A stretch of DNA of 64,000 nucleotides. Source: Thiocapsa sp. Its GTDB lineage: Bacteria > Pseudomonadota > Gammaproteobacteria > Chromatiales > Chromatiaceae. The position numbers and the translations under genes were made by a program. The notes beneath the pieces are model-generated. The model saw nothing but the letters and a program-made list of their open reading frames with translations, was not told the origin of the DNA and ran no database searches. The stretch spans positions 4,034,001 to 4,098,000 of the forward strand of contig NZ_CP073760.1 in NCBI RefSeq assembly GCF_018399035.1. Reading direction: 5' to 3'. This document shows, piece after piece, positions 1 through 64,000 of this stretch; position 1 is the stretch's first letter, and each line of letters opens with the position of its first letter.

Positions 1-356
1 GCTGTCGCCAGATCGCAGGCCGGGTCGGCCACGGTTTGCTCGAAGGGATAAAGATTCACGACCACCAGATCGATCGGCTTGATCTCGTTCTCGCGCATGA
101 CCCGGTCGTCGACGCCGCGACGACCGAGGATTCCGCCGTGGATGCGCGGATGCAGTGTCTTGACCCGACCGTCCATCATCTCGGGGAAGCCGGTGTAGTC
201 CGAAACCTCCATGACGGGGATGCCCGCTTCGGTCAGGAGTCTGGCGGTCCCGCCGGTGGAGAGGATCTCCACACCTTTGGCTGCAAGCTCGCGAGCGAAG
301 GCGGCCAAGCCGGTCTTGTCGGACACGCTGATCAGGGCGCGATGAATGGATGGCAT
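1..356 (-). CDS. purH: Bifunctional IMP cyclohydrolase/AICAR formyltransferase, N-terminal part
   Basis: The minus strand from the ATG at 354-356 reads [16 protein letters not shown], then [15 protein letters not shown] and [15 protein letters not shown], the hallmarks of the N-terminal IMP cyclohydrolase (MGS-like) domain of PurH. The enzyme carries out the last two steps of IMP synthesis in the cytoplasm. Only about 118 of roughly 520 residues lie here, because the gene runs off the left edge. It sits 50 bases downstream of fis on the same strand, an order common in gammaproteobacteria, so it may be read from the dusB-fis transcript. The identification is firm; the rest of the gene cannot be judged. 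Confidence 0.95.
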
Positions 357-405
357 GTGGGTCAATCCGGGTCTGATGATCTGAAAGGAGGCCGGCGGCG
401 CGGGG

Positions 406-714
406 TCAGCGTGCGCGCTCGATCCCGTAAGCGGCGAGTCGTTTGCGCAGCGTGGCGCGCGTCAAGCCGAGGATCTTCGCGGCCTGGCTGAGATTGCCGT
501 TGGTGTGGTCCAGAACGGTCTCGAACATGGGGCGCTCGACCTCCTCGAGCACCAGGACGTAAAGGTTGACCACGTCATGGCCGGCCATGTTCTCCAGATA
601 GAAGCGCAGGGCATCCTGCACACACTTGCTCAGCGGGTCGGTGCGACCCGCCTCCACCACCTGCAGCCCCGTCGATGTCGTTTCGGATACGCTGTCCAAG
701 GCAACTGAATTCAT
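406..714 (-). CDS. fis: Nucleoid-associated DNA-binding protein Fis
   Basis: The product has 102 residues, close to the 98 of E. coli Fis. The C-terminal helix-turn-helix is plain at about residues 74-93 ([20 protein letters not shown]), and the N-terminal part carries the dimer core that ends in [15 protein letters not shown]. Fis bends DNA and adjusts rRNA transcription, replication and recombination in fast-growing cells. The ATG at 712-714 overlaps the dusB stop by four bases (ATGA), showing translational coupling in the classic dusB-fis operon. purH follows. Confidence 0.97.
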
Positions 715-1709
715 GCTGCTTGATTCTCCGTTTCGGGGCATTGCTCGAAGAACGCGGCGACCCGCGACAACTGCTCCGCCGGGGTTTCTGTCCCGTTGAC
801 GATGTCTCTGAAGGCCGCTGCACCCGGTAAGTGACGGCAGTACCAGGAGATGTGTTTGCGTGCGATCCGCACGCCGGCATGGGCGCCGTAAAACTGATAC
901 AAGGCATCGAGATGCTCGCGCAGGAGCGCATGAATCCAGTGCCTTTGCGGCTCGACCGGCAGGGTACCCGAGGTTAGGTAGGCCGCGACGTCGCGGAAGA
1001 TCCAGGGACGCCCCCGGGCCGCGCGTCCGATCATGATAGCATCGGCGCCGGTCCAGTCCAGGACCTGTTTCGCCCGTTCGGGGCTCGCGATGTCGCCGTT
1101 GGCGATCAGCGGTATCGTCACGGCCGCGCGGATGACACGGATCGTGTCGTATTCGGCGGGCACCCCGTAACTGCAGGCGCGCGTGCGCCCGTGAACGGTC
1201 AAGGCGGCGATCCCGCACTCCTGCGCGATCTGCGCAATGCGCAGGGCATTGCGGGTCTCGGGCGACCAGCCGGTGCGGATCTTCAAGGTAACCGGGACAG
1301 GGACCGACGCGACCACCGACTCCAGGATCCGTCCGACCAGGACCTCGTCGCGCAGCAGCGCGGAGCCCGCCGCGCGTTTGCAGACCTTCTTTGCCGGACA
1401 ACCCATGTTGATGTCGACGATGTCGGCGCCAAGGTCGACATTGATCCGGGCCGCTTCGGCCATGTCGAGCGGATCCGCGCCGACGATCTGCGCCGAGACC
1501 GGACCGGCCTCGCCCGCGTAGTCCAGACGCCGCACCGACTTGCGGGTACCCCAAAGCGCGGTGTTCGACGAGACCATCTCCGCGACCGCGAGCCCCGCCC
1601 CCAGACGCCGACACAGCGCACGGAACGGTCGATCGCTGATCCCGGCCATCGGCGCGAGGATCAGATTGTTCTCGAATCGGTGAGGGCCGATGGCGAAGGT
1701 GCGGTGCAT
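711..1709 (-). CDS. dusB: tRNA-dihydrouridine synthase B
   Basis: This 332-residue flavoprotein reduces specific uridines in the tRNA D-loop with FMN and NADPH. Seen here: LAPMAGISDRPFR at about 18-30, the catalytic cysteine in NMGCPAKKVCK (C104), the active-site stretch LTVHGRTRACSYG and the FMN phosphate site MIGRAARGRPW. Length and motifs match DusB rather than DusA or DusC, and the coupled downstream fis supports this. The start is the ATG at 1707-1709. The C-terminal four-helix region is complete. Confidence 0.96.
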   Translation of the reverse strand: MHRTFAIGPHRFENNLILAPMAGISDRPFRALCRRLGAGLAVAEMVSSNTALWGTRKSVRRLDYAGEAGPVSAQIVGADPLDMAEAARINVDLGADIVDINMGCPAKKVCKRAAGSALLRDEVLVGRILESVVASVPVPVTLKIRTGWSPETRNALRIAQIAQECGIAALTVHGRTRACSYGVPAEYDTIRVIRAAVTIPLIANGDIASPERAKQVLDWTGADAIMIGRAARGRPWIFRDVAAYLTSGTLPVEPQRHWIHALLREHLDALYQFYGAHAGVRIARKHISWYCRHLPGAAAFRDIVNGTETPAEQLSRVAAFFEQCPETENQAA

Positions 1710-1763
1710 GGGATGACTCGGGACAGCAAACGTGTCGGAAATCAGTTGAGCATCCGAACGAAT

Positions 1764-1802
1764 CGTTGTCGTTGTCGTTGTCGATTACGACAACGACAAC
1801 GC
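1764..1802. repeat. GTTGTC hexamer repeat closing a 14-bp perfect hairpin
   Basis: Tandem GTTGTC hexamers on the left (from 1764) face GACAAC hexamers on the right, giving a perfect 14-bp stem (1770-1783 with 1788-1801) around a four-base ATTA loop. It lies between prmA and dusB on their shared strand. It has no T-run, so a simple terminator is unlikely. It could slow transcription or be a repeat-slippage product. Confidence 0.75.
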
Positions 1803-1856
1803 TATAAGGTGACGGAGGTATTTCGTCGAGTTGGTTTACTGCTCGCTGAGCCGTTC

Positions 1857-1881
1857 CTAAACCGCACCGGGCGCGGTTTAG
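1857..1881. repeat. Short palindrome CTAAACCGC-N7-GCGGTTTAG that contains the prmA stop
   Basis: A 9-bp perfect stem surrounds a 7-base loop. The TTA at 1878-1880 inside the right arm is the prmA stop codon read on the minus strand. The arm sequence matches that at the mlaA 3' end (53149-53170) and resembles the termini of the longer palindromic elements at 2781, 2982 and 51341. It is probably a member of one repeat family. Confidence 0.7.
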
Positions 1882-2780
1882 ATGCGCGTCCCGCCGATGA
1901 GCGCCCAATCCTCGCGCAGGCGTGTCGGCGCAAGCGCGATCCGTTCGGCATAGGCCGCGCGGACCGTGTCGACCTGCTCGACGAGCACGCCCGAGACGGC
2001 CAACGCGCCGCCCGGTCGCAGCGACGCGACGAGTCGAGGCGCCAGCGCGATCAGCGGCCCGGCGAGGATGTTGGCGATGGTCACATCGACCTTCAGGTCG
2101 GGTACCTCGTCCGGCCCGTAGATGGCGAGCCGCTCGGCCACCCCGTTGGCGAGTGCGTTGTCCCGCGTCGCCTCCAGGGCCTGAGGGTCATGGTCGACCG
2201 CGATTGCACGTGCAGCGCCCAAGCGCAGCGCCGCGATCGCCAGGATCCCGGAGCCGCACCCGTAATCCAGGACCGTCTTGCCGGCGAGCGGGGTACCGTC
2301 GAGCCACTCCAAGCAGAGCGCAGTGGTGGGATGGTGCCCGGTCCCGAAGGCCAACCCCGGATCCAACGCGACCACCACGGCCTCGGCGATCGCCTCGGGA
2401 TCATCCGGATCCTGCCCGTGCGGACAGACCCAAAGACGCCGACCGAAGCGCGTCGGCTTGAAGGTGTCGAGCCAGACCCGTTCCCAGACCTGATCCTCGA
2501 TCCGCTCGACAAGAGGCGGGCCGGTCACGCCGGCACGCGGCTCATGAGCCAGCTGTTCGACCAAGCGGCCGACCAGCGCCTCGCTCTCGGGCTCCGCATC
2601 GAACAGCGCCGAGACCTTGACCAGCGACCAGAGCGGCGTCTCCCCCGGTCCGGGCTCGAGCTGCGGCTCGTCCGCCGCATCCGCGAGCGTCACCGAGAGT
2701 GCTCCGGCATCCTCCAGAAACGCGGCGATTCGCTCCGCGTCCGGCTTCGACACCTCGATCGAAAGCTGCAGCCAGGCCAA
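1878..2780 (-). CDS. prmA: Ribosomal protein L11 methyltransferase
   Basis: The 300-residue enzyme uses S-adenosylmethionine to trimethylate ribosomal protein L11. The SAM-binding motif VLDYGCGSGIL is at about 170-180, after the PrmA signature DPGLAFGTGHHPTT (140-153), and the NILAGPLIALAP stretch is the usual motif IV region. Length is normal. The start is a TTG at 2778-2780 beginning MAWLQLS, like the MPWLQL seen in relatives. No Shine-Dalgarno is visible because a palindromic repeat begins at 2781. The stop lies inside another palindrome. Confidence 0.95.
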   Translation of the reverse strand: MAWLQLSIEVSKPDAERIAAFLEDAGALSVTLADAADEPQLEPGPGETPLWSLVKVSALFDAEPESEALVGRLVEQLAHEPRAGVTGPPLVERIEDQVWERVWLDTFKPTRFGRRLWVCPHGQDPDDPEAIAEAVVVALDPGLAFGTGHHPTTALCLEWLDGTPLAGKTVLDYGCGSGILAIAALRLGAARAIAVDHDPQALEATRDNALANGVAERLAIYGPDEVPDLKVDVTIANILAGPLIALAPRLVASLRPGGALAVSGVLVEQVDTVRAAYAERIALAPTRLREDWALIGGTRI

Positions 2781-2867
2781 TTAAATCGCGTCCGGCAGAA
2801 TATGCGCTGTGTTCATTCGGTCTCGATCTCGCAGCAGTTCGTAAACGTCGGAGTCGACGCGATTTAA
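2781..2867. repeat. 87-bp palindromic element with TTAAATCGCG termini
   Basis: The element begins TTAAATCGCGTC and ends GACGCGATTTAA, a 12-bp perfect terminal inverted repeat. It shares internal words TTCATTCGG and CGTCGGAG with the element at 51341-51429. It abuts the prmA start codon and occupies the place where its ribosome binding site should be. It looks like a non-autonomous, REP- or MITE-like intergenic repeat. Confidence 0.8.
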
Positions 2868-2981
2868 GTGATAAAAAGCTTTGGATTAAATGCGTTGCGC
2901 GATGGCCGCGGCGAGTCCGATCCGGTCCCGAAAGCCCTACTTCTCAAGGCGAAGCCAATCCATTCTTTGGTCTTAAATGTC

Positions 2982-3065
2982 CTGAACCGCGTTGCGCCGA
3001 GCCATCAAATCGCGCCGAGGCTGGCCTTACCTCGAACATTGCCTGTCGCTCCAAACGCGGTTCAG
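2982..3065. repeat. 84-bp palindromic element with CTGAACCGCGTT termini
   Basis: CTGAACCGCGTT at 2982-2993 is matched by AACGCGGTTCAG at 3054-3065, a 12-bp terminal inverted repeat. Size and ends resemble the 87-bp element just to the left, though the interior differs. It ends three bases before the accC stop codon. I see no gene in 2781-3067. Confidence 0.65.
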
Positions 3066-3067
3066 CA

Positions 3068-4408
3068 TTACATGCCGAGCTTTTTCTCCAGATAGTGGAT
3101 ATTCGCCCCGCCAGCCAGAAAGGCCCCATCCTTTAAGATCGAGCGCTGCAGCTTGATATTGGTGTTGATGCCGTCGATCACGGTCTCGCGCAAGGCATTG
3201 CACATCCGCGCAATCGCCGACTCGCGATCCTCGCCGTGGGTGATGAGCTTGCCGATCATGGAGTCGTAATAGCGTGGCACCGTGTAGCCGGTGTAGATGT
3301 GCGTTTCGAGTCGCACGCCGGGACCGCCCGGGGCGTGGAACTCGGTGATCTTCCCCGGGCTCGGCATGAAGGTCTCGGAGTCCTCGGCGTTGAGACGGCA
3401 CTCCACGGCATGCCCGCGGATCACGATATCGTCCTGCGAGTAGCGCAGGTGCTCGCCGGCGGCGATCAGGATCTGCTCTTTGACGATGTCCACGCCCGTG
3501 ACCATCTCGGTGACCGGGTGCTCGACCTGAACACGTGTGTTCATCTCGATGAAATAGAAGCAGCCGTCCTCGTAAAGGAATTCGAAGGTTCCGGCGCCGC
3601 GATAGCCGATGGTGCGGCAGGCCTCCGCACAGCGCTCGCCGATCTCGTGGCGTTGCGCCTCGGTGATGCCGGGCGCGGGCGCCTCTTCGACGACCTTTTG
3701 GTGGCGGCGCTGCATGGAACAGTCGCGCTCGCCGAGATGGATGGCGTTGCCGTGCTGGTCGGAGAGGACCTGGAACTCGATATGACGCGGGTTCTCCAGG
3801 TACTTCTCCATGTAGACCATGTCGTTGTTGAAGGCCGCGGCGGCCTCCGCCTTGGTCAGGGAGATGGCGTTCAGCAGGGTCGCTTCGGAATGGACGACCC
3901 GCATGCCGCGACCGCCCCCGCCGCCGGATGCCTTGATGATCACCGGGTAACCGATCTGACGGGCGATCTCCAGGGTGCGTTTCTTGTCGTCGTCGAGCGG
4001 CCCGTCCGACCCGGGCACGCAGGGCACGCCGGCCTTGTTCATGGCGGCGATCGCCGAGACCTTGTCGCCCATCAGACGGATGGTTTCGGGTCGGGGGCCG
4101 ATGAAGATGAAGCCGGAGCGCTCGACCCGCTCGGCGAAATCGGCGTTTTCGGACAGGAAGCCATAGCCCGGGTGGATGGCGACGGTGTCGGTCACCTCGG
4201 CCGCGCTGATGATGGCCGGCACGTTGAGATAGCTGAGCAGCGAGGCGGCCGGGCCGATACAGACCGACTCGTCGGCCAAGAGGACGTGCTTGAGGTCGCG
4301 ATCGGCTTCGGAGTGCACCGCGACCGTTTTGATGCCCAGCTCGCGACAGGCGCGCAGGATCCGGAGCGCGATCTCGCCCCGGTTGGCGATCAGGACCTTC
4401 TCGATCAT
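3068..4408 (-). CDS. accC: Acetyl-CoA carboxylase, biotin carboxylase subunit
   Basis: AccC carboxylates the biotin on AccB with ATP and bicarbonate, the first step of fatty acid synthesis. The 446-residue product starts [12 protein letters not shown]. The ATP-grasp lysine and glycine loop [11 protein letters not shown] falls at 159-169, the same numbering as in E. coli. [28 protein letters not shown] and [13 protein letters not shown] are also present. I chose the ATG at 4406-4408 because family members start there; in-frame ATGs upstream at 4453 and 4417 have no better ribosome site. accB lies 90 bases upstream on the same strand. Confidence 0.97.
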
Positions 4409-4498
4409 TGCAGGCATGGTGGCGATGTCTTTGCTGAAGGAGGCGCGGCGCATCGAGGATCGCGCCGGCGCTTGACGACGGGGGCACTGCCTCCGCCC

Positions 4499-4954
4499 TT
4501 ATTCGATGACGAACAGAGGCTGGTTGTATTCGACCGGCTGACCGTTCTCGACCAGGATACGTCTGATCGTCCCGCCTTGCTCGCACTCGATCTGGTTGAG
4601 GATCTTCATCGCCTCGATGATGCAGAGCGTCTCGCCGGACTTCACCGTCTGGCCTTCCTCGACAAACGACTTGGAGCCTGGAGACGGCGCACGATAGAAG
4701 GTGCCGACCATCGGCGAGCGCACGATCTCGCCCTCCATCTCCTCGGCTTCGTCTTCATCGGAAGCCTTTGTGGCCGGCGCCGCAGCCGGCGCGGCGCCGA
4801 AGGCCATCGGCATTGATTGAGGCATGTACATCGGCATGGCGCCGCTGCCGTGTCGGCTGATGCGGACCGATTCCTCGCCTTCGTGAATCTCGATCTCCGC
4901 GACGTCGGATTGCTCCAACAGCTCGATCAGCTTCTTTACCTTGCGGATATCCAT
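4499..4954 (-). CDS. accB: Acetyl-CoA carboxylase, biotin carboxyl carrier protein
   Basis: The 151-residue biotin carrier has an N-terminal [13 protein letters not shown] segment, a flexible Ala/Pro/Met-rich linker (about 37-65), an acidic stretch ([11 protein letters not shown]) and the biotinyl domain. The biotin site is EAMKI (about 114-118), where the usual second methionine is isoleucine, a tolerated change. It carries the carboxyl group between AccC and the carboxyltransferase. aroQ ends two bases upstream, so aroQ-accB-accC is one operon. Confidence 0.97.
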
Positions 4955-4956
4955 GG

Positions 4957-5418
4957 TCAGTGGTTCTCGTTGGAAAGGTCCGGCGCGAGCCGACCGGCCG
5001 CCGCGCGCAATGCTGAAAAGTAGCCTTCGGCCCCGAGTCCGCTGATCACCCCGACGGCGATGTCGGAGAAATAGGAGTGGGCCCGAAACGGCTCCCGGGC
5101 GTGCACGTTGGACAGGTGCACCTCGATAAAGGGAATCCCGACCCCGAGCAGCGCATCGCGCAGGGCGACGCTGGTGTGGGTGAAGGCGGCGGGATTCAGG
5201 ATGATGAAGCGAACCCCTGCATGCGCGGCACGGTGGACCGCCTCGATCAGGACGTGCTCGGCGTTGCTCTGGATGCACTCCAGCGTGAAGCCCTGAGCCC
5301 GTGCCGCATCCTCCAAGCCCTGGTGGATCTCCGCCAGCGTGGTGCGGCCGTAGTGCTCCGGCTCGCGGGTTCCGAGCAGGTTGAGGTTCGGTCCGTTCAG
5401 GACCAGGATCGCCGCCAT
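4957..5418 (-). CDS. aroQ: 3-dehydroquinate dehydratase, type II
   Basis: The enzyme converts 3-dehydroquinate to 3-dehydroshikimate in the shikimate pathway. The 153-residue product starts [20 protein letters not shown], has the catalytic tyrosine at 23 (EHYG), [16 protein letters not shown], and the anion-binding [21 protein letters not shown] prefer the ATG at 5416-5418, which has GGAG upstream, over an in-frame TTG at 5436. It lies directly before accB, a standard gammaproteobacterial order. Confidence 0.96.
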
Positions 5419-5525
5419 CCGGTCAATATGCTCCAACGCGTCCGAGACTCAGTGTATCCGCCGGTCCCTTTGGGATCGGCAGCAAATCGGCGCGAATTGT
5501 GCGGATTTTACGCGATGTTGTCCAG

Positions 5526-6113
5526 CTAAGACGCGTCCTCGTCGGGTGCCGGACGATCCTCCGCCCGGACCAGCGCGTCGAGCTCGGCCTTGAGCTCGGC
5601 GGCCGTGACCTCGCCGGTGCGGCTGAAGACGCGGCGCCCGCGGCGGTCGAAGATGACCGTGAAGGGCAGTCCTTCGACCCGGTTGCCGAGCCGCTTCGAG
5701 AGGGCCACGGCCTCCGGGGTGGCCATCAGGATGGGGTAGTTGACCGGGTACCGGGCGACGAACGCCTCCACGTCTTCGAGGCGATCCACGGCGATGCCGA
5801 CGACCTGCACGCCGGACTCGCCGAGTGCCTCCTGCGTCTGGATGAAGAGCGGCATCTCGCGGATGCAGGGTGGGCACCAGCTCGCCCAGTAGTTGATCAC
5901 CACGACCTTGCCGGCCCATGCCTCGCTGCTCACCTCCAGGCCGGCGAGGTCGGTCAGGCCGAAGTCGGGCAAGGTCTGAAGGGGCGCAGACTGGCGGACC
6001 GACGATCCCGCCTCGGGTTTCGGGGCGTCGATCCAGCGTTGGCCGACGACGGCGACGCCGATGCTGATCCCGCCCGCAAGCAGAATGACCATCCCTACTC
6101 GAACGGCGTTCAT
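5526..6113 (-). CDS. TlpA-like membrane-anchored thioredoxin
   Basis: A 195-residue protein with one N-terminal hydrophobic segment (about 7-24), which should anchor it to the inner membrane with its thioredoxin domain in the periplasm. The redox motif WASWCPPC has its cysteines at 80 and 83, and VEGLPFTVIFDRRG carries the cis-proline loop. It is likely an extracytoplasmic disulfide reductase or a cytochrome c maturation helper. Its ATG overlaps the dsbD stop by four bases, so DsbD is the obvious electron donor. Confidence 0.9.
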   Translation of the reverse strand: MNAVRVGMVILLAGGISIGVAVVGQRWIDAPKPEAGSSVRQSAPLQTLPDFGLTDLAGLEVSSEAWAGKVVVINYWASWCPPCIREMPLFIQTQEALGESGVQVVGIAVDRLEDVEAFVARYPVNYPILMATPEAVALSKRLGNRVEGLPFTVIFDRRGRRVFSRTGEVTAAELKAELDALVRAEDRPAPDEDAS

Positions 6114-8542
6114 GGCACGGCCCGGCGCAGGTGCTCGACGAAGTCCTTGGCGGGCTTGAAGCCGACCAAGCGGTAGTTCTTGAGCTCTGCTCCTGCGGTG
6201 TCGAAGTAGAGGATGGCCGGTGGTCCGATGATGCCGAAGTGCTTCATCAGGGCCTGATCATCCGCGTCGTTGGCCGTGACGTCGGCCTTGAGCAGGACGA
6301 AGCGGTTCATCTCCGCGATCACCGCCGGGTCGCTGAAGGTGTAACGTTCCAGCTCTTTGCAGGTCACGCACCAGTCCGCATAGAAGTCGAACATGACCGG
6401 TTTGCCGAGCGCCCCTGCCTTGGCGACCTCGCGATCGAGGTCGTCCACCGTCTTCACCCGCGTGAAGACCGCCTCCGCGGCGCCACCACCACTGCCGCCC
6501 ACGGCGAGCCCACGCAGCGGCTGGACCGTATCCTTCCCGCCGGCCGCCGCGCCGAGCAGCATGAGCGCGCCGTAGATGAGCAGGAAGACGCCGAGCCCCT
6601 TCCAGAGCTTGCTCCAGCCGCTTGCACCCTGCGGCAGTTGGGTCAGTGCGCCCATGTAGACCGCCGAGCAGATGAGCAACAGCCCCCACAGCAGCATGGC
6701 CACCGCCGGCGGCAGGATCCGCTCCATCATGAAGATGGCCACGCCGAGCAGGGCGACGCCGAACACCGCCTTGACCGCATCCATCCAGCCGCCGGCGCGC
6801 GGCAGCAGCTTGCCGGCCGAGGTGCCGATGGCGATCAGAGGCACGCCCATGCCCATACTCAGCGCGAACAGGGCGATGCCGCCGAGCACCGCGTCCCCGG
6901 TCTGGCTGATGTAGATGAGTGCGCCGAAGAGCGGCGGAGCCACGCAGGGTCCGACGATCAGCGCGGAGAGCAGGCCCATGATGGCTACACCGATCAGGGT
7001 GCCGCCTTCCTGCTTGTTGCTGATCTCGGCGAGCTTGGATTGGAAGCTCGACGGCAGCTGCAGGTCGTAGAAGCCGAACATGGACAGCGCGAGCAGCACG
7101 AAGATCAACGCGAAGGAGGTCAGGACCCAGGGGTTCTGGAAGGCCGCCTGCAGATTCGCGCCGAAGAGCCCCGCCAAGACGCCGACGACCGTGTAGGTCA
7201 AGGCCATCGCCAGGACATAGACCAGCGACAGTGTGAAGGCCTTGCGTGTGGTGATGTTCGGACCCTGTCCGGCGATGATGCCCGAGAGGATCGGGATCAT
7301 CGGGAAGACGCAGGGCGTGAAGGCGAGCAAGAGCCCGAACCCGAAGAAGGCCGCAATCACCACCCAGACGCCGCTGTTGGCGAGGACGGAGGCGATCCGG
7401 TCCTGCTCGGAGACCGTGTTGTCCACAACCGGCTCTGCATCGGCCGGCGTGGCCGCCGCTGCGGCCGTCGGCAGAACCGCCGTCACCAGCGCCTCCGGCA
7501 GGCTCAGGGTCACCCTTTGCGTCTGCGGCGGATAGCAGATGCCGATCTCGGCGCAGCCCTGATACTTCGCGATCAGGGTCACCTCGGTCGGCTCGCTCGA
7601 CCCGCGCAGCAGGGGCAGGGTCAGATCGACCCGGTCGTGATAGACCTCGACATCGCCGACGCTGCCGTCGGGAAGGATGGAGTCCTTCTTGATGTCGCCT
7701 ACGGGCCGCTCGAACGCCCCGATGGCGACCTCGCTCCCGTCCTCGAGCGCCAGCTCGAGCAGGTGGCTGTAGAGATAGGTCCCCTCGGCGACGTCCCAGG
7801 TCAGTTGCAGCCGGTCCGGGCCGGCGACCTCGGCCGAGAAGAGGAACGCCTCCTCGGCGGGGAGGATGTCGTCGTCCGCACCCAAGCCGAGCGACTGACC
7901 GAAGCCCGCCAAGGCCTTCGCCGACTGCTTGCCCTGAATCGGTGACGGGGTCTCGGCGGCGACAGGCGTTGCGGCAGCGATCTCCGGCAGCTCGAGCAGC
8001 AGGCGCTGGCGATGCGGCGGGTAGCAGAGTCCGGCATCGGCGCAGCCCTGCGAGGTGGCCTCGAGGGTCAGGAAGTTGCCGGCGCCGGTCGAGCGGGTGA
8101 CCGGCACCCGGATCTCGACGCTGTCGCGATAGACCTGGACCTTGCCGAAGAACTCGTCCTCCTTGGTCTTCCCGGCGGGCATCTGCGGGCCGCCGGTCGA
8201 GATCCCGACGGTATCCGTCTGGAACCCGAACTTGCTCTGATACATGTAGTAGCCGTCGGCGATCTCCCAGCGCACTCGCACCGCGTCCGGTCCGTCCGCC
8301 TCGCCCGAGATGCGGAAGGCCTGATCGGGCATCAGGAATTCGTCCTCCGCCAGCGCTGCCGGCGCCGCCGCAGCGACGAGCAGCCAGGCCAAGGCGAGGC
8401 TCAAGAGCCGTCTCGCGGCGGATGTCCCGCGCAACGGCCGATGTCCCGGACCCTGTTGTTCGTTTGCGGTGTCGTCGATGGCAGCTTGGCGCCGCTCGAC
8501 GGCGGCCCCGATCCCGGGGCTCAGTCGTTGTGGTCGGTGCAT
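6110..8542 (-). CDS. dsbD: Thiol:disulfide interchange protein DsbD, with two alpha domains
   Basis: DsbD carries electrons from cytoplasmic thioredoxin to periplasmic thiol proteins. The 810-residue product is much longer than E. coli DsbD (565). A signal segment ends near ALAEDEF. Two successive periplasmic alpha domains follow, each with the cysteine pair motif (CADAGLCYPP, then CAEIGICYPP). Next come the membrane segments with LAFTPCVFPM and VGPCVAPPL, and a C-terminal thioredoxin domain with WCVTC (cysteines about 725 and 728). The ATG at 8540-8542 overlaps the 3' end of cutA by 22 bases. The amino end before the signal core is unusually long, so an internal start is possible. Confidence 0.95.
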   Translation of the reverse strand: MHRPQRLSPGIGAAVERRQAAIDDTANEQQGPGHRPLRGTSAARRLLSLALAWLLVAAAAPAALAEDEFLMPDQAFRISGEADGPDAVRVRWEIADGYYMYQSKFGFQTDTVGISTGGPQMPAGKTKEDEFFGKVQVYRDSVEIRVPVTRSTGAGNFLTLEATSQGCADAGLCYPPHRQRLLLELPEIAAATPVAAETPSPIQGKQSAKALAGFGQSLGLGADDDILPAEEAFLFSAEVAGPDRLQLTWDVAEGTYLYSHLLELALEDGSEVAIGAFERPVGDIKKDSILPDGSVGDVEVYHDRVDLTLPLLRGSSEPTEVTLIAKYQGCAEIGICYPPQTQRVTLSLPEALVTAVLPTAAAAATPADAEPVVDNTVSEQDRIASVLANSGVWVVIAAFFGFGLLLAFTPCVFPMIPILSGIIAGQGPNITTRKAFTLSLVYVLAMALTYTVVGVLAGLFGANLQAAFQNPWVLTSFALIFVLLALSMFGFYDLQLPSSFQSKLAEISNKQEGGTLIGVAIMGLLSALIVGPCVAPPLFGALIYISQTGDAVLGGIALFALSMGMGVPLIAIGTSAGKLLPRAGGWMDAVKAVFGVALLGVAIFMMERILPPAVAMLLWGLLLICSAVYMGALTQLPQGASGWSKLWKGLGVFLLIYGALMLLGAAAGGKDTVQPLRGLAVGGSGGGAAEAVFTRVKTVDDLDREVAKAGALGKPVMFDFYADWCVTCKELERYTFSDPAVIAEMNRFVLLKADVTANDADDQALMKHFGIIGPPAILYFDTAGAELKNYRLVGFKPAKDFVEHLRRAVP

Positions 8543-8850
8543 GTCGTTACCCAGCTCAGATAGTCGGGGAGTCCCTCGGTGACGGGGACCGCGATGATTT
8601 CCGGAATCGCGTAGGGATGCAATGCGCGCAGGCGCTCGGTCAACGCGGCGCCGCGCTCGGTCGTCGTCTTGATCAAGAGCAAGACCTCGGGATCGCGCTG
8701 GATCTGACCATCCCAACGGTACACCGAGGTGATGCCCGGCAGTAGATTGACGCAGGCGGCAAGGCGCTCATCGACCAATGCCTCGGCGATGCGCCCGGCC
8801 GTGGCCTCGTCGGGGCAGGTGCAGAAAATCAGGCGGTGGTCTGCCGTCAT
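8521..8850 (-). CDS. cutA: Divalent-cation tolerance protein CutA
   Basis: A 109-residue CutA1 protein with the family marks CTCPDEATAGRIAEALVDE, LAACVNLLPGITSVYRWDG and HPYAIPEIIAVPV. CutA1 forms trimers with a PII-like fold; its role in copper tolerance is debated. The gene heads the minus-strand cluster and overlaps dsbD, an association seen in many gammaproteobacteria. Its ATG is at 8848-8850 and the divergent fxsA starts 143 bases away. Confidence 0.95.
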   Translation of the reverse strand: MTADHRLIFCTCPDEATAGRIAEALVDERLAACVNLLPGITSVYRWDGQIQRDPEVLLLIKTTTERGAALTERLRALHPYAIPEIIAVPVTEGLPDYLSWVTTCTDHND

Positions 8851-8993
8851 GTGCTGGCTCGGCGGCGTTTCATAAGATTCGGGGTTCCACTATCCTGCAA
8901 CGGATCGGCCTGTTTCTACCATAATGTTTGTCGGTTTAAGGGATCTCGGTCGACCGAGCGCGGACCGACCGACCACTTCGGGAGACCATTATC

Positions 8994-9419
8994 GTGCCTT
9001 TTTTGTTTCTGCTGATCGTCATCGGAATTCCGATGATCGAAATCTACGTCATGATTCAGGTCGGCTCCGAGATCGGGGCGTTTCCGACCATCGCCCTGGC
9101 TATCTTCACCGCCATCGTCGGGATCTGGCTCGTACGCCACCAAGGCTTCGGTCTGCTGATGCGGGTGCGCGAGATGACCGACCGCGGCGAGGTCCCGGCG
9201 CTGGAGGTCTTGGATGGCGCGCTGCTCCTTGTCGCGGGACTCTTTCTCCTCCTTCCAGGCTTTCTGACCGACACAATCGGGTTTGTGTTGCTGGTCCCGC
9301 CGCTGCGGCAATGGATCGTCGGGCGCTATGTCCGGGTGATCCCGGTCAGGCCCGGTGCGCACACAGGAGGTGAAGAGGGTCCGCGGGTCATCGAAGGCGA
9401 CTACCGCCGGGAAGATTGA
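8994..9419 (+). CDS. fxsA: FxsA family inner-membrane protein
   Basis: A 141-residue membrane protein starting at GTG with GGAGA seven bases upstream. It shows the FxsA pattern: an N-terminal membrane segment with IGIPMIEIYVMIQVG, a second with AIFTAIVGIWLVRHQG, then LLLVAGLFLLLPGFLTD and a hydrophilic tail. In E. coli, FxsA relieves exclusion of phage T7 by the F plasmid PifA protein. It lies just upstream of groES, as in many proteobacteria, but groES has its own promoter. Confidence 0.93.
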   Translation: MPFLFLLIVIGIPMIEIYVMIQVGSEIGAFPTIALAIFTAIVGIWLVRHQGFGLLMRVREMTDRGEVPALEVLDGALLLVAGLFLLLPGFLTDTIGFVLLVPPLRQWIVGRYVRVIPVRPGAHTGGEEGPRVIEGDYRRED

Positions 9420-9441
9420 GGCCCGTCGAACCCTCCGGCGC

Positions 9442-9469
9442 TTGACAGACGAGGATAAGGCTCTACTAT
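9442..9469 (+). promoter_or_regulatory. groESL promoter (sigma70-like)
   Basis: TTGACA at 9442-9447 and TACTAT at 9464-9469 are separated by 16 bases and lie upstream of groES. The -10 element abuts the CIRCE operator, so bound repressor would cover the transcription start. Confidence 0.7.
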
Positions 9470-9495
9470 TAGCACTCGTTTGAGATGAGTGCTAA
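9469..9495 (+). promoter_or_regulatory. CIRCE operator for the HrcA repressor
   Basis: TTAGCACTC (9469-9477) and GAGTGCTAA (9487-9495) are separated by exactly nine bases. This is the perfect CIRCE consensus, directly after the -10 box and before groES. HrcA, which is not in this window, is expected to repress groESL here and release it on heat shock. Confidence 0.95.
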
Positions 9496-9562
9496 CAGAG
9501 CGCGCCGAAACGGGCTGCTCACCCGCGCTCCGAACCCGTCAACCGCACGAGGAGACCACCAC

Positions 9563-9853
9563 ATGAAGATTCGTCCCCTGCACGACCGCGTCGTTGTCCG
9601 TCGCATGGAAGAAGAGCGCACGACCGCCGGCGGCATCGTAATCCCGGACTCCGCCACCGAGAAGCCGATCCAGGGCGAGATCATCGCCGTGGGCAAGGGC
9701 AAGATCCTCGACAACGGCGAGAGCCGTCCGCTGGATGTCAAGGTCGGCGACCGCGTCCTGTTCGGCAAGTATTCCGGCACCGAGGTCAAGCTCGACGGCA
9801 ACGATTTCCTGGTGATGCGCGAAGAAGACATCATGGGTGTCGTCGAGGGCTGA
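9563..9853 (+). CDS. groES: Co-chaperonin GroES
   Basis: The 96-residue GroES begins [14 protein letters not shown] at the ATG at 9563, nine bases after GAGGAG. The mobile loop [18 protein letters not shown] and the C-terminal [14 protein letters not shown] are standard. It caps GroEL during protein folding. groEL follows after 128 bases in the same operon. Confidence 0.98.
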
Positions 9854-9900
9854 TGCCGAGCGCTTCCCCTGCGGGAAGCCCGCATCGAGTCCAGACGTAA

Positions 9901-11631
<1,731 letters not shown>

Positions 11632-11660
11632 GCCCGACCGTCTGCGTCTAGCCGCAGAAG

Positions 11661-11701
11661 AAAGCCCCGCCCCGGCGAGAGTCCGGGGCGGGGCTTTTTT
11701 T
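11661..11701 (+). terminator. Rho-independent terminator of groESL
   Basis: A GC-rich stem (AAAGCCCCGCCCCGG with CCGGGGCGGGGCTTT) around a short loop is followed by a run of T residues ending at 11701. It lies just past the groEL stop. Confidence 0.95.
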
Positions 11702-12150
11702 GTTGGAGCCATGGTTGGATCAGCGCCGGCTCCGCAGCGCCTCCACGACCCCATCGCTGCCGACCCCCCGCCGTTGCCGACACGAGTACGCTGCGTGATC
11801 GACGAGCTCCGTCGGGTCGTCGATCCAGGCGAGTTTCCGACCCCATCTATCCTGGCCGAACCATCTCTTCGACAGGGCCTTCGGTGCCTTCGCACGGCGC
11901 GGAATCAATGAAGTCAGCCCTGAAGAACCAGGGGCGACGCAAGACCACCGACAATAACGACAACGCCTAACAGACTAAAAGCCTTGTAATCCGTCACTTT
12001 ACCTCAATGGGCCAAAGGTCTTTTCTATGCCCGGGGCGTGCTGACCATCCCCGAGGACGCGGGATGCTTATCATGCCGTTCAATCCTCCTTGCAGTTGAG
12101 CAATGACGGGTGCGGTTCAACAAAAACAACGGAAGACCGGGCAATAGTCA
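11702..12150. other. Gap without a recognised gene
   Basis: About 450 bases follow the groEL terminator. A minus-strand open frame at 11720-11908 (62 codons) includes FGQDRWGRKLAWIDDPTELV, faintly like the C-terminus of a glyoxalase/VOC protein (DPxGN-x-FVD), but this is too weak to call. The stretch near 12110-12150 is loosely similar to that before the second diguanylate cyclase copy (18940-18972). I see no RNA gene. Confidence 0.5.
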
Positions 12151-13635
12151 CCCGCTGTGAGAGAGCCGCGCAAGCGGGAATCCGCTATAGTTGGGTCACT
12201 CACGCTCGGAGCCGCGATCACGACGGCCACTGCCGGTCCAAATAAACCGCAGCAGCCGGCGGCGCTCACACGGCCGTTTTGATGTCCCAGCACCCACCAA
12301 TCGTCGTCGATTCTTGCTCATCGCCCCAACCTTCCGAGGCCATACCCGCCGGCCTGTATCTGTTGCAGGTGGATGCCGACGGCCACCCCTCCTTCCGCTT
12401 CGTCACGGAACGGCTTCTCGCCATGCTCGACCTGCCCCGAGAGGTGGTTCTCGCCGACGCGCGAGACCGTGTTCCAGCGGGTGCACCCGGAGGATTATCC
12501 GGCGTTCCTGGCGCTGAATCAGCAGGTCTTCACCGCCCCGCGGCCTTTCTTGTGGGAGGGCCGGGTCGTGGTCCGAGGCGTGACCCGCTGGTGGCGCCTG
12601 GAGTCGTTGCCGCGCCCGCTCCAGGACGGGCGCATGCTCTGGGAAGGGGTTGCCATCGACATCACGGACGCCAAGGAATTGGAGGCCGCGCGGCGGGTTG
12701 GAGAGGCGCGCTTCGAGCGCCTGCTGCACTTTGCGCCGGTCCCCCTGGGCAATCTCGATCGGGTACACCGGACTCGCTTCTACAACGCGCTCTTCACCAA
12801 GACCTACGGCTACAGCGAGTCCGATCTGCCCGACGAGCAGCGCTGGTGGGAGCTGGCCTATCCAGACCTGGCGTACCGCCGTCAGATGCGCGGGCGCTGG
12901 GACGCCGCGCTCGCCGCGCTGGCCGCGGGGGATCCCAGCCAACTGCCGTTCGACGCGGAGGTGACCTGTAAGAACGGCAAGAGGCGGGCGGTCGAGATCC
13001 ACTACGCGGTGCTCGACGACGGCTTTCTCGGTGCCTTCGTCGATGTCACCGAACGGCGGCGTGCGCAGCAGCGTGAGCGCGCGGTGCAAGCGATCCTGCG
13101 CGACATCCTGACCGACCAACCATTGGCGGCCATTGCCGAGAAAATCGTCCGCGCCACCGAGTCAGCGGCGTCCGACGGCCTCTGCTCGCTGCTGCTGGTC
13201 GACGAGGAAAGCCGCCGGTTGCGCCTGCTCGCCGCGCCGAGCCTGCCGGCCTTCTACAACACGGTGATCGACGGCCTCGCCATCGGCGACGGACACGGCT
13301 CCTGCGGCACCGCTGCCGCGCGCGGCGAACGGGTGATCAGCGAGGACATCCTCGTGGATCCGGCCTGGGCGCCCTATCGGGAGCTTGCCGCCAGGGCCGG
13401 TCTGCGAACCTGCTGGTCGGAGCCGGTGCTGGCCAAGGATGGCGAGGTCCTCGCCACCTTTGCCCTCTATGCCGGGCAGCCACGGACCCCGCGTGCGCGG
13501 GAGATCGCCCAGATTGCGGGCGCCGCCAGCCTGGCCGGACTTGCGATCGAGCGCGCTCGCGCGCGCGAGGACCTGGCCCGGCGCAACGCCTGCGAGGAGG
13601 CGGTGCGCGACATCTCCCGGATGTTCCTGACCCCG
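12151..13635 (+). repeat. Direct repeat, copy 1 (5' part of the diguanylate cyclase locus)
   Basis: This stretch is nearly identical to 18973-20234 at an offset of about 6,821 bases, starting at CCCGCTGTGAGAGAGCC and ending just after the codons for DISRMF. The other copy lacks 216 bases that correspond to 13121-13336 here. Outside these limits the two sequences are unrelated. Confidence 0.95.
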
Positions 13636-14589
13636 GCCGAGCCCGGCCTCGATGTGGTAATCGACGCCGCCCTGGCCCGCATTGGCGCCTGCCTCTGCGC
13701 GCATCGCTGCTATCTCTTCCAGATGGCCGAGGGCGGCGCCACCATGACCTGCAGCCACGAGTGGTGCGCACCCGGCATACGGCCGCAGCTCGACGAGCTG
13801 CGCGACCTCGCGGTGGACCGCTATCCCTGGTTGCCGGAGATTGCCCACAGTCGGCAGGCCGCCTGGGTCACTCAGGACGACATTGCGCAGCTCTCGCCCG
13901 AGGAGCAGCGCATGATCCGCGACGGTGAGATCCAGTCCATGCTGGCGATCCCGATGTTCGGGACCGGTCAGATGCGCGGCATCCTGGGTCTCGACGACGT
14001 GCAGGTGCGCAAGCGCTGGAGCGACTTCGAGCAACGCCTGCTGCGGCTGGTCGCCGACATCATCAGCGCGGCGCTGGTCCGCGATCAACTGCAGCGAGCA
14101 CTGCACGCCATGGCCTACCAGGATGCGCTGACCGGGCTGCAGAACCGGCGTGCCTTCGACGAACGGCTGCGCGCCGAGATCGTCCGGGCGCGACGCTATC
14201 GCGAGGTGTTCTCGTTGCTGCTGCTCGACATCGATCGGTTTAAGACCATCAACGACGCCCACGGCCATGACATCGGCGATCAGGTGTTGCGAACGCTCGC
14301 AGAAATCCTCGGGAGCCGCATGCGCCAAGCCGATGGGTTGGCGCGCTGGGGCGGCGAGGAGTTTACCCTGTTGCTCCCGCAGACCGATGGCGAGGGTGCC
14401 CGGCAGCTCGCCGAGCAACTCCGGGGCGCGGTTGCCGAGTTCCGGTTCCCCGGCGTGGGGCGGCTGACGATCAGCCTCGGTATCGCGCAGTTCGCGCCGC
14501 ATGACAGTGTCGACACCCTTTTTCGGCGCGTCGATCAGGCGCTGTATGCCGCCAAGGATCAGGGTCGGGATCGCTGCGTGCTGGGGTGA
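12282..14589 (+). pseudogene. PAS-GAF-GGDEF diguanylate cyclase, copy 1, frameshifted near the N-terminus
   Basis: From the ATG at 12282 the frame reads MSQHPPIVVDSC and on to VLADAR, then shifts near 12466-12472, where GCGCGAGACCGTG has one base more than GCGCGAACGGTG in copy 2. The remainder (to 14589) is open: two PAS-like regions, a GAF domain, a second GAF domain and a C-terminal GGDEF domain. The active site is GGEEF, with an RQAD inhibitory site five residues before it, so the catalytic part looks functional. The product would make cyclic di-GMP in response to an unknown ligand. A shorter protein from the in-frame ATG at 12373 is conceivable. Sequencing error at the shift cannot be excluded. 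Confidence 0.85.
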
Positions 14590-14846
14590 GGGGTCCCCGT
14601 GCATGCAGGAACCATCTTTCATCGCTGCCTCGATCCATTGCTGCACTCCATTTGGCGCACACGTCCCGCGCCATCATGCGACGCGGTGGTGGCCTGTTTG
14701 AGCGGGCCGGTGGTGTCTCTGCGCGGTTTAGAAACGTTGGATTTTCCAATGTCGCAAGCGGTCCTATGGTGAGATCGCAATATCACGCCGATCGCCGGGC
14801 GAGCAACGTCCTGGCCTTGGAGTCAACGAAAGAGCGCCGTCGAACG

Positions 14847-15827
14847 ATGTCGAAAAAATCTCTCGATCAAGATCAAGCCCCCCGAGCCGCCACGCCGCTG
14901 ATCGTACCTTCGGGTTGCGGTGCCGTGGCGGCGCTGCAGCCAGTTCCAGGCAGTACGATCGGGCGCGGATCAGAACGAAGCAGTGATATGCGGTCCAGTT
15001 GCCTTGCGCGATTCTCCGGCACCGGGCGCGCACCCGACCGGTTGGATGCGCCGAAACAACGGACGTGGGTCGTCTGGTCCGTTCGACTGTTCGGCGTCCT
15101 CACCTTGGCGCTCATCGGATGGTGGTTGTGGATCGCCTACGATTGGGACCATACCGCCTTCTGGGAATGGACGAGCACCGCCGATCCGTTGGTCTTCTTC
15201 CTGCTGCTCGCGGTCCTTCCGGCCGTCGGGTTTCCGACCTCGCCCTTCTATCTGCTCGCCGGAGCGACCTTCGGCGCCGGCACCGCGATCATCGGCTCGG
15301 GGCTCAGCATGGCGGCGAATCTGGTCCTGTCCTGGTGGCTCGCCCACACGAGCCTGCGTCCTTGGATCCATGCGCGTCTTGCCAGGACATCCTTCAAGCT
15401 CCCCGAGCTGACATCACCCGCGCAGGCGATTCGATTCGCGCTGTTGGTCAAGGCTGCCCCCGGTGTCCCCGGAACACTCAAAACCTACCTCTTATGCCTG
15501 AGCGGCTTAGCTTTTTCGGTCTATTTCTGGGTGTCCTTGATCGTCTCGCTGATCTACGCCGCCATCCTCGTCCTTCTCGGTGAATCGGTCTTGCAGCACG
15601 ACTTCGGTCAGATCGGCTGGATGCTGCTGATCCTGGCGCTGCTTGGCGGACTGGTCTGGTGGATTCGGCGACGCTGGCGCCGGCAAATTGTCGACTCCCA
15701 GGGTGATGTCCTGGAAGGGTCTACCGTGCGTGCGCAGGCGCAAGGCGTCCCGGGCCATTATGGCTTCAGAATGAATCGGTCCACCGTCCGAACCTCCGAA
15801 CCGGGATTGCCGGTGTCGAAGGCATAG
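14847..15827 (+). CDS. VTT-domain (DedA/TVP38-like) membrane protein
   Basis: About 326 residues. The first 75 are low-complexity and may not be translated. From RTWVVWSVRLFGVLTLALIGWW onward there are several membrane segments with the VTT signature: a glycine-rich FPTSPFYLLAGATFGAGTA loop, KAAPGVPGTLKTYLLCLSGL, then a final membrane pair and a basic tail. Relatives are implicated in lipid scrambling and membrane homeostasis. ATGs at 14766, 14847 and 14988 are all possible and none has a strong ribosome site; I took 14847. The 3' end overlaps the convergent phosphoesterase gene by 70 bases. Confidence 0.75.
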   Translation: MSKKSLDQDQAPRAATPLIVPSGCGAVAALQPVPGSTIGRGSERSSDMRSSCLARFSGTGRAPDRLDAPKQRTWVVWSVRLFGVLTLALIGWWLWIAYDWDHTAFWEWTSTADPLVFFLLLAVLPAVGFPTSPFYLLAGATFGAGTAIIGSGLSMAANLVLSWWLAHTSLRPWIHARLARTSFKLPELTSPAQAIRFALLVKAAPGVPGTLKTYLLCLSGLAFSVYFWVSLIVSLIYAAILVLLGESVLQHDFGQIGWMLLILALLGGLVWWIRRRWRRQIVDSQGDVLEGSTVRAQAQGVPGHYGFRMNRSTVRTSEPGLPVSKA

Positions 15828-17659
15828 CTGGTGACCGACCCGTCGGCGGTGTCGAGGATCGAGAAAAGTGTCAGCCGATTGCTCGCGATGTAAGGCAGAA
15901 CCCGGTCGCCGTCGGTTTCGGGGTCGATGCTCGGCGGGATGGGCTCGAGCCCGTTCGGGTCGCCCCGAGAGGTGGCGTTCGCAGGGTCCCAGGGCGGCGG
16001 CGGCACCGGACGCGTTTGGCCGCCGAGCGCATGGAAGGCCCCGAAGCTGTTGCCGACATTCGAGGTTTCGAGGTAATGCACCCCGCGATCGAAGAAGCGG
16101 TTCCACAGGTGCGAGTGTCCGTTGACGACCAGCTGCACGCCTGCCCGTCGAAGCAACGGCTTGAGATCCCGGATCAGATGATCCTCCGAACGCGGGTATT
16201 CGTAGCGCACGTCCGTGAGTACCCCGTTCGTGTCGCGCTCTTCGATACGCACCGGATCGGTAAAGGGGGGCGAGCTGTTGGCGCCTAAGCCGTGGATGGG
16301 GTGATGCATCAGGACGACGCGGTACTTGGCGTTGCGGAATGCGGGACTCGCCAGCTCGCGCTCGAGCCACGCGAGCTGGTCGCTGCTGCGATCGATCCGC
16401 TCGAAGATGTGCTGCCCCCAGCCTTGGTCGAGCGGGTCGTCCGGGAGCGGATCGACCTCCCGATAGCGGCCCGGGCGATCGGCGTCCAGCTTGGGCGTGC
16501 GCCAGATCTGGGTGACGTAGAGCCCGACGACGCGGATGTCGCCGAAGGTCTCGGCCCAATAGGTCTCGCCGCCGGGCGAGTCGGCCGGTAGCGTAAAGAG
16601 CTCCAGATAGCTGTCGAGGTTGAAGCTGTTGTCTTTGATCCAGCGCGCGCGGATCTCCGGATCGCCGCTCGGATTGATCTCTCCGGCACGCCTTTCGTAG
16701 GCCGTTTCGGCGACCGTGCGCGGCACCGCCGCGTTGAATTCGTAGGCGAGACCCCGGCCGGGCAGCGACCGGCCCATGACCTCGTGGTTGCCGATGACCG
16801 TGTAGAGCGGCGCATATTGGATCAGGCGCCCGCCGCGATAGCGGGTCTCGCGTCCGTCTTGGTCTTCGATGATCGCCGAGGCGCGACCCTGCAGGGCCGG
16901 GAAGAAGGCGGTCCCGCGGGCATCGTCGAACCACTGGGAGGCACGATCCGGATGATTGACCAGGTCGCCGACGACGAATACGGCATCGACCCGCCCGACC
17001 GTCTCCTCGACCTTTTGAAGGTTGGCGGGGGTCATGGGGAGTGTTTGGTGATCCGACGTCAGCAGGATCTTCACGGCTTGACCGGGCAGCGGCTTGGGCG
17101 CGAGCGTGAAGACAGCGCTCAGGACCGGGCGACCCGCGTCGTCGAGACTCAGCACGCGGTAGGGCACCCGCTCGCCCGGCCGAAGACCCTCTGCCCGCGC
17201 GGCATGCCGCCAGAGCGGTCGTACGACGGGGCCGTTCGGCGCATCCGCCGGGGGACGAGAATCAGTGTCCTCGCGCATGCGCGAGAGTCGAATGGTCCGG
17301 GCCTCGGACACCCGAACGGCGCGCGCGGCGCCGACGGTGCTGCGCGGGCCTTCAGAGAGGCGAACAAGGTCTTCTACCGCGACTTCCGCGACGTCGGCAC
17401 CGTAAAGGAGCCAGTGGCGACGACCCGGGAACTCGGTGACCCAGACGATCTCGACCGAGTCGTCGGTCGGGCGCTGCAGATAGGGGTCGGTGAGGAGCTC
17501 GGGAGTGATGGGCTGATCCTCGGCGGGTCCGGCGATCATGGTCGGGGCGCTTGTCAGGAGCAACCCGAACAGAATACATCGCAAGAGAAGGACGAGGGTC
17601 CGAGAGCGCGCGCAGGGTTCTTGCTCAAAGACTCTCGGAAGCATCGCTTTTCGGCTCAT
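15758..17659 (-). CDS. Secreted calcineurin-like metallophosphoesterase
   Basis: A 633-residue protein with a hydrophobic signal segment (about 20-42) and a fibronectin-like N-terminal region as in purple acid phosphatases. The metal-binding blocks are in order and complete: LLTSDHQ, VVGDLVNHPDRAS, VIGNHEVMG, LMHHPIHGLG and VNGHSHLWNRFF. It should hydrolyse phosphoesters in the periplasm or outside the cell; the substrate is unknown. I chose the ATG at 17657-17659, with GAGG upstream; a GTG at 17680 is also in frame. It belongs with the other phosphatases at 38013-45270 by function but stands alone here. Confidence 0.85.
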   Translation of the reverse strand: MSRKAMLPRVFEQEPCARSRTLVLLLRCILFGLLLTSAPTMIAGPAEDQPITPELLTDPYLQRPTDDSVEIVWVTEFPGRRHWLLYGADVAEVAVEDLVRLSEGPRSTVGAARAVRVSEARTIRLSRMREDTDSRPPADAPNGPVVRPLWRHAARAEGLRPGERVPYRVLSLDDAGRPVLSAVFTLAPKPLPGQAVKILLTSDHQTLPMTPANLQKVEETVGRVDAVFVVGDLVNHPDRASQWFDDARGTAFFPALQGRASAIIEDQDGRETRYRGGRLIQYAPLYTVIGNHEVMGRSLPGRGLAYEFNAAVPRTVAETAYERRAGEINPSGDPEIRARWIKDNSFNLDSYLELFTLPADSPGGETYWAETFGDIRVVGLYVTQIWRTPKLDADRPGRYREVDPLPDDPLDQGWGQHIFERIDRSSDQLAWLERELASPAFRNAKYRVVLMHHPIHGLGANSSPPFTDPVRIEERDTNGVLTDVRYEYPRSEDHLIRDLKPLLRRAGVQLVVNGHSHLWNRFFDRGVHYLETSNVGNSFGAFHALGGQTRPVPPPPWDPANATSRGDPNGLEPIPPSIDPETDGDRVLPYIASNRLTLFSILDTADGSVTSYAFDTGNPGSEVRTVDRFILKP

Positions 17660-17979
17660 GATCACGTTGACCTCATGCACTGCCGTTCTCCTTGGGCCTC
17701 AATCTAACGGCTGCCAATGACGTTTCGGTGACACTCGATGATTGGCTCCGCCACCCGGACCTCGCACCGCTTGATTCTGCTTCGCGGTTCTTTCGACGGT
17801 CTAACGAAGCCGGGCCGGGTCTCGCTCCTGCCGATGGGAACGCCGACCCCGAGGACGGGCTGATCGATGTGAGACGCCCGTGAACGATCGCGTTGTACTT
17901 CAAACTTGAAAACGTCAGCCCTTGCTGCGACCTTCACCGCGTATGGCGCCCCGCTCTACCGGCCTTGAGGCGATTCTCG

Positions 17980-18852
17980 ATGAAAAGACCGTTCACCGCC
18001 GTTCTTACCCTTGGTCTGCTCTTGATGTCTAATGCTGGAGCGCTGGGTGCAGACCCCGTCGACGACCCGGCATTCGACCGTCACCGGTTCGCGAAGCACT
18101 ACATGTATGGCACGCTCACCCGGCAATCGGCTGCTGATGTGTTCAAGGGAACCGAACAGCCCTTACTGAAGTTTGAAGTTCTCGACGACCCGCCCTCGCT
18201 CTTTGTCAACTTCGAGATCAGCCCCGACAAGGTCGACGACCTTGTCGAGTTTTTGGCTTTTCCGCCCGGCTTTGCCTTGACGCCGATAGCAATCCTCGAA
18301 GGCGATGCTCCTCGCATCTACCTCTCCTTGAACATCTATGCGGTTTACGGGCTGCGAGGACTCCTGTCGGGAAATCGGGCTGAGTGGTCCGTCTACGTGA
18401 CCAAAAATGGAGGCCGCCCGTCCTACATGGTCGTGGATGCCAAAGCCAGTAAGTTGACGCTGGATTCCGTCAACTGGTTTACTCCGGGAACGGAGCTGAT
18501 ACACGATAAAACCAACGATGGGCTGAGCAGTTTTGTCGTCGCCGATGAGGGCGCATCGTTCAGCTCGTTCGTGACTCAAGCCGGCATTTGGACTGCCGAG
18601 CGCGTCTATCCGGAACCATCCTGGGTCTCTGCCAACGATCGGATCTACTGGCGTGATGGTGTCGCTGACCGGACCTACTATGACGGGGATTTCGTCGACA
18701 CGCCGGTCCTCTCCGTGGATCCCGAGGAAATGACAATGACGGATGATACCGTCTGGCGTCAGTTCGTTATTCCGCGACCTGTCAGCGTTCTGGTGTACGA
18801 GACCGGCTTCGAGCTGGTCATCTCCCCGTGGTACAACCTGGATCCGGAATAG
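17980..18852 (+). CDS. Secreted protein, faintly like the acetoacetate decarboxylase fold
   Basis: The 290-residue product has a clear signal peptide (MKRPFTAVLTLGLLLMSNAGALGA). The mature part contains VEFLAFPPGFALTPIAILEG followed by YLSLNIYAVYG and AEWSVYV, a spacing that recalls acetoacetate decarboxylase-like proteins. I cannot identify the catalytic lysine of that family, so this is only a resemblance. The ATG at 17980 has GAGG about ten bases upstream. The gene stands alone between a convergent phosphoesterase and the second diguanylate cyclase copy. Function unknown. Confidence 0.65.
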   Translation: MKRPFTAVLTLGLLLMSNAGALGADPVDDPAFDRHRFAKHYMYGTLTRQSAADVFKGTEQPLLKFEVLDDPPSLFVNFEISPDKVDDLVEFLAFPPGFALTPIAILEGDAPRIYLSLNIYAVYGLRGLLSGNRAEWSVYVTKNGGRPSYMVVDAKASKLTLDSVNWFTPGTELIHDKTNDGLSSFVVADEGASFSSFVTQAGIWTAERVYPEPSWVSANDRIYWRDGVADRTYYDGDFVDTPVLSVDPEEMTMTDDTVWRQFVIPRPVSVLVYETGFELVISPWYNLDPE

Positions 18853-18972
18853 GGGGCGCGGCGTTCAGGCTCGGTCGTTGTCAAGGAGAATGTTGCGTGC
18901 AGCAGTCGTCGCTCGGCGAGGCCCAATGGCGCGTCGCGGCTCAACAAAACAACGGGTGGCCCGGCATGGTTG

Positions 18973-20234
18973 CCCGCTGTGAGAGAGCCGCGCAAGCGGG
19001 AATCCGCTATAGTTGGGTCACTCACGCTCGGAGCCGCGATCACGACGGCCACTGCCGGTCCAATAAACCGCAGCAGCCGGCGGCGCTCACACGGCCGTTT
19101 TGATGTCCCAGCACCCACCAATCGTCGTCGATTCTTGCTCATCGCCCCAACCTTCCGAGGCCATACCCGCCGGCCTGTATCTGTTGCAGGTGGATGCCGA
19201 CGGCCACCCCTCCTTCCGCTTCGTCACGGAACGGCTTCTCGCCATGCTCGACCTGCCCCGAGAGGTGGTTCTCGCCGACGCGCGAACGGTGTTCCAGCGG
19301 GTGCACCCGGAGGATTATCCGGCGTTCCTGGCGCTGAATCAGCAGGTCTTCACCGCCCCGCGGCCTTTCTTGTGGGAGGGCCGGGTCGTGGTCCGAGGCG
19401 TGACCCGCTGGTGGCGCCTGGAGTCGTTGCCGCGCCCGCTCCAGGACGGGCGCATGCTCTGGGAAGGGGTTGCCATCGACATCACGGACGCCAAGGAATT
19501 GGAGGCCGCGCGGCGGGTTGGAGAGGCGCGCTTCGAGCGCCTGCTGCACTTTGCGCCGGTCCCCCTGGGCAATCTCGATCGGGTACACCGGACTCGCTTC
19601 TACAACGCGCTCTTCACCAAGACCTACGGCTACAGCGAGTCCGATCTGCCCGACGAGCAGCGCTGGTGGGAGCTGGCCTATCCAGACCTGGCGTACCGCC
19701 GTCAGATGCGCGGGCGCTGGGACGCCGCGCTCGCCGCGCTGGCCGCGGGGGATCCCAGCCAACTGCCGTTCGACGCGGAGGTGACCTGTAAGAACGGCAA
19801 GAGGCGGGCGGTCGAGATCCACTACGCGGTGCTCGACGACGGATTTCTCGGTGCCTTCGTCGATGTCACCGAACGGCGGCGTGCGCAGCGGCGTGAGCGC
19901 GCGGTGCAAGCGATCCTGCGCGACATCCTGAACGACCAACTCAGCGAGGACATCCTCGTGGATCCGGCCTGGGCGCCCTATCGGGAGCTTGCCGCCAGGG
20001 CCGGTCTGCGAACCTGCTGGTCGGAGCCGGTGCTGGCCAAGGATGGCGAGGTCCTCGCCACCTTTGCCCTCTATGCCGGGCAGCCACGGACCCCGCGTGC
20101 GCGGGAGATCGCCCAGATTGCGGGCGCCGCCAGCCTGGCCGGACTTGCGATCGAGCGCGCGCGCGCGCGAGGACCTGGCCCGGCGCAACGCCTGCGAGGA
20201 GGCGGTGCGCGACATCTCCCGGATGTTCTGACCC
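18973..20234 (+). repeat. Direct repeat, copy 2 (truncated diguanylate cyclase locus)
   Basis: Matches 12151-13635 with a 216-base deletion after 19940, a two-base loss in a GC run near 20160 and a one-base loss near 20227. Homology then ends abruptly at CTGACCCCG, about 70 bases before the helicase stop codon. Confidence 0.95.
19103..20228 (+). pseudogene. Diguanylate cyclase, copy 2: internal deletion, no GGDEF domain
   Basis: The frame starts cleanly at the ATG at 19103 and passes the site where copy 1 is shifted (VLADARTVFQRVHPEDY), so this copy preserves the ancestral N-terminus. After the second PAS region, ILNDQL joins directly to SEDILVDPAW, an in-frame loss of 72 codons that removes the first half of the GAF domain. 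A dinucleotide loss in the alternating GC run near 20160 then shifts the frame, and homology stops before the second GAF and GGDEF domains. It cannot make cyclic di-GMP. A truncated sensor of about 350 residues could still be produced. Confidence 0.9.
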
Positions 20235-20302
20235 CGATCACGCACCTGTCGATGCTGCACTTCTTCGGATACAGTCAACCGACGCCCGGTCCGATACCTC
20301 GT

Positions 20303-22984
20303 TCACGTGCTCCACCCGGTCATTAAAAACCGTTTCCGCACGTCCGTATCCAGCACCCGAGAGCAGCTTTCCCAATCGACCTTTTCGACCCGGTGATACC
20401 GCAGCTCGAACGGATGCTGCTTGGGAACCGCGTCGATGGTCCGCTTCGCCCGATCGATCTCACCGAGTGCAATGTCGATCCAGACATCCTCCAGGATGTC
20501 CGGGATCTGTCCGAACAGGTTGGCGATGTTCTCCAACCGCTCCGAAAGCAGCTCATGGACGCGATCCTCGACGGACCCGGCATAGCGCATGTTGTAGACA
20601 TCCACGGTGTCGCGGAGCTGACCGATGCGCTGGATGCGGCCTTTGCGCTGCTCCAGACGCGACGGATTCCAGGGCAGGTCCAGATTGATCAGGGTTCCGA
20701 GCCGCTGCAGATTGAGACCCTCGGAGGCCGCGTCGGTGCCGATCAGCACGCGGATCTCGCCGGTGCGCACACGCTCCTTGATCAGCTCACGCGCAGCACC
20801 CGTGAAGACGCCTTTGTGCATGATCCCCGAGCGCCGGGCGCCCGCGTAGATGCCGATCTCTTCCTCGGGGATCTCCGCGGTGAGCTGGTTGGCGAGCCAG
20901 ATGACCGAATCGAAATACTGGCTGAAGATGATGCAGCCGAGCTCGCGCCAGCCCTGCTCGAGCAGCAGCGAACGCACGATCCGGTATTTGGGGTCGCGTT
21001 CCTGGTTTGCCTCCAATGCCTTGAGGAATCGCTGCAAGAGGGCGCGCTCGGCCGACGTCAGGGTGCGTAACTGACTCAGCGTGTCCTCGTCGTCTTCATC
21101 CTCGTCCAGCGTGGCCCACTCGGTCAGGAGCTTCTCAACGGTGCGGCGTCCGGCCTCGATCGTGCTGCCGACACGCCGCAGCAGGAGGGTGCGAAAGAAA
21201 CCGGCGTTGGCCCGTTCGGCGAGCAGTCCGCAGAATGCTTCGGCAAGGTGATAGGCATCTTCGAGGAAGGGCGGCAAGGCGATGGCGTCCTCGTCGCGCT
21301 CGCCATGCAGTCGGACCTCGACCGGCTTCAGGAAGGGTTCGCCCGATTCCGGATCGATAGTGGTTTCCAGGTACTCGCGGGTCCGCAGCACGATATGCCG
21401 GATGAAGGGATTGGACTGCTCGAGGAAGCGTGGGAAGAGACGCCGGACCCGCGCGCGGTCCGGCGGGCGTAACCGATCGAAGCTGCCTCCGGTCGCCATG
21501 AGGTCGGCATCGGAGAGACGCAGCGCCCGGCGCAGCGCACTGTAGTCCGGTCCCTCGGCTGCGGGCGGCAGTGGGTTGCGCATCCAGGCCCACCGATCGG
21601 CATCCTCGGTCGGCGGCTCCTCGCGACCCAACAGCAGCCCCAAGGCATGGCGCGGTTGACGCCATGGGCTGCCGTAGCCGCCCAAGACCGCGTCGGACCC
21701 GCGCGCGAGTGCATCCAACAGGTCCCACGCCTCGATGGGATGGATCTGCACCGGTGTCGCGGTCGCCAGCAGCAGACTGCGCGTGCGTGGCGAGATGTCC
21801 CAGAGAAAGCGCAGCAGGTTATTCGGCTCGGCCGGATCGTATTCCTTGCCAGGCCCCAGGTTGCGCCGCCGCGCGCGGTGCGCCTCGTCGAGGATTACGC
21901 ACGCGTATCTGCCGTTGAGGAGCCAGTCCCGGATCTCCGAGCCCGCGACGATGAGGCCGGTGGAGACGATACCGACACGCCGCGGACACTTGCGGATGGA
22001 TTCCGGGCCGGCGCTCGGATACTCGATGCCGTTCTCGTCCACCCAGCCGCGCCCGTCCCAGACCGCCGAGGGCATGTCGAGCAGCGTGTTCAGCTCACCC
22101 TGCCACTGCCAGATGAGTGGCTTCGGCGCCAGGATCAACACCGGCTTGTCGCCGACCAGAGCCATGAGCTGGGCCGCCATGGCGAGTTGGATGGTCTTGC
22201 CGAGCCCGACCTGGTCCGCCAGGACAAAGCGCGCGCCGTGAGCGCCCCTATGCGCGTCGAAGGCGATCTTCACGAAGTGCTTCTGATGCTCCCAAAGCCC
22301 GACCTCCTTGCGATAGACCGGCGACTCGATCACGGCGGCCGCCGGATCGGGCTGGCCACGCCACTCGGCAAGGTCCGGAATGACCGAGCGCACCGCGAGC
22401 CGCTGGATATCCTGCACCACCGCATCGGCCAGCTCGACCGCAAAGGGCGAATGCCAGAGGCTGTCGAACTCCTCCCGCACCCAGGCCACCGCGTCCTCGG
22501 AGTCATCCTCCCACAGCAGCTCGTAGTTCAGACGCCAGGCCGTGAGCGACTCGTTGACGCTGCCGAGAAAGGCGGTGCGTCTCCCGTCCGCCAAGGTGAT
22601 CACGCCGGCCTTGCCGTGGATCAGTCCGAAGATCGCATCGGGAAGCACCCTGACCTGCAGCTTGCCGCTGGCGAGGAAGTCATAAAGACGCTGCAACCGG
22701 GGTTTCGCCGCGTCCGGCAGGCGCTCCGGCTGTGCATCGCACCACTCCCGACGCATCGCGGCCTGGGCGGCCTTCTTCGCCGTCTCGATGTCCTTCGGAG
22801 CGATGATCGAGTTGCAGACCAGGCGGACCGGGCCGGAGACGGACTCCAGCTCCTCGCCCGCGACCTCCATGATCGATGACGAGAAAAAGCCGGCGATGCG
22901 GTCGTAGCCCCGCGCGCCGCGCAGACGCTTTGCAAGAAAGCTGTGATCGAGCCGAATGCGGCGAGACGAGAAGCGGTTGATCAT
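20303..22984 (-). CDS. Phospholipase D-like/SNF2 helicase anti-phage protein, copy A
   Basis: 893 residues. The N-terminal third is a PLD-like nuclease domain (YDRIAGFFSSSIMEVAGEEL; HGK at 123-125 followed by GSVNES). Then comes a SNF2 helicase: Walker A ADQVGLGKT (256-264), DEAH at 366-369, LLATATPVQ, and the C-terminal half with IFSQYFDSV, GTDAASEGLNLQ and RKGRIQRIGQ. Proteins with this architecture occur in DISARM-related defence loci beside DUF499 and DUF1156 genes, as I recall. A DUF499 fragment lies 3.7 kb away. The predicted role is ATP-driven recognition or cutting of foreign DNA in the cytoplasm. The frame is intact. DUF433 lies 53 bases upstream on the same strand. Confidence 0.85.
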   Translation of the reverse strand: MINRFSSRRIRLDHSFLAKRLRGARGYDRIAGFFSSSIMEVAGEELESVSGPVRLVCNSIIAPKDIETAKKAAQAAMRREWCDAQPERLPDAAKPRLQRLYDFLASGKLQVRVLPDAIFGLIHGKAGVITLADGRRTAFLGSVNESLTAWRLNYELLWEDDSEDAVAWVREEFDSLWHSPFAVELADAVVQDIQRLAVRSVIPDLAEWRGQPDPAAAVIESPVYRKEVGLWEHQKHFVKIAFDAHRGAHGARFVLADQVGLGKTIQLAMAAQLMALVGDKPVLILAPKPLIWQWQGELNTLLDMPSAVWDGRGWVDENGIEYPSAGPESIRKCPRRVGIVSTGLIVAGSEIRDWLLNGRYACVILDEAHRARRRNLGPGKEYDPAEPNNLLRFLWDISPRTRSLLLATATPVQIHPIEAWDLLDALARGSDAVLGGYGSPWRQPRHALGLLLGREEPPTEDADRWAWMRNPLPPAAEGPDYSALRRALRLSDADLMATGGSFDRLRPPDRARVRRLFPRFLEQSNPFIRHIVLRTREYLETTIDPESGEPFLKPVEVRLHGERDEDAIALPPFLEDAYHLAEAFCGLLAERANAGFFRTLLLRRVGSTIEAGRRTVEKLLTEWATLDEDEDDEDTLSQLRTLTSAERALLQRFLKALEANQERDPKYRIVRSLLLEQGWRELGCIIFSQYFDSVIWLANQLTAEIPEEEIGIYAGARRSGIMHKGVFTGAARELIKERVRTGEIRVLIGTDAASEGLNLQRLGTLINLDLPWNPSRLEQRKGRIQRIGQLRDTVDVYNMRYAGSVEDRVHELLSERLENIANLFGQIPDILEDVWIDIALGEIDRAKRTIDAVPKQHPFELRYHRVEKVDWESCSRVLDTDVRKRFLMTGWST

Positions 22985-23037
22985 GGCCTCGGGTTAGCGC
23001 CGTTGCTGTCGCGGGACTCAACCAGAAGACGCGCCGT

Positions 23038-23262
23038 TCAGGCTAAGCGCGGAATGAGGTGGTCGGTCTGACGGGCGGCATCGTCCAGGGCCGCTGCGAT
23101 GTCCTCCGCCTCAAGGTAGGGATAGTCCTCCAGGATCTCCGACGGAGACGCCCCGGCGGCCAGCATACCGAGGATGTCCGACACGCGAATCCGCATGCCC
23201 CTGATACAGGGTCGGCCGCCGCAAACACTTGGGGCGATCGTGATTTTCGGCAGTGCCTTCAT
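23038..23262 (-). CDS. DUF433 antitoxin-like protein, copy A
   Basis: A 74-residue DUF433 protein: ITIAPSVCGGRPCIRGMRI, then DILGMLAAGASPSEILEDYPYLEAEDI, a winged-helix-like fold. DUF433 proteins usually pair with a PIN-like DUF5615 toxin as VapB-type antitoxins. No such toxin is next to it; the only downstream gene is the helicase. It may act as a transcriptional regulator of the helicase. Its start region lies head to head with the CopG-like gene. Confidence 0.85.
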   Translation of the reverse strand: MKALPKITIAPSVCGGRPCIRGMRIRVSDILGMLAAGASPSEILEDYPYLEAEDIAAALDDAARQTDHLIPRLA

Positions 23263-23333
23263 CGACTCTTCTCGGATGTGCAGGATTGGGGCGACATCAT
23301 GTCGTAGGATGCATCAAAAGGAGGTCGAGCACT

Positions 23334-23606
23334 ATGAGCGACAACAACAGTCTCAAGACGCTGCCCGCACTCACGAGCGACGAGGACGCGGAGCGATTCC
23401 TCGACGAAGCCGATCTGACCGAGTATGACCTGAGCGATTTCAAATCTGCCGGGTTCGAATTCGAGAAGAAGTCGGCGTGGGTGAACATATGCCTGCCGGG
23501 GCCACTCTTGGATGCGGTCAAGGCACGCGCGCAGGCTCGCGGCATGCCGTATCAGCATTTCATCCGCGAGGCGATCGAACGCGCGTTGGATCACCGGGAG
23601 TCTTGA
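23334..23606 (+). CDS. BrnA/CopG-type antitoxin-like protein, copy A
   Basis: 90 residues with a strong ribosome site (AAGGAGGT at 23318-23325) before the ATG at 23334. The C-terminal part, KKSAWVNICLPGPLLDAVKARA followed by MPYQHFIREAIERAL, is a ribbon-helix-helix domain as in BrnA/CopG antitoxins. No BrnT toxin is present upstream. It is transcribed divergently from DUF433 and the helicase and could bind the shared 70-base promoter region. Confidence 0.8.
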   Translation: MSDNNSLKTLPALTSDEDAERFLDEADLTEYDLSDFKSAGFEFEKKSAWVNICLPGPLLDAVKARAQARGMPYQHFIREAIERALDHRES

Positions 23607-23635
23607 ACAAGGCGCGCTCATTAACATCTTTCTAA

Positions 23636-23890
23636 TCAGGATCCCAGAAGTTCCTCCGGCGTAATGCCGACCGACTTAGCAATCTCTTGCATCTTCTCCA
23701 GGGCCTCCTTCGTCTGCCGCACCCGCCGTTGCGCGAGCTCCTGCTGGATCTTGGGCACCAGTGCTTCGAGTGCCTTGTCGGAGAGCGTGGAGAGGTCGAT
23801 CCCGCCCTGCTTGGAATCTGTAGCACTACCGGCATCGTTCACGTCGATGTCCTCTTTCTTGTGTCGTACGGTATCCTTTACTGCGGACAC
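23636..23890 (-). CDS. Small coiled-coil protein like an H-NS N-terminal domain
   Basis: 84 residues from a GTG at 23888-23890. After a polar N-terminus, ALEALVPKIQQELAQRRVRQ and TKEALEKMQEIAKSVG form a predicted helix pair, ending ITPEELLGS. This resembles the oligomerisation part of H-NS family proteins, but the DNA-binding AT-hook-like domain is absent. Truncated H-NS proteins of this kind can antagonise full H-NS. The gene is divergent from parD and shares an upstream palindrome. The resemblance is moderate. Confidence 0.5.
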   Translation of the reverse strand: MSAVKDTVRHKKEDIDVNDAGSATDSKQGGIDLSTLSDKALEALVPKIQQELAQRRVRQTKEALEKMQEIAKSVGITPEELLGS

Positions 23891-23922
23891 TCGCGCGGTG
23901 CGTTGCGTGTTTCAGGGTCTCA

Positions 23923-23943
23923 TGGTATGAATAAGTCATACCA
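23923..23943. promoter_or_regulatory. Palindromic operator TGGTATGA-N5-TCATACCA
   Basis: A perfect 8-bp inverted repeat with a five-base AT-rich spacer lies between the divergent H-NS-like gene and parD (54 bases from its ATG). Placement and symmetry suit a ParD-type ribbon-helix-helix autorepressor. Confidence 0.65.
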
Positions 23944-23996
23944 CGCAGACGCCGCCTAAACATCGCCAGAACGTCCTTACCCATCACGTACTCGTC

Positions 23997-24263
23997 ATGC
24001 CTACCGTCGAAAAGATCACCATCGCACTCACCAAAGAGATCGCCGACAATGTCCGCGCTGCGGTCGACGCCGGCGATTATGCCTCCACGAGCGAGGTCAT
24101 TCGCGAGGCTCTGCGCGACTGGCAACTCAAGCGCACGTCGCAACAGGAGCAGGTCGAACACCTACGCCGTTTGTGGCAGGCGGGGCTCGCTAGCGGTTCG
24201 GCCGGCCGGCTCGATATGGCCGAAATCAAACGCGAGGCACGCAAGGTCAAAGCCTCGCGCTGA
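23997..24263 (+). CDS. parD: ParD-type antitoxin
   Basis: 88 residues beginning MPTVEKITIALTKEIADNVRAAV, the ribbon-helix-helix of type II antitoxins, with YASTSEVIREALRDWQ matching the ParD second helix. The C-terminal half would wrap and neutralise the toxin. The parE gene starts 23 bases after the stop. Probably autoregulated through the palindrome at 23923-23943. Confidence 0.9.
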   Translation: MPTVEKITIALTKEIADNVRAAVDAGDYASTSEVIREALRDWQLKRTSQQEQVEHLRRLWQAGLASGSAGRLDMAEIKREARKVKASR

Positions 24264-24286
24264 ACCGCTCGCAAGATTGCACAGCC

Positions 24287-24595
24287 ATGCACGATGTCAC
24301 CATCAGCAACCAGGCACGAGAGGATCTCATCGCTATTTGGGAGTACGTCGCCGACAACAACCCGTCCGCCGCCGATCGCCTGCTCGACATGCTCGATGCG
24401 CGGATCGACCGCCTTGCCGATCATCCCTTCCTCGGCCCTGCGCGACCGGACATCGCCCGCGACTTCCGCTATCTCGTCTGCGACAACTACCTCATCCTCT
24501 ACCGAGCTCTCGCCGATGCGGTCGAGATCGTCCGTGTCCTCCACGGCGCGCGAAACCTAACGGCGATTTTCACGGACATCGACCCCCTGCCCTGA
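24287..24595 (+). CDS. parE: ParE/RelE-family toxin
   Basis: 102 residues with the ParE pattern ISNQAREDLIAIWEYVADNNP, a middle LLDMLDARIDRLADHPFLGPARPD, and YLVCDNYLILYRAL...VRVLHGARNL. ParE toxins poison DNA gyrase; RelE relatives cleave mRNA. It sits directly after parD in a two-gene operon. The frame is complete. Confidence 0.9.
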   Translation: MHDVTISNQAREDLIAIWEYVADNNPSAADRLLDMLDARIDRLADHPFLGPARPDIARDFRYLVCDNYLILYRALADAVEIVRVLHGARNLTAIFTDIDPLP

Positions 24596-24653
24596 CCAAG
24601 CCATCAGAATCCCTCGCCGGCGAAGACTCGGACGCACCTTTCGCGCCACCTGA

Positions 24654-25560
24654 TTAGCAAGGAACGTCAGCCACGCGCCGGATCCACGATTCGGGGCGGG
24701 GACCGCAAGCCGTCGCTGTCACCAGCAGGCGGATCGGCAGGGCGCGCAGATCGAAGCGGCGATTAAACCGATAGGCGATCGTGCCGAGGTAGCGCTCGGC
24801 GTATTCTCCGAAATCGAAGCTGTGGTATGCCCCGCTGAAGCGGGTCTTGAGATTGCCCAGGACGGTGTTGATCCAGTGGAACATGGGCAACTCCTTGGGT
24901 TTGCGCGTCCCGACGACGGTCGGCTGGTGGGTGCAGCCGATGTCGGTGACGCCGGCGAAGCAGGCCAGGCCATCGGAGACGACGGTGCTGGTGGGGGCGA
25001 GGTTCGCGCCCGCCCACTGAGCGATGGCGGCGCGGGTGAAGCCGGACACTGGAGTGAACTTGGCGCGCAGGGGATGACCTTGGTCATTGAGAGAGACCGC
25101 GCCGATGAAGGGAACTTTGTTCTCCGAGCCCCGTCCCGCGGTGCCGCCGACCAGTTCGCCGCCGAGATAGGCGTCGTCGACCTGCACGGTTCCGCACAGC
25201 ACGGTGGCGGCCTCGCGCTCGACCATCGCCTGCATCAGCTTGTGATGAATCAGCCAGGCGGTTGGATAGCCGACCCCGAGATCGCGCTTCAGCGCCAGGG
25301 CCGACAGGCCGGTCTTGGCCTCACCGATGAGATCAATGGCCAGGAACCAGACGGTCAGTCTCAGTTTGGTAGCCTCGAACAGCGTCCCGGCGATCAGCGA
25401 GGTCTGGTGATGGCAGGCATTGCACTGGAAGGTCTTGCGGGGGCTGCCGTGCAGCACGCAGTTCGCCGCCCCGCCGCAGCTCGGACAGCGAAACCCGTCC
25501 GGCCAGCGCATGCGCTCCAGCGCCGCCACGCACTGGGCCTCGGTGCCGAACTGTTGAAAA
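24654..25560 (-). pseudogene. IS1595-family (ISXO2-type) transposase, 5' end missing
   Basis: The frame has a C-terminal stop at 24654 and runs back through SCGGAANCVLHGSPRKTFQCNACHHQTS (zinc-ribbon), VQVDDAYLGGE and MFHWINTVLGNLKTRFSGAYHSF, as in ISXO2-type enzymes of the IS1595 family. The first internal start is a GTG at 25529, but the readable homology (FQQFGTEAQCVAALE) goes up to the terminal repeat of the neighbouring element at 25561, which replaces the true start. About ten residues are lost. I did not find its own terminal repeats. Confidence 0.85.
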
Positions 25561-26690
25561 GGCTCTTTATGTGTTTCGGACAGTTAGCCCAGGAGCGCCG
25601 CCAGCAGTGAGTTCAACAGGCCCTTGCCTCGGACACGAGCATTGTGGACGAACTGAAAGAAGCTCGGGTACACGGGCAAGCTCTCCTGTGAAATGCCGCG
25701 GTGGGGCCGCAACCACGACCGCAGCAACGACCAGACGCCTTCCATGGTGTTGACGTGGACCTCGTGGAAACCGTCTCCGTCATCGTCGCGCGCATACTCG
25801 CCGCGACTGTGACAGACGCTGTGATGATCGTAGCCCCACGCCGGCAAGCGGGCGTAGATGTCGTATTCGTCGGTGAAGAACCGCGTTCCCGGGGCCACGG
25901 CGCCGCGGATCAGCGGATCAGCGGCTCGATCGTCGTCTGTTGGACGTTCTCCGGCATCCACATCACCACCTCGCCACCGCGCTGGATGATCCCGAAAATC
26001 GGCGGCTTCTCCTTCGCCAGGGTTCCCCGCCCGCGGGCTCCCTTCAGGCGGCGACGCCGCCCTTTGCGTTGTTTTTTTTTACCGCTTCCGGATGTCCCTT
26101 GTGACCGGCGACGACGTACACCTCGTCGGCCTCCACTTCGCCCGTGAGGAGCGGCGGCGGCTGCTTCGCCTCGATGCCCTCGCGCAACTGCCGGGTCATG
26201 CGTTGGGCGTCGTCCTTGTTCAGGTCCAGCTCAATGCCGATCTGCCGGTTGGACAGGTTCAATCCCATGAAGTACAAACACAGCACCCAGGTGCGCAGCG
26301 GCTGATGGTGTCGCGCGAAAATCGTCTCGCTCAGATCGTCGAACCAGCGTCCGCAGTCCTTGCAGAGGTATTTTCGGCGCTCCGGCTGCGTGGTGTCCCG
26401 GCCCTGCTTGGTGACGGCTGCCGAGTGGCAATGCGCACAGCGCACTCCGTCCGGCCAGCGCAAAGCACGGATGGTGTCGTAGCACTTCGCATCGTCGATC
26501 AGGTTCTGTATGTTCAACATCATGCAAACATCCGCTCGGTCGGGGCCTCGAAACGCTGCGGATCCTACACGAACAGGCCCCGTGGCGGCCAACCCCGCAT
26601 GCGGTACCTGTCTTCTTCACTCTCTTCGCGGGCACGTGCCGCGCTTTGCTTAGCCCTCTGCCGGGACCTGTCCGAAACACATAAAGAGCC
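25561..26690 (-). mobile_element. IS1595-like insertion sequence, 1,130 bp
   Basis: Perfect 23-bp terminal inverted repeats lie at 25561-25583 and 26668-26690 (inner ends CTGTCCGAAACACATAAAGA). Between them is a minus-strand transposase split by frameshifts. The eight flanking bases differ on the two sides (GTTGAAAA and ACGCGCCA), so there is no target-site duplication. This element cuts off the transposase on its left and the DUF499 gene on its right. Confidence 0.93.
25584..26523 (-). pseudogene. IS1595-family transposase in three frames
   Basis: The first frame starts at 26520-26523 (MMLNIQNLID), carries a zinc-ribbon (CAHCHSAAVTKQG, YLCKDCGRWFDDLS) and the first catalytic block VEADEVYVVAGHKG, and stops at 26044 after a nine-A run (26072-26080). 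Reading one extra base there opens PPIFGIIQRGGEVVMWMPEN. A tandem GCTGATCC duplication near 25912-25927 then shifts to the last frame, FFTDEYDIYARL to GVWSLLRSWLRPHRGIS. The A-run could be a programmed slip site, but the eight-base duplication breaks the protein. Confidence 0.85.
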
Positions 26691-26963
26691 ACGCGCCAAC
26701 AGGCCGAGGGCGTTGAGCAGATGCGTCTTGCCGCCGCCCATCTCCTGGGTCAACTCGAAGACCCCTTGCGTGCTCTTGCCTTCCAGGCGTCTGAATGCCT
26801 CCGTCAGCAGGATGCGCATCCCCTCGGTGACATAGTTCTCGCCGAAAAATGCCGCAGGGTCGATGCGATCCCGGATCAGGTCCGTGAGGTCCAGGACAGT
26901 GTCCCGGCGCGACGGGTCGAAGATGCTGTCGCGGGGTGTGCAGGCGTGAGCGAGAGTCTGCAT
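26691..26963 (-). pseudogene. DUF499-type ATPase, N-terminal 91 codons only
   Basis: From the ATG at 26961-26963 the frame reads MQTLAHACTPRD, RRDTVLDLTDLIRD, PAAFFGENYVTEGMRILLTE and the P-loop ELTQEMGGGKTHLLNAL, then meets the insertion sequence at 26690. This is the N-terminus of the large DUF499 ATPases, which co-occur with DUF1156 methyltransferases and PLD/SNF2 helicases in anti-phage loci. The remaining 90 percent of the gene is not on the other side of the insertion sequence. No DUF1156 gene is present. The 270 bases upstream hold only its likely promoter region. Confidence 0.75.
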
Positions 26964-27233
26964 GAGCGGTCCTGGATTCGTCTGGCCCTGGTCCTCTGCA
27001 TCGAGGCTCGATCGCGTCGACACAAGCTGCGCGGAGTGTATGACAGGCTTTAATGCAATGGTAGCGACGAGGCATTCATGCTCCATCGGCGGAGCGTTGC
27101 GGCCCGATCGACAGGGTGACGCCTCCGTGAAGATGCCGAAACGCCTTGGTTGATCGGTTGGTTTAGGGTACGCCGTTAGGCGGACCTGATCGGCTTATGT
27201 GCGTCCCAAACCCCTTTCGCGGAGGTCAATCCG

Positions 27234-27779
27234 ATGGAGGCCCACAAGCCGGCAACCGTCGCCGAACTGCTCGCATGTCCGGATGAGCGGGTGGAACTGA
27301 TCGGCGGGGAGATCGTTCGCCGGCCGATGGCGCGCGGTGAGCACGCGATGGTCCAGGGCGCCACGCACGACGAGCTGAGCCCGTTCCAGCGCAAGGACGG
27401 CCCCGGCGGCTGGTGGATCGCCACCGAGATCAGCGTCGCCTACGTGGCGCAAGAATGCCCGAGCCATGATCTTGCCGGCTGGCGCAAGGAGCCTAGCCCC
27501 AAGCGTCCGCGCGGTGTCGTCGAGCTGACGCCGGACTGGGTCTGCGAGATCGTCTCGCCCGGCCACGAGCGCAAGGACACCCTGACCTTATTCCTGCCTC
27601 TGCAACGCCACCGCGTGCCGTTCTACTGGCTGATCTGGCCGGAGAGCCGCACCCTTGATCGCCTACCAGCTCGACGGCGAGCACGACCGCGTCATCGCCA
27701 CCATTACCGAGCCCACTCGCGTGCGCGTCCCCCCGTTCGATGCCTTCGAGATGGACCTGAGCTACGTCTTCGGCGAATA
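27234..27779 (+). pseudogene. Uma2-family (DUF820) restriction endonuclease-like protein, frameshifted
   Basis: The frame starts MEAHKPATVAELLACPDERVELIGGEIVRRP and shows the Uma2 core WWIATEISVAY, LTPDWVCEIVSPGHERKDT and VPFYWLIWPESRTL. After 27652 one extra base moves the reading to IAYQLDGEHDRVIATI and DLSYVFGE, ending at TAG 27779. Without the shift the product would be about 181 residues, normal for the family. Uma2 proteins have a PD-(D/E)XK-like nuclease fold of unknown role. Confidence 0.85.
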
Positions 27780-27810
27780 GCCGCCGCGTCCAAATCGACG
27801 GGGTCGCCTT

Positions 27811-28000
27811 TCATGGATCCCCCGCCGGCAGGCTGGGGTGCGTAGCCTCCGCCCGCCAGACTGCGCTCACCACGCGGTTGCGTCCGCGCGTCTTGGCCTC
27901 GTATGAGGAGCGCGTCGGCACGCGTGTAGATCGCGTCCCAGTCGGGGAGCGGTGGTTCGCCGTCGCGAACCCCTGCTGGACAGACCACCTTGAAGGTCCC
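27811..28000 (-). pseudogene. GGDEF-domain C-terminal scrap
   Basis: The minus strand reads PDWDAIYTRADALL in one frame and YEAKTRGRNRVVSA in the next, which together form the end of a diguanylate cyclase (usual pattern ADxALYxAKxxGRNRV). The GGDEF motif itself is absent. It differs from the two larger cyclase copies and is a separate remnant. Confidence 0.55.
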
Positions 28001-28043
28001 GTTGCCTCGTTCCAATCGCCGACAGCCGAGCAAGGTGAGCATG

Positions 28044-28067
28044 CACCGACACCGACACCGACACCGG
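28044..28067. repeat. CACCGA hexamer tandem repeat
   Basis: Three exact CACCGA units and a fourth ending CGG lie about 75 bases upstream of the FAD-protein gene. It is probably a simple repeat without function. Confidence 0.7.
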
Positions 28068-28142
28068 CAGTGGCACCGGCTCCGGGTTGAAAAGCGCTTG
28101 GCGTCATCCATGTCGGCCTTTCAGTCCAAGATGGAGAAACCG

Positions 28143-29405
28143 ATGCGACAATCCGGTAGGCTCGGCGATGCCCCGCAGGCCGAGACGCCGACTCGGGCCG
28201 CCGGCCTTGCGCGTCTGGCGTCCTTCGTCCCGTACGCGGCGGTCTATGCCCGCGAGCGCAATCGGGTCGTCCCGCCGCATGATCGGGTCTCGCGGCTCTC
28301 GCCTTACTTACGGCATCGTCTGATCCTGGAGCGCGAGGCGGTCGCCGCGGTTCTGGACGCCCATCCGCGGGATGCCGTCGACAAGTTTGTTTCCGAGGTG
28401 CTGTGGCGGAACTACTGGAAAGGCTGGCTCGAGCACCGCCCGCACGTCTGGGACGCCTATCTGGACCAGCTCCGGCGCGACCGCGACGGACTCGCGGGGA
28501 CGGCGTCGATCGGCTATGCCGAGGTGATCGCGGGCCGGAGCGGGATCGCTTGTTTCGATGCCTGGGCCCGGGAGCTGACCGAGACCGGCTATCTGCACAA
28601 TCATGCCCGCATGTGGTTCGCGAGCATCTGGATCTTCACGTTGCGTCTGCCCTGGGCACTCGGTGCGGCCTTCTTCCTGCGTCATCTGCTGGACGGTGAT
28701 CCAGCCTCGAACACACTCTCGTGGCGCTGGGTCGCGGGGCTCCACACGCGCGGCAAGCACTATCTGGCGCGGGCCGAGAACATCGCCCGCTACACCGACG
28801 GGCGCTTCGACCCCAAGGGCGAGCTCGACGAGCAGGCATTGCCCCTGACCGAGCCGCCACTCGATCTCACGCCGCGTGTGCTCCCCGCGTTGGTCGAGCT
28901 GAACACGGAACTTCCGAGCGGGCTGCTGTTGACGCCGGAGGATCTCGCCCCGGAGGTCTCGCACCTGTCGAAGCTCGGATTTCGAGGTGTGGCCGGGGGC
29001 TGGGACGAGACGGTCGGGGAGGACCTCGACCTGGCACCTCCGGTCGTCGACTTCTCGCGGGTTGCGATTGCCGATGCCCTGTCTCGGGCCGAGGCCCATT
29101 TCGCGGCGCCGTTAAAGTCCCTGGACAAGACCGAATGGCAGGCCGATGCCGAGGCATGGGCGCGCGGCCTTGGGGTGCGCCAAGTCGTCACGCTCGAAAC
29201 GCCGGTCGGCCGATGGCGTGAGCGTCTCGAGCAGCTTGACGGGCGACTCGCCCGGCACGGCATCGCGCTCGTCCGCGCCCGCCGGACCTGGGACAGCAGT
29301 CTTTGGCCCGGCGCGACCCGTGGCTTTTTCCCCTTCCGCGAGCAGGCCCGCCGCCAAGCCCGACTCGAAGGTTTTACGCGCATCGCTCAGCCTCAACCCG
29401 GATGA
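28143..29405 (+). CDS. Photolyase-related FAD-binding protein without an N-terminal antenna domain
   Basis: 420 residues. The start is the ATG at 28143 with GGAG six bases before it. Residues about 40-235 are the photolyase/cryptochrome FAD-binding helical domain: FVSEVLWRNYWKGWLEHRP, GIACFDAWARELTETGYLHNHARMW and TLSWRWVAGLHTRGKHYLAR. No antenna domain precedes it. The C-terminal region has an alpha/beta look (PPVVDFSRVAIADALSRA, VRQVVTLETPVGRWRERLEQL) and ends with SSLWPGATRGFFPFRE. It overlaps a downstream photolyase start by ATGA. Function is unproved: repair or light sensing. Confidence 0.85.
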   Translation: MRQSGRLGDAPQAETPTRAAGLARLASFVPYAAVYARERNRVVPPHDRVSRLSPYLRHRLILEREAVAAVLDAHPRDAVDKFVSEVLWRNYWKGWLEHRPHVWDAYLDQLRRDRDGLAGTASIGYAEVIAGRSGIACFDAWARELTETGYLHNHARMWFASIWIFTLRLPWALGAAFFLRHLLDGDPASNTLSWRWVAGLHTRGKHYLARAENIARYTDGRFDPKGELDEQALPLTEPPLDLTPRVLPALVELNTELPSGLLLTPEDLAPEVSHLSKLGFRGVAGGWDETVGEDLDLAPPVVDFSRVAIADALSRAEAHFAAPLKSLDKTEWQADAEAWARGLGVRQVVTLETPVGRWRERLEQLDGRLARHGIALVRARRTWDSSLWPGATRGFFPFREQARRQARLEGFTRIAQPQPG

Positions 29406-29572
29406 AACCCATGCAACTTGTCTGGTTCAAGCGCGACCTCCGGGTCTACGACCACGCCGCACTCGCCGAGGCCGCACGGCGCGGCCCCGTCCTGCCGCTC
29501 TATATCGCCGAGCCCGGATACTGGTCCCAACCGGATGCCTCCGGTCGGCACTGGGCCTTCATCGCGGAGTGT
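29290..29572 (+). repeat. 283-bp direct repeat, left copy
   Basis: Nearly identical to 34759-35041 at an offset of 5,469 bases. It covers the end of the FAD-protein gene and the first 57 codons of a photolyase. Only a few single-base differences are visible. Confidence 0.95.
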
Positions 29573-29661
29573 CCCGAGGTTGTGCCAGATGTCGACGATG
29601 GCGATGACCGTTTTGGTTACAATGTCGATTCACCGACACCGTGTCATCGTTCCCGTTGCTG
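29402..29661 (+). pseudogene. Photolyase fragment, first 57 codons
   Basis: The ATG at 29402 begins MKPMQLVWFKRDLRVYDHAAL, identical in pattern to the intact photolyase at 34871. Homology stops at 29572 after WAFIAEC. The frame then runs into unrelated codons and stops at TGA 29659-29661. Only part of the antenna domain remains. It is coupled to the FAD-protein gene by an ATGA overlap. Confidence 0.9.
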
Positions 29662-29832
29662 ATGTCGCCAAAGGGCGCCGCCAAGGCCCAAGCCGGCTGT
29701 AGAACAAGCATTGTGACCGCGTGAATCAGTCAATCAATCGGACACGATTCTTGGGCGTCCGTTGACGACCGGTAATGCAATTGACAGAATCACGACTCAA
29801 CCAAGCGATTTCGAATCAATGGGTTCCAAACA

Positions 29833-30768
29833 GTGAGCAATAAACGGCCTAAGAAAGTTCTGATCGTCTATTTTTCCCAGACCGGTCAGCTCGAGCGGGT
29901 CGTCCGGTCAGTTGCTGCGCCGCTTGAGCTCACGCCCGCCATCTCGGTGCATTTCGAGCGGCTTACGCCGCTCGTGGCGTTCCCATTCCCCTGGCCGTTT
30001 CTGCAATTCTTCGATGTTTTCCCTGAATGTGTCTACCTCGATCCACCCGAATTGTGCGCCTTGTCAGTGAATCCGGGGGAAGACTATGACCTTGTCGTAT
30101 TGGGATACCAGCCATGGTATCTCTCGCCATCGTTGCCGATGACCGCCTTTCTGAAGTCTCCTGCCGCGCTGGAGATCCTTCGCGGAAAGCCGGTTATAAC
30201 AATTGTCGCTTGCAGGAATATGTGGTTGATGGCGCAAGAGGAGGTCAAAAAGCTTGTCGCTGCGAACGGCGGTCACTTGATCGACAACATCGTCCTTATC
30301 GACCAAGGTTCGTCAGGCGAAAGCTTCGTGACAACTGTGCGGTGGATGTTGACCGGGCGGCGCGATCGCTTTCTGGGGCTCTTCCCACCGGCCGGAGTAG
30401 CCGAAAGCGAGGTTGAGCGCGTCCGGGCTTGTGGCGAGCGGATTCGCGACGTTCTCGCGGCAGATTCCAAGCCGCTGGGCAAGCCGTTGCTCACTGATCT
30501 CCACCCATTCGAGATCGACCAAAGAAACCTGCTTCCGGAAACGCTCGGCCGGCGTAGCTTTCGCGTCTGGGGATGGCTGCTTCGCCGGCTGGGACCACCA
30601 GGTCATCCAGCCAGAAAGCCGATCCTTGTCTTATATGCGCTATTCCTCGGCATTTCGATCGTCACGGTCGTACCCTTCTCCGGCGCTGTGCGTTCCGTTC
30701 TTGGGCGTTTACCGGCCTTTCGCCGACGCATGGATCGATGGGCAGAGCGCTTTGCATCTCCATACTAG
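29833..30768 (+). CDS. Flavodoxin-like protein resembling DarA of dialkylresorcinol clusters
   Basis: 311 residues from a GTG at 29833. KKVLIVYFSQTGQLERVVRSV at the N-terminus is a flavodoxin FMN phosphate loop; DYDLVVLGYQPWYLSPSLPM and GKPVITIVACRNMWLMAQEE continue the fold. A hydrophobic segment near 267-285 (PILVLYALFLGISIVTVVPF) suggests membrane attachment. The flavodoxin-like DarA proteins of dialkylresorcinol pathways look similar, but no ketosynthase partner is here, so the function is open. It has lower GC than neighbours and lies inside the insert that separates the two photolyase copies. Confidence 0.6.
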   Translation: MSNKRPKKVLIVYFSQTGQLERVVRSVAAPLELTPAISVHFERLTPLVAFPFPWPFLQFFDVFPECVYLDPPELCALSVNPGEDYDLVVLGYQPWYLSPSLPMTAFLKSPAALEILRGKPVITIVACRNMWLMAQEEVKKLVAANGGHLIDNIVLIDQGSSGESFVTTVRWMLTGRRDRFLGLFPPAGVAESEVERVRACGERIRDVLAADSKPLGKPLLTDLHPFEIDQRNLLPETLGRRSFRVWGWLLRRLGPPGHPARKPILVLYALFLGISIVTVVPFSGAVRSVLGRLPAFRRRMDRWAERFASPY

Positions 30769-31109
30769 TCATGATTTCGGCGCAAGTTCCGCGCTCTACT
30801 GTCATCTTCCCTCGGGTCTAATGGCGAACAGAGTCTGAGGACTCACTCGCGAGGTGTTGGCCACGACGGCATTAGAGCAGGTTCTGCGCGGCGCATGGGC
30901 AGTGTCGCATCACCGTGGCGTCCATTTATGGGGCTACTGCGTCGCGGCGTGCCTGGGGCGTTCGGACTGGATGGGGCTGCATTCCCGGAGATGCTCGCCT
31001 GCCCGACCGCGGATGAACGGTGCGACCATAGATCATCTATGATGGGTAACCATGATACGACGTGATCACCTATGATTCGTCGCACTCACATCGACGCCTT
31101 TATTTTGTG
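30769..31109. other. Gap without a recognised gene before the IS66 element
   Basis: About 340 bases between the flavodoxin-like gene and the IS66 left end. I see no convincing frame. Partly symmetric AT-rich words (ATCATCTATGAT, ACCTATGATTCG) occur near 31030-31078. The last 24 bases once encoded the C-terminal end of the sulfotransferase across the IS66 site. Confidence 0.5.
31102..31109. repeat. Target-site duplication of the IS66 element, left
   Basis: ATTTTGTG here is repeated exactly at 32635-32642, immediately outside the other end of the element. Eight bases is the duplication length typical of IS66. Confidence 0.93.
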
Positions 31110-32634
31110 GTAACTGTTCAGGTCAGCTTGCCAAACAATCCCCCGGGGCGGTAAGTTTGCAACATGCCTAAGCCGCCATCGACAACCGACAGCCCCGACA
31201 GCAAAGATGTCGAACTGGCGCGGCTGCGGGCGCAGAACGCCGAGCAGGCGAAACAGATCGCCGAGCTGCTTCAGCGCATCCGCGATCTGGAAGCGCGCTT
31301 GGCCAAGGATAGCCACAACTCCAGCAAGCCCCCATCCTCGGATCCTCCGTTCAAGAAACCGCCGCCGCGCTCGCGCCGCGTGCGCAGCGGCATGAAGCCC
31401 GGCGGTCAGAAGGATCATCCGGGCGCCACCCGAGCACTGGTCGAGGATCCCGAGCACCGCATCGTTGTGCCCCTGGAGGGGCTTTGCAGCTGCGGGCGCG
31501 ACTGCGCCGAGCTGGCTGTCGAGGTCTTGCCCGAGCGCCGTCAGGTCATCGATCTGGTGGTGCGCCGGGAGGTCACCGAATATCGCACCGTGACCGGGGT
31601 GTGTGCCTGCGGCCAGGCGCATTGCAGCGCCTTCCCGGATGCGCTCGGCGCGCCGGTGCAGTACGGCCCCGGGCTGTCGGCCTTGGCGGTGTATTTGACG
31701 CATTATCAGCTTCTACCCTATCGGCGCAGCGCCGAGCTGCTCGGTGTCTTGGCGGGCATCACGCTCTCCCCGGCGACCCTGGTCAACATGGGTCGCGAGG
31801 CGGCGGCGCGCCTGGTGGCACCCGTGGCGGCGATCGGCCAATCCATCGTGCGCAGCGCCGTGGCCCATGCCGATGAAACGGGGATGCGCGTCGCCGGCGC
31901 CCTGCAGTGGCTGCATGTGCTGTGCACCTCGGTTCTGACCTTCTACGCCGTGCACGCCAAGCGCGGCGCCGAGGCGTTGACCGGCATCGGCCTGCTCGAC
32001 GGCTTTCGCGGCATCCTGGTCCACGATCACTGGCGGGCGTACTTGAGCACCCCGGCGCAGCATGCCTTCTGCAATGCCCATCACCTACGCGAGCTCATCG
32101 CCCTCGCCGAAGCCGACCCGGTGCTGTCCTGGCCCAAGCAGCTGATCGCCTTGCTGTGCGAGGCCAACGACGCCACCATCGCCGCCCGCGCGGCCGGTCT
32201 CGAAGCCCTCCCCGCTGCGGTGGTGGAGGACTTCTTCACCCGTTACGACAGCATCCTCGCCGACGGGGCCTTCTTTCATCCGCAGCGCCTCCCGCCACCG
32301 GGCAGTCGACGACGGGTCAAACAGACCCCGGCCTACAACCTGGTCGCGCGCCTGCGCACCCACCGCGACGAGGTCATGCGGTTTGTCACGGACCTGCGTG
32401 TCCCCTTCGACAACAACCTCGCCGAGCGCGACCTGCGCATGCCCAAGCTCAAGCAAAAGGTCTCGGGCTGTTTCCGCTCGCCCGAAGGTGCCGCGGCCTT
32501 CGCCACGGTACGCTCCTATCTATCCACTCTGCGCAAGCAGTCGATCGATCTCTATCCCGCACTTGTGATGACCTTCCGGGGTCAGCCTCCGATGCCGCAC
32601 TTGCCGTAAGGCGGTTGGCGACCTGAACAGTTAC
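31110..32634 (+). mobile_element. IS66-family insertion sequence, 1,525 bp
   Basis: Terminal repeats GTAACTGTTCAGGTC (31110-31124) and GACCTGAACAGTTAC (32620-32634) are perfect inverses and flanked by the 8-bp duplication ATTTTGTG. The element has one gene, the transposase, and lacks the tnpA and tnpB accessory genes of larger IS66 members, as ISBst12-type members do. The intact duplication means recent insertion. Confidence 0.95.
31164..32609 (+). CDS. IS66-family transposase (TnpC type)
   Basis: 481 residues: an N-terminal leucine-zipper-like helix (ELARLRAQNAEQAKQIAELL), the DSHNSSKPPSSD motif, a cysteine-rich zinc-finger part (CSCGRDCAEL, CACGQAHC), and the DDE domain with VAHADETGMRV, LVHDHWRAYL and the late FDNNLAERDLRMPKLKQKVSG. 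Complete and apparently functional. Confidence 0.95.
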   Translation: MPKPPSTTDSPDSKDVELARLRAQNAEQAKQIAELLQRIRDLEARLAKDSHNSSKPPSSDPPFKKPPPRSRRVRSGMKPGGQKDHPGATRALVEDPEHRIVVPLEGLCSCGRDCAELAVEVLPERRQVIDLVVRREVTEYRTVTGVCACGQAHCSAFPDALGAPVQYGPGLSALAVYLTHYQLLPYRRSAELLGVLAGITLSPATLVNMGREAAARLVAPVAAIGQSIVRSAVAHADETGMRVAGALQWLHVLCTSVLTFYAVHAKRGAEALTGIGLLDGFRGILVHDHWRAYLSTPAQHAFCNAHHLRELIALAEADPVLSWPKQLIALLCEANDATIAARAAGLEALPAAVVEDFFTRYDSILADGAFFHPQRLPPPGSRRRVKQTPAYNLVARLRTHRDEVMRFVTDLRVPFDNNLAERDLRMPKLKQKVSGCFRSPEGAAAFATVRSYLSTLRKQSIDLYPALVMTFRGQPPMPHLP

Positions 32635-33890
32635 ATTTTGTGAATGTGATCATCGTGATGGAATTGATCACTCTGGCGGCTAAAGCCGAATCGCTCAAAC
32701 GTGTCCGAAAAGCGTTCCAGGATCCACTCGCGGCTCAATCCCATTTCCGCTAGTTGATAATGATGCTCGCTCCTGTATGCTTTCGCCCTCCGTTCGGCGA
32801 CTTCGAGGTGGTTCTCGAAATCCTCTCTGATCTCAATCTGAAATTTGGCATAAAGATCTGTAACGACCTGGCTCGGATGAGCTACCAGATCGTCATACAA
32901 CATGATCTCGTAAGTCGCCTTGGGGTAGGCTTCAAGCGCTTCGAGTGGATAAGTATACCAATGGCCGATGGCGTCGATGATCGTCTCTGTCTCGAAACGG
33001 CTTTCGGTCTTATGAAACGTAGCGCTGTTATGAGACATCCAGCTGATTGCAGATGGCACGGCGTCGAAGGGTGTTCTTACTGCGCAAACGATTTTGGCGT
33101 CCGGGAAAGCGGCATATAGAGAATGAATCTTGCAGGAAAAAGCTGGGTTCTTCGATAAATAATATTTGTCTGGCCCAAATACATAGAGATGGCGGCGGAT
33201 CAAGTTTTTATAAAAGCTCATTACCTTGCTGCGGTAGGTTTCGGAGAATGCGGTGTCGAAATGAGTAAATCGTAGCATTTCCTCAAAAGGGAACATTTGG
33301 ATCTGGAATGCGGATGCAAATATATGCAGCAAGCTGATTTCATCTTCCTCCGGTTCGAATAGACTGATGTGGTGCATTTTTCTTTCCTCGGCGAATCGCC
33401 GATCCTCGATCCGAGAGATCAATCGGTAAAGCGGGCTGCCAATCTGCTGGTCAATTATACCAAGCCATAGTATGAACTTTTTCTGCAAGATCGATGGCGC
33501 GAAAAGAATTTCCCACAAATACATCGATGTGCATTGGTTATCCTTGACGAGCAAGCGGTGCAGGTAGGTCGTGCCGCTTCTCGGGAATCCGACGATAAAA
33601 AATGGTGACTTAACGTCGATTTCGCGGTATCCGTGATAGAAAAGCTCGTCCAGCAAGAAACAAAGCCGATTGAAGAGTTCAAGCGAGATGAATACAGGTG
33701 GGAATACAATGAGAAAGACAACATGCCTCACCGACCATTTTGCGCCGGCAGAACGATAGGCAAAGATCGACTTGAAATATACGCGAATAAATAACCAGGC
33801 CTGAGCGAACACAAAGAACCTCTTATCGGATAAAAGACATGGGTTTGCGCCACCGGTGATGAGGTCGGGGGGCGTTGAAGTGATCAACAT
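32631..33890 (-). CDS. Sulfotransferase family protein
   Basis: 419 residues. The PAPS 5'-phosphosulfate loop is FFIVGFPRSGTTYLHRLL (about 97-114) and the 3'-phosphate region is AKIVCAVRTPFDAVPS. A hydrophobic stretch near 55-75 may hold it at the membrane. It would transfer sulfate from PAPS to an unknown acceptor. GC is clearly lower than in surrounding genes. The IS66 insertion replaced the last codons: the frame now ends HKM-stop inside the IS66 end, where the original ended HKIKASM-stop. This small change probably leaves activity intact. Confidence 0.88.
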   Translation of the reverse strand: MLITSTPPDLITGGANPCLLSDKRFFVFAQAWLFIRVYFKSIFAYRSAGAKWSVRHVVFLIVFPPVFISLELFNRLCFLLDELFYHGYREIDVKSPFFIVGFPRSGTTYLHRLLVKDNQCTSMYLWEILFAPSILQKKFILWLGIIDQQIGSPLYRLISRIEDRRFAEERKMHHISLFEPEEDEISLLHIFASAFQIQMFPFEEMLRFTHFDTAFSETYRSKVMSFYKNLIRRHLYVFGPDKYYLSKNPAFSCKIHSLYAAFPDAKIVCAVRTPFDAVPSAISWMSHNSATFHKTESRFETETIIDAIGHWYTYPLEALEAYPKATYEIMLYDDLVAHPSQVVTDLYAKFQIEIREDFENHLEVAERRAKAYRSEHHYQLAEMGLSREWILERFSDTFERFGFSRQSDQFHHDDHIHKM

Positions 33891-34188
33891 TGTCGATACG
33901 GCTCCTAGGCTACCGTGGGTCTCTGGTCGACAATCGCCGCTCGAGCTGGACCGATGGGTGGGTTATGTTGATCTCCGGCATCCATCCAGCCATCGGACTC
34001 GACCATGATCGAGATCGAGTCCTTCGTCAAGGACGGCCCGGGCCGGTGGCCCTGGCGAGAGAAGGATGGCTCATGCAACGCTGGAGTACGACTAAACGCC
34101 GGGCTGTTCTTGTATGGCAGTCTCATCTGAGTTTCACGCTCAGGAGTTTGGCGCAAGGATTTTAAAGTCTCGACATCATTTCCGTCAT
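33891..34188. other. Gap upstream of the sulfotransferase gene
   Basis: About 300 bases between the sulfotransferase start and the IS630 fragment. I find no supported gene; it probably holds the sulfotransferase promoter on the minus strand. Confidence 0.5.
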
Positions 34189-34380
34189 GTCGACTGCCGG
34201 TTCACATCGGCCGAGCGAACGCAGTTGCGTGCTGCGTACCGTCGGTCGCGCGAACTTCGCGAGGCCGATCGGATCAAGGCCGTGATCCTGCTCGCCTCCG
34301 GCTGGCGAGCCGATGACATTGCCGTGGCCTTGCTGATCGATCCCGGTACGGTGCGCACTCAGTACGAGCGCGATCGGGCC
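34189..34380 (+). pseudogene. IS630-type transposase N-terminal fragment
   Basis: The frame reads FTSAERTQLRAAYRRSRELREADRIKAVILLASG, WRADDIAVALLIDPGTVRTQYERD, the helix-turn-helix start of an IS630/Tc1-type transposase. The catalytic DDE part is missing and the following codons are unrelated. A dead remnant. Confidence 0.65.
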
Positions 34381-34540
34381 AGTAGGTCAAATTTAAGACG
34401 ACGTTTTATAAAGGACTTTCTGGTAGCTGTTGGAGCGTTCGATGGTCTTGACGCCCGAGCCCTTTCCGGAGCAGTTCTCTACGATGTCGAAAGCGACAAA
34501 GCAAGACGCCGACAGCAATCTGAGCGGGCACTGACAGCGG

Positions 34541-34874
34541 ATCCGGGTTGAAAAGCGCCCGGCCTCATCCATCTCGAAGGCTGCGACCAACACCGAGAGA
34601 TCGATGCGACGATCTTCGATGCGACGAGCCGGCTGGTCCGGCGACACCCCGAAGGCCGAGACGTCGACTTCGGGGCCGGCGGTGCGCGTTTGGCGTCCTT
34701 CGTCCCGCGGGCGGCCGTACGTGCCCGCGTATCATGCGCGTCCCGGCTCGCCGAACCCGGGACAGCAGTCTTTGGCCCGGCGCGACCCGTGGCTTTTTCC
34801 CCTTCCGCGAGCAGGCCCGCCGCCAAGCCCGACTCGAAGGTTTTACGCGCATCGCTCAGCCTCAACCCGGATGA
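34541..34874 (+). pseudogene. FAD-binding photolyase-like protein, copy 2, with about 1 kb deleted
   Basis: The first 190 bases (34541-34735) are a diverged copy of 28072-28262, including the start ATGCGA (34604) and GCGTCCTTCGTCCCG. They join close to 34759, equivalent to 29290, so about 1 kb coding for the whole FAD-binding domain is gone and the two remnants are in different frames. The last codons, SSLWPGATRGFFPFRE to PQPG, overlap the photolyase start by ATGA as in copy 1. Confidence 0.88.
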
Positions 34875-35041
34875 AACCCATGCAACTTGTCTGGTTCAAG
34901 CGCGACATCCGGGTCTACGACCACGCCGCACTCGCCGAGGCCGCACGGCACGGCCCAGTCCTGCCGATCTATATCGCCGAGCCCGGATACTGGTCCCAAC
35001 CGGATGCCTCCGGTCGGCACTGGGCCTTCATCGCGGAGTGT
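34759..35041 (+). repeat. 283-bp direct repeat, right copy
   Basis: Partner of 29290-29572. Homology ends after the codons for WAFIAEC; from there this copy continues as a normal photolyase while the left copy does not. Confidence 0.95.
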
Positions 35042-36448
35042 TTGGGCGAGCTGCGAGCGGATCTGGCCGCGCTGGGACAACCCTTGGTCATCCGAGTCGG
35101 CGAGGCCGTCCCGGTCCTGATGGAGCTGCTGAATCGTCTGCCCATCCAGGCCGTCCGGTCGCACGAGGAGACCGGCAACGGCTGGACCTATGCGCGGGAC
35201 ATCGCCGTCGGCGATTTGCTGCGCGGCCGCGGCATCACTTGGCATGAGCTGCCCCAGAACGGGGTGGTCCGCTGCCTCGAAACGCGCAACCAATGGTCGA
35301 AGATCTGGGAGCAGCGGATGCGCGCCCCATTGGAGCCGCCCATCCTGTCCCCCTTGGGCTCGCTGTCGGAGATCGGCGGCCTTGGCACCATTCCCGAGGC
35401 GCAGGATCTCGGGATCGCCGACGACCCCTGCCCCGGTCGCCAAACCGGTGGCCGTCGTGCCGGTGTCGCCACACTCGACGGCTTCCTGCGCGTGCGCGGC
35501 GAAGCCTATCACCTCGAGATGTCGAGCCCCTTGACCGCCTACGATGCCTGTTCGCGCCTGAGCACCCATCTCGCCTGGGGAACGCTCTCGATTCGCGAGC
35601 TGGTTCAAGCGACACGCCGTCGCCGCGAGCAGGTGGCCGCGCTGGCTCGGAGCGGTGGGTCCGCGGGCAGTTGGTCCAGAGCACTCTCGGCCTTCGAGGG
35701 CCGGCTCCACTGGCACTGCCATTTCATGCAGAAGCTCGGGTGCGAACCCCGCATCGAGCTCGAAAACATGCACCGCGCCTGCGACGATCTGCGCGATCCG
35801 ACACCGGATCTGCAGCGGCTCGACGCCTGGCGCCAAGGCCAAACCGGCTTCCCCTTCGTCGATGCCTGCATGCGCGCCCTGATCCATACCGGCTGGATCA
35901 ACTTTCGGATGCGCGCCATGCTGGTGTCCTTCAGCGCCTACCATCTCAGGCTGCATTGGCGCGAGCCGGGCCTGCATCTGGCGCGTGTCTTCACCGACTA
36001 CGAGCCCGGTATCCATTGGTCACAGGTTCAGATGCAATCCGGCTCGACCGGCATCAACAGGCTGCGCATCTACAACCCGGTCAAGCAGTCGCAAGACCAG
36101 GATCCGGATGGCCCCTTCATCCGTCGCTGGGTGCCCGAGCTGGCGACTGTTCCGGACGCCCGAATCCACACCCCTTGGATGATGTCCCGCGCTGAGCAAG
36201 GTGCCTGCGGATGCCTTATCGGCCGGGTCTACCCCGCGCCGATCGTCGATCACGAGGCGGCCGCCCGCGAGGCCCGACGCCGTATCGGCGGGATCCGTCG
36301 TACCGCCGAATCGCGCGCCGAAAGCCGGGCCATCTTCGAGACCCACGGCAGTCGTCGTCGCGGTGGCGGCTCGGGCCGGACGCGCACGAGAACCGCGGAG
36401 ACTGGCGGAAAAAGAGGACGGCCCCCGAGCCCCGAGTCGACCTCATGA
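34871..36448 (+). CDS. Cryptochrome/deoxyribodipyrimidine photolyase
   Basis: 525 residues. The N-terminal antenna domain starts MQLVWFKRDIRVYDHAAL. The FAD domain contains RLSTHLAWGTLSIRE, SALSAFEGRLHWHCHFMQKL, GQTGFPFVDACMRALIHTGWINFRMRAMLVSF and GIHWSQVQMQSGSTGINRLRIYNPVKQSQ. It uses blue light to split pyrimidine dimers, or senses light. The ATG at 34871 matches the fragment at 29402; the frame stays open upstream by chance. The C-terminus is a basic low-complexity tail. The stop overlaps DUF2256 by ATGA. Confidence 0.93.
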   Translation: MKPMQLVWFKRDIRVYDHAALAEAARHGPVLPIYIAEPGYWSQPDASGRHWAFIAECLGELRADLAALGQPLVIRVGEAVPVLMELLNRLPIQAVRSHEETGNGWTYARDIAVGDLLRGRGITWHELPQNGVVRCLETRNQWSKIWEQRMRAPLEPPILSPLGSLSEIGGLGTIPEAQDLGIADDPCPGRQTGGRRAGVATLDGFLRVRGEAYHLEMSSPLTAYDACSRLSTHLAWGTLSIRELVQATRRRREQVAALARSGGSAGSWSRALSAFEGRLHWHCHFMQKLGCEPRIELENMHRACDDLRDPTPDLQRLDAWRQGQTGFPFVDACMRALIHTGWINFRMRAMLVSFSAYHLRLHWREPGLHLARVFTDYEPGIHWSQVQMQSGSTGINRLRIYNPVKQSQDQDPDGPFIRRWVPELATVPDARIHTPWMMSRAEQGACGCLIGRVYPAPIVDHEAAAREARRRIGGIRRTAESRAESRAIFETHGSRRRGGGSGRTRTRTAETGGKRGRPPSPESTS

Positions 36449-36627
36449 GCCACAAGAAGCCCCACCTCCCGACCAAGATCTGCGCGACCTGCGCTCGCCC
36501 CTTCACCTGGCGCAAACGCTGGGCGGCCTGCTGGGAGTCGGTCCGCTATTGCTCCGATGCATGCCGCGGTCGATGTCGCAGGTCCAACGCCGAGACAACG
36601 GGTTTTGTCATTGTGCAGTGGAGCTGA
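36445..36627 (+). CDS. DUF2256 small zinc-finger protein
   Basis: 60 residues starting MSHKKPHLPTKICATCARPFTWRKRW, with the cysteine pairs CATC and CSDAC that should bind one zinc ion. DUF2256 genes very often follow photolyase or cryptochrome genes. Here the ATG overlaps the photolyase stop. Role unknown. It is a little longer than usual at the C-terminus. Confidence 0.92.
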   Translation: MSHKKPHLPTKICATCARPFTWRKRWAACWESVRYCSDACRGRCRRSNAETTGFVIVQWS

Positions 36628-36688
36628 CTCCTCCTATAACCGGTTCGCTGTTCTATTTCCTTCGATCCTCACCACAGAGATTCCAAAG

Positions 36689-37729
36689 ATGCACCTGTTC
36701 TCCACGCTGGCCGCGGCCACCGCCATCACTCTGGCACTCGCCGGGGCGCATACCGCCACGGCTGCCGAACCCGCTCCTCGGGAGGCAGCTCCGGCGGCAG
36801 TGCCGGCGGGCGAAACCCCGGCCGAATCCGGCGACCCCGCAGATGTCGTCGCCAGGATCAACGGCGTCGCGATCCCTCGCGCAGAGCTGGATCGCAATAG
36901 CCGCCCCTTGTTGGCCAGGATGGGCCCCGCGGACTCCATCACTCCCGATCAACGCAAGCTCGTCGAGGAGACCGCGAAAGAGAACCTGATCCGCTCCGAG
37001 CTCCTATATCAGCTCGCGATGAAACAGGACATCCCCGATCTCGACCGGCAGGTCGATGAGCAGTTCGCCCTCATCAAGTCGCGTTCGCCGAGCGAAGAGG
37101 AGTGGAACGACGCGCTCGCAGAGAATGGCATCACCTCGGATGGGCTGCGTGAGCAGCTCAAACGCGGGCTCATGATCAATACGTTCGTCCAGAACGAGGT
37201 GTTGTCTAAGATCGAGATGACCGACGCACAACTCAAAGCCTTCTACGACGAGAATCCCGAAACCTTCAGTAAGCCGGAATCGATGCGCGCGAGCCACATC
37301 TTGATCGGTGTCGATACGGGTGCCGGCGCCGAGGAGAAGGAGATCGCCAAGCAGAAGGCCGACGCGATGCTCGAAAAGGTGAAGTCCGGCGCCGATTTCG
37401 CCGAGCTGGCCAAGAGCGAGTCGACCTGCCCCAGCGCCGCGCAAGGTGGCGATCTCGGCGAGTTCGGACGGGGTCAGATGGTCGCACCCTTTGAAAATGC
37501 CGCGTTCGCTCTGGAATCGGGCGACGTGAGCGAAGTGGTGGAGACCCAGTTCGGGTATCACATCATCAAGGCGACGGACAAGAACGAGGCTTCAGTCGTG
37601 CCCTTTGAAGAGGTGAAGGGACGCATCGAGAAACAGTTGAAGACCCAGCAGGTGCAACAAGATCTTATGGCCAAGATCGAGGAGCTCAGATCGACGTCCG
37701 TGATCGAGTTTTCCGACCAGAACCCGTAA
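36689..37729 (+). CDS. Periplasmic peptidyl-prolyl isomerase of the parvulin type (PpiC/SurA-like)
   Basis: 346 residues with a signal peptide (MHLFSTLAAATAITLALAGAHTATA) and an Ala/Pro-rich linker. A SurA-like helical region (VVARINGVAIPRAELD to NTFVQNEVLSKIEMTD) is followed by one parvulin domain: SMRASHILIGVDTG, SAAQGGDLGEFGRGQMV and ETQFGYHIIKATDK. It should help fold outer-membrane or periplasmic proteins. The ATG at 36689 follows a 60-base gap after DUF2256. Confidence 0.92.
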   Translation: MHLFSTLAAATAITLALAGAHTATAAEPAPREAAPAAVPAGETPAESGDPADVVARINGVAIPRAELDRNSRPLLARMGPADSITPDQRKLVEETAKENLIRSELLYQLAMKQDIPDLDRQVDEQFALIKSRSPSEEEWNDALAENGITSDGLREQLKRGLMINTFVQNEVLSKIEMTDAQLKAFYDENPETFSKPESMRASHILIGVDTGAGAEEKEIAKQKADAMLEKVKSGADFAELAKSESTCPSAAQGGDLGEFGRGQMVAPFENAAFALESGDVSEVVETQFGYHIIKATDKNEASVVPFEEVKGRIEKQLKTQQVQQDLMAKIEELRSTSVIEFSDQNP

Positions 37730-38012
37730 CTCCGTTCTCGGCAAAGCACTCCTCGTCCGCAACCGATCTCGGGATTCCCCCGGCACAGCGGGGGACGAGA
37801 CGGGGCGAGCGCGCCGAAGCATAGACGCGATCTGCGCGACACCTTCGTGGCACGACTTCACTTGCCTCGCTCGTAAACCCGGCTACGTTGCTGATCGGAG
37901 CGGTAGGGACAAGCGTAGCGAATGAAGATCGGGTAGCGATGCGGTTGATGTGGAGAGGAGGCCGGGCGTCCTTGCCCGAGGTTTATCCAATTAGGAGCTT
38001 AAGCCGCCGCGC

Positions 38013-38432
38013 TCAAAGCCCGACAACGCCGCCGTCCTCGCGGGTGATGACGATGGTTGCCGAGCGGGGGCGTCGGCCGGTAGGATTCGGCGTTACGAAG
38101 GGATCGTTCGGATGCCGGTAGACGGCGCCGCTGTCCGGCCAGTTGCTGGTGAAGCTACCGACGCCGGAGCGGTCGCCCGGGTGCTGGAAGTTCACGAACA
38201 AGTTCTTGCCGTCGGGTGTCGACACCACGCCGGTCGTCTCCTGATTGAATGGCCCCGCCAGGAAGCGCTTGATCTCGCCGGTGATCGGGTTGGCGGCCAA
38301 CATCTGGTTCTCGCCGAAGGGTCCGGTGCCTTGCTGTGATCTACTCATGTCGGTCTGGATCCACAGAATACCGTGCTGGTCGATCCAGACACCGTCCGGG
38401 CTGGCGAAGATATTGGCTCTCCAGGATCTCAT
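38013..38432 (-). pseudogene. PhoX-type alkaline phosphatase, C-terminal fragment
   Basis: The readable part starts at RANIFASPDGVWIDQHGILWIQTD and continues NQMLAANPITGEIKRFLAGP, TGVVSTPDGKNLFVNFQHPG to a stop at 38013. This is the end of the PhoX (DUF839) beta-propeller phosphatase, which needs calcium and iron and is exported by Tat. The 5' 75 percent is absent: the sequence changes at the ISL3-type element on its right. The 280 bases to its left hold nothing I recognise. Confidence 0.85.
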
Positions 38433-39860
38433 GGGGTTATGATATTTTATAAATCAACAACCTGAAGCTTGCCTGCGGGCAGAACCCCATTCGGACGCGG
38501 CCTATAATGATGTTTGACACCGATACCCTTCAGACCCTGCTGAACCTGCCTGATCTCGCCATTGATCGCGTTGTGCTCGGCGAGCGCAGAACGCTCCAGA
38601 TCCATGTCCACAGCACCTTGGAGGGAACGCACTGTCACCGTTGCGGCAAGCCGATCGACCATGGCTACGGGCTTGGGCAAGAGATCAAGCTGCGGCACTT
38701 ACCGGTGTTCGACTACCACACCGTCCTTGTTTTGCGACCCAAACGCTATCAGTGCCACTCCTGCGAGGGGCGGCCGACGACGAGTCAGATGCTGTCGTGG
38801 TATTCGCCACGCGCCTCGGTTACGAAGGCCTTCGAGCAGCAAATGCTGCTCGAGTTGATCAACAGTACGCTCGAGGATGTGAGTCTCAAGCATGCCGTCG
38901 GTGTCGATGCGCTGCAGGGCATTCTGGATCGCCGCATCGAGCCCGAGGTCGATTGGAACGGGATCGAGACGCTGGAGGTCATCGGCATCGACGAGATTGC
39001 GTTGAAGAAGGGCCATCGCGATTTTGTCGTCGTGATCAGTGCCTACGTGAATGATCGGCTCCGCGTCATCGCCCTGCTCCCGGCACGGACCAAGGCCGTC
39101 GTGGAGGCGTTTTTCGAAGCATTCCCAAGCGCTTACGGCGCACGGTCGAGGTTGTCTGCTCGGACCTTTACCAAGGCTTCATCGGGGCCGCGAAGGCCGT
39201 GTTCGGCAAACGCGTCCTCATCTGCGCGGACCGCTTTCATGTCGCTCGCTTGTATCGCGAGGGACTCGAAACCCTGCGCAAGCGCGAGTTCAAGCGGCTG
39301 CGTCGCACGCTCTCCAAAGCGTCCCTTGATGAGCTCAAGAACGCGCATTGGGTCCTGCGGCATCGTCGCGCCGACCTGAATGCCGATGAGCGTCGCCTCC
39401 TCAATCGCCTCTTCGCCCACTCCCCGAAACTCAAAGAAGCGTACGAAGCCTGCGAGGCGCTCACCGCCATCTACGACAGTCGCCTGTCGAAAGGTCAAAG
39501 CAAACGTAAACTGCGCGGTTGGATGCGCCGCGTCACCAACCGCAAGCTCACGTGTTTCGATCGTTTCCTCGGCACGCTCGAGACCCGCTTCGAGGAGATC
39601 ACGAATTATTTCGTCGGCCGCCGGACCAGTGGCTTTGTGGAAGGGCTCAACAATAAGCTCAAAGTCATCAAGCGCCGCTGCTATGGAATGACGAGCCTCA
39701 AACACTTCTACCAGAGGGTGTACCTGGATCTCAATGGATACGCCAAGTTCGGAACCGTTCGTTGATAAAACAAGCGCTTGCCAGGTCGAGCGCTCAGCCA
39801 TTTTCGGGGTTTCTCGTGTACGGCGAAATGCGGCATAAGTGCCTGTTTTAAAATAACTCA
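38433..39860 (+). mobile_element. ISL3-family insertion sequence (ends approximate)
   Basis: Defined by the transposase and by the breakpoint with the PhoX fragment near 38433. AT-rich ends (GGGGTTATGATATTTTAT on the left; TTTTAAAATAACTCATG on the right near 39848-39864) could be terminal repeats but align poorly, so the limits are uncertain. Confidence 0.6.
38507..39765 (+). pseudogene. ISL3-family transposase with one frameshift
   Basis: The frame starts MMFDTDTLQTLLNLPDLAIDRV, has the zinc finger CHRCGKPIDHGYG and YQCHSCEGRPTT, then EVIGIDEIALKKGHRDF. After 39130 (EAF) a one-base loss shifts it; the second frame gives VCSDLYQGFIGAAKAVFGKRVLICADRFHVARLYRE and SGFVEGLNNKLKVIKRRCYG. Together they form a complete ISL3 DDE transposase. 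It has split the PhoX gene on its left. Confidence 0.88.
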
Positions 39861-40119
39861 TGCGTCCCCCTGAAATCCGGGAGAGCCCCCGCGCTTTGAC
39901 CACGTGCAGGTTTGGCCGAGGTTACAAGCGAGGGCCGCGATCCCGCTCGCCGCTCTACCCGGAGCTGCGCGTGTCCATGGGGCGGTACCTGCGCGTATGA
40001 ATGCCGCCGCGGCTGCAGGCGAGGAATAGGATCTTGCAATCGCGGAATACGGCGCTTGGGGGCCGAGAAGCCCATGTCCCCGACGTGGCGTCGGGGGCTG
40101 ACTGAAGGAACGTCGATAT

Positions 40120-41991
40120 CTATTGGTCCGATCTGCAATCGGTAGCCTGCCTCATCACCTGGCCTCGCGTGTCGAAATGAATGGTGACGACATCGTTGTA
40201 GACCCGACGCTCAGTGTCAGTGACATTGTAGTCCTCGTCCATCATCGGGAATACGTAGACAGGGGTCAGAGTCATTTCGGCGCCGCATCGCGTCCTCGTC
40301 AAATCCATCTGAAGGTGTCCGTAGTGCAGTCCTCCGTCGATCAATCGCGGGTTGCCGTTTGTATCCGGAGCCCAGGTTTCGGGCGCCTCCGCGCTGGCTG
40401 ACCATTCCGAACGTGTATTGAACCGAATCGGCGCGTAGGAGCCATCCGGCTGCAGCGCAAGCTGCTCGCCGCGCAGTCCATCGGCGGCTACGCCGACATC
40501 ATAGGACTGGAAGCCGACTCCGTCGCCATCCTCGTCGATATAGGAGCGCTCGAACATCTCGTCATGACCGCTGAGGACGGCAGCCACGCCGTAAGCCTCG
40601 AACATCGGCGTATAGGCACGCATCGCAACGCCGGATTGATTATCCGGGTACTCATGGTTCGGGGGCGTGCCATGCACCCCGTTCGAGTAGGCTGCGTGAT
40701 GGAACTGAACCAGAATAATCCGGCCTTCCGCGCGAGCGCTGGCCAACTGCTCCTCGGCCCAGTTCCACTGAGCGGAGCCGGGGTTGAAACTTGGAAGATC
40801 AGGCACGCCGCCGAAGAGGAGATCGAAGGCAGCGGCATACTCGTCGGCCTTGAACGCGCCCTGGGTATCCGTGGAAAGGTTGGCCTGCGTTAGGCTGCTG
40901 TCGTCGCCGGAGAAGGTCGGATTCGACAACTCGCCGGTCCTCGTATCCTCGTCCGGTATGCCGTTGGTCGAGTCCAGGGTGATGACGGTCACAGGACCGA
41001 AATCGACCCGGTAGTAGGAGTCCTTGAAATGAGGGTTATCGGAATCGCCGAAGGTGTCGAAGTAAGCGTGATACTTGTTCCGTGAGATGACGACTGGGCT
41101 GCGGTCGCTCGCAGAACCGTAGCCAGCGTTGAGGGCTGCATAAGTCTCCCAATTGCCGAGCGCCGGCAACACCGGGATGCGTCCGGCGAGGCTTCCATGC
41201 TCGCCGGCAAAGTAGCGAAACCACTCATCCCAAGCCGGTTGGTAACCGGCGCCCTGGACCAGGTCACCGGCGACCAACATCAGATCCGGTCGAGCCCCCT
41301 CGATGATGGACATGTTCGCCTTGAGCGCCGCATCCTGGGTCATCGGATAGCGGAGCGTGAACTCGCCATAGCGTGTGGTCGAGCCGTGTTGCGCAGCGTA
41401 TAGTGACCCCTCGCCCGGTCGTTTGATCGACTCCTCGGTATAGCCTGTGATCGGATGCAGCTCCCACTCGCGTTTCTCGATGCGTCCTCTCGGTTCCGTT
41501 TCGGTATCGGAAAAGGCGATGATGCGCAGGTGCTTCCACTCATCCGCGCTCGGCGCCGCATTGAACTTACCGCGGAACACTTTGCCGTCTTGCTGGACGA
41601 AATAGCGATAGGTTCGGCCGGCATGCAGACCATCGATGGTCACCGAGTGCTTGTAATTGCTGTTCGACTTTAACCAGGATCCCTGTTCGAGGCCGGCGAT
41701 CTCCTGGGTGAGCTCCAACTCGGTATACTCGAGTAGGTCAAGATACCGTGGGGACGACCGGTACAAGGCTTTGACGCCTGGCCCGATCATGACCAAGGCG
41801 CCCGCCGATGGGGTCTCGGAAATCCAGCTAATCGTCATCTGGTCGGACGCCGGTTTCTCGAGGAAGGGCAGGACCCTGAAGCCAGGGCTTGGATCCGGTG
41901 CGGAATCGACGGCGACGGCGGGAAAACCAATGGTCGCAAGGCATAGGACGACGGTGAGCGCCGAAGCTTTGGAGCGATCTTCGTAAGTCAT
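40120..41991 (-). CDS. Secreted metallophosphoesterase with altered active-site motifs
   Basis: 623 residues with a signal segment (ALTVVLCLATIGFPAVAV) and a purple-acid-phosphatase-like N-terminal domain (MTISWISETPSAGALV, HAGRTYRYFVQ). The phosphoesterase blocks are IIAFSDTETEP, LMLVAGDLVQGAGYQP, PALGNWETYAALN, VQFHHAAYSNG and VLSGHDEMFERSY. The usual GNHE histidine is tryptophan (GNWE) and the usual GHxH is GHDE, so metal binding or substrate may differ from classical members. It is divergent from the PhoD-like gene across 426 bases. Confidence 0.85.
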   Translation of the reverse strand: MTYEDRSKASALTVVLCLATIGFPAVAVDSAPDPSPGFRVLPFLEKPASDQMTISWISETPSAGALVMIGPGVKALYRSSPRYLDLLEYTELELTQEIAGLEQGSWLKSNSNYKHSVTIDGLHAGRTYRYFVQQDGKVFRGKFNAAPSADEWKHLRIIAFSDTETEPRGRIEKREWELHPITGYTEESIKRPGEGSLYAAQHGSTTRYGEFTLRYPMTQDAALKANMSIIEGARPDLMLVAGDLVQGAGYQPAWDEWFRYFAGEHGSLAGRIPVLPALGNWETYAALNAGYGSASDRSPVVISRNKYHAYFDTFGDSDNPHFKDSYYRVDFGPVTVITLDSTNGIPDEDTRTGELSNPTFSGDDSSLTQANLSTDTQGAFKADEYAAAFDLLFGGVPDLPSFNPGSAQWNWAEEQLASARAEGRIILVQFHHAAYSNGVHGTPPNHEYPDNQSGVAMRAYTPMFEAYGVAAVLSGHDEMFERSYIDEDGDGVGFQSYDVGVAADGLRGEQLALQPDGSYAPIRFNTRSEWSASAEAPETWAPDTNGNPRLIDGGLHYGHLQMDLTRTRCGAEMTLTPVYVFPMMDEDYNVTDTERRVYNDVVTIHFDTRGQVMRQATDCRSDQ

Positions 41992-42417
41992 GAGGGCAAA
42001 GTCCTGAAGAAGCGACGTGACCTAGTCTTTGTCGCGTCGGGTTGGTGGAAAGCTGGCGGGAGAGGTCCGAGCAAACTAGCAGGCCATTGCGACGTGTCCG
42101 TTAAGGTTTATGGAACAGGGTAAGTCGACGGCTCGGATTTACGGCTCTCCAGTTAGTTCGGACGCGACTTTGGGGTGCGCTCTCTGATGTCGTTAGCCCG
42201 GTAGCTCAGCTCATGTGCCCGCAGCCTCTCGTTCTCGTTGTTGATCGGGGCGCCGCTTGGACTGACTGTTCAGCGGTCTCGTCTTCTTACGGTCATCTTT
42301 TTCCGATACCGTAGTCGCGCTCGAAGCCGGCGCACACCGCGACGGGGTTGACAGCGAATGGGGCAAGCGGCCGGCAGGCGACGCTTTACATTTAGACCGT
42401 GACGATTGGAGCACAGC
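41992..42417. other. Divergent promoter region between two phosphatase genes
   Basis: 426 bases separate the start of the metallophosphoesterase from the start of the PhoD-like gene. No open frame is convincing. I looked for a Pho box (CTGTCAT direct repeats) and saw no clear one. Confidence 0.5.
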
Positions 42418-45270
42418 GTGGTGGATACCTCGAGACGTCGTTTTCTAGCCACGACCATTGCAAGCGCAGCGGGCCTAGCTGCTCCCGGACCATTGCGAGC
42501 CGCGGTCACGGATAGCGACGATGTGCCGTCCAATCCGACGCAGCAGTCACGCGATCACTTTCCGCAGTCGGTCGCCTCGGGCGATCCGCGCGCAACGAGT
42601 GTCGTCCTCTGGACGCGCGCCATCGATCCCGAAAGGGCCTCGCAGGATCTCGGTATTCGACTGCAGGTGTCCGCCGACCCTCGGTTCTCGGCTCCCTTAC
42701 TAATCGATTTCCCGGTGACGGCGCTCGTCGAGCACGATCATTGCGTGCGGGTCAAGGTGACTGACCTCGAGCCGGCACAGCATTATTTCTTTCGTTTTCT
42801 GCTGCGGGAGCGTGCAGGTCACTGGCTGCAGAGCCCGGTTGGCCGGACCCGCACGGCGCCGTTACCGGAAACCGATATCCCAATCAAGGTCGCCTTCATC
42901 AACTGTCAGGATTATGTCGGCCGCTACTACAACACCCTGCTTCCTCTGCTGAGCGAAGCGCACGACGACATCGACGTGCTGATACACCTAGGCGATGCGA
43001 TCTACGAGACGGCCGGTGGAGACTTCCGCAGCACCGACGGTCTTGATCCCTCGCGGACCTACGATCTGACCTCGCCCGGCTTCTGGCGCACGGGCGTTCG
43101 GCTTGAACAACAGCAGCAGGTTCCGCGCGAGGACGGCGACGGTTTCTACGCATCGAAGTCGGCCAACACGCTCGACGATTATCGCTATACCCACCAAGTG
43201 TATCGTTCCGACGAGATCTGGCAGGCGGTTTTGGAACGCTTTCCGATGATCGCGATCTGGGATGATCATGAGTACACGGACGATTGCTGGGGAGCCAACA
43301 CCACTTACGACGACGGGGTGCTGTTGGAGAAGGGAGACCCCGAGCTGCCGGGGAACTCGGATGATTGGGGGCCGACGAACGACGGCGTGGCGACCGGCGA
43401 GGGCTCGGTGCGGATCCAGCGACGCCTCGACGCCGAGCGGGCCTGGTTCGAGTACATGCCGATCGACGATCGTCGCGGGAGCGGGCCTGCCGACAGTCCG
43501 ATTCGCTTTGACCGCGATGGGCAGGGTCGGACGGTCGAGAACAATCTGTCCGACTTTGATTCCGAAGGGCGCGCAAGCGCGCGGGGTGGCGTCAAGATTT
43601 GGGGCAGCTTCCGGTTCGGACGTCACCTTGAGCTCTTCATGACCGATTATCGGACCTTCCGCCCGGACCATCCGATCGACGAAGCGGCGTGGCCCGGGGT
43701 CGGCCTCGTGCTGAGGGAGGAGCTGGCCGACGACGAGCTCTATGACGCGTACGAGCGGCTTGATGAGACCCGGGCAGACCTCGCCCTATCCGTCCCGGGC
43801 TTCACCTATCCAAGTCAAAAAGCGCGCCTGGTCAACCTCGCGTCGGAAGAGCAGGCACAGCCGGGATTGACGACAGCGATGCTGGCGCAACTTGGGCTGG
43901 ATTACTCGGCGAGCTACTACGCCGAGATGGGCTATGCCGATGACGACAGCGGGGCGGAAATCAGTGTAGGCGCGATGAGGAAGGCGAAGCGTGCCCTGCT
44001 GGACGTTGAGCATGGCGACCCCTTGTTGCCGCCGGACCACTTCCGCGTCGATGCCGACAGCGCCAATGCATTGATCAATAAGCTCAACAGCTCCCGTCCT
44101 CGGAATCGACGTTTCGCCCTGCTTCCGGTCGGCGCCCCGGCGAAGGACGGCTTGTCGTATCGCAGTCTCGGGAAGCTGGGACTTGGCGGTACCTTTGGCG
44201 GATTCCTCGGCGGACGCTATCTATGCGTGAAACCGGCGATCGATCTCTGGTCGGAGCACCTGCTGCGCATCGGGTCGAGGCGGGTCGATGTGCTCGGCGA
44301 CGAGCAAGAAGCCTTTCTTCGGGAGGCGATTCCCGCCTCGAACGCGAGTTGGAAGGTGATTGGAAGCTCGGTGTCCTTCAGCTCGCTGGTGATTAACCTG
44401 GCGCGCGACTTCGCGACCATCGATCCACGAGACCCGACGATCAGGACCTTGATCACGCGCTTGGCGTCACTCGGCGAGGAGGCGGGTGATTTGGGCCGAC
44501 AGGCCGCGGCCCTGCTTTCGTTCCCCGAGCGCGCCGGCAGCGAAACGCCCGCCTTGGTGGAGAAACTCATCGCCCTCCTGCTGCCGAATGAGTATTACCT
44601 CAATTGCGACCATTGGGACGGCTTCGCCGCAAAGAAGGTACAGCTGCTTCGCGAGCTTTTCATCCCCAACAACTGCATTCTGATCGCCGGCGACATTCAC
44701 TCGAACTACGTCAGCGAATTTACTTCGGCGACCGATCCAGGCGCCAAGGCTATTTGCTTGACCGTAGCGGGGGTATCGTCCGAGACCTTTCAGTCTTTCG
44801 TCGCGTCGGCATTGGGTAATCTTCCTCCCATCATCGGCTTGCTCAACGCCAAGCTGAACCTGCTACTCGAGTCAGGCGTCAGTGGTTCCGAGCGCTCGCT
44901 CGAAGATCGATGCGTGACGGGTGTCGACTCATTCGTGCTGCAGGGCGTCAGCGAGAAGATGCCTTTGGCGCGCGCCGATGAGCATGGCGTCGTCATCATG
45001 CGCATCGATCGCAAGGGTGCCGACGCGGCCTATTACAGCACGCCGCCGGATCGCCCTGAACTGCCCGATAATCCGAACAGCCAGGCCGATCCGAAGAAAA
45101 ACAACGCAGTTGGTCTGGCTTATTACCATCCAGCTCAGGCCAGATCCTTCGTTCGCGCCGTGGAAGCGACCAGGCACCGGGTTGAGATACGCGCTACGGG
45201 GTCGGTGACCGTCGTCAAGGGTACGCCGGACTCAACGGCGCCATTAGCCGACATCGATACGAATTGCTGA
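42418..45270 (+). CDS. PhoD-like alkaline phosphatase, Tat-exported
   Basis: 950 residues. The N-terminus has a Tat signal (SRRRFLATTIASAAGLAAPG). PhoD features follow: DHFPQSVASGDPRATSVVLWTR, the N-terminal beta domain, then FINCQDYVGRYYN, LIHLGDAIYET, MIAIWDDHEYTDD and LIAGDIHSNYVSEF. It should hydrolyse phosphodiesters or phosphotriesters in the periplasm with metal cofactors. At about 950 residues it is far longer than Bacillus PhoD. I chose the GTG at 42418, seven bases after GGAG; TTG at 42406 is also in frame. Confidence 0.88.
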   Translation: MVDTSRRRFLATTIASAAGLAAPGPLRAAVTDSDDVPSNPTQQSRDHFPQSVASGDPRATSVVLWTRAIDPERASQDLGIRLQVSADPRFSAPLLIDFPVTALVEHDHCVRVKVTDLEPAQHYFFRFLLRERAGHWLQSPVGRTRTAPLPETDIPIKVAFINCQDYVGRYYNTLLPLLSEAHDDIDVLIHLGDAIYETAGGDFRSTDGLDPSRTYDLTSPGFWRTGVRLEQQQQVPREDGDGFYASKSANTLDDYRYTHQVYRSDEIWQAVLERFPMIAIWDDHEYTDDCWGANTTYDDGVLLEKGDPELPGNSDDWGPTNDGVATGEGSVRIQRRLDAERAWFEYMPIDDRRGSGPADSPIRFDRDGQGRTVENNLSDFDSEGRASARGGVKIWGSFRFGRHLELFMTDYRTFRPDHPIDEAAWPGVGLVLREELADDELYDAYERLDETRADLALSVPGFTYPSQKARLVNLASEEQAQPGLTTAMLAQLGLDYSASYYAEMGYADDDSGAEISVGAMRKAKRALLDVEHGDPLLPPDHFRVDADSANALINKLNSSRPRNRRFALLPVGAPAKDGLSYRSLGKLGLGGTFGGFLGGRYLCVKPAIDLWSEHLLRIGSRRVDVLGDEQEAFLREAIPASNASWKVIGSSVSFSSLVINLARDFATIDPRDPTIRTLITRLASLGEEAGDLGRQAAALLSFPERAGSETPALVEKLIALLLPNEYYLNCDHWDGFAAKKVQLLRELFIPNNCILIAGDIHSNYVSEFTSATDPGAKAICLTVAGVSSETFQSFVASALGNLPPIIGLLNAKLNLLLESGVSGSERSLEDRCVTGVDSFVLQGVSEKMPLARADEHGVVIMRIDRKGADAAYYSTPPDRPELPDNPNSQADPKKNNAVGLAYYHPAQARSFVRAVEATRHRVEIRATGSVTVVKGTPDSTAPLADIDTNC

Positions 45271-45324
45271 TCTGCGAGTCTGCCGAGGTTACGCAATCGT
45301 CGAGGCTTCGGTGCCGTGGCCGGG

Positions 45325-45954
45325 TCACGGCCACGGCACGAGTCGCCGGACGACCGGAATCCATGGCGCCTCGCGACGCACCGTGCGCCCGCACTGGGCC
45401 AAGTGTGTCTTCATGCTCTGCGCTGAAGCCGCGCGCTTGCGTGTGCGTTGCGGCGGCCGCCCCGGAAATATCTCATCTCGCCAGCCGCGCGCGGAGGTGC
45501 GCAGCATCCAGCGGGTCAGGCGCAGGTTCAGCCGACACAGGAGAATGGGAGCTTCGGGCTTGCGGGGCGGTACGCGAACGGGCGTTCGCCGCCGCGACGC
45601 AAGGCGGTCGCGCGAGCGCGCCAGATTGACGACCGTCGTGGTCCAATCTGCCAGAGCGCGTCGTACCCGAGACCACGCGCGCTGGAATGCACGCTCGATC
45701 GGAGGCGTGTGCGACGCCCTCACCGACGCGACTGGATTCAAGAGGGCATGGACACGCTCTTGGATCGCCGGGGCGTCAAGTTTCTCTACCTCGTAATGAA
45801 CGACCAGGCTCGCGCAGGCCGGATTCGCCCGGACCGTCAAGATACCGGCTTGTCCACGGAGCGCCAATTCGATGCGGTCCGCAACACCTCGATCCTGATG
45901 CAGGGCCGAAATGCGCAACCGCAAGCGCCCGCTCGTCTGATGGCATACCTTCAT
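45325..45954 (-). CDS. HMA_2-domain small protein
   Basis: About 209 residues. The N-terminal 75 have the heavy-metal-associated-like fold of HMA_2: VCHQTSGRLRLRISAL, RIELALRGQAGILTVRANPACASLVVHYE. The metal-binding CxxC of true HMA domains is absent. A basic middle leads to CRLNLRLTRWMLRTSARGW, a possible amphipathic membrane helix. The frame starts at ATG 45952-45954 (a GTG precedes it). It lies downstream of a small membrane-protein gene on the same strand. Function unknown. Confidence 0.7.
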   Translation of the reverse strand: MKVCHQTSGRLRLRISALHQDRGVADRIELALRGQAGILTVRANPACASLVVHYEVEKLDAPAIQERVHALLNPVASVRASHTPPIERAFQRAWSRVRRALADWTTTVVNLARSRDRLASRRRTPVRVPPRKPEAPILLCRLNLRLTRWMLRTSARGWRDEIFPGRPPQRTRKRAASAQSMKTHLAQCGRTVRREAPWIPVVRRLVPWP

Positions 45955-46019
45955 CACGGTTCCGTCCCGATCGACTCGGCTCTGATAAACACAGGCGCGA
46001 TATTAAGAAGAATCATTCT

Positions 46020-46290
46020 TGATAACAAGTTTCCCGGTGATCGGGCCGTCAGCGACGCCGCCGGGTTGCTGGCCCCTTCGCATCGCCCGGAAACCTCCTT
46101 CCACCGCAGGCTGAGCAGCGATCCGGCCAGCCCGGCAAGTCCGAGCAGGAAGATGGTGCCCTCGACCCAGCCGATCGCGGCCAGACAGAGGTCCTGGGTG
46201 ACCCCCCCAGATCCAGACCCACTTGCGGATGGCCTGCCGCCGGACAATCTCGCCGATCAGGATCCGCGGCAGTTTCAACAATGCTCTCAC
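46020..46290 (-). pseudogene. Small membrane protein split at a seven-G run
   Basis: From a GTG at 46288-46290 the frame reads LLKLPRILIGEIVRRQAIRKWVWIWG and is then shifted by a run of seven G (minus strand; C at 46202-46208). The next frame gives VTQDLCLAAIGWVEGTIFLLGLAGLAGSLLSLRWKEV, a membrane helix. A run of six G would make one continuous protein. It probably belonged with the HMA_2 gene downstream. Confidence 0.55.
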
Positions 46291-46354
46291 GGAGACACGG
46301 AGGCACGGAGAGCGACGAGAAAGAGCTCCCGTGTTCTCCGTGTCTCCGTGAGAG
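46284..46354. repeat. Inverted repeat of the CTCTCACGGAGACACGGAG type
   Basis: The left arm, CTCTCACGGAGACACGGAG, at 46284-46302 is mirrored by CTCCGTGTCTCCGTGAGAG at 46336-46354, around a 33-base loop. Words of this kind are widely dispersed in many genomes. It lies between the membrane-protein remnant and the mutarotase gene. Confidence 0.85.
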
Positions 46355-46574
46355 ATCTTTTAGGAACCGATCCGTCGCAAGCCGCCACCTCGGGCGCCAT
46401 GGGCGCCTTGCGGAGGAGGGGCTCGGGAGCTACGCTCCCGGCCACCCGTCGCGATCGGGCTCGGCCCTCCGCCGAGAACGCGGGATGCCGAGCGCGCGAG
46501 CCCCGGCGGTCCCCGGATTCCTTGCCACACGGGCCTTTCCAGACGAATCGCCCCACCGACCCGGAGAATCATCC

Positions 46575-47486
46575 ATGGACATCGAGGCACTGAACGCCGA
46601 GCACGGCATCGACGGCATCCTGCGTTTCACCGAAGGCCGCGGCGGCCTGACCATGATCGAGATCGCCAACGCGCAGGCGACGGCCCTGATCTCGCCCTAC
46701 GCCGGACAGGTGTTGGCCTATCGGCCGGCCGATGCGGCGGATGACCTGCTCTTCGTCGGCGAACGGGCCTATTTCGCCGAAGGCAAGGCGATCAAGGGCG
46801 GCATTCCGATCTGCTGGCCCTGGTTCGGCGCGGATCCCGAGGCGAAGGGCCGATCCGCCCACGGGTTCGTGCGGGCCTGGCCCTGGCAGGTGCTCGCAAC
46901 CGAATCGCTTGCGGACGGCGCCACGCGGGTGCAGCTCGGGATCGCCGACGCCGCCGAGACCCGCGCCATCTGGCCCCAATATTTCAATCTCCTCGTCGAT
47001 ATCCATGTCGGCGCGACCCTATCGGTCGCCTTGAGCACCCTGAATGCCGGCGATCGGCCCTTCAGCATCACTCAAGGTCTGCACACCTATTTCAAGGTCG
47101 GCGACGCGAGCCGGGTTCGGGTCACGGGTCTCGACGGGTGCAGCTACATCGACAAGGCCGCCGACGGCAAGGATGCCGTGATACGCCAAGAGGGACAGGT
47201 GGCATTCGAGCGCGAGGTCAATCGTATCTACGAGGATGTGCCCTCGGTCCTGACCATCGTCGACCCGACCCTGGATCGGCGCATCCGCATCGAATCCGAG
47301 CACAGCCGAACGGCCGTGCTCTGGAACCCCTGGGTCGAGACGGCGAAGGCGATGGACGACCTCGACGATCAGGATTACCGGCGCTTTGTCTGCGTCGAGA
47401 CGGTCAACGCCGCTTCGGAGGTGATCGAGATCCAGCCCGCCGAGACCTATCGTCTCGCGGCGCGCTATGCCATCGAGCCGCTCTGA
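46575..47486 (+). CDS. D-hexose-6-phosphate mutarotase (YeaD-like)
   Basis: 303 residues of the aldose-1-epimerase fold: LISPYAGQVLAYRP, IKGGIPICWPWFGA, SAHGFVRAWPWQV, THGL-equivalent ITQGLHTYFKVGDAS with its catalytic histidine, and WNPWVETAKAMDDL. It interconverts the alpha and beta forms of glucose-6-phosphate. The ATG at 46575 follows GGAGAATC. glnE starts 10 bases after the stop. Confidence 0.93.
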   Translation: MDIEALNAEHGIDGILRFTEGRGGLTMIEIANAQATALISPYAGQVLAYRPADAADDLLFVGERAYFAEGKAIKGGIPICWPWFGADPEAKGRSAHGFVRAWPWQVLATESLADGATRVQLGIADAAETRAIWPQYFNLLVDIHVGATLSVALSTLNAGDRPFSITQGLHTYFKVGDASRVRVTGLDGCSYIDKAADGKDAVIRQEGQVAFEREVNRIYEDVPSVLTIVDPTLDRRIRIESEHSRTAVLWNPWVETAKAMDDLDDQDYRRFVCVETVNAASEVIEIQPAETYRLAARYAIEPL

Positions 47487-47496
47487 TCGAGCCCTC

Positions 47497-50361
47497 ATGG
47501 ATCATTTTCGCAATCTCGACCCGGCGACCGAGGCCCATTGGCAGACCTGGCGCGACTGGGCCGCAGAGCAGGGCGTCGAGGTCCCGGACGCACCGGCCTT
47601 CGCCGAGGCGCGGGCGCGGGTCTGGGAGGCCAGCGACTATGTGGCCGTCTCGGTCGCCCGTCATCCGGAGGTCTTGGCCGACCTGATCGCAAGCGGCGAG
47701 CTCGAGCAGCCCCGGGACCCCGACGTTCTGGCTCGCGGTTTCGAGGCCGCGCTTGCGTCGGTCACGGACGAGCCCGGTCTGCACCAAGCCCTGCGTCGTT
47801 TTCGCCGGCGCGAGATGGTCCGCATCATCTGGCGCGACATCGCCGGTTGGGCCGAGCTTTCGGAGACACTCGAACATCTCACCGCTCTGGCCGACCTCTG
47901 CATCCAGGGCGCTCTGGATCGCCTCCACGCCTGGACCTGCGCCGAGCTCGGCACGCCGCGCGACGCAACGGGTCGTGCCCTGGAAATGGCCGTGTTGGGC
48001 ATGGGCAAGCTCGGTGCCCGCGAGCTCAACCTCAGCTCGGACATCGACCTCATCTTTGCCTTTGCCGCCAACGGCGAGACCGAAGGTGGTCCCCGCAAGC
48101 TCGCCAACGCGCAGTTCTTCACCAAACTCGGCCAACGCTTGGCGCAGGCGCTGGGCAGCCAGACGGTCGACGGCTTTGTCTTTCGGGTCGATACGCGTCT
48201 GCGTCCCTTCGGCGAGTCCGGTCCGCTCGCCATGAGCTTCAACGCCTTGGAGGACTACTACCAGACGCAAGCGCGGGAATGGGAACGCTATGCCATGATC
48301 AAGGCACGCGTCGTGGCCGGCGACCCGGACGACGCGCGCGAGCTGCTGGCGATGCTGCGTCCCTTCGTCTATCGGCGTTATCTCGATTTCGGTGCCATCG
48401 AGTCCCTGCGCGATCTGAAGCGGATGATCGCCAAAGAGCTGTATCGCCGCGGCATGGACGCCAACATCAAGCTGGGGCCGGGCGGCATCCGCGAGATCGA
48501 GTTCATCGGTCAGGCGTTCCAGCTCATCCGCGGCGGTCATGACGCGGATCTGCAGATCCGTCCGATTCGCGAGGTGCTGGCACTCCTGGCGCAGAAGCAG
48601 TTGATGCCCGAGTCAGCCGTGCAGGGGCTGGACGACGCCTACTGTTTTCTGCGTTTGGTCGAAAACCGCATCCAGGCGTATCGCGACAAGCAGACCCACC
48701 TGCTGCCGGCCGACGAGCCGGGTCGGGCACGTCTGGCGCGTTCGATGGGGTTTGCCGACTGGCCGACCTTCGAGACGGTCCTGGACGCGCATCGTCGCCA
48801 TGTTCAGGGCCAGTTCGACGAGGTGTTCGCCGCGCCCGAGACGGAAGAGGTGCCGCATGAGCTGGATTCGGTCGCGCTCTGGCACGGCGAGGGCGATGCG
48901 GCCCATGAGGTCTCGGCATTGAGCGAGGCGGGCTTTGCCGAGCCCGAGGCGATCCAGTCTCGGTTGATCCGGTTTCGCGATGCGATCGCGCGCAAGGGGC
49001 TGAGTCGGCGCGGTCACGATCGCATGGAGCGGCTGATGCCGATGGTCTTGCGCGAGAGCGCCGCGAGCGAGCAGCCCGACATCGCCCTCGAGCGCGTGCT
49101 CAAGGTGCTCGAGGCCGTCGCGCGCAGGACGTCCTATCTGGCAATGCTGAGCGAGCACCCGGTGATCTTGGCGCAGCTCGCGCGCCTGGCGAGCATGAGC
49201 CCCTGGTTCACCGATCGGATCGCGCGTCATCCGTTGCTCTTGGACGAGATGATCGACACGCGTCGACTCTATGCCCCTTTGCGGCGGGCGGATCTGGAGG
49301 CCGAGCTCGATGCGCTCCTGCTGCACGTCGACGCGGATGACTTGGAGCAGCAGATGGAGCGTCTGCGCCAGTTCGCGCAAGGCAACATGCTGCGTGTTGC
49401 GGCGGCCGATCTGACCGAGGTCATCCCGCTCATGGTGGTGAGCGATTTTCTGACCGAGATCGCCGAGGTATCGATCCGTCGTGTGTTGCGTTTGGCGTTC
49501 GATCATCTCGCGCAGCGGCACGGCCGCCCGACCGAGATCATCGGGGAGGAGAGCGGTTTTCTCGTGCTGGGCTACGGCAAGCTCGGCGGGATCGAGCTGG
49601 GCTACGGGTCGGATCTGGATCTCGTCTTCATTCACGGCACCGAGTCGCAAACCGCGATGACCGACGGGGCGAAGGAGATCAGCAACGAGCAGTTCTTCAT
49701 GCGTCTCGGCCAACGCCTCATCCATTTGATGACCACCCAAACCCCCTCGGGCGTCCTCTACGAGATCGACATGCGTCTGCGCCCGGACGGGAATCGCGGG
49801 TTGCTGGTGCGCTCGTTCGCGGCCTTCGACGCCTATCAGTCGAACGATGCTTGGACCTGGGAGCATCAGGCCCTGATCCGCGCCCGCCCGGTCGCCGGCG
49901 ATCCGCAGTTGGCTGCCCGTTTCGGCGTGCTGCGGCGCGCGATCATCTGCCGCGAGCGCGAGTCCGAGCAGCTGCGCAAGGACGTGCGTGAGATGCGCGC
50001 GAAGATGCGCGCGAATCTCGACAAGAGCGGCGGCGGTCGTTTCGATCTCAAGCAAGGCCCGGGCGGTATTGCGGATATCGAGTTTATGGTTCAATACGCG
50101 GTCTTACGCTGGGCGTCGGCGCATCCGGCGCTGGCCGACTGGACGGACAATATCCGCCTGCTCGAAACACTCGGACGGCTCGATTTGCTGCCCGGGCGAG
50201 CGGCTGAAGACCTGACTGCCGCTTACAAGACGCTGCGCGCGGCCTATCACCGCAGCGCCCTGCAGGAGCAGCCCAAGACGGTCGCGGACGCGGATCTGCT
50301 GCCCGAGCGCGAGCGGGTCCAGTCCTTGTGGCACGCCTTGATGGACGAGCCTGCGTCCTGA
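47497..50361 (+). CDS. glnE: Glutamine synthetase adenylyltransferase/deadenylase
   Basis: 954 residues, matching the usual 946. Two nucleotidyltransferase domains are evident: LGMGKLGARELNLSSDIDLIF in the first half and GYGKLGGIELGYGSDLDLVF in the second, each followed by RLRPFGESGPL or MRLRPDGNRGLLV. It adds and removes AMP on glutamine synthetase according to PII status. The ATG at 47497 was chosen because it begins MDHFRNLDP close to the mutarotase stop; an upstream in-frame start would overlap that gene. Confidence 0.97.
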   Translation: MDHFRNLDPATEAHWQTWRDWAAEQGVEVPDAPAFAEARARVWEASDYVAVSVARHPEVLADLIASGELEQPRDPDVLARGFEAALASVTDEPGLHQALRRFRRREMVRIIWRDIAGWAELSETLEHLTALADLCIQGALDRLHAWTCAELGTPRDATGRALEMAVLGMGKLGARELNLSSDIDLIFAFAANGETEGGPRKLANAQFFTKLGQRLAQALGSQTVDGFVFRVDTRLRPFGESGPLAMSFNALEDYYQTQAREWERYAMIKARVVAGDPDDARELLAMLRPFVYRRYLDFGAIESLRDLKRMIAKELYRRGMDANIKLGPGGIREIEFIGQAFQLIRGGHDADLQIRPIREVLALLAQKQLMPESAVQGLDDAYCFLRLVENRIQAYRDKQTHLLPADEPGRARLARSMGFADWPTFETVLDAHRRHVQGQFDEVFAAPETEEVPHELDSVALWHGEGDAAHEVSALSEAGFAEPEAIQSRLIRFRDAIARKGLSRRGHDRMERLMPMVLRESAASEQPDIALERVLKVLEAVARRTSYLAMLSEHPVILAQLARLASMSPWFTDRIARHPLLLDEMIDTRRLYAPLRRADLEAELDALLLHVDADDLEQQMERLRQFAQGNMLRVAAADLTEVIPLMVVSDFLTEIAEVSIRRVLRLAFDHLAQRHGRPTEIIGEESGFLVLGYGKLGGIELGYGSDLDLVFIHGTESQTAMTDGAKEISNEQFFMRLGQRLIHLMTTQTPSGVLYEIDMRLRPDGNRGLLVRSFAAFDAYQSNDAWTWEHQALIRARPVAGDPQLAARFGVLRRAIICRERESEQLRKDVREMRAKMRANLDKSGGGRFDLKQGPGGIADIEFMVQYAVLRWASAHPALADWTDNIRLLETLGRLDLLPGRAAEDLTAAYKTLRAAYHRSALQEQPKTVADADLLPERERVQSLWHALMDEPAS

Positions 50362-50420
50362 TGGCGGTCTCTCGAATCGAAACGGGAGCTTGATCCCGAT
50401 GCAACCGGAGTGAGTCGACG

Positions 50421-51344
50421 ATGGCAACGATGGAAGACCGTGATGGCCTGATCTGGCACAACGGCGAGATGGTGCCCTGGCGGGAAGCCAAGACGCATGT
50501 CTTGACTCACACCTTCCATTACGGCATGGGTGTGTTCGAAGGCGTGCGCGCCTACCGCACCGAGCAGGGCCCCGCGATCTTCCGTCTGCGCGACCATACC
50601 GATCGCCTCTTCGATTCGGCGCATATCCTCGGTATGAAGGCGCCGTTCGACCGCGAGACCATCGACGAGGCCCAGCGGATCGCCGTGCGAGAGAACAACC
50701 TCGACTCGGCCTACATCCGTCCGATGTTCTTCTACGGCCCGGAGGGCATGGGTCTACGTGCCGACAACCTCAAGGTGCATTGCATCGTCGCCGCCTGGGA
50801 GTGGGGCTCCTATCTCGGCGAAGAGAACATGACCAAAGGCATTCGGATTCGGGTGTCGTCCTATACGCGGCACCATGTGAACATCACCATGTGTCGCGCC
50901 AAGGCCAACGGCAACTACATGAATTCCATGATGGCCTTGCAGGAAGCCCTGCGCGACGGCTACGACGAGGCCCTCTTGCTGGATGCCTCCGGCTACGTGA
51001 TGGAAGGCAGCGGCGAGAACGTCTTCATCGTGCGTAAAGGCGTGCTCTATACGCCGGATCTGACCTCCGCTCTGGACGGCATCACCCGGCGCACCGTCAT
51101 GACGCTCGCGCGCGATCTCGGGATCGAGGTGGTCGAGAAGCGCATCACGCGCGACGAGGTCTATATCGCCGACGAGGCATTCTTTACCGGCACCGCCGCC
51201 GAGGTGACGCCGATCCGGGAGGTCGACGGCCGCGTCATCGGCAACGGCGGACGCGGTCCAATCACCGAGCGGCTCCAGGGCCTCTACTTCGACCTGGTGC
51301 ACGGGCGCCTTTCGGCCTACCCGGAATGGCTCACCCTTGTTTAA
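50421..51344 (+). CDS. ilvE: Branched-chain amino acid aminotransferase
   Basis: 307 residues of the class IV PLP fold: HYGMGVFEGVRAYRTEQGPAIF, the PLP lysine in CRAKANGNYMNSM (K161), DASGYVMEGSGENVFIV and FFTGTAAEVTPIREVDGR. It transfers amino groups to make leucine, isoleucine and valine. GGAG precedes the ATG at 50421. The stop TAA (51342-51344) lies in the first bases of a palindromic repeat. Confidence 0.97.
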   Translation: MATMEDRDGLIWHNGEMVPWREAKTHVLTHTFHYGMGVFEGVRAYRTEQGPAIFRLRDHTDRLFDSAHILGMKAPFDRETIDEAQRIAVRENNLDSAYIRPMFFYGPEGMGLRADNLKVHCIVAAWEWGSYLGEENMTKGIRIRVSSYTRHHVNITMCRAKANGNYMNSMMALQEALRDGYDEALLLDASGYVMEGSGENVFIVRKGVLYTPDLTSALDGITRRTVMTLARDLGIEVVEKRITRDEVYIADEAFFTGTAAEVTPIREVDGRVIGNGGRGPITERLQGLYFDLVHGRLSAYPEWLTLV

Positions 51345-51429
51345 ATCGCGCCTGGGGTGGTGGTTCGGCCCGGCTTCATTCGGGTTGATACCGAAGTGTT
51401 TCGTCACCGTCGGAGCTGACGCGATTTAA
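51341..51429. repeat. 89-bp palindromic element with TTAAATCGCG termini
   Basis: Starts TTAAATCGCG and ends CGCGATTTAA, and shares TTCATTCGG and CGTCGGAG with the element at 2781-2867. The left terminus supplies the ilvE stop codon. Confidence 0.8.
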
Positions 51430-51507
51430 AGTGAAAGAACGAGAATAGGGGGCCTTATGCGGCCTTTCGGTCACGTTCGGCGATGTCCTGAAAGGAATGG
51501 CCACGCT

Positions 51508-51544
51508 GTAGGGGCGGCTGTAGAGGCGACTTAAGTCGCCCTAC
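51508..51544. repeat. Palindrome with GCGACTTAAGTCGC core
   Basis: GTAGAGGCGACTTAAGTCGCCCTAC sits behind a partial extra copy of its left arm (GTAGGGGCGGCT). A near-identical palindrome is at 60548-60573. Confidence 0.75.
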
Positions 51545-51614
51545 AAGATCGCAGCCATGCGCATCCGGGATGCTTAATTCCCGGCAATCGATTTATCCGA
51601 TGGAGACTTTGCCG

Positions 51615-51809
51615 ATGTCCAACGCCGCCGTCGAGACGCCGAGCGAGCATGCGCTGATCGAAGTCAGCCGCAAGGATCTGCCGCTGTCCTGTCCCCTGCC
51701 GAGTGCACCTGTGTGGAACATGCACCCACGGGTCTATCTGCCGATCGAAGACGAACCCAACCATGAGGCGACCTGTCCCTATTGCGGGGCGCGTTATCGG
51801 CTTGTTTGA
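51615..51809 (+). CDS. Zinc-finger CHCC-domain protein
   Basis: 64 residues ending [28 protein letters not shown], the zf-CHCC pattern in which one cysteine, one histidine and the CPYC pair bind zinc. The mitochondrial relative is a small subunit of respiratory complex I. The ATG at 51615 has GGAG nine bases upstream; an ATG at 51600 is also in frame. In many gammaproteobacteria it follows ilvE, as here. Confidence 0.9.
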
Positions 51810-51828
51810 AACGGCGTTCAGCGGGGTT

Positions 51829-51856
51829 CGGGGTTCGGGGTTCAGGGTTCAGGATC
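51829..51856. repeat. GGGTTCG/GGGTTCA heptamer repeat
   Basis: Four tandem GGGTTC(G/A) heptamers lie in the gap upstream of pyrC. A simple sequence repeat with no evident role. Confidence 0.7.
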
Positions 51857-51898
51857 CTGGTTAAGGGGCACGCTGCGCCATATCCGGATACGGTTGAC

Positions 51899-52942
51899 AT
51901 GACTGAAGGTCACAGTATTTGCATCACCCGGCCGGATGACTGGCATCTGCATCTGCGTGATGGCGAGGTCCTGGCCGATGCGCTGGCCCATACTGCGCGC
52001 TGCTTTGCTCGGGCGATCGTCATGCCGAATCTGCGGCCCCCGGTCGTGGATACGGCTCGGGCATTGGCTTACCGTGCGCGCATCCTGGATGCGCTGCCGC
52101 CCGGCAGCGATTTTCAGCCCTTGATGACGCTCTATCTCACGGACGCGACGAGCCCCGCTGAGATCGGCACGGCCAAGGCGAGCGGTCAGGTCTTTGGCTG
52201 CAAGCTCTATCCGGCCGGTGCGACCACCAACTCGGAGAACGGGGTCACGGACCTGCTCGGGCGCTATCCGGTCTTCGAGGCGATGCAGCGCGCCGGTCTG
52301 CCGCTCCTGGTGCACGGCGAGGTCACGGACGATCAGGTCGACATCTTCGACCGCGAGCAGCGCTTCATCGAGGAGCGTTTGGAGCCGATCGTCCGTGCAT
52401 TTCCGGTCCTCAAGGTCGTCTTCGAGCATGTGACGACCGCCGAGGCGGTCGATTTCGTGCGCGACGGGCCGCCGACCCTGGCCGCGACCATCACGCCACA
52501 CCACCTGCTCTACAACCGCAACGCCATGCTGGCCGGCGGCATTCGCCCGCATCTCTACTGCCTGCCGATCCTCAAGCGTGAGCGTCATCGGCTCGCGCTG
52601 GTCTGCGCCGCGACCGGCGGTCATCCGCGGTTCTTTCTCGGCACCGACAGCGCACCGCACGCCCTCGAGGCTAAGGAGACCGCCTGCGGCTGTGCCGGGG
52701 CCTTCAGCGCGCACGCCGCCATCGAGCTCTATGCCGAGGTGTTCGAGCAGGCGGGTGCCTTGGAACATCTGGAGGGATTCGCGAGTCACCAGGGTGCGGA
52801 TTTCTACGGTCTGCCCCGCAACACCGGGACCATTCGGCTGAACCGCGAGCCCTGGACCGTTCCGGCGTCTTATCCCTTCGGACCCGGGCGGGTCGTGCCG
52901 CTGCGTGCCGGTGAAGCCGTCGCCTGGCGTCTGGTGGCTTGA
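51899..52942 (+). CDS. pyrC: Dihydroorotase
   Basis: 347 residues, the length of the E. coli class II enzyme. All metal ligands are at the E. coli positions: H16 and H18 (DWHLHLRDG), the carboxylated K102 ([14 protein letters not shown]), H139, H177 and D250 ([10 protein letters not shown]). It closes the dihydroorotate ring in pyrimidine synthesis. The ATG at 51899 begins [14 protein letters not shown]. Confidence 0.97.
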
Positions 52943-53008
52943 CAGCTGCGCCAACGGGGTTTACCCATCAACCCGACCACATCACCGATCGGAAAGGGTG
53001 GACAAGCA

Positions 53009-53091
53009 CTGTAGGGTGAACAAGCGCAGCGCAGTCCACCGACCCCGGCGCAAGTCTCGGTGGACTTCGCTCGCGCTCGTCCACCCTACCG
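53009..53091. repeat. Inverted repeat GTAGGGTG...CACCCTAC
   Basis: A long imperfect hairpin: GTAGGGTGAACAAGCGCAGC and GCAGTCCACCGA on the left are mirrored by TCGGTGGACTTCGC and GTCCACCCTAC on the right. This is a common dispersed gammaproteobacterial repeat type. It lies between pyrC and the convergent mlaA gene. Confidence 0.8.
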
Positions 53092-53148
53092 GCATGCGCT
53101 TTTGGGAAATCGCCATACGTGAGTCAACGGCCCGCTCGAACCGGCGCA

Positions 53149-53170
53149 AACCGCTGCGGACGCGGTTTAG
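53149..53170. repeat. Palindrome AAACCGC-N7-GCGGTTT containing the mlaA stop
   Basis: The right arm holds the mlaA stop codon on the minus strand, the same arrangement as at the prmA 3' end (1857-1881). Confidence 0.7.
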
Positions 53171-53946
53171 TCGAACTCGATCTCGTCCCAAAAATCCTCT
53201 TCACCTTCGATCTTCGGCGGATTGCCGTCGTGCACCCGATAGTGACGTCGCTGCAGATAGGCGTCGCGCAGCAGGATGTAGGGATCGATCGCCGCGTCCT
53301 CGAGGATCTGGCTGGTCGCCAAATAGTTGGCTCGTTTATCGATCGCACGGAGCGCAACCAGACCCCAGTAGGTATGGTCCCTATCGATCGCAAATACGGG
53401 ATCGAGGTTGAACAAGGGGTCGGTGAAAAGATCGCCGACATCGCCGAAGGCGTCGCGCACGCTGCTCGGTCCCAGGAGCGGCAACATAATGAAGGCACCC
53501 GAGTCGAGCCCCCAATAGCCGAGCGTCTGACCGAAATCCTCCTTGTAGCTCGGTAGGCCGACGTTGGTCGCAACGTCCACGAAACCCAGCACGCCGACCG
53601 TCGAGTTGATGAAGAGCCGCCCGACATCGCTGCCGGCACGCGACATCTTGAACTGCAGCACGTTGTTGACCAGGGAGGTGACGTCGGCGAGATTGCCGAA
53701 AAAGTTGGTCACGCCACGTTCGACCGGATCCGGCGTGATGGCCTGATAGCCTTTCGCGATCGGCTGGAGAAACGCCTTGTCGAGATCGGTATTGAACCGG
53801 AAGACGGCCCGATTGAAGGGCTCCAGGGGGTCGCGGGGCTCCGAGATCCGGCTCGGCGAGGAGGTACAGCCCGCGCCGAGCAGCAGGATGGCCAAGATCC
53901 CCAGCCAAGTCAGTTGTCGAAAGGCGTTCAAATCACGGTCCTTCAT
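53167..53946 (-). CDS. mlaA: MlaA-family (VacJ) outer-membrane lipoprotein
   Basis: 259 residues with a lipoprotein signal ending LLGAGC (cysteine 27). The VacJ core is clear: RDPLEPFNRAVFRFNTDLDKAFLQPIAKGYQ, VTNFFGNLADVTSLVNNVLQ, LPSYKEDFGQTLGYWGLDSG and FIMLPLLGPSSVRDAFG. MlaA removes misplaced phospholipids from the outer leaflet of the outer membrane, passing them to MlaC. The start ATG at 53944-53946 gives the complete signal. Other mla genes are not here. Confidence 0.95.
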   Translation of the reverse strand: MKDRDLNAFRQLTWLGILAILLLGAGCTSSPSRISEPRDPLEPFNRAVFRFNTDLDKAFLQPIAKGYQAITPDPVERGVTNFFGNLADVTSLVNNVLQFKMSRAGSDVGRLFINSTVGVLGFVDVATNVGLPSYKEDFGQTLGYWGLDSGAFIMLPLLGPSSVRDAFGDVGDLFTDPLFNLDPVFAIDRDHTYWGLVALRAIDKRANYLATSQILEDAAIDPYILLRDAYLQRRHYRVHDGNPPKIEGEEDFWDEIEFD

Positions 53947-54022
53947 GCGTAGCACATCTCTCGCGACACGTTGCGCAAATGCTATCACAGCCGGTGCCTC
54001 GCTCGGTCCGTGCCCGGGCGCT

Positions 54023-54931
54023 TCAGAAGACAACCCTGACGCCATGGTCGCGCCGTCGCAGCAGTGCAACGACGCCCTGATCGCCGGGAAGATGCAGGGC
54101 GCCGATCGCGATGAACCAGCCGCCCTCGGCGAGGAGAGGCACCATGCGTTCCACCATGCGGCGGTTGCGTGAATCGATGACCACCTCTTGGAAGTGTGCG
54201 GCAAGACGGGGGTCGCTTTCCGCGAGGTGCTGTTCACTCAGGTGTTGCAGCTGATCGACATCGCGCTCGATGTAGGCGGCGATCAGTGCCTCGAAAACGA
54301 GCGGCAGTTGCTCGCGCGACGCCAGCGTCTCGCGCAACAGCGTGATCTGATCGGCCTCGGAGAGATCGTCGAAGACGGCGAGCTGCTCGGTCATGGTTTC
54401 CAGACCCTCGACCCGCTTGCCGTCCGCGACCGCTCGATGAAAGAGCAGGATGTCCAGGAACTCGCCTGTCTCGGAGGGCGGACTGCTGAGCAGGGTCACG
54501 ACGGACCAAGGCTTGAGGTCCTTGAACGCCTCCTCGGGCATCCCGACCTGCGCGAGCGCATCGGCGGTCTCCAGGTAGAGGTCTGCGGGCAGAACGTCGC
54601 GCAGCAGGCGTCCGTCGGTATAGGACATGGTCACCATCGCGCGGATGATGGCGGAGGCATCCGGGACCATCTCGAGGGCGATGCTCGGGCTCGCATCGAA
54701 GGCCTCGCGCACCGGCGCGGGCAGCTTCACCCGAACGTCCTCGCTGTGGATCGTGCCGAAGAGATAGCTCGGCGGGGCGCCTGTCGGGGGGCGGATCTCG
54801 TAGAGGAGGCCGCGTGTCGCGGCGGACCCGGCGGGTGCGTCGACGGTCGTCGAGGGTTCGGCCCAAGCACCAGTGGCCAAAACACAAGTGACTGCCGCGA
54901 GCCATGCGGCGAGAAGGGCTCGGACGATCAT
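54023..54931 (-). CDS. TraB/GumN family protein
   Basis: 302 residues with a signal peptide (MIVRALLAAWLAAVTCVLATGAWA). TraB/GumN family marks include YLFGTIHSEDVRV, IALEMVPDAS, KRVEGLETMTEQLAVFDDLS, RNRRMVERMVPLL and WFIAIGALHLPGDQGVVALL. The fold resembles metal-dependent proteases of the Tiki/TraB type, but no substrate is known in bacteria. It is upstream of mlaA on the same strand, 76 bases away. Confidence 0.9.
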   Translation of the reverse strand: MIVRALLAAWLAAVTCVLATGAWAEPSTTVDAPAGSAATRGLLYEIRPPTGAPPSYLFGTIHSEDVRVKLPAPVREAFDASPSIALEMVPDASAIIRAMVTMSYTDGRLLRDVLPADLYLETADALAQVGMPEEAFKDLKPWSVVTLLSSPPSETGEFLDILLFHRAVADGKRVEGLETMTEQLAVFDDLSEADQITLLRETLASREQLPLVFEALIAAYIERDVDQLQHLSEQHLAESDPRLAAHFQEVVIDSRNRRMVERMVPLLAEGGWFIAIGALHLPGDQGVVALLRRRDHGVRVVF

Positions 54932-55086
54932 CGTATGCTCCGCCGGGTGTGGCCAACTGAACGATCGGCTCCGGGAGCCTCTTTCACGCCTGTCCTGCCC
55001 GGACCGGCCGTTAAACTCGACCCCGGCGCCGCGCCGTCACGATCACTGTGTTTGGCATTCATCCGCGCGCCACTTATGCTGTCGCC

Positions 55087-55740
55087 ATGAACCAAGAACC
55101 CAGAACGAGAGAAGGGATCGCCGCGCGCTTTCGCGGCTTTCTGCCGGTGGTGGTCGATGTCGAAACGGCCGGTTTCGACGCTCAGCGGCATGCCCTGCTG
55201 GAGATCGCCGCCGTCATCATCCGAATGCTTCCCGACGGTCGCCTCGAGCCGGCTGCGCCGATCGCCTGCCACGTGCTGCCCTTCGTCGGCTCGGAGATCG
55301 ACCCGAGCGCACTGGCCTTCAACCGCATCGATCCCGACCACCCCTTCCGGGACGCGATTTCCGAATGGGATGCCCTGACGCGCATCCTCACGCCGATCCG
55401 CAAGGCCGTCAAATCGACCGGGTGCAATCGGGCGATCCTGGTCGGGCATAACGCCCATTTCGACCTCGGCTTCGTGAAGGCAGCCGTCGAGCGAACCGGT
55501 TTCAAGCGCAACCCGTTCCACGCCTTCAGCGTCTTCGACACCGTGACCTTGGCCGGCCTGATGTTCGGCCAGACCGTGTTGGCCCGTTCGGCGAAAGAAG
55601 CGGGTCTGGGCTGGCAGAGCAGCGAGGCCCACTCGGCGATCTACGACGTCGAGCAGACCGCGCGTCTGTTTTGCACCGTCGTGAATCGCTGGCGCGAGCT
55701 CGACCCGGTACGGGTTTGGGAAGAGAAGGAGCCGATCTGA
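55087..55740 (+). CDS. rnt: Ribonuclease T
   Basis: 217 residues of the DEDDh exonuclease fold: [21 protein letters not shown] with the catalytic D24 and E26, [13 protein letters not shown], and [15 protein letters not shown] with the late His and Asp. RNase T trims the 3' ends of tRNA and other stable RNA. The ATG at 55087 starts [10 protein letters not shown]. grxD is convergent 54 bases downstream, a pairing common in gammaproteobacteria. Confidence 0.95.
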
Positions 55741-55794
55741 ACCCGCGCAAAGACGATCGGGGAGCGAATCGAGCCGACCCCCGCCTCCGACCGC

Positions 55795-56118
55795 TCAGGC
55801 CTGCTTGGCAGCCGCCTCTTCCATCATGGTCTTGAGCTGGCCGCCCGCGTGCAGCTCCAGCGTGATGTCGCAGCCGCCGACCAGCTCGCCGTCGATGTAG
55901 ATCTGGGGGAAGGTCGGCCAGTCGGCATAGCGCGGCAGATTCTCGAAGATCTCGGGATCTTGGAGGACGTTTACATAGGCAAAGGGGACGCCGCACTCCT
56001 GCAGCGCGGCCGATGCCCGCATCGAGAAGCCGCACTGAGGAAACTGGGGTGTCCCCTTCATGTAGATCACGACCGGGTTGGTCTTCACCTGCTCGCCGAT
56101 TCGCTCCAAGACATCCAT
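55795..56118 (-). CDS. grxD: Monothiol glutaredoxin of the CGFS type
   Basis: 107 residues with QCGFSMRA (active-site C29), KGTPQFP before it, WPTFPQIYIDGELVGGCDI with the glutathione-binding loop, and a C-terminal helix. CGFS glutaredoxins hold and pass on [2Fe-2S] clusters. Confidence 0.97.
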   Translation of the reverse strand: MDVLERIGEQVKTNPVVIYMKGTPQFPQCGFSMRASAALQECGVPFAYVNVLQDPEIFENLPRYADWPTFPQIYIDGELVGGCDITLELHAGGQLKTMMEEAAAKQA

Positions 56119-56250
56119 CGTTGACCTCTATCTCGTGTTGGGACCGATCCGACAAGGTTCGGGACGGTGAGGCACTTTTCAAGCTACCCCGAAAGGGGAG
56201 TGGTCATGTCTCCCGGTCGGGTGCTTGTCATTCCCGGCGCTGTCGAGCGT

Positions 56251-58035
56251 TCAGCCGAATGTGTCGACGTTGCGCTGCAACCAAAGCTCCAGCAGTGCGA
56301 GATGCCACAGTTTGTTGCCCTGGATGCGGGTGTGGTGCATGTCCGGTGCGGCGAGCAGCTGATCCAGATAGGTCTGCCGATAGAGGCCGCGCTCGCGGCT
56401 CGCGCGCGATGCGAGGACGTCGCGCATCAGCTCGAGGAAGGGGCCGCGCACATACTTGAGTGCCGGCATCGGGAAGTAGCCTTTGGGTCGGTCGATGACG
56501 GCATCCGGGAGGAGTCCGCGGGCCATCGCCTTCAGCGGATATTTTCCGCCCTCGCGCAGCTTGAGCTCGGGCGGGCAGCGCGCCGCCAGCTCGACCAGGT
56601 GGTGATCCAGAAAAGGCACCCGTGCCTCCAGACCCCAGGCCATCGTCATATTGTCCACCCGTTTGACCGGGTCGTCGACGATCAGGGTCGTCGCGTCCAG
56701 ACGTAGGACCGCGTCCAGCAGCTCATCCGCGTCGGGCTCGGCCAGGCGCTCGGCGATCAGCGCGGAGGTGTGATCCTCGCCTGCATAGGCGTCGGTGATC
56801 ATGCGCAGGTATTCGTCGTGATCGCGGTCGAAGTAGTGCTTCGCGAAGCGTTCGACCGGCGAACCCTCGCGCTCGGCGGCGATGCGCGAATACCAGAAAT
56901 AGCCGCCGAAGACCTCGTCCGCACCCTGTCCGGACTGCACCACCTTGACCTCGCGCGAGACCTGCTCGGCCAGGAGATAGAAGGCCACGGCGTCCTGACC
57001 GAACATCGGCTCGGTCATGGCGTCGATCGCCTCGGGCAGACGCTGCAGGACCTGCGCGTTGGGGACCAGAAAGCGATGATGCCGCGTGCCGTAACGCTCG
57101 ACGACCAGATCGGAATACTGGAACTCGCTGCCGGCCTCTTCGGGCGTGTCCTCGAAGCCGACCGAAAAGGTCCGAAGATCCGACACGCCGGCCTCGGCGA
57201 GCAGCGCAACGAGTAGGCTTGAATCCAGCCCGCCCGAGAGCAGCACGCCCACCGGCACATCGGCGACCTCGCTGCGGATCTTGACGGCGTGGCGAAGGGC
57301 GACGTGAATCGCCTCCAGCCAGTCGGCCTCGCTCCGGGGCTCGGCCGGGCGCGTCGCATCCAGACGCCAATAGGTGCCTTCGGTCCTGCGGCCACGCGCG
57401 TCGAACCGCAGCCAGTGTCCGGGCGTGAGCTTACGCACCCCGCGCAGGATGGTGCGCGGCGCGGGGACCACGGCATGCAGGGTAAAGAGATGATGCAGTG
57501 CGACCGGGTCGATCGCCGTATCCACCCCGCCGCCGGCCAGAAGCGCCTGCGTGCTGGAGGCGAACCGCAGCGTTCCGCCTTGTTCTGACCAGTAGAGCGG
57601 TTTGATCCCGAAGCGGTCGCGCGCGAGAAAGAGCACCTGCTGATTGGCGTCCCAGACGGCAAAGGCGAACATGCCGTGCAGGCGCGCACAGCAGTCGGTT
57701 CCCCAGGCGTGCCAGGCCTTGAGGATGACCTCGCTGTCGCCCTCGGAGAAGAAGCGGTAACCGCGCTCTTCCAGCTCGCGACGCAGCGCCCGGTAGTTGT
57801 AGATGGTCCCGTTGAAGACCAGCGCGAGACCCAGCTCGGCGTCGACCATCGGCTGATTGGAGCGCACCGAGAGGTCGATGATCGAGAGCCGTCGATGCCC
57901 GAAGCCGAGCGCCCCGTCGCTGTAGCTCCCGCCATGGTCCGGCCCGCGCCGCACCAGCTCGCCCATCATGGCCTGGATGGTCTCCAGGTCGGCCGGGGCG
58001 CCGTCGAGCCTCAATTCACCGCAGATACCGCACAT
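56251..58035 (-). CDS. N-acetylglutaminylglutamine amidotransferase (asparagine synthetase family)
   Basis: 594 residues. The N-terminal glutaminase begins MCGICGELRLDG with nucleophile Cys2 and has RRGPDHGG, FNGTIYNYRALR. The synthetase half has the PP-loop VLLSGGLDSSLL and RVDNMTMAWGLEARVPFLDH. The MCGICGEL start and length fit the amidotransferase that makes the osmoprotectant NAGGN better than plain AsnB. Its usual synthetase partner is not adjacent, so AsnB remains possible. Confidence 0.8.
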   Translation of the reverse strand: MCGICGELRLDGAPADLETIQAMMGELVRRGPDHGGSYSDGALGFGHRRLSIIDLSVRSNQPMVDAELGLALVFNGTIYNYRALRRELEERGYRFFSEGDSEVILKAWHAWGTDCCARLHGMFAFAVWDANQQVLFLARDRFGIKPLYWSEQGGTLRFASSTQALLAGGGVDTAIDPVALHHLFTLHAVVPAPRTILRGVRKLTPGHWLRFDARGRRTEGTYWRLDATRPAEPRSEADWLEAIHVALRHAVKIRSEVADVPVGVLLSGGLDSSLLVALLAEAGVSDLRTFSVGFEDTPEEAGSEFQYSDLVVERYGTRHHRFLVPNAQVLQRLPEAIDAMTEPMFGQDAVAFYLLAEQVSREVKVVQSGQGADEVFGGYFWYSRIAAEREGSPVERFAKHYFDRDHDEYLRMITDAYAGEDHTSALIAERLAEPDADELLDAVLRLDATTLIVDDPVKRVDNMTMAWGLEARVPFLDHHLVELAARCPPELKLREGGKYPLKAMARGLLPDAVIDRPKGYFPMPALKYVRGPFLELMRDVLASRASRERGLYRQTYLDQLLAAPDMHHTRIQGNKLWHLALLELWLQRNVDTFG

Positions 58036-58139
58036 CGGACCGCTCCCGTCGGGTCGGGATCGCTCGGCGGCGATCCCGTGTTGTGATCCTGGATTTGAAC
58101 CGCAAAGGCGCGAAGGACGCAAAGGAAATCAATAGCGCC

Positions 58140-59690
58140 TTATCCTTCCGGCTCCGGCTCGGGCCCCCAACCACCGCCGCCGGGTGTCTCCACGGCGAGG
58201 CGATCTCCACGCTCGACATGCAGACTGACCTTGGGCGGCAGCTCTTCGCCCTTGAGCAGATTCCGACCGGAGCGGGCGGGGCCCCCGCCCGCGATTCCCC
58301 AAGGCGCGAACCGACGTCGCTCGGTGAGCAGCGTCACCTCCGCCGGTGCGAGAAAGGTCAGCTCGCGGATCAGACCCTCGCCGCCGGCGCGCGCCCCGTG
58401 TCCACCCGATCCGGACCGCAAGGCATACCGCGACACCCGCAACGGATAGCGCGCCTCCAGCACCTCGATCGGCGTATTGAGCGTGTTGGTCATGTGCGTC
58501 TGCACGCCAGACCAACCGCCGCCGCTCGCCCCTGCGCCCATGCCGCCGCCGATGGTTTCGTAGTAATCCCAGGCGGCGCCGGTCTCGGCGCTGCCGAGCG
58601 CCAGGTTGTTCATGCTGCCCTGACTGGCCGCCGGGATCCGATCCGGGATCGCTCGGGCCAGAGCACCGAGCACGACATCCACGACACGGCTGCTGGTCTC
58701 GACATTGCCCGCCGCCACCGCTGCCGGGCGCTGCGCGTTGAGCAAGCAACCGAGCGGCGCGGAGAGATCGATTGAGCGGAAGGTGCCGGCGCACGCGGGC
58801 GTTTGAGGCGGCATCAGACAACGAAAGACATAGAAGACGGCGGCCGCGGCGACCGAGAGCGGGCAATTGATGTTGCCGGCGACCTGGCCCGCGGTGCCCG
58901 CAAAATCGACATGGATCCGCTCGGGCGTTACCTCGAGGGTCACCCGGATCGGGATCGCCTCGGTCCCCTGACCGTCGTCATCCATCAGGTCTTCGAAGGC
59001 GTAGCGTCCCGGCGGGATCGTGCCGAGCGCAGAGCGCGCGAGGCGTTCGGCGTAGTCGTCGAGTGCGCGGATTGCCGACACGTAGGCCGACACGCCAAGA
59101 CTGTCGATCAGACCGCGCAGTCGGGTCAACCCGGCGCGATTGGCACCGATCTGGGCGAAAAAATCGCCACGCGCATCGTCCGGGTTGCGCGTCGCATCGA
59201 GAATGTGTGTCAGCAGCGGCTGGTCGATCTCGCCTGCTCTGACCAACCGCACGGGCGGGATGATCAGCCCCTCCTCGTCGAGTGTGCACGAGACCGGCAT
59301 CGACCCCGGCACGCTCGCCCCGATGTCGGCATGATGCGCGCGGTTCGCGACGAAGGCGACCAGTCGGCCCTCCGCGAAGAGCGGGGCCACCAGCGTCACG
59401 TCCGGCAGATGGGTCCCGCCGAGGAAGGGATCGTTGAGAACGACCATGTCGCCGTCGGCCCAGTCGAGCGCACCGACGATGTCCGCCATCGCGTAGGCCA
59501 TGCTCCCGAGGTGAACCGGGATGTGGGCGGCCTGGGCGCTGAGGTTCCCGTCGCGATCGAAGACCGCGCACGAGAAGTCGAGCCGATCGCGGATGTTGGT
59601 GGAGAAGGCCGCTTGGCGCAGAACCACGCCCATCTCCTCGCAGACCGACTCGAGCCGGCTGGCGAAAAGTCCCAGTTCGATGGCATTCAT
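58140..59690 (-). CDS. Hydantoinase B/oxoprolinase family protein
   Basis: 516 residues of the HyuB family: MNAIELGLFASRLESVCEEMGVVLRQAAFSTNIRDRLDFS, MVVLNDPFLGGTHLPDVTL, ANRAHHADIGASVPGSMP, and a glycine-rich end (SGSGGHGARAGGEGLIREL). HyuB usually works with HyuA to open hydantoin or 5-oxoproline rings with ATP. No HyuA is next to it. It lies 104 bases upstream of the amidotransferase on the same strand and divergent from sodB. Confidence 0.9.
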   Translation of the reverse strand: MNAIELGLFASRLESVCEEMGVVLRQAAFSTNIRDRLDFSCAVFDRDGNLSAQAAHIPVHLGSMAYAMADIVGALDWADGDMVVLNDPFLGGTHLPDVTLVAPLFAEGRLVAFVANRAHHADIGASVPGSMPVSCTLDEEGLIIPPVRLVRAGEIDQPLLTHILDATRNPDDARGDFFAQIGANRAGLTRLRGLIDSLGVSAYVSAIRALDDYAERLARSALGTIPPGRYAFEDLMDDDGQGTEAIPIRVTLEVTPERIHVDFAGTAGQVAGNINCPLSVAAAAVFYVFRCLMPPQTPACAGTFRSIDLSAPLGCLLNAQRPAAVAAGNVETSSRVVDVVLGALARAIPDRIPAASQGSMNNLALGSAETGAAWDYYETIGGGMGAGASGGGWSGVQTHMTNTLNTPIEVLEARYPLRVSRYALRSGSGGHGARAGGEGLIRELTFLAPAEVTLLTERRRFAPWGIAGGGPARSGRNLLKGEELPPKVSLHVERGDRLAVETPGGGGWGPEPEPEG

Positions 59691-59867
59691 ACTGTCGGAA
59701 CCTCCGGCCTCTCGCACGCAGAGGCGTTCCCGCGACCGCGTCGTCTCCCGAAAGTTTCGCATCTCGCGCTCGGGCACCGCAGCCACGGGTTGAGATACCC
59801 GATCGCGGGCCAACATTCCGGGTGACCGTCGACCACTGCAGAATTCAACCTTCGAGGAGGCTTGACC

Positions 59868-60449
<582 letters not shown>

Positions 60450-60547
60450 AAGAGCGGTTGCGTCTTCATGATCGAGTCCCGAACGGAGTCGTCAAGACCA
60501 TTTTCGGGAGTCTGCATGTCGATCGCACTGCACGGCCTGGAGGGGCT

Positions 60548-60573
60548 GTAGGGGCGGCTTAAGTCGCCCCTAC
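60548..60573. repeat. Palindrome GTAGGGGCGGCTTAAGTCGCCCCTAC
   Basis: A 26-base near-perfect palindrome after sodB, with one G-T mismatch. It has the same core as the repeat at 51508-51544. It could serve as a transcription end signal but has no T-run. The 215 bases from 60450 to 60665 hold nothing else. Confidence 0.8.
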
Positions 60574-60665
60574 CTGTTGGCGTTGATTCTCCGGAAATCG
60601 AGCTGGCCTGGCGCCTCTCCGCGCCTACTCCGGCCCAGGTGCCACATGCGTCGCCTGCGGGCCGA

Positions 60666-63347
60666 TTAGATTGTCCACCCCGTCGTCAGAAATCGCTTTC
60701 GCGCGTCCGTATCCAGCACCCGAGAGCAGCTTTCCCAATCGACCTTTTCGACCCGGTGATACCGCAGCTCGAACGGATGCTGCTTGGGAACCGCGTCGAT
60801 GGTCCGCTTCGCCCGATCGATCTCACCGAGTGCAATGTCGATCCAGACATCCTCCAGGATGTCCGGGATCTGTCCGAACAGGTTGGCGATGTTCTCCAAC
60901 CGCTCCGAAAGCAGCGCATGGACGCGATCCTCGACGGACCCGGCATAGCGCATGTTGTAGACATCCACGGTGTCGCGGAGCTGACCGATGCGCTGGATGC
61001 GGCCTTTGCGCTGCTCCAGACGCGACGGATTCCAGGGCAGGTCCAGGTTGATCAGGGTTCCGAGCCGCTGCAGATTGAGGCCCTCGGAGGCCGCGTCGGT
61101 GCCGATCAGCACGCGGATCTCGCCGGTGCGCACGCGCTCCTTGATCAGCTCACGCGCGGCAGCGGTGAAGACACCTTTGTGCATGATCCCGGAACGCCGA
61201 GCGCCCGCGTAAATGCCGATCTCTTCCTCGGGGATCTCCGCGGTGAGCTGGTTGGCGAGCCAGATGACCGAATCGAAATACTGGCTGAAGATGATGCAGC
61301 CGAGCTCGCGCCAGCCCTGCTCGAGTAGCAGCGAACGCACGATCCGGTATTTGGGGTCGCGTTCCTGGTTTGCCTCCAATGCCTTGAGGAATCGCTGCAA
61401 GAGGGCGCGCTCGGCCGACGTCAGGGTGCGTAACTGACTCAGCGTGTCCTCGTCGTCTTCATCCTCGTCCAGCGTGGCCCACTCGGTCAGGAGCTTCTCA
61501 ACGGTGCGGCGTCCGGCCTCGATCGTGCTGCCGACACGCCGCAGCAGGAGGGTGCGAAAGAAACCGGCGTTGGCCCGTTCGGCGAGCAGTCCGCAGAATG
61601 CTTCGGCAAGGTGATAGGCATCTTCGAGGAAGGGCGGCAAGGCGATGGCGTCCTCGTCGCGCTCGCCATGCAGTCGGACCTCGACCGGCTTCAGGAAGGG
61701 TTCGCCCGATTCCGGATCGATAGTGGTTTCCAGGTACTCGCGGGTCCGCAGCACGATATGCCGGATGAAGGGATTGGACTGCTCGAGGAAGCGTGGGAAG
61801 AGACGCCGGACCCGCGCGCGGTCCGGCGGGCGTAACCGATCGAAGCTGCCTCCGGTCGCCATGAGGTCGGCATCGGAGAGACGCAGCGCCCGGCGCAGCG
61901 CACTGTAGTCCGGTCCCTCGGCTGCGGGCGGCAGTGGGTTGCGCATCCAGGCCCACCGATCGGCATCCTCGGTCGGCGGCTCCTCGCGACCCAACAGCAG
62001 CCCCAAGGCATGGCGCGGTTGACGCCATGGGCTGCCGTAGCCGCCCAAGACCGCGTCGGACCCGCGCGCGAGTGCATCCAACAGGTCCCACGCCTCGATG
62101 GGATGGATCTGCACCGGTGTCGCGGTCGCCAGCAGCAGACTGCGCGTGCGTGGCGAGATGTCCCAGAGAAAGCGCAGCAGGTTATTCGGCTCGGCCGGAT
62201 CGTATTCCTTGCCAGGCCCCAGGTTGCGCCGCCGCGCGCGGTGCGCCTCGTCGAGGATTACGCACGCGTATCTGCCGTTGAGGAGCCAGTCCCGGATCTC
62301 CGAGCCCGCGACGATGAGGCCGGTGGAGACGATACCGACACGCCGCGGACACTTGCGGATGGATTCCGGGCCGGCGCTCGGATACTCGATGCCGTTCTCG
62401 TCCACCCAGCCGCGCCCGTCCCAGACCGCCGAGGGCATGTCGAGCAGCGTGTTCAGCTCACCCTGCCACTGCCAGATGAGTGGCTTCGGCGCCAGGATCA
62501 ACACCGGCTTGTCGCCGACCAGAGCCATGAGCTGGGCCGCCATGGCGAGTTGGATGGTCTTGCCGAGCCCGACCTGGTCCGCCAGGACAAAGCGCGCGCC
62601 GTGAGCGCCCCTATGCGCGTCGAAGGCGATCTTCACGAAGTGCTTCTGATGCTCCCAAAGCCCGACCTCCTTGCGATAGACCGGCGACTCGATCACGGCG
62701 GCCGCCGGATCGGGCTGGCCACGCCAATCGTCAAGGTCCGGAATGACCGAGCGCACCGCGAGCCGCTGGATATCCTGCACCACCGCATCGGCCAGCTCGA
62801 CCGCAAAGGGCGAATGCCAGAGGCTGTCGAACTCCTCCCGCACCCAGGCCACCGCGTCCTCGGAGTCATCCTCCCACAGCAGCTCGTAGTTCAGACGCCA
62901 GGCCGTGAGCGACTCGTTGACGCTGCCGAGAAAGGCGGTGCGTCTCCCGTCCGCCAAGGTGATCACGCCGGCCTTGCCGTGGATCAGTCCGAAGATCGCA
63001 TCGGGAAGCACCCTGACCTGCAGCTTGCCGCTGGCGAGGAAGTCATAAAGACGCTGCAACCGGGGTTTCGCCGCGTCCGGCAGGCGCTCCGGCTGTGCAT
63101 CGCACCACTCCCGACGCATCGCGGCCTGGGCGGCCTTCTTCGCCGTCTCGATGTCCTTCGGAGCGATGATCGAGTTGCAGACCAGGCGGACCGGGCCGGA
63201 GACGGACTCCAGCTCCTCGCCCGCGACCTCCATGATCGATGACGAGAAAAAGCCGGCGATGCGGTCGTAGCCCCGCGCGCCGCGCAGACGCTTTGCAAGA
63301 AAGCTGTGATCGAGCCGAATGCGGCGAGACGAGAAGCGGTTGATCAT
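60666..63347 (-). CDS. Phospholipase D-like/SNF2 helicase anti-phage protein, copy B
   Basis: 893 residues, the same architecture as copy A at 20303: PLD-like domain with HGK at 123-125, Walker A GLGKT at 260-264, DEAH at 366-369, RKGRIQRIGQ near the end. Visible protein differences are few: DLDDW for DLAEW, FTAAAREL for FTGAAREL, VHALLSERL for VHELLSERL, and the last residues (ARKRFLTTGWTI for VRKRFLMTGWST). Both copies are fully open. Genes to the right of the window may show whether this copy sits in a complete defence locus. Confidence 0.85.
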   Translation of the reverse strand: MINRFSSRRIRLDHSFLAKRLRGARGYDRIAGFFSSSIMEVAGEELESVSGPVRLVCNSIIAPKDIETAKKAAQAAMRREWCDAQPERLPDAAKPRLQRLYDFLASGKLQVRVLPDAIFGLIHGKAGVITLADGRRTAFLGSVNESLTAWRLNYELLWEDDSEDAVAWVREEFDSLWHSPFAVELADAVVQDIQRLAVRSVIPDLDDWRGQPDPAAAVIESPVYRKEVGLWEHQKHFVKIAFDAHRGAHGARFVLADQVGLGKTIQLAMAAQLMALVGDKPVLILAPKPLIWQWQGELNTLLDMPSAVWDGRGWVDENGIEYPSAGPESIRKCPRRVGIVSTGLIVAGSEIRDWLLNGRYACVILDEAHRARRRNLGPGKEYDPAEPNNLLRFLWDISPRTRSLLLATATPVQIHPIEAWDLLDALARGSDAVLGGYGSPWRQPRHALGLLLGREEPPTEDADRWAWMRNPLPPAAEGPDYSALRRALRLSDADLMATGGSFDRLRPPDRARVRRLFPRFLEQSNPFIRHIVLRTREYLETTIDPESGEPFLKPVEVRLHGERDEDAIALPPFLEDAYHLAEAFCGLLAERANAGFFRTLLLRRVGSTIEAGRRTVEKLLTEWATLDEDEDDEDTLSQLRTLTSAERALLQRFLKALEANQERDPKYRIVRSLLLEQGWRELGCIIFSQYFDSVIWLANQLTAEIPEEEIGIYAGARRSGIMHKGVFTAAARELIKERVRTGEIRVLIGTDAASEGLNLQRLGTLINLDLPWNPSRLEQRKGRIQRIGQLRDTVDVYNMRYAGSVEDRVHALLSERLENIANLFGQIPDILEDVWIDIALGEIDRAKRTIDAVPKQHPFELRYHRVEKVDWESCSRVLDTDARKRFLTTGWTI

Positions 63348-63400
63348 GGCCTCGGGTTAGCGCCGTTGCTGTCGCGGGACTCAACCAGAAGACGCGCCGT

Positions 63401-63625
63401 TCAGGCTAAGCGCGGAATGAGGTGGTCGGTCTGACGGGCGGCATCGTCCAGGGCCGCTGCGATGTCCTCCGCCTCAAGGTAGGGATAGTCCTCCAGGATC
63501 TCCGACGGAGACGCCCCGGCGGCCAGCATACCGAGGATGTCCGACACGCGAATCCGCATGCCCCTGATACAGGGTCGGCCGCCGCAAACACTTGGGGCGA
63601 TCGTGATTTTCGGCAGTGCCTTCAT
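63401..63625 (-). CDS. DUF433 antitoxin-like protein, copy B
   Basis: 74 residues, identical in translation to copy A at 23038-23262 (ITIAPSVCGGRPCIRGMRI, ASPSEILEDYPYLEAEDI). It again precedes the helicase by 53 bases with no PIN-like toxin between them. Confidence 0.85.
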   Translation of the reverse strand: MKALPKITIAPSVCGGRPCIRGMRIRVSDILGMLAAGASPSEILEDYPYLEAEDIAAALDDAARQTDHLIPRLA

Positions 63626-63696
63626 CGACTCTTCTCGGATGTGCAGGATTGGGGCGACATCATGTCGTAGGATGCATCAAAAGGAGGTCGAGCACT

Positions 63697-63969
63697 ATGA
63701 GCGACAACAACAGTCTCAAGACGCTGCCCGCACTCACGAGCGACGAGGACGCGGAGCGATTCCTCGACGAAGCCGATCTGACCGAGTATGACCTGAGCGA
63801 TTTCAAATCTGCCGGGTTCGAATTCGAGAAGAAGTCGGCGTGGGTGAACATATGCCTGCCGGGGCCACTCTTGGATGCGGTCAAGGCACGCGCGCAGGCT
63901 CGCGGCATGCCGTATCAGCATTTCATCCGCGAGGCGATCGAACGCGCGTTGGATCACCGGGAGTCTTGA
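63697..63969 (+). CDS. BrnA/CopG-type antitoxin-like protein, copy B
   Basis: 90 residues, same translation as copy A (23334-23606), with the same AAGGAGGT ribosome site. Divergent from DUF433 and the helicase. What follows it is outside the window. Confidence 0.8.
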   Translation: MSDNNSLKTLPALTSDEDAERFLDEADLTEYDLSDFKSAGFEFEKKSAWVNICLPGPLLDAVKARAQARGMPYQHFIREAIERALDHRES

Positions 63970-64000
63970 ACAAGGCGCGCTCATTAACATCTTTCTAATC

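Follow-up and report, generated by a model that had tools for sequence, protein, structure and literature searches.

The window analysed here comprises 64,000 nucleotides of a Thiocapsa sp. genome (positions 4034001-4098000 of one 5,726,338-base contig; 5.73 Mb genome) and contains two copies of a PLD(HKD)-Snf2 helicase gene in the same orientation at a spacing of 40,363 bp. In the self-comparison of the window, 20311-23637 was aligned with 60674-64000 at 99.3% identity (BLAST E = 0). In a 118-kb comparison the repeat consisted of two blocks (Table 1). Block 1 extends over 5,250 bp with 26 mismatches and no gaps. The raw alignment (20311-25565 versus 60674-65928) was gapless with 27 mismatches, and the block was set at 5,250 bp and 26 mismatches because an inserted element begins at the last raw mismatch. 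Block 2 extends over 1,103 bp at 98.3% identity (18 mismatches, 1 gap), its second copy being located past the window end. Chance similarity is excluded by the length and identity of the repeat. The earlier note had described a repeat of at least 3.3 kb in the same orientation, with few amino acid changes and with two intact open 893-codon frames about 40 kb apart; the repeat is real and longer (5,250 bp plus 1,103 bp), and both frames are open. The whole-genome search for a third copy, which had been proposed as a check, gave no near-identical one in the single-contig genome, the next full-length homologue being 44% identical (4428371-4431094). The genes placed between the copies were found there as well: GlnE domains in 47425-50361, an amidohydrolase at 51767-52942 that fits pyrC and is assigned at family level only, and sodB (ORF 59862-60449) with an in-frame Fe-SOD C-terminal domain match at 60132-60434, the sole one in the genome. 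With direct repeats of 5.25 kb, deletion or amplification of the intervening DNA is plausible.

Table 1. Features of the two helicase loci. Positions are given in window numbering, which is continued past the window end at 64000.
Feature	Position	Strand	Remarks
Block 1, copy 1	20311..25560		helicase, DUF433, CopG antitoxin, ParD/ParE, IS1595-A; matches 60674-65923
Helicase copy 1	20303..22984	-	PLD(HKD)-Snf2, 893 aa; Pfam, PADLOC and NCBIfam matches
DUF433 gene	23038..23262	-	PF04255; upstream of helicase copy 1
CopG/BrnA-like antitoxin gene	23337..23606	+	PF12441 (scanned as 23253-23606); weak NCBIfam BrnA match (22.2 bits vs 60); start codon chosen by the authors
ParD-ParE type toxin-antitoxin pair	23997..24595	+	23997-24263 and 24287-24595; TIGR02606, PF05016
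IS1595-A transposase, truncated in copy 1	24654..25560	-	PF12762 and PF12760 (from copy-2 protein)
IS1595-type element B, defective	25561..26690	-	1,130 bp; transposase over two ORFs (zinc ribbon 26044-26592, DDE part 25584-25961)
Block 2, copy 1	26691..27793		DUF499 5' fragment (profile 1-93 of 1022) and frameshifted Uma2-like gene; matches 75250-76351
Block 1, copy 2, in-window part	60674..64000		extends to 65923 (L009 to 7923)
Helicase copy 2	60666..63347	-	PLD(HKD)-Snf2, 893 aa; 8 aa differences from copy 1, none within scanned motifs
IS1595 transposase	65017..65973	same as helicase copy 2	beyond window; 318 aa (IS1595-A, L009:7017-7973)
DUF1156 methylase, two frames	66094..69407	same as helicase copy 2	beyond window
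DUF3780	69404..70069	same as helicase copy 2	beyond window
IS607 transposase and TnpB-like protein	70334..72378	same as helicase copy 2	beyond window
DUF499 ATPase	72451..75522 (profile match)	same as helicase copy 2	beyond window

The small genes of block 1 (DUF433, CopG, ParD/ParE) are open and identical at both copies. The larger neighbours at copy 1 are broken, namely the truncated DUF499, the truncated IS1595-A transposase and the frameshifted gene in block 2, which from its sequence we take to be Uma2-like. Moreover, copy 1 is devoid of 9,326 bp (65923 to 75250 of copy 2), and their place is occupied by element B, bounded by perfect 23-bp inverted repeats and flanked by 8-bp sequences that differ from each other. 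Its structure would fit recombination between two such elements or an adjacent deletion. Transposition of the whole block by IS1595-A was rejected, since the element forms an internal part of what was copied, and its ends do not coincide with those of the copied stretch.

The helicase was assigned with copy 1 as query, from which copy 2 differs by just 8 residues. It matched the NCBIfam family NF042964 (phospholipase D-like domain-containing anti-phage protein) with 1279.6 bits versus a cut-off of 1100 over 891 residues, and PADLOC PLD_Helicase over its full length, without notable difference from either family; as a family assignment, the description as an anti-phage-type PLD/SNF2 helicase is borne out. 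The Pfam scan gave an identical set of four domains in both copies, including PLDc_2, SNF2-rel and Helicase_C, with the HKD nuclease N-terminal to the Snf2 helicase and no match to a Tudor domain in either copy. A scan for motif patterns found HGK...GSVN, GLGKT, DEAH and QRKGRIQRIGQ in copy 1. In total, the two genes differ in 8 amino acids, in 24 sense codons and in the stop codon. The best three plasmid relatives of the helicase are 56-59% identical.

The helicase is the HKD-nuclease/Snf2-helicase of the Type-2 DUF499-centred BREX-related (BR) systems. For these, PMC12839542 describes a set of DUF499 ATPase, DUF3780, methylase and HKD-Snf2 helicase genes, in which the DUF499 AAA+ ATPase often carries FnIII-like domains and has a C-terminal RRM-like domain; as an inference of that paper, the HKD-Snf2 protein is proposed to be the effector and the methylase the self-marker. 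Measured against this description, copy 2 is alike in its DUF499 with Fn3-type domain matches, standalone DUF3780, DUF1156-family methylase and HKD-Snf2 helicase and in their order, but differs in that the methylase is frameshifted and IS607 and IS1595 are inserted. Copy 1 differs by the absence of the methylase, DUF3780 and most of DUF499.

The order DUF499-DUF3780-DUF1156 methylase-helicase at copy 2 is canonical and on one strand, with the two insertion sequences inside. Its DUF499 was matched by PADLOC with 679 bits over profile positions 1-1020 of 1022 and by Fn3_assoc (Pfam), and scored under the NCBIfam cut-off (815.8 vs 1200). DUF3780 stands alone and was matched by PF12635 with 179.4 bits versus 27, again under the NCBIfam cut-off (174.7 vs 200). 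The N6-methylase is not intact, the DUF1156_MTase matches being split between two frames; in all five relatives compared (L012, L013, L042, L066, L067) the two parts share one frame. The frame break is located at what we take to be methylase motif I, and it may be a true mutation or a sequencing error. A made-up palindromic pattern designed to resemble the methylase insertion had no match in the window; as the insertion itself is located outside it, this result is uninformative. At copy 1, the helicase and the start of DUF499 are left of the Type-2 BR set, and DUF3780 and the methylase are absent. The word 'unit' in the earlier note was therefore too strong, as the system has four genes, of which the helicase is just one; copy 1 lacks this system, and at copy 2 its methylase is frameshifted. 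Due to the fact that the helicase of copy 1 is an orphan and that of copy 2 adjoins a methylase that appears to be broken, neither locus is expected to work as a full system. The gene family is already known, and neither copy lies within an intact system.

The Hma system (HmaA/B/C), in the passages of PMC8565338 considered, is similar in its trio of helicase, methylase and ATPase, and all three proteins match the HmaA/B/C models weakly, but with scores far below those of the PLD_Helicase, DUF1156_MTase and DUF499 models; moreover, Hma is described there with three genes and without DUF3780. PMC12111858, in the passages considered, concerns another protein. Among the papers searched, none was found on segmental duplication or gene conversion of anti-phage defense island paralogs, and none on DUF499, DUF1156 and DUF3780 beyond PMC12839542.

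At least seven relatives were obtained from the contig scan; L015-L018 (fragments or weak) and L014 (6,190 bases, too short) were left out of the analysis of gene order. The same order was present in L012, L013, the third locus of the genome (L049/L042), L067 and three plasmid records. It was found on a Thermomicrobium roseum plasmid, on a Desulfosarcina sp. BuS5 plasmid with DUF499 as two annotated genes and an ATP-binding protein before the helicase, and on a Deinococcus psychrotolerans plasmid with extra genes between. The third Type-2 BR system of the genome (4418328-4431100) contains DUF499, a HEC-01A-like ATPase, DUF3780, methylase and helicase with all frames open. It is complete and distinct and may supply Type-2 BR defence to the genome.

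In order to place the two copies, their flanks were compared within the genus. Copy 2 is located between sodB and the Uma2 gene at the end of block 2. In one genome, G005, the sodB ORF (to 60449 in the window) is followed by 105 bases and then by this Uma2 gene, an arrangement that looks like an empty site. After this flank (hydantoinase genes, then sodB), G002 and G004 carry broken helicase orthologues, the pieces of which are 90-97% identical; the G002 assembly is a draft of 390 contigs, the relevant one of which starts there. Based on the sodB-Uma2 adjacency and on these remnants, the site of copy 2 is shared in the genus and looks ancestral. These two broken genes are the only helicase orthologues above 90% in the genus among the matches listed. 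Copy 1 is located within a variable stretch with flanks at 11,726 and 28,017. Eight of the 10 other genus genomes (G001, G002, G003, G004, G005, G007, G008, G010) have both flanks on one contig at a distance of 956-8,908 bases, and among the matches listed no helicase was present between them in these eight; the right-flank match of G005 reached 69% only, and the site was laid out in detail for G001, G004 and G010. The right-flank match was not found in G006 and G009.

The divergence between the copies is mosaic. Along block 1 the mismatches amount to 8/30, 1/343, 12/280, 2/3960 and 3/637, and their clustering, with a longest gap of 2,555 identical bases, was reached by 0 of 20,000 shuffles. 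Block 2 is diverged by 1.7% versus 0.05% (2 of 3,960) in the interior of block 1, a pattern that does not fit a single event with a single clock. Within the helicase gene the synonymous differences are confined to codons 673-767 (11) and 881-893 (7). In codons 1-672 and 768-880 there are 0 at approximately 589 synonymous sites (95% upper bound on the proportion 0.005), and three codons (206, 207, 811) differ non-synonymously outside the two tracts. The whole-gene values of dN 0.0045 and dS 0.027 were therefore dropped as a sign of selection, since older alleles, rather than the time elapsed after copying, determine the ratio.

Differences were polarized with outgroups. Among 13 sites of the helicase 3' region (20553-20963), 9 are derived in copy 2, 1 in copy 1 and 3 undecided; two of the 9 were decided by G002 alone, with G004 gapped. 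In block 2, 8 are derived in copy 2, 2 in copy 1, 1 is undecided and 8 are without outgroup. For both regions together, 17 of 20 decidable differences are derived in copy 2 (p = 0.0026). Of the interior pair of block 1, one is derived in each copy, and in the IS, with another IS copy of the genome as outgroup, copy 2 holds 2 derived states and copy 1 holds 1, which gives 20/25 (p = 0.004). The final 30 bp of the helicase hold 8 differing sites, of which 6 are undecided and 2 are changes in copy 1, with none in copy 2; their addition gives 20/27 (p = 0.019). All these p values treat linked sites as independent and are too small if a tract is one event. The clustered and mostly copy-2-derived differences indicate recombination, the simplest account being either a recent copy followed by the import of short foreign tracts into copy 2, or the homogenisation of older copies. 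The third paralogue was rejected as donor of the diverged tract, being 75% identical there.

Probably, part of a Type-2 BR defence island (~60.67-76.35 kb) was copied to the neighbouring variable site (~20.3-27.8 kb), either recently or with recent re-homogenisation by recombination. An IS1595-type element would then be the place at which copy 1 lost ~9.3 kb (most of DUF499, DUF3780 and the methylase), while the helicase and a small number of accessory genes were kept. Following PMC12839542, the DUF1156 methylase of an intact system would mark self DNA, and unmethylated DNA would be the target to which the DUF499 ATPase directs the HKD-nuclease/Snf2-helicase effector.

In a narrower variant of this history, which is possible but somewhat doubtful, recent ectopic gene conversion made older duplicates, or two alleles acquired separately, alike over most of block 1 and did not reach the 280-bp tract, block 2 and the divergent 3' end. 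It would account for the patchy divergence of block 1, for the 1.7% of block 2 and for the 3' ends, which differ by allele, copy 1 resembling G004 (FLM) and copy 2 resembling G002 (FLT). Copy 1 ends in another allele, and its difference in the last 30 bp is not accounted for by plain copying of copy 2 in one step; this is the main fact against a plain copy and favours some homogenisation. However, the mostly copy-2-derived differences are equally explained if copy 2 took up short tracts once a recent copy had been made, and no donor for conversion was found. Under either recombination account the two open frames are a by-product of recency.

The earlier note had suggested 'selection or very recent copying'. 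The second part is supported by the absence of differences at the approximately 589 synonymous sites outside the two tracts, which leaves little time for decay, so that the open frames reflect recent copying or homogenisation; the first part is not. Near-identical intact copies alone are no grounds to infer selection. That both helicases are under selection (for dosage or as stand-alone effectors), or that copy 1 serves the third Type-2 BR system, is unlikely: both frames and the scanned motifs are intact, the whole-gene dN is below dS and a third system with all genes open exists, but the synonymous differences fall in two short tracts only, both orthologues above 90% among the matches listed in the genus are broken, as are the larger neighbours at copy 1, and the third system owns a helicase that is 44% identical. 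An assembly artefact, with a single true copy or with consensus averaging within a 5.2 kb repeat, is more improbable still. An interior almost without differences, next to more of them in the 1.1 kb of block 2, would be expected from it, but flanks and internal structure are unlike (element B, 9.3 kb loss), private differences are scattered, and the 343 bp beside the 30-bp left end show 1 mismatch and the next 280 bp show 12, the opposite of an edge effect. Very improbable, too, is a reading in which the HKD-helicase needs neither its own methylase nor its own ATPase and works as a duplicated stand-alone nuclease, or as a second effector lent to the third system, with the toxin-antitoxin genes co-travelling as a unit.

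With a partial Type-2 BR island probably copied, the case shows the decay of a multi-gene restriction-like defence island and its piecemeal copying from one variable site to another nearby; this mosaic history is the informative part of an otherwise ordinary case. If the orphan effector were active, the question would be whether BR helicases can work without their methylase. Two Type-2 BR sets were also present in G010, on the main contig and on a second contig of 221 kb, and were 94-98% identical in five aligned pieces, the compared stretch of the second set ending within DUF499; duplication of such systems is therefore not unique.

The ParD-ParE stretch was found with 97.5% identity at a place without the helicase (L043) in G010, another genome of the genus, and therefore it may move separately from the helicase. 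Direct repeats were also observed nearby. The second copy of a PAS/GAF/GGDEF gene (98-99% identity) is truncated and ends 66 bp ahead of helicase copy 1, and two 306-bp repeats (96.7%) bracket 5.2 kb of inserted DNA that includes IS66 and a sulfotransferase gene; the photolyase region in which they lie is contiguous in G001, a further genome of the genus.

Coordinates of the features (L009, own-genome stretch holding helicase copy 2; L042/L049, third BREX-related locus)
Feature	Position
PAS/GAF/GGDEF repeat	window 12101-13635; 18924-20236
ParD-ParE stretch	window 23854-24681
306-bp repeat	window 29267-29572; 34736-35041
DUF1156 methylase	L009:8094-11407
IS607 transposase, TnpB-like gene	L009:12334-14378
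Third locus (L042 + L049)	genome 4418328-4431100
~195-bp repeats	L009:18629-18823; L042:11369-11561; L042:17680-17873

At the copy 2 locus, the DUF1156 methylase is frameshifted and exceeds its relatives in length by an open stretch carrying palindromic repeats, and the IS607 transposase and TnpB-like gene lie between DUF3780 and DUF499. The third locus is a Type-2 BREX-related system with every gene open, in which a HEC-01A-like ATPase gene is embedded and the helicase shares ~44% identity with the duplicated one. Identity among the ~195-bp repeats close to both loci is 95-99% in one orientation, against 86-90% in the opposite one. G010 carries two Type-2 BREX-related gene sets (L066 and L067): its main contig holds one, and the other lies on a contig of 221 kb. 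They share 94-98% identity over the aligned pieces, the DUF499 gene of the 221 kb contig being covered in part.
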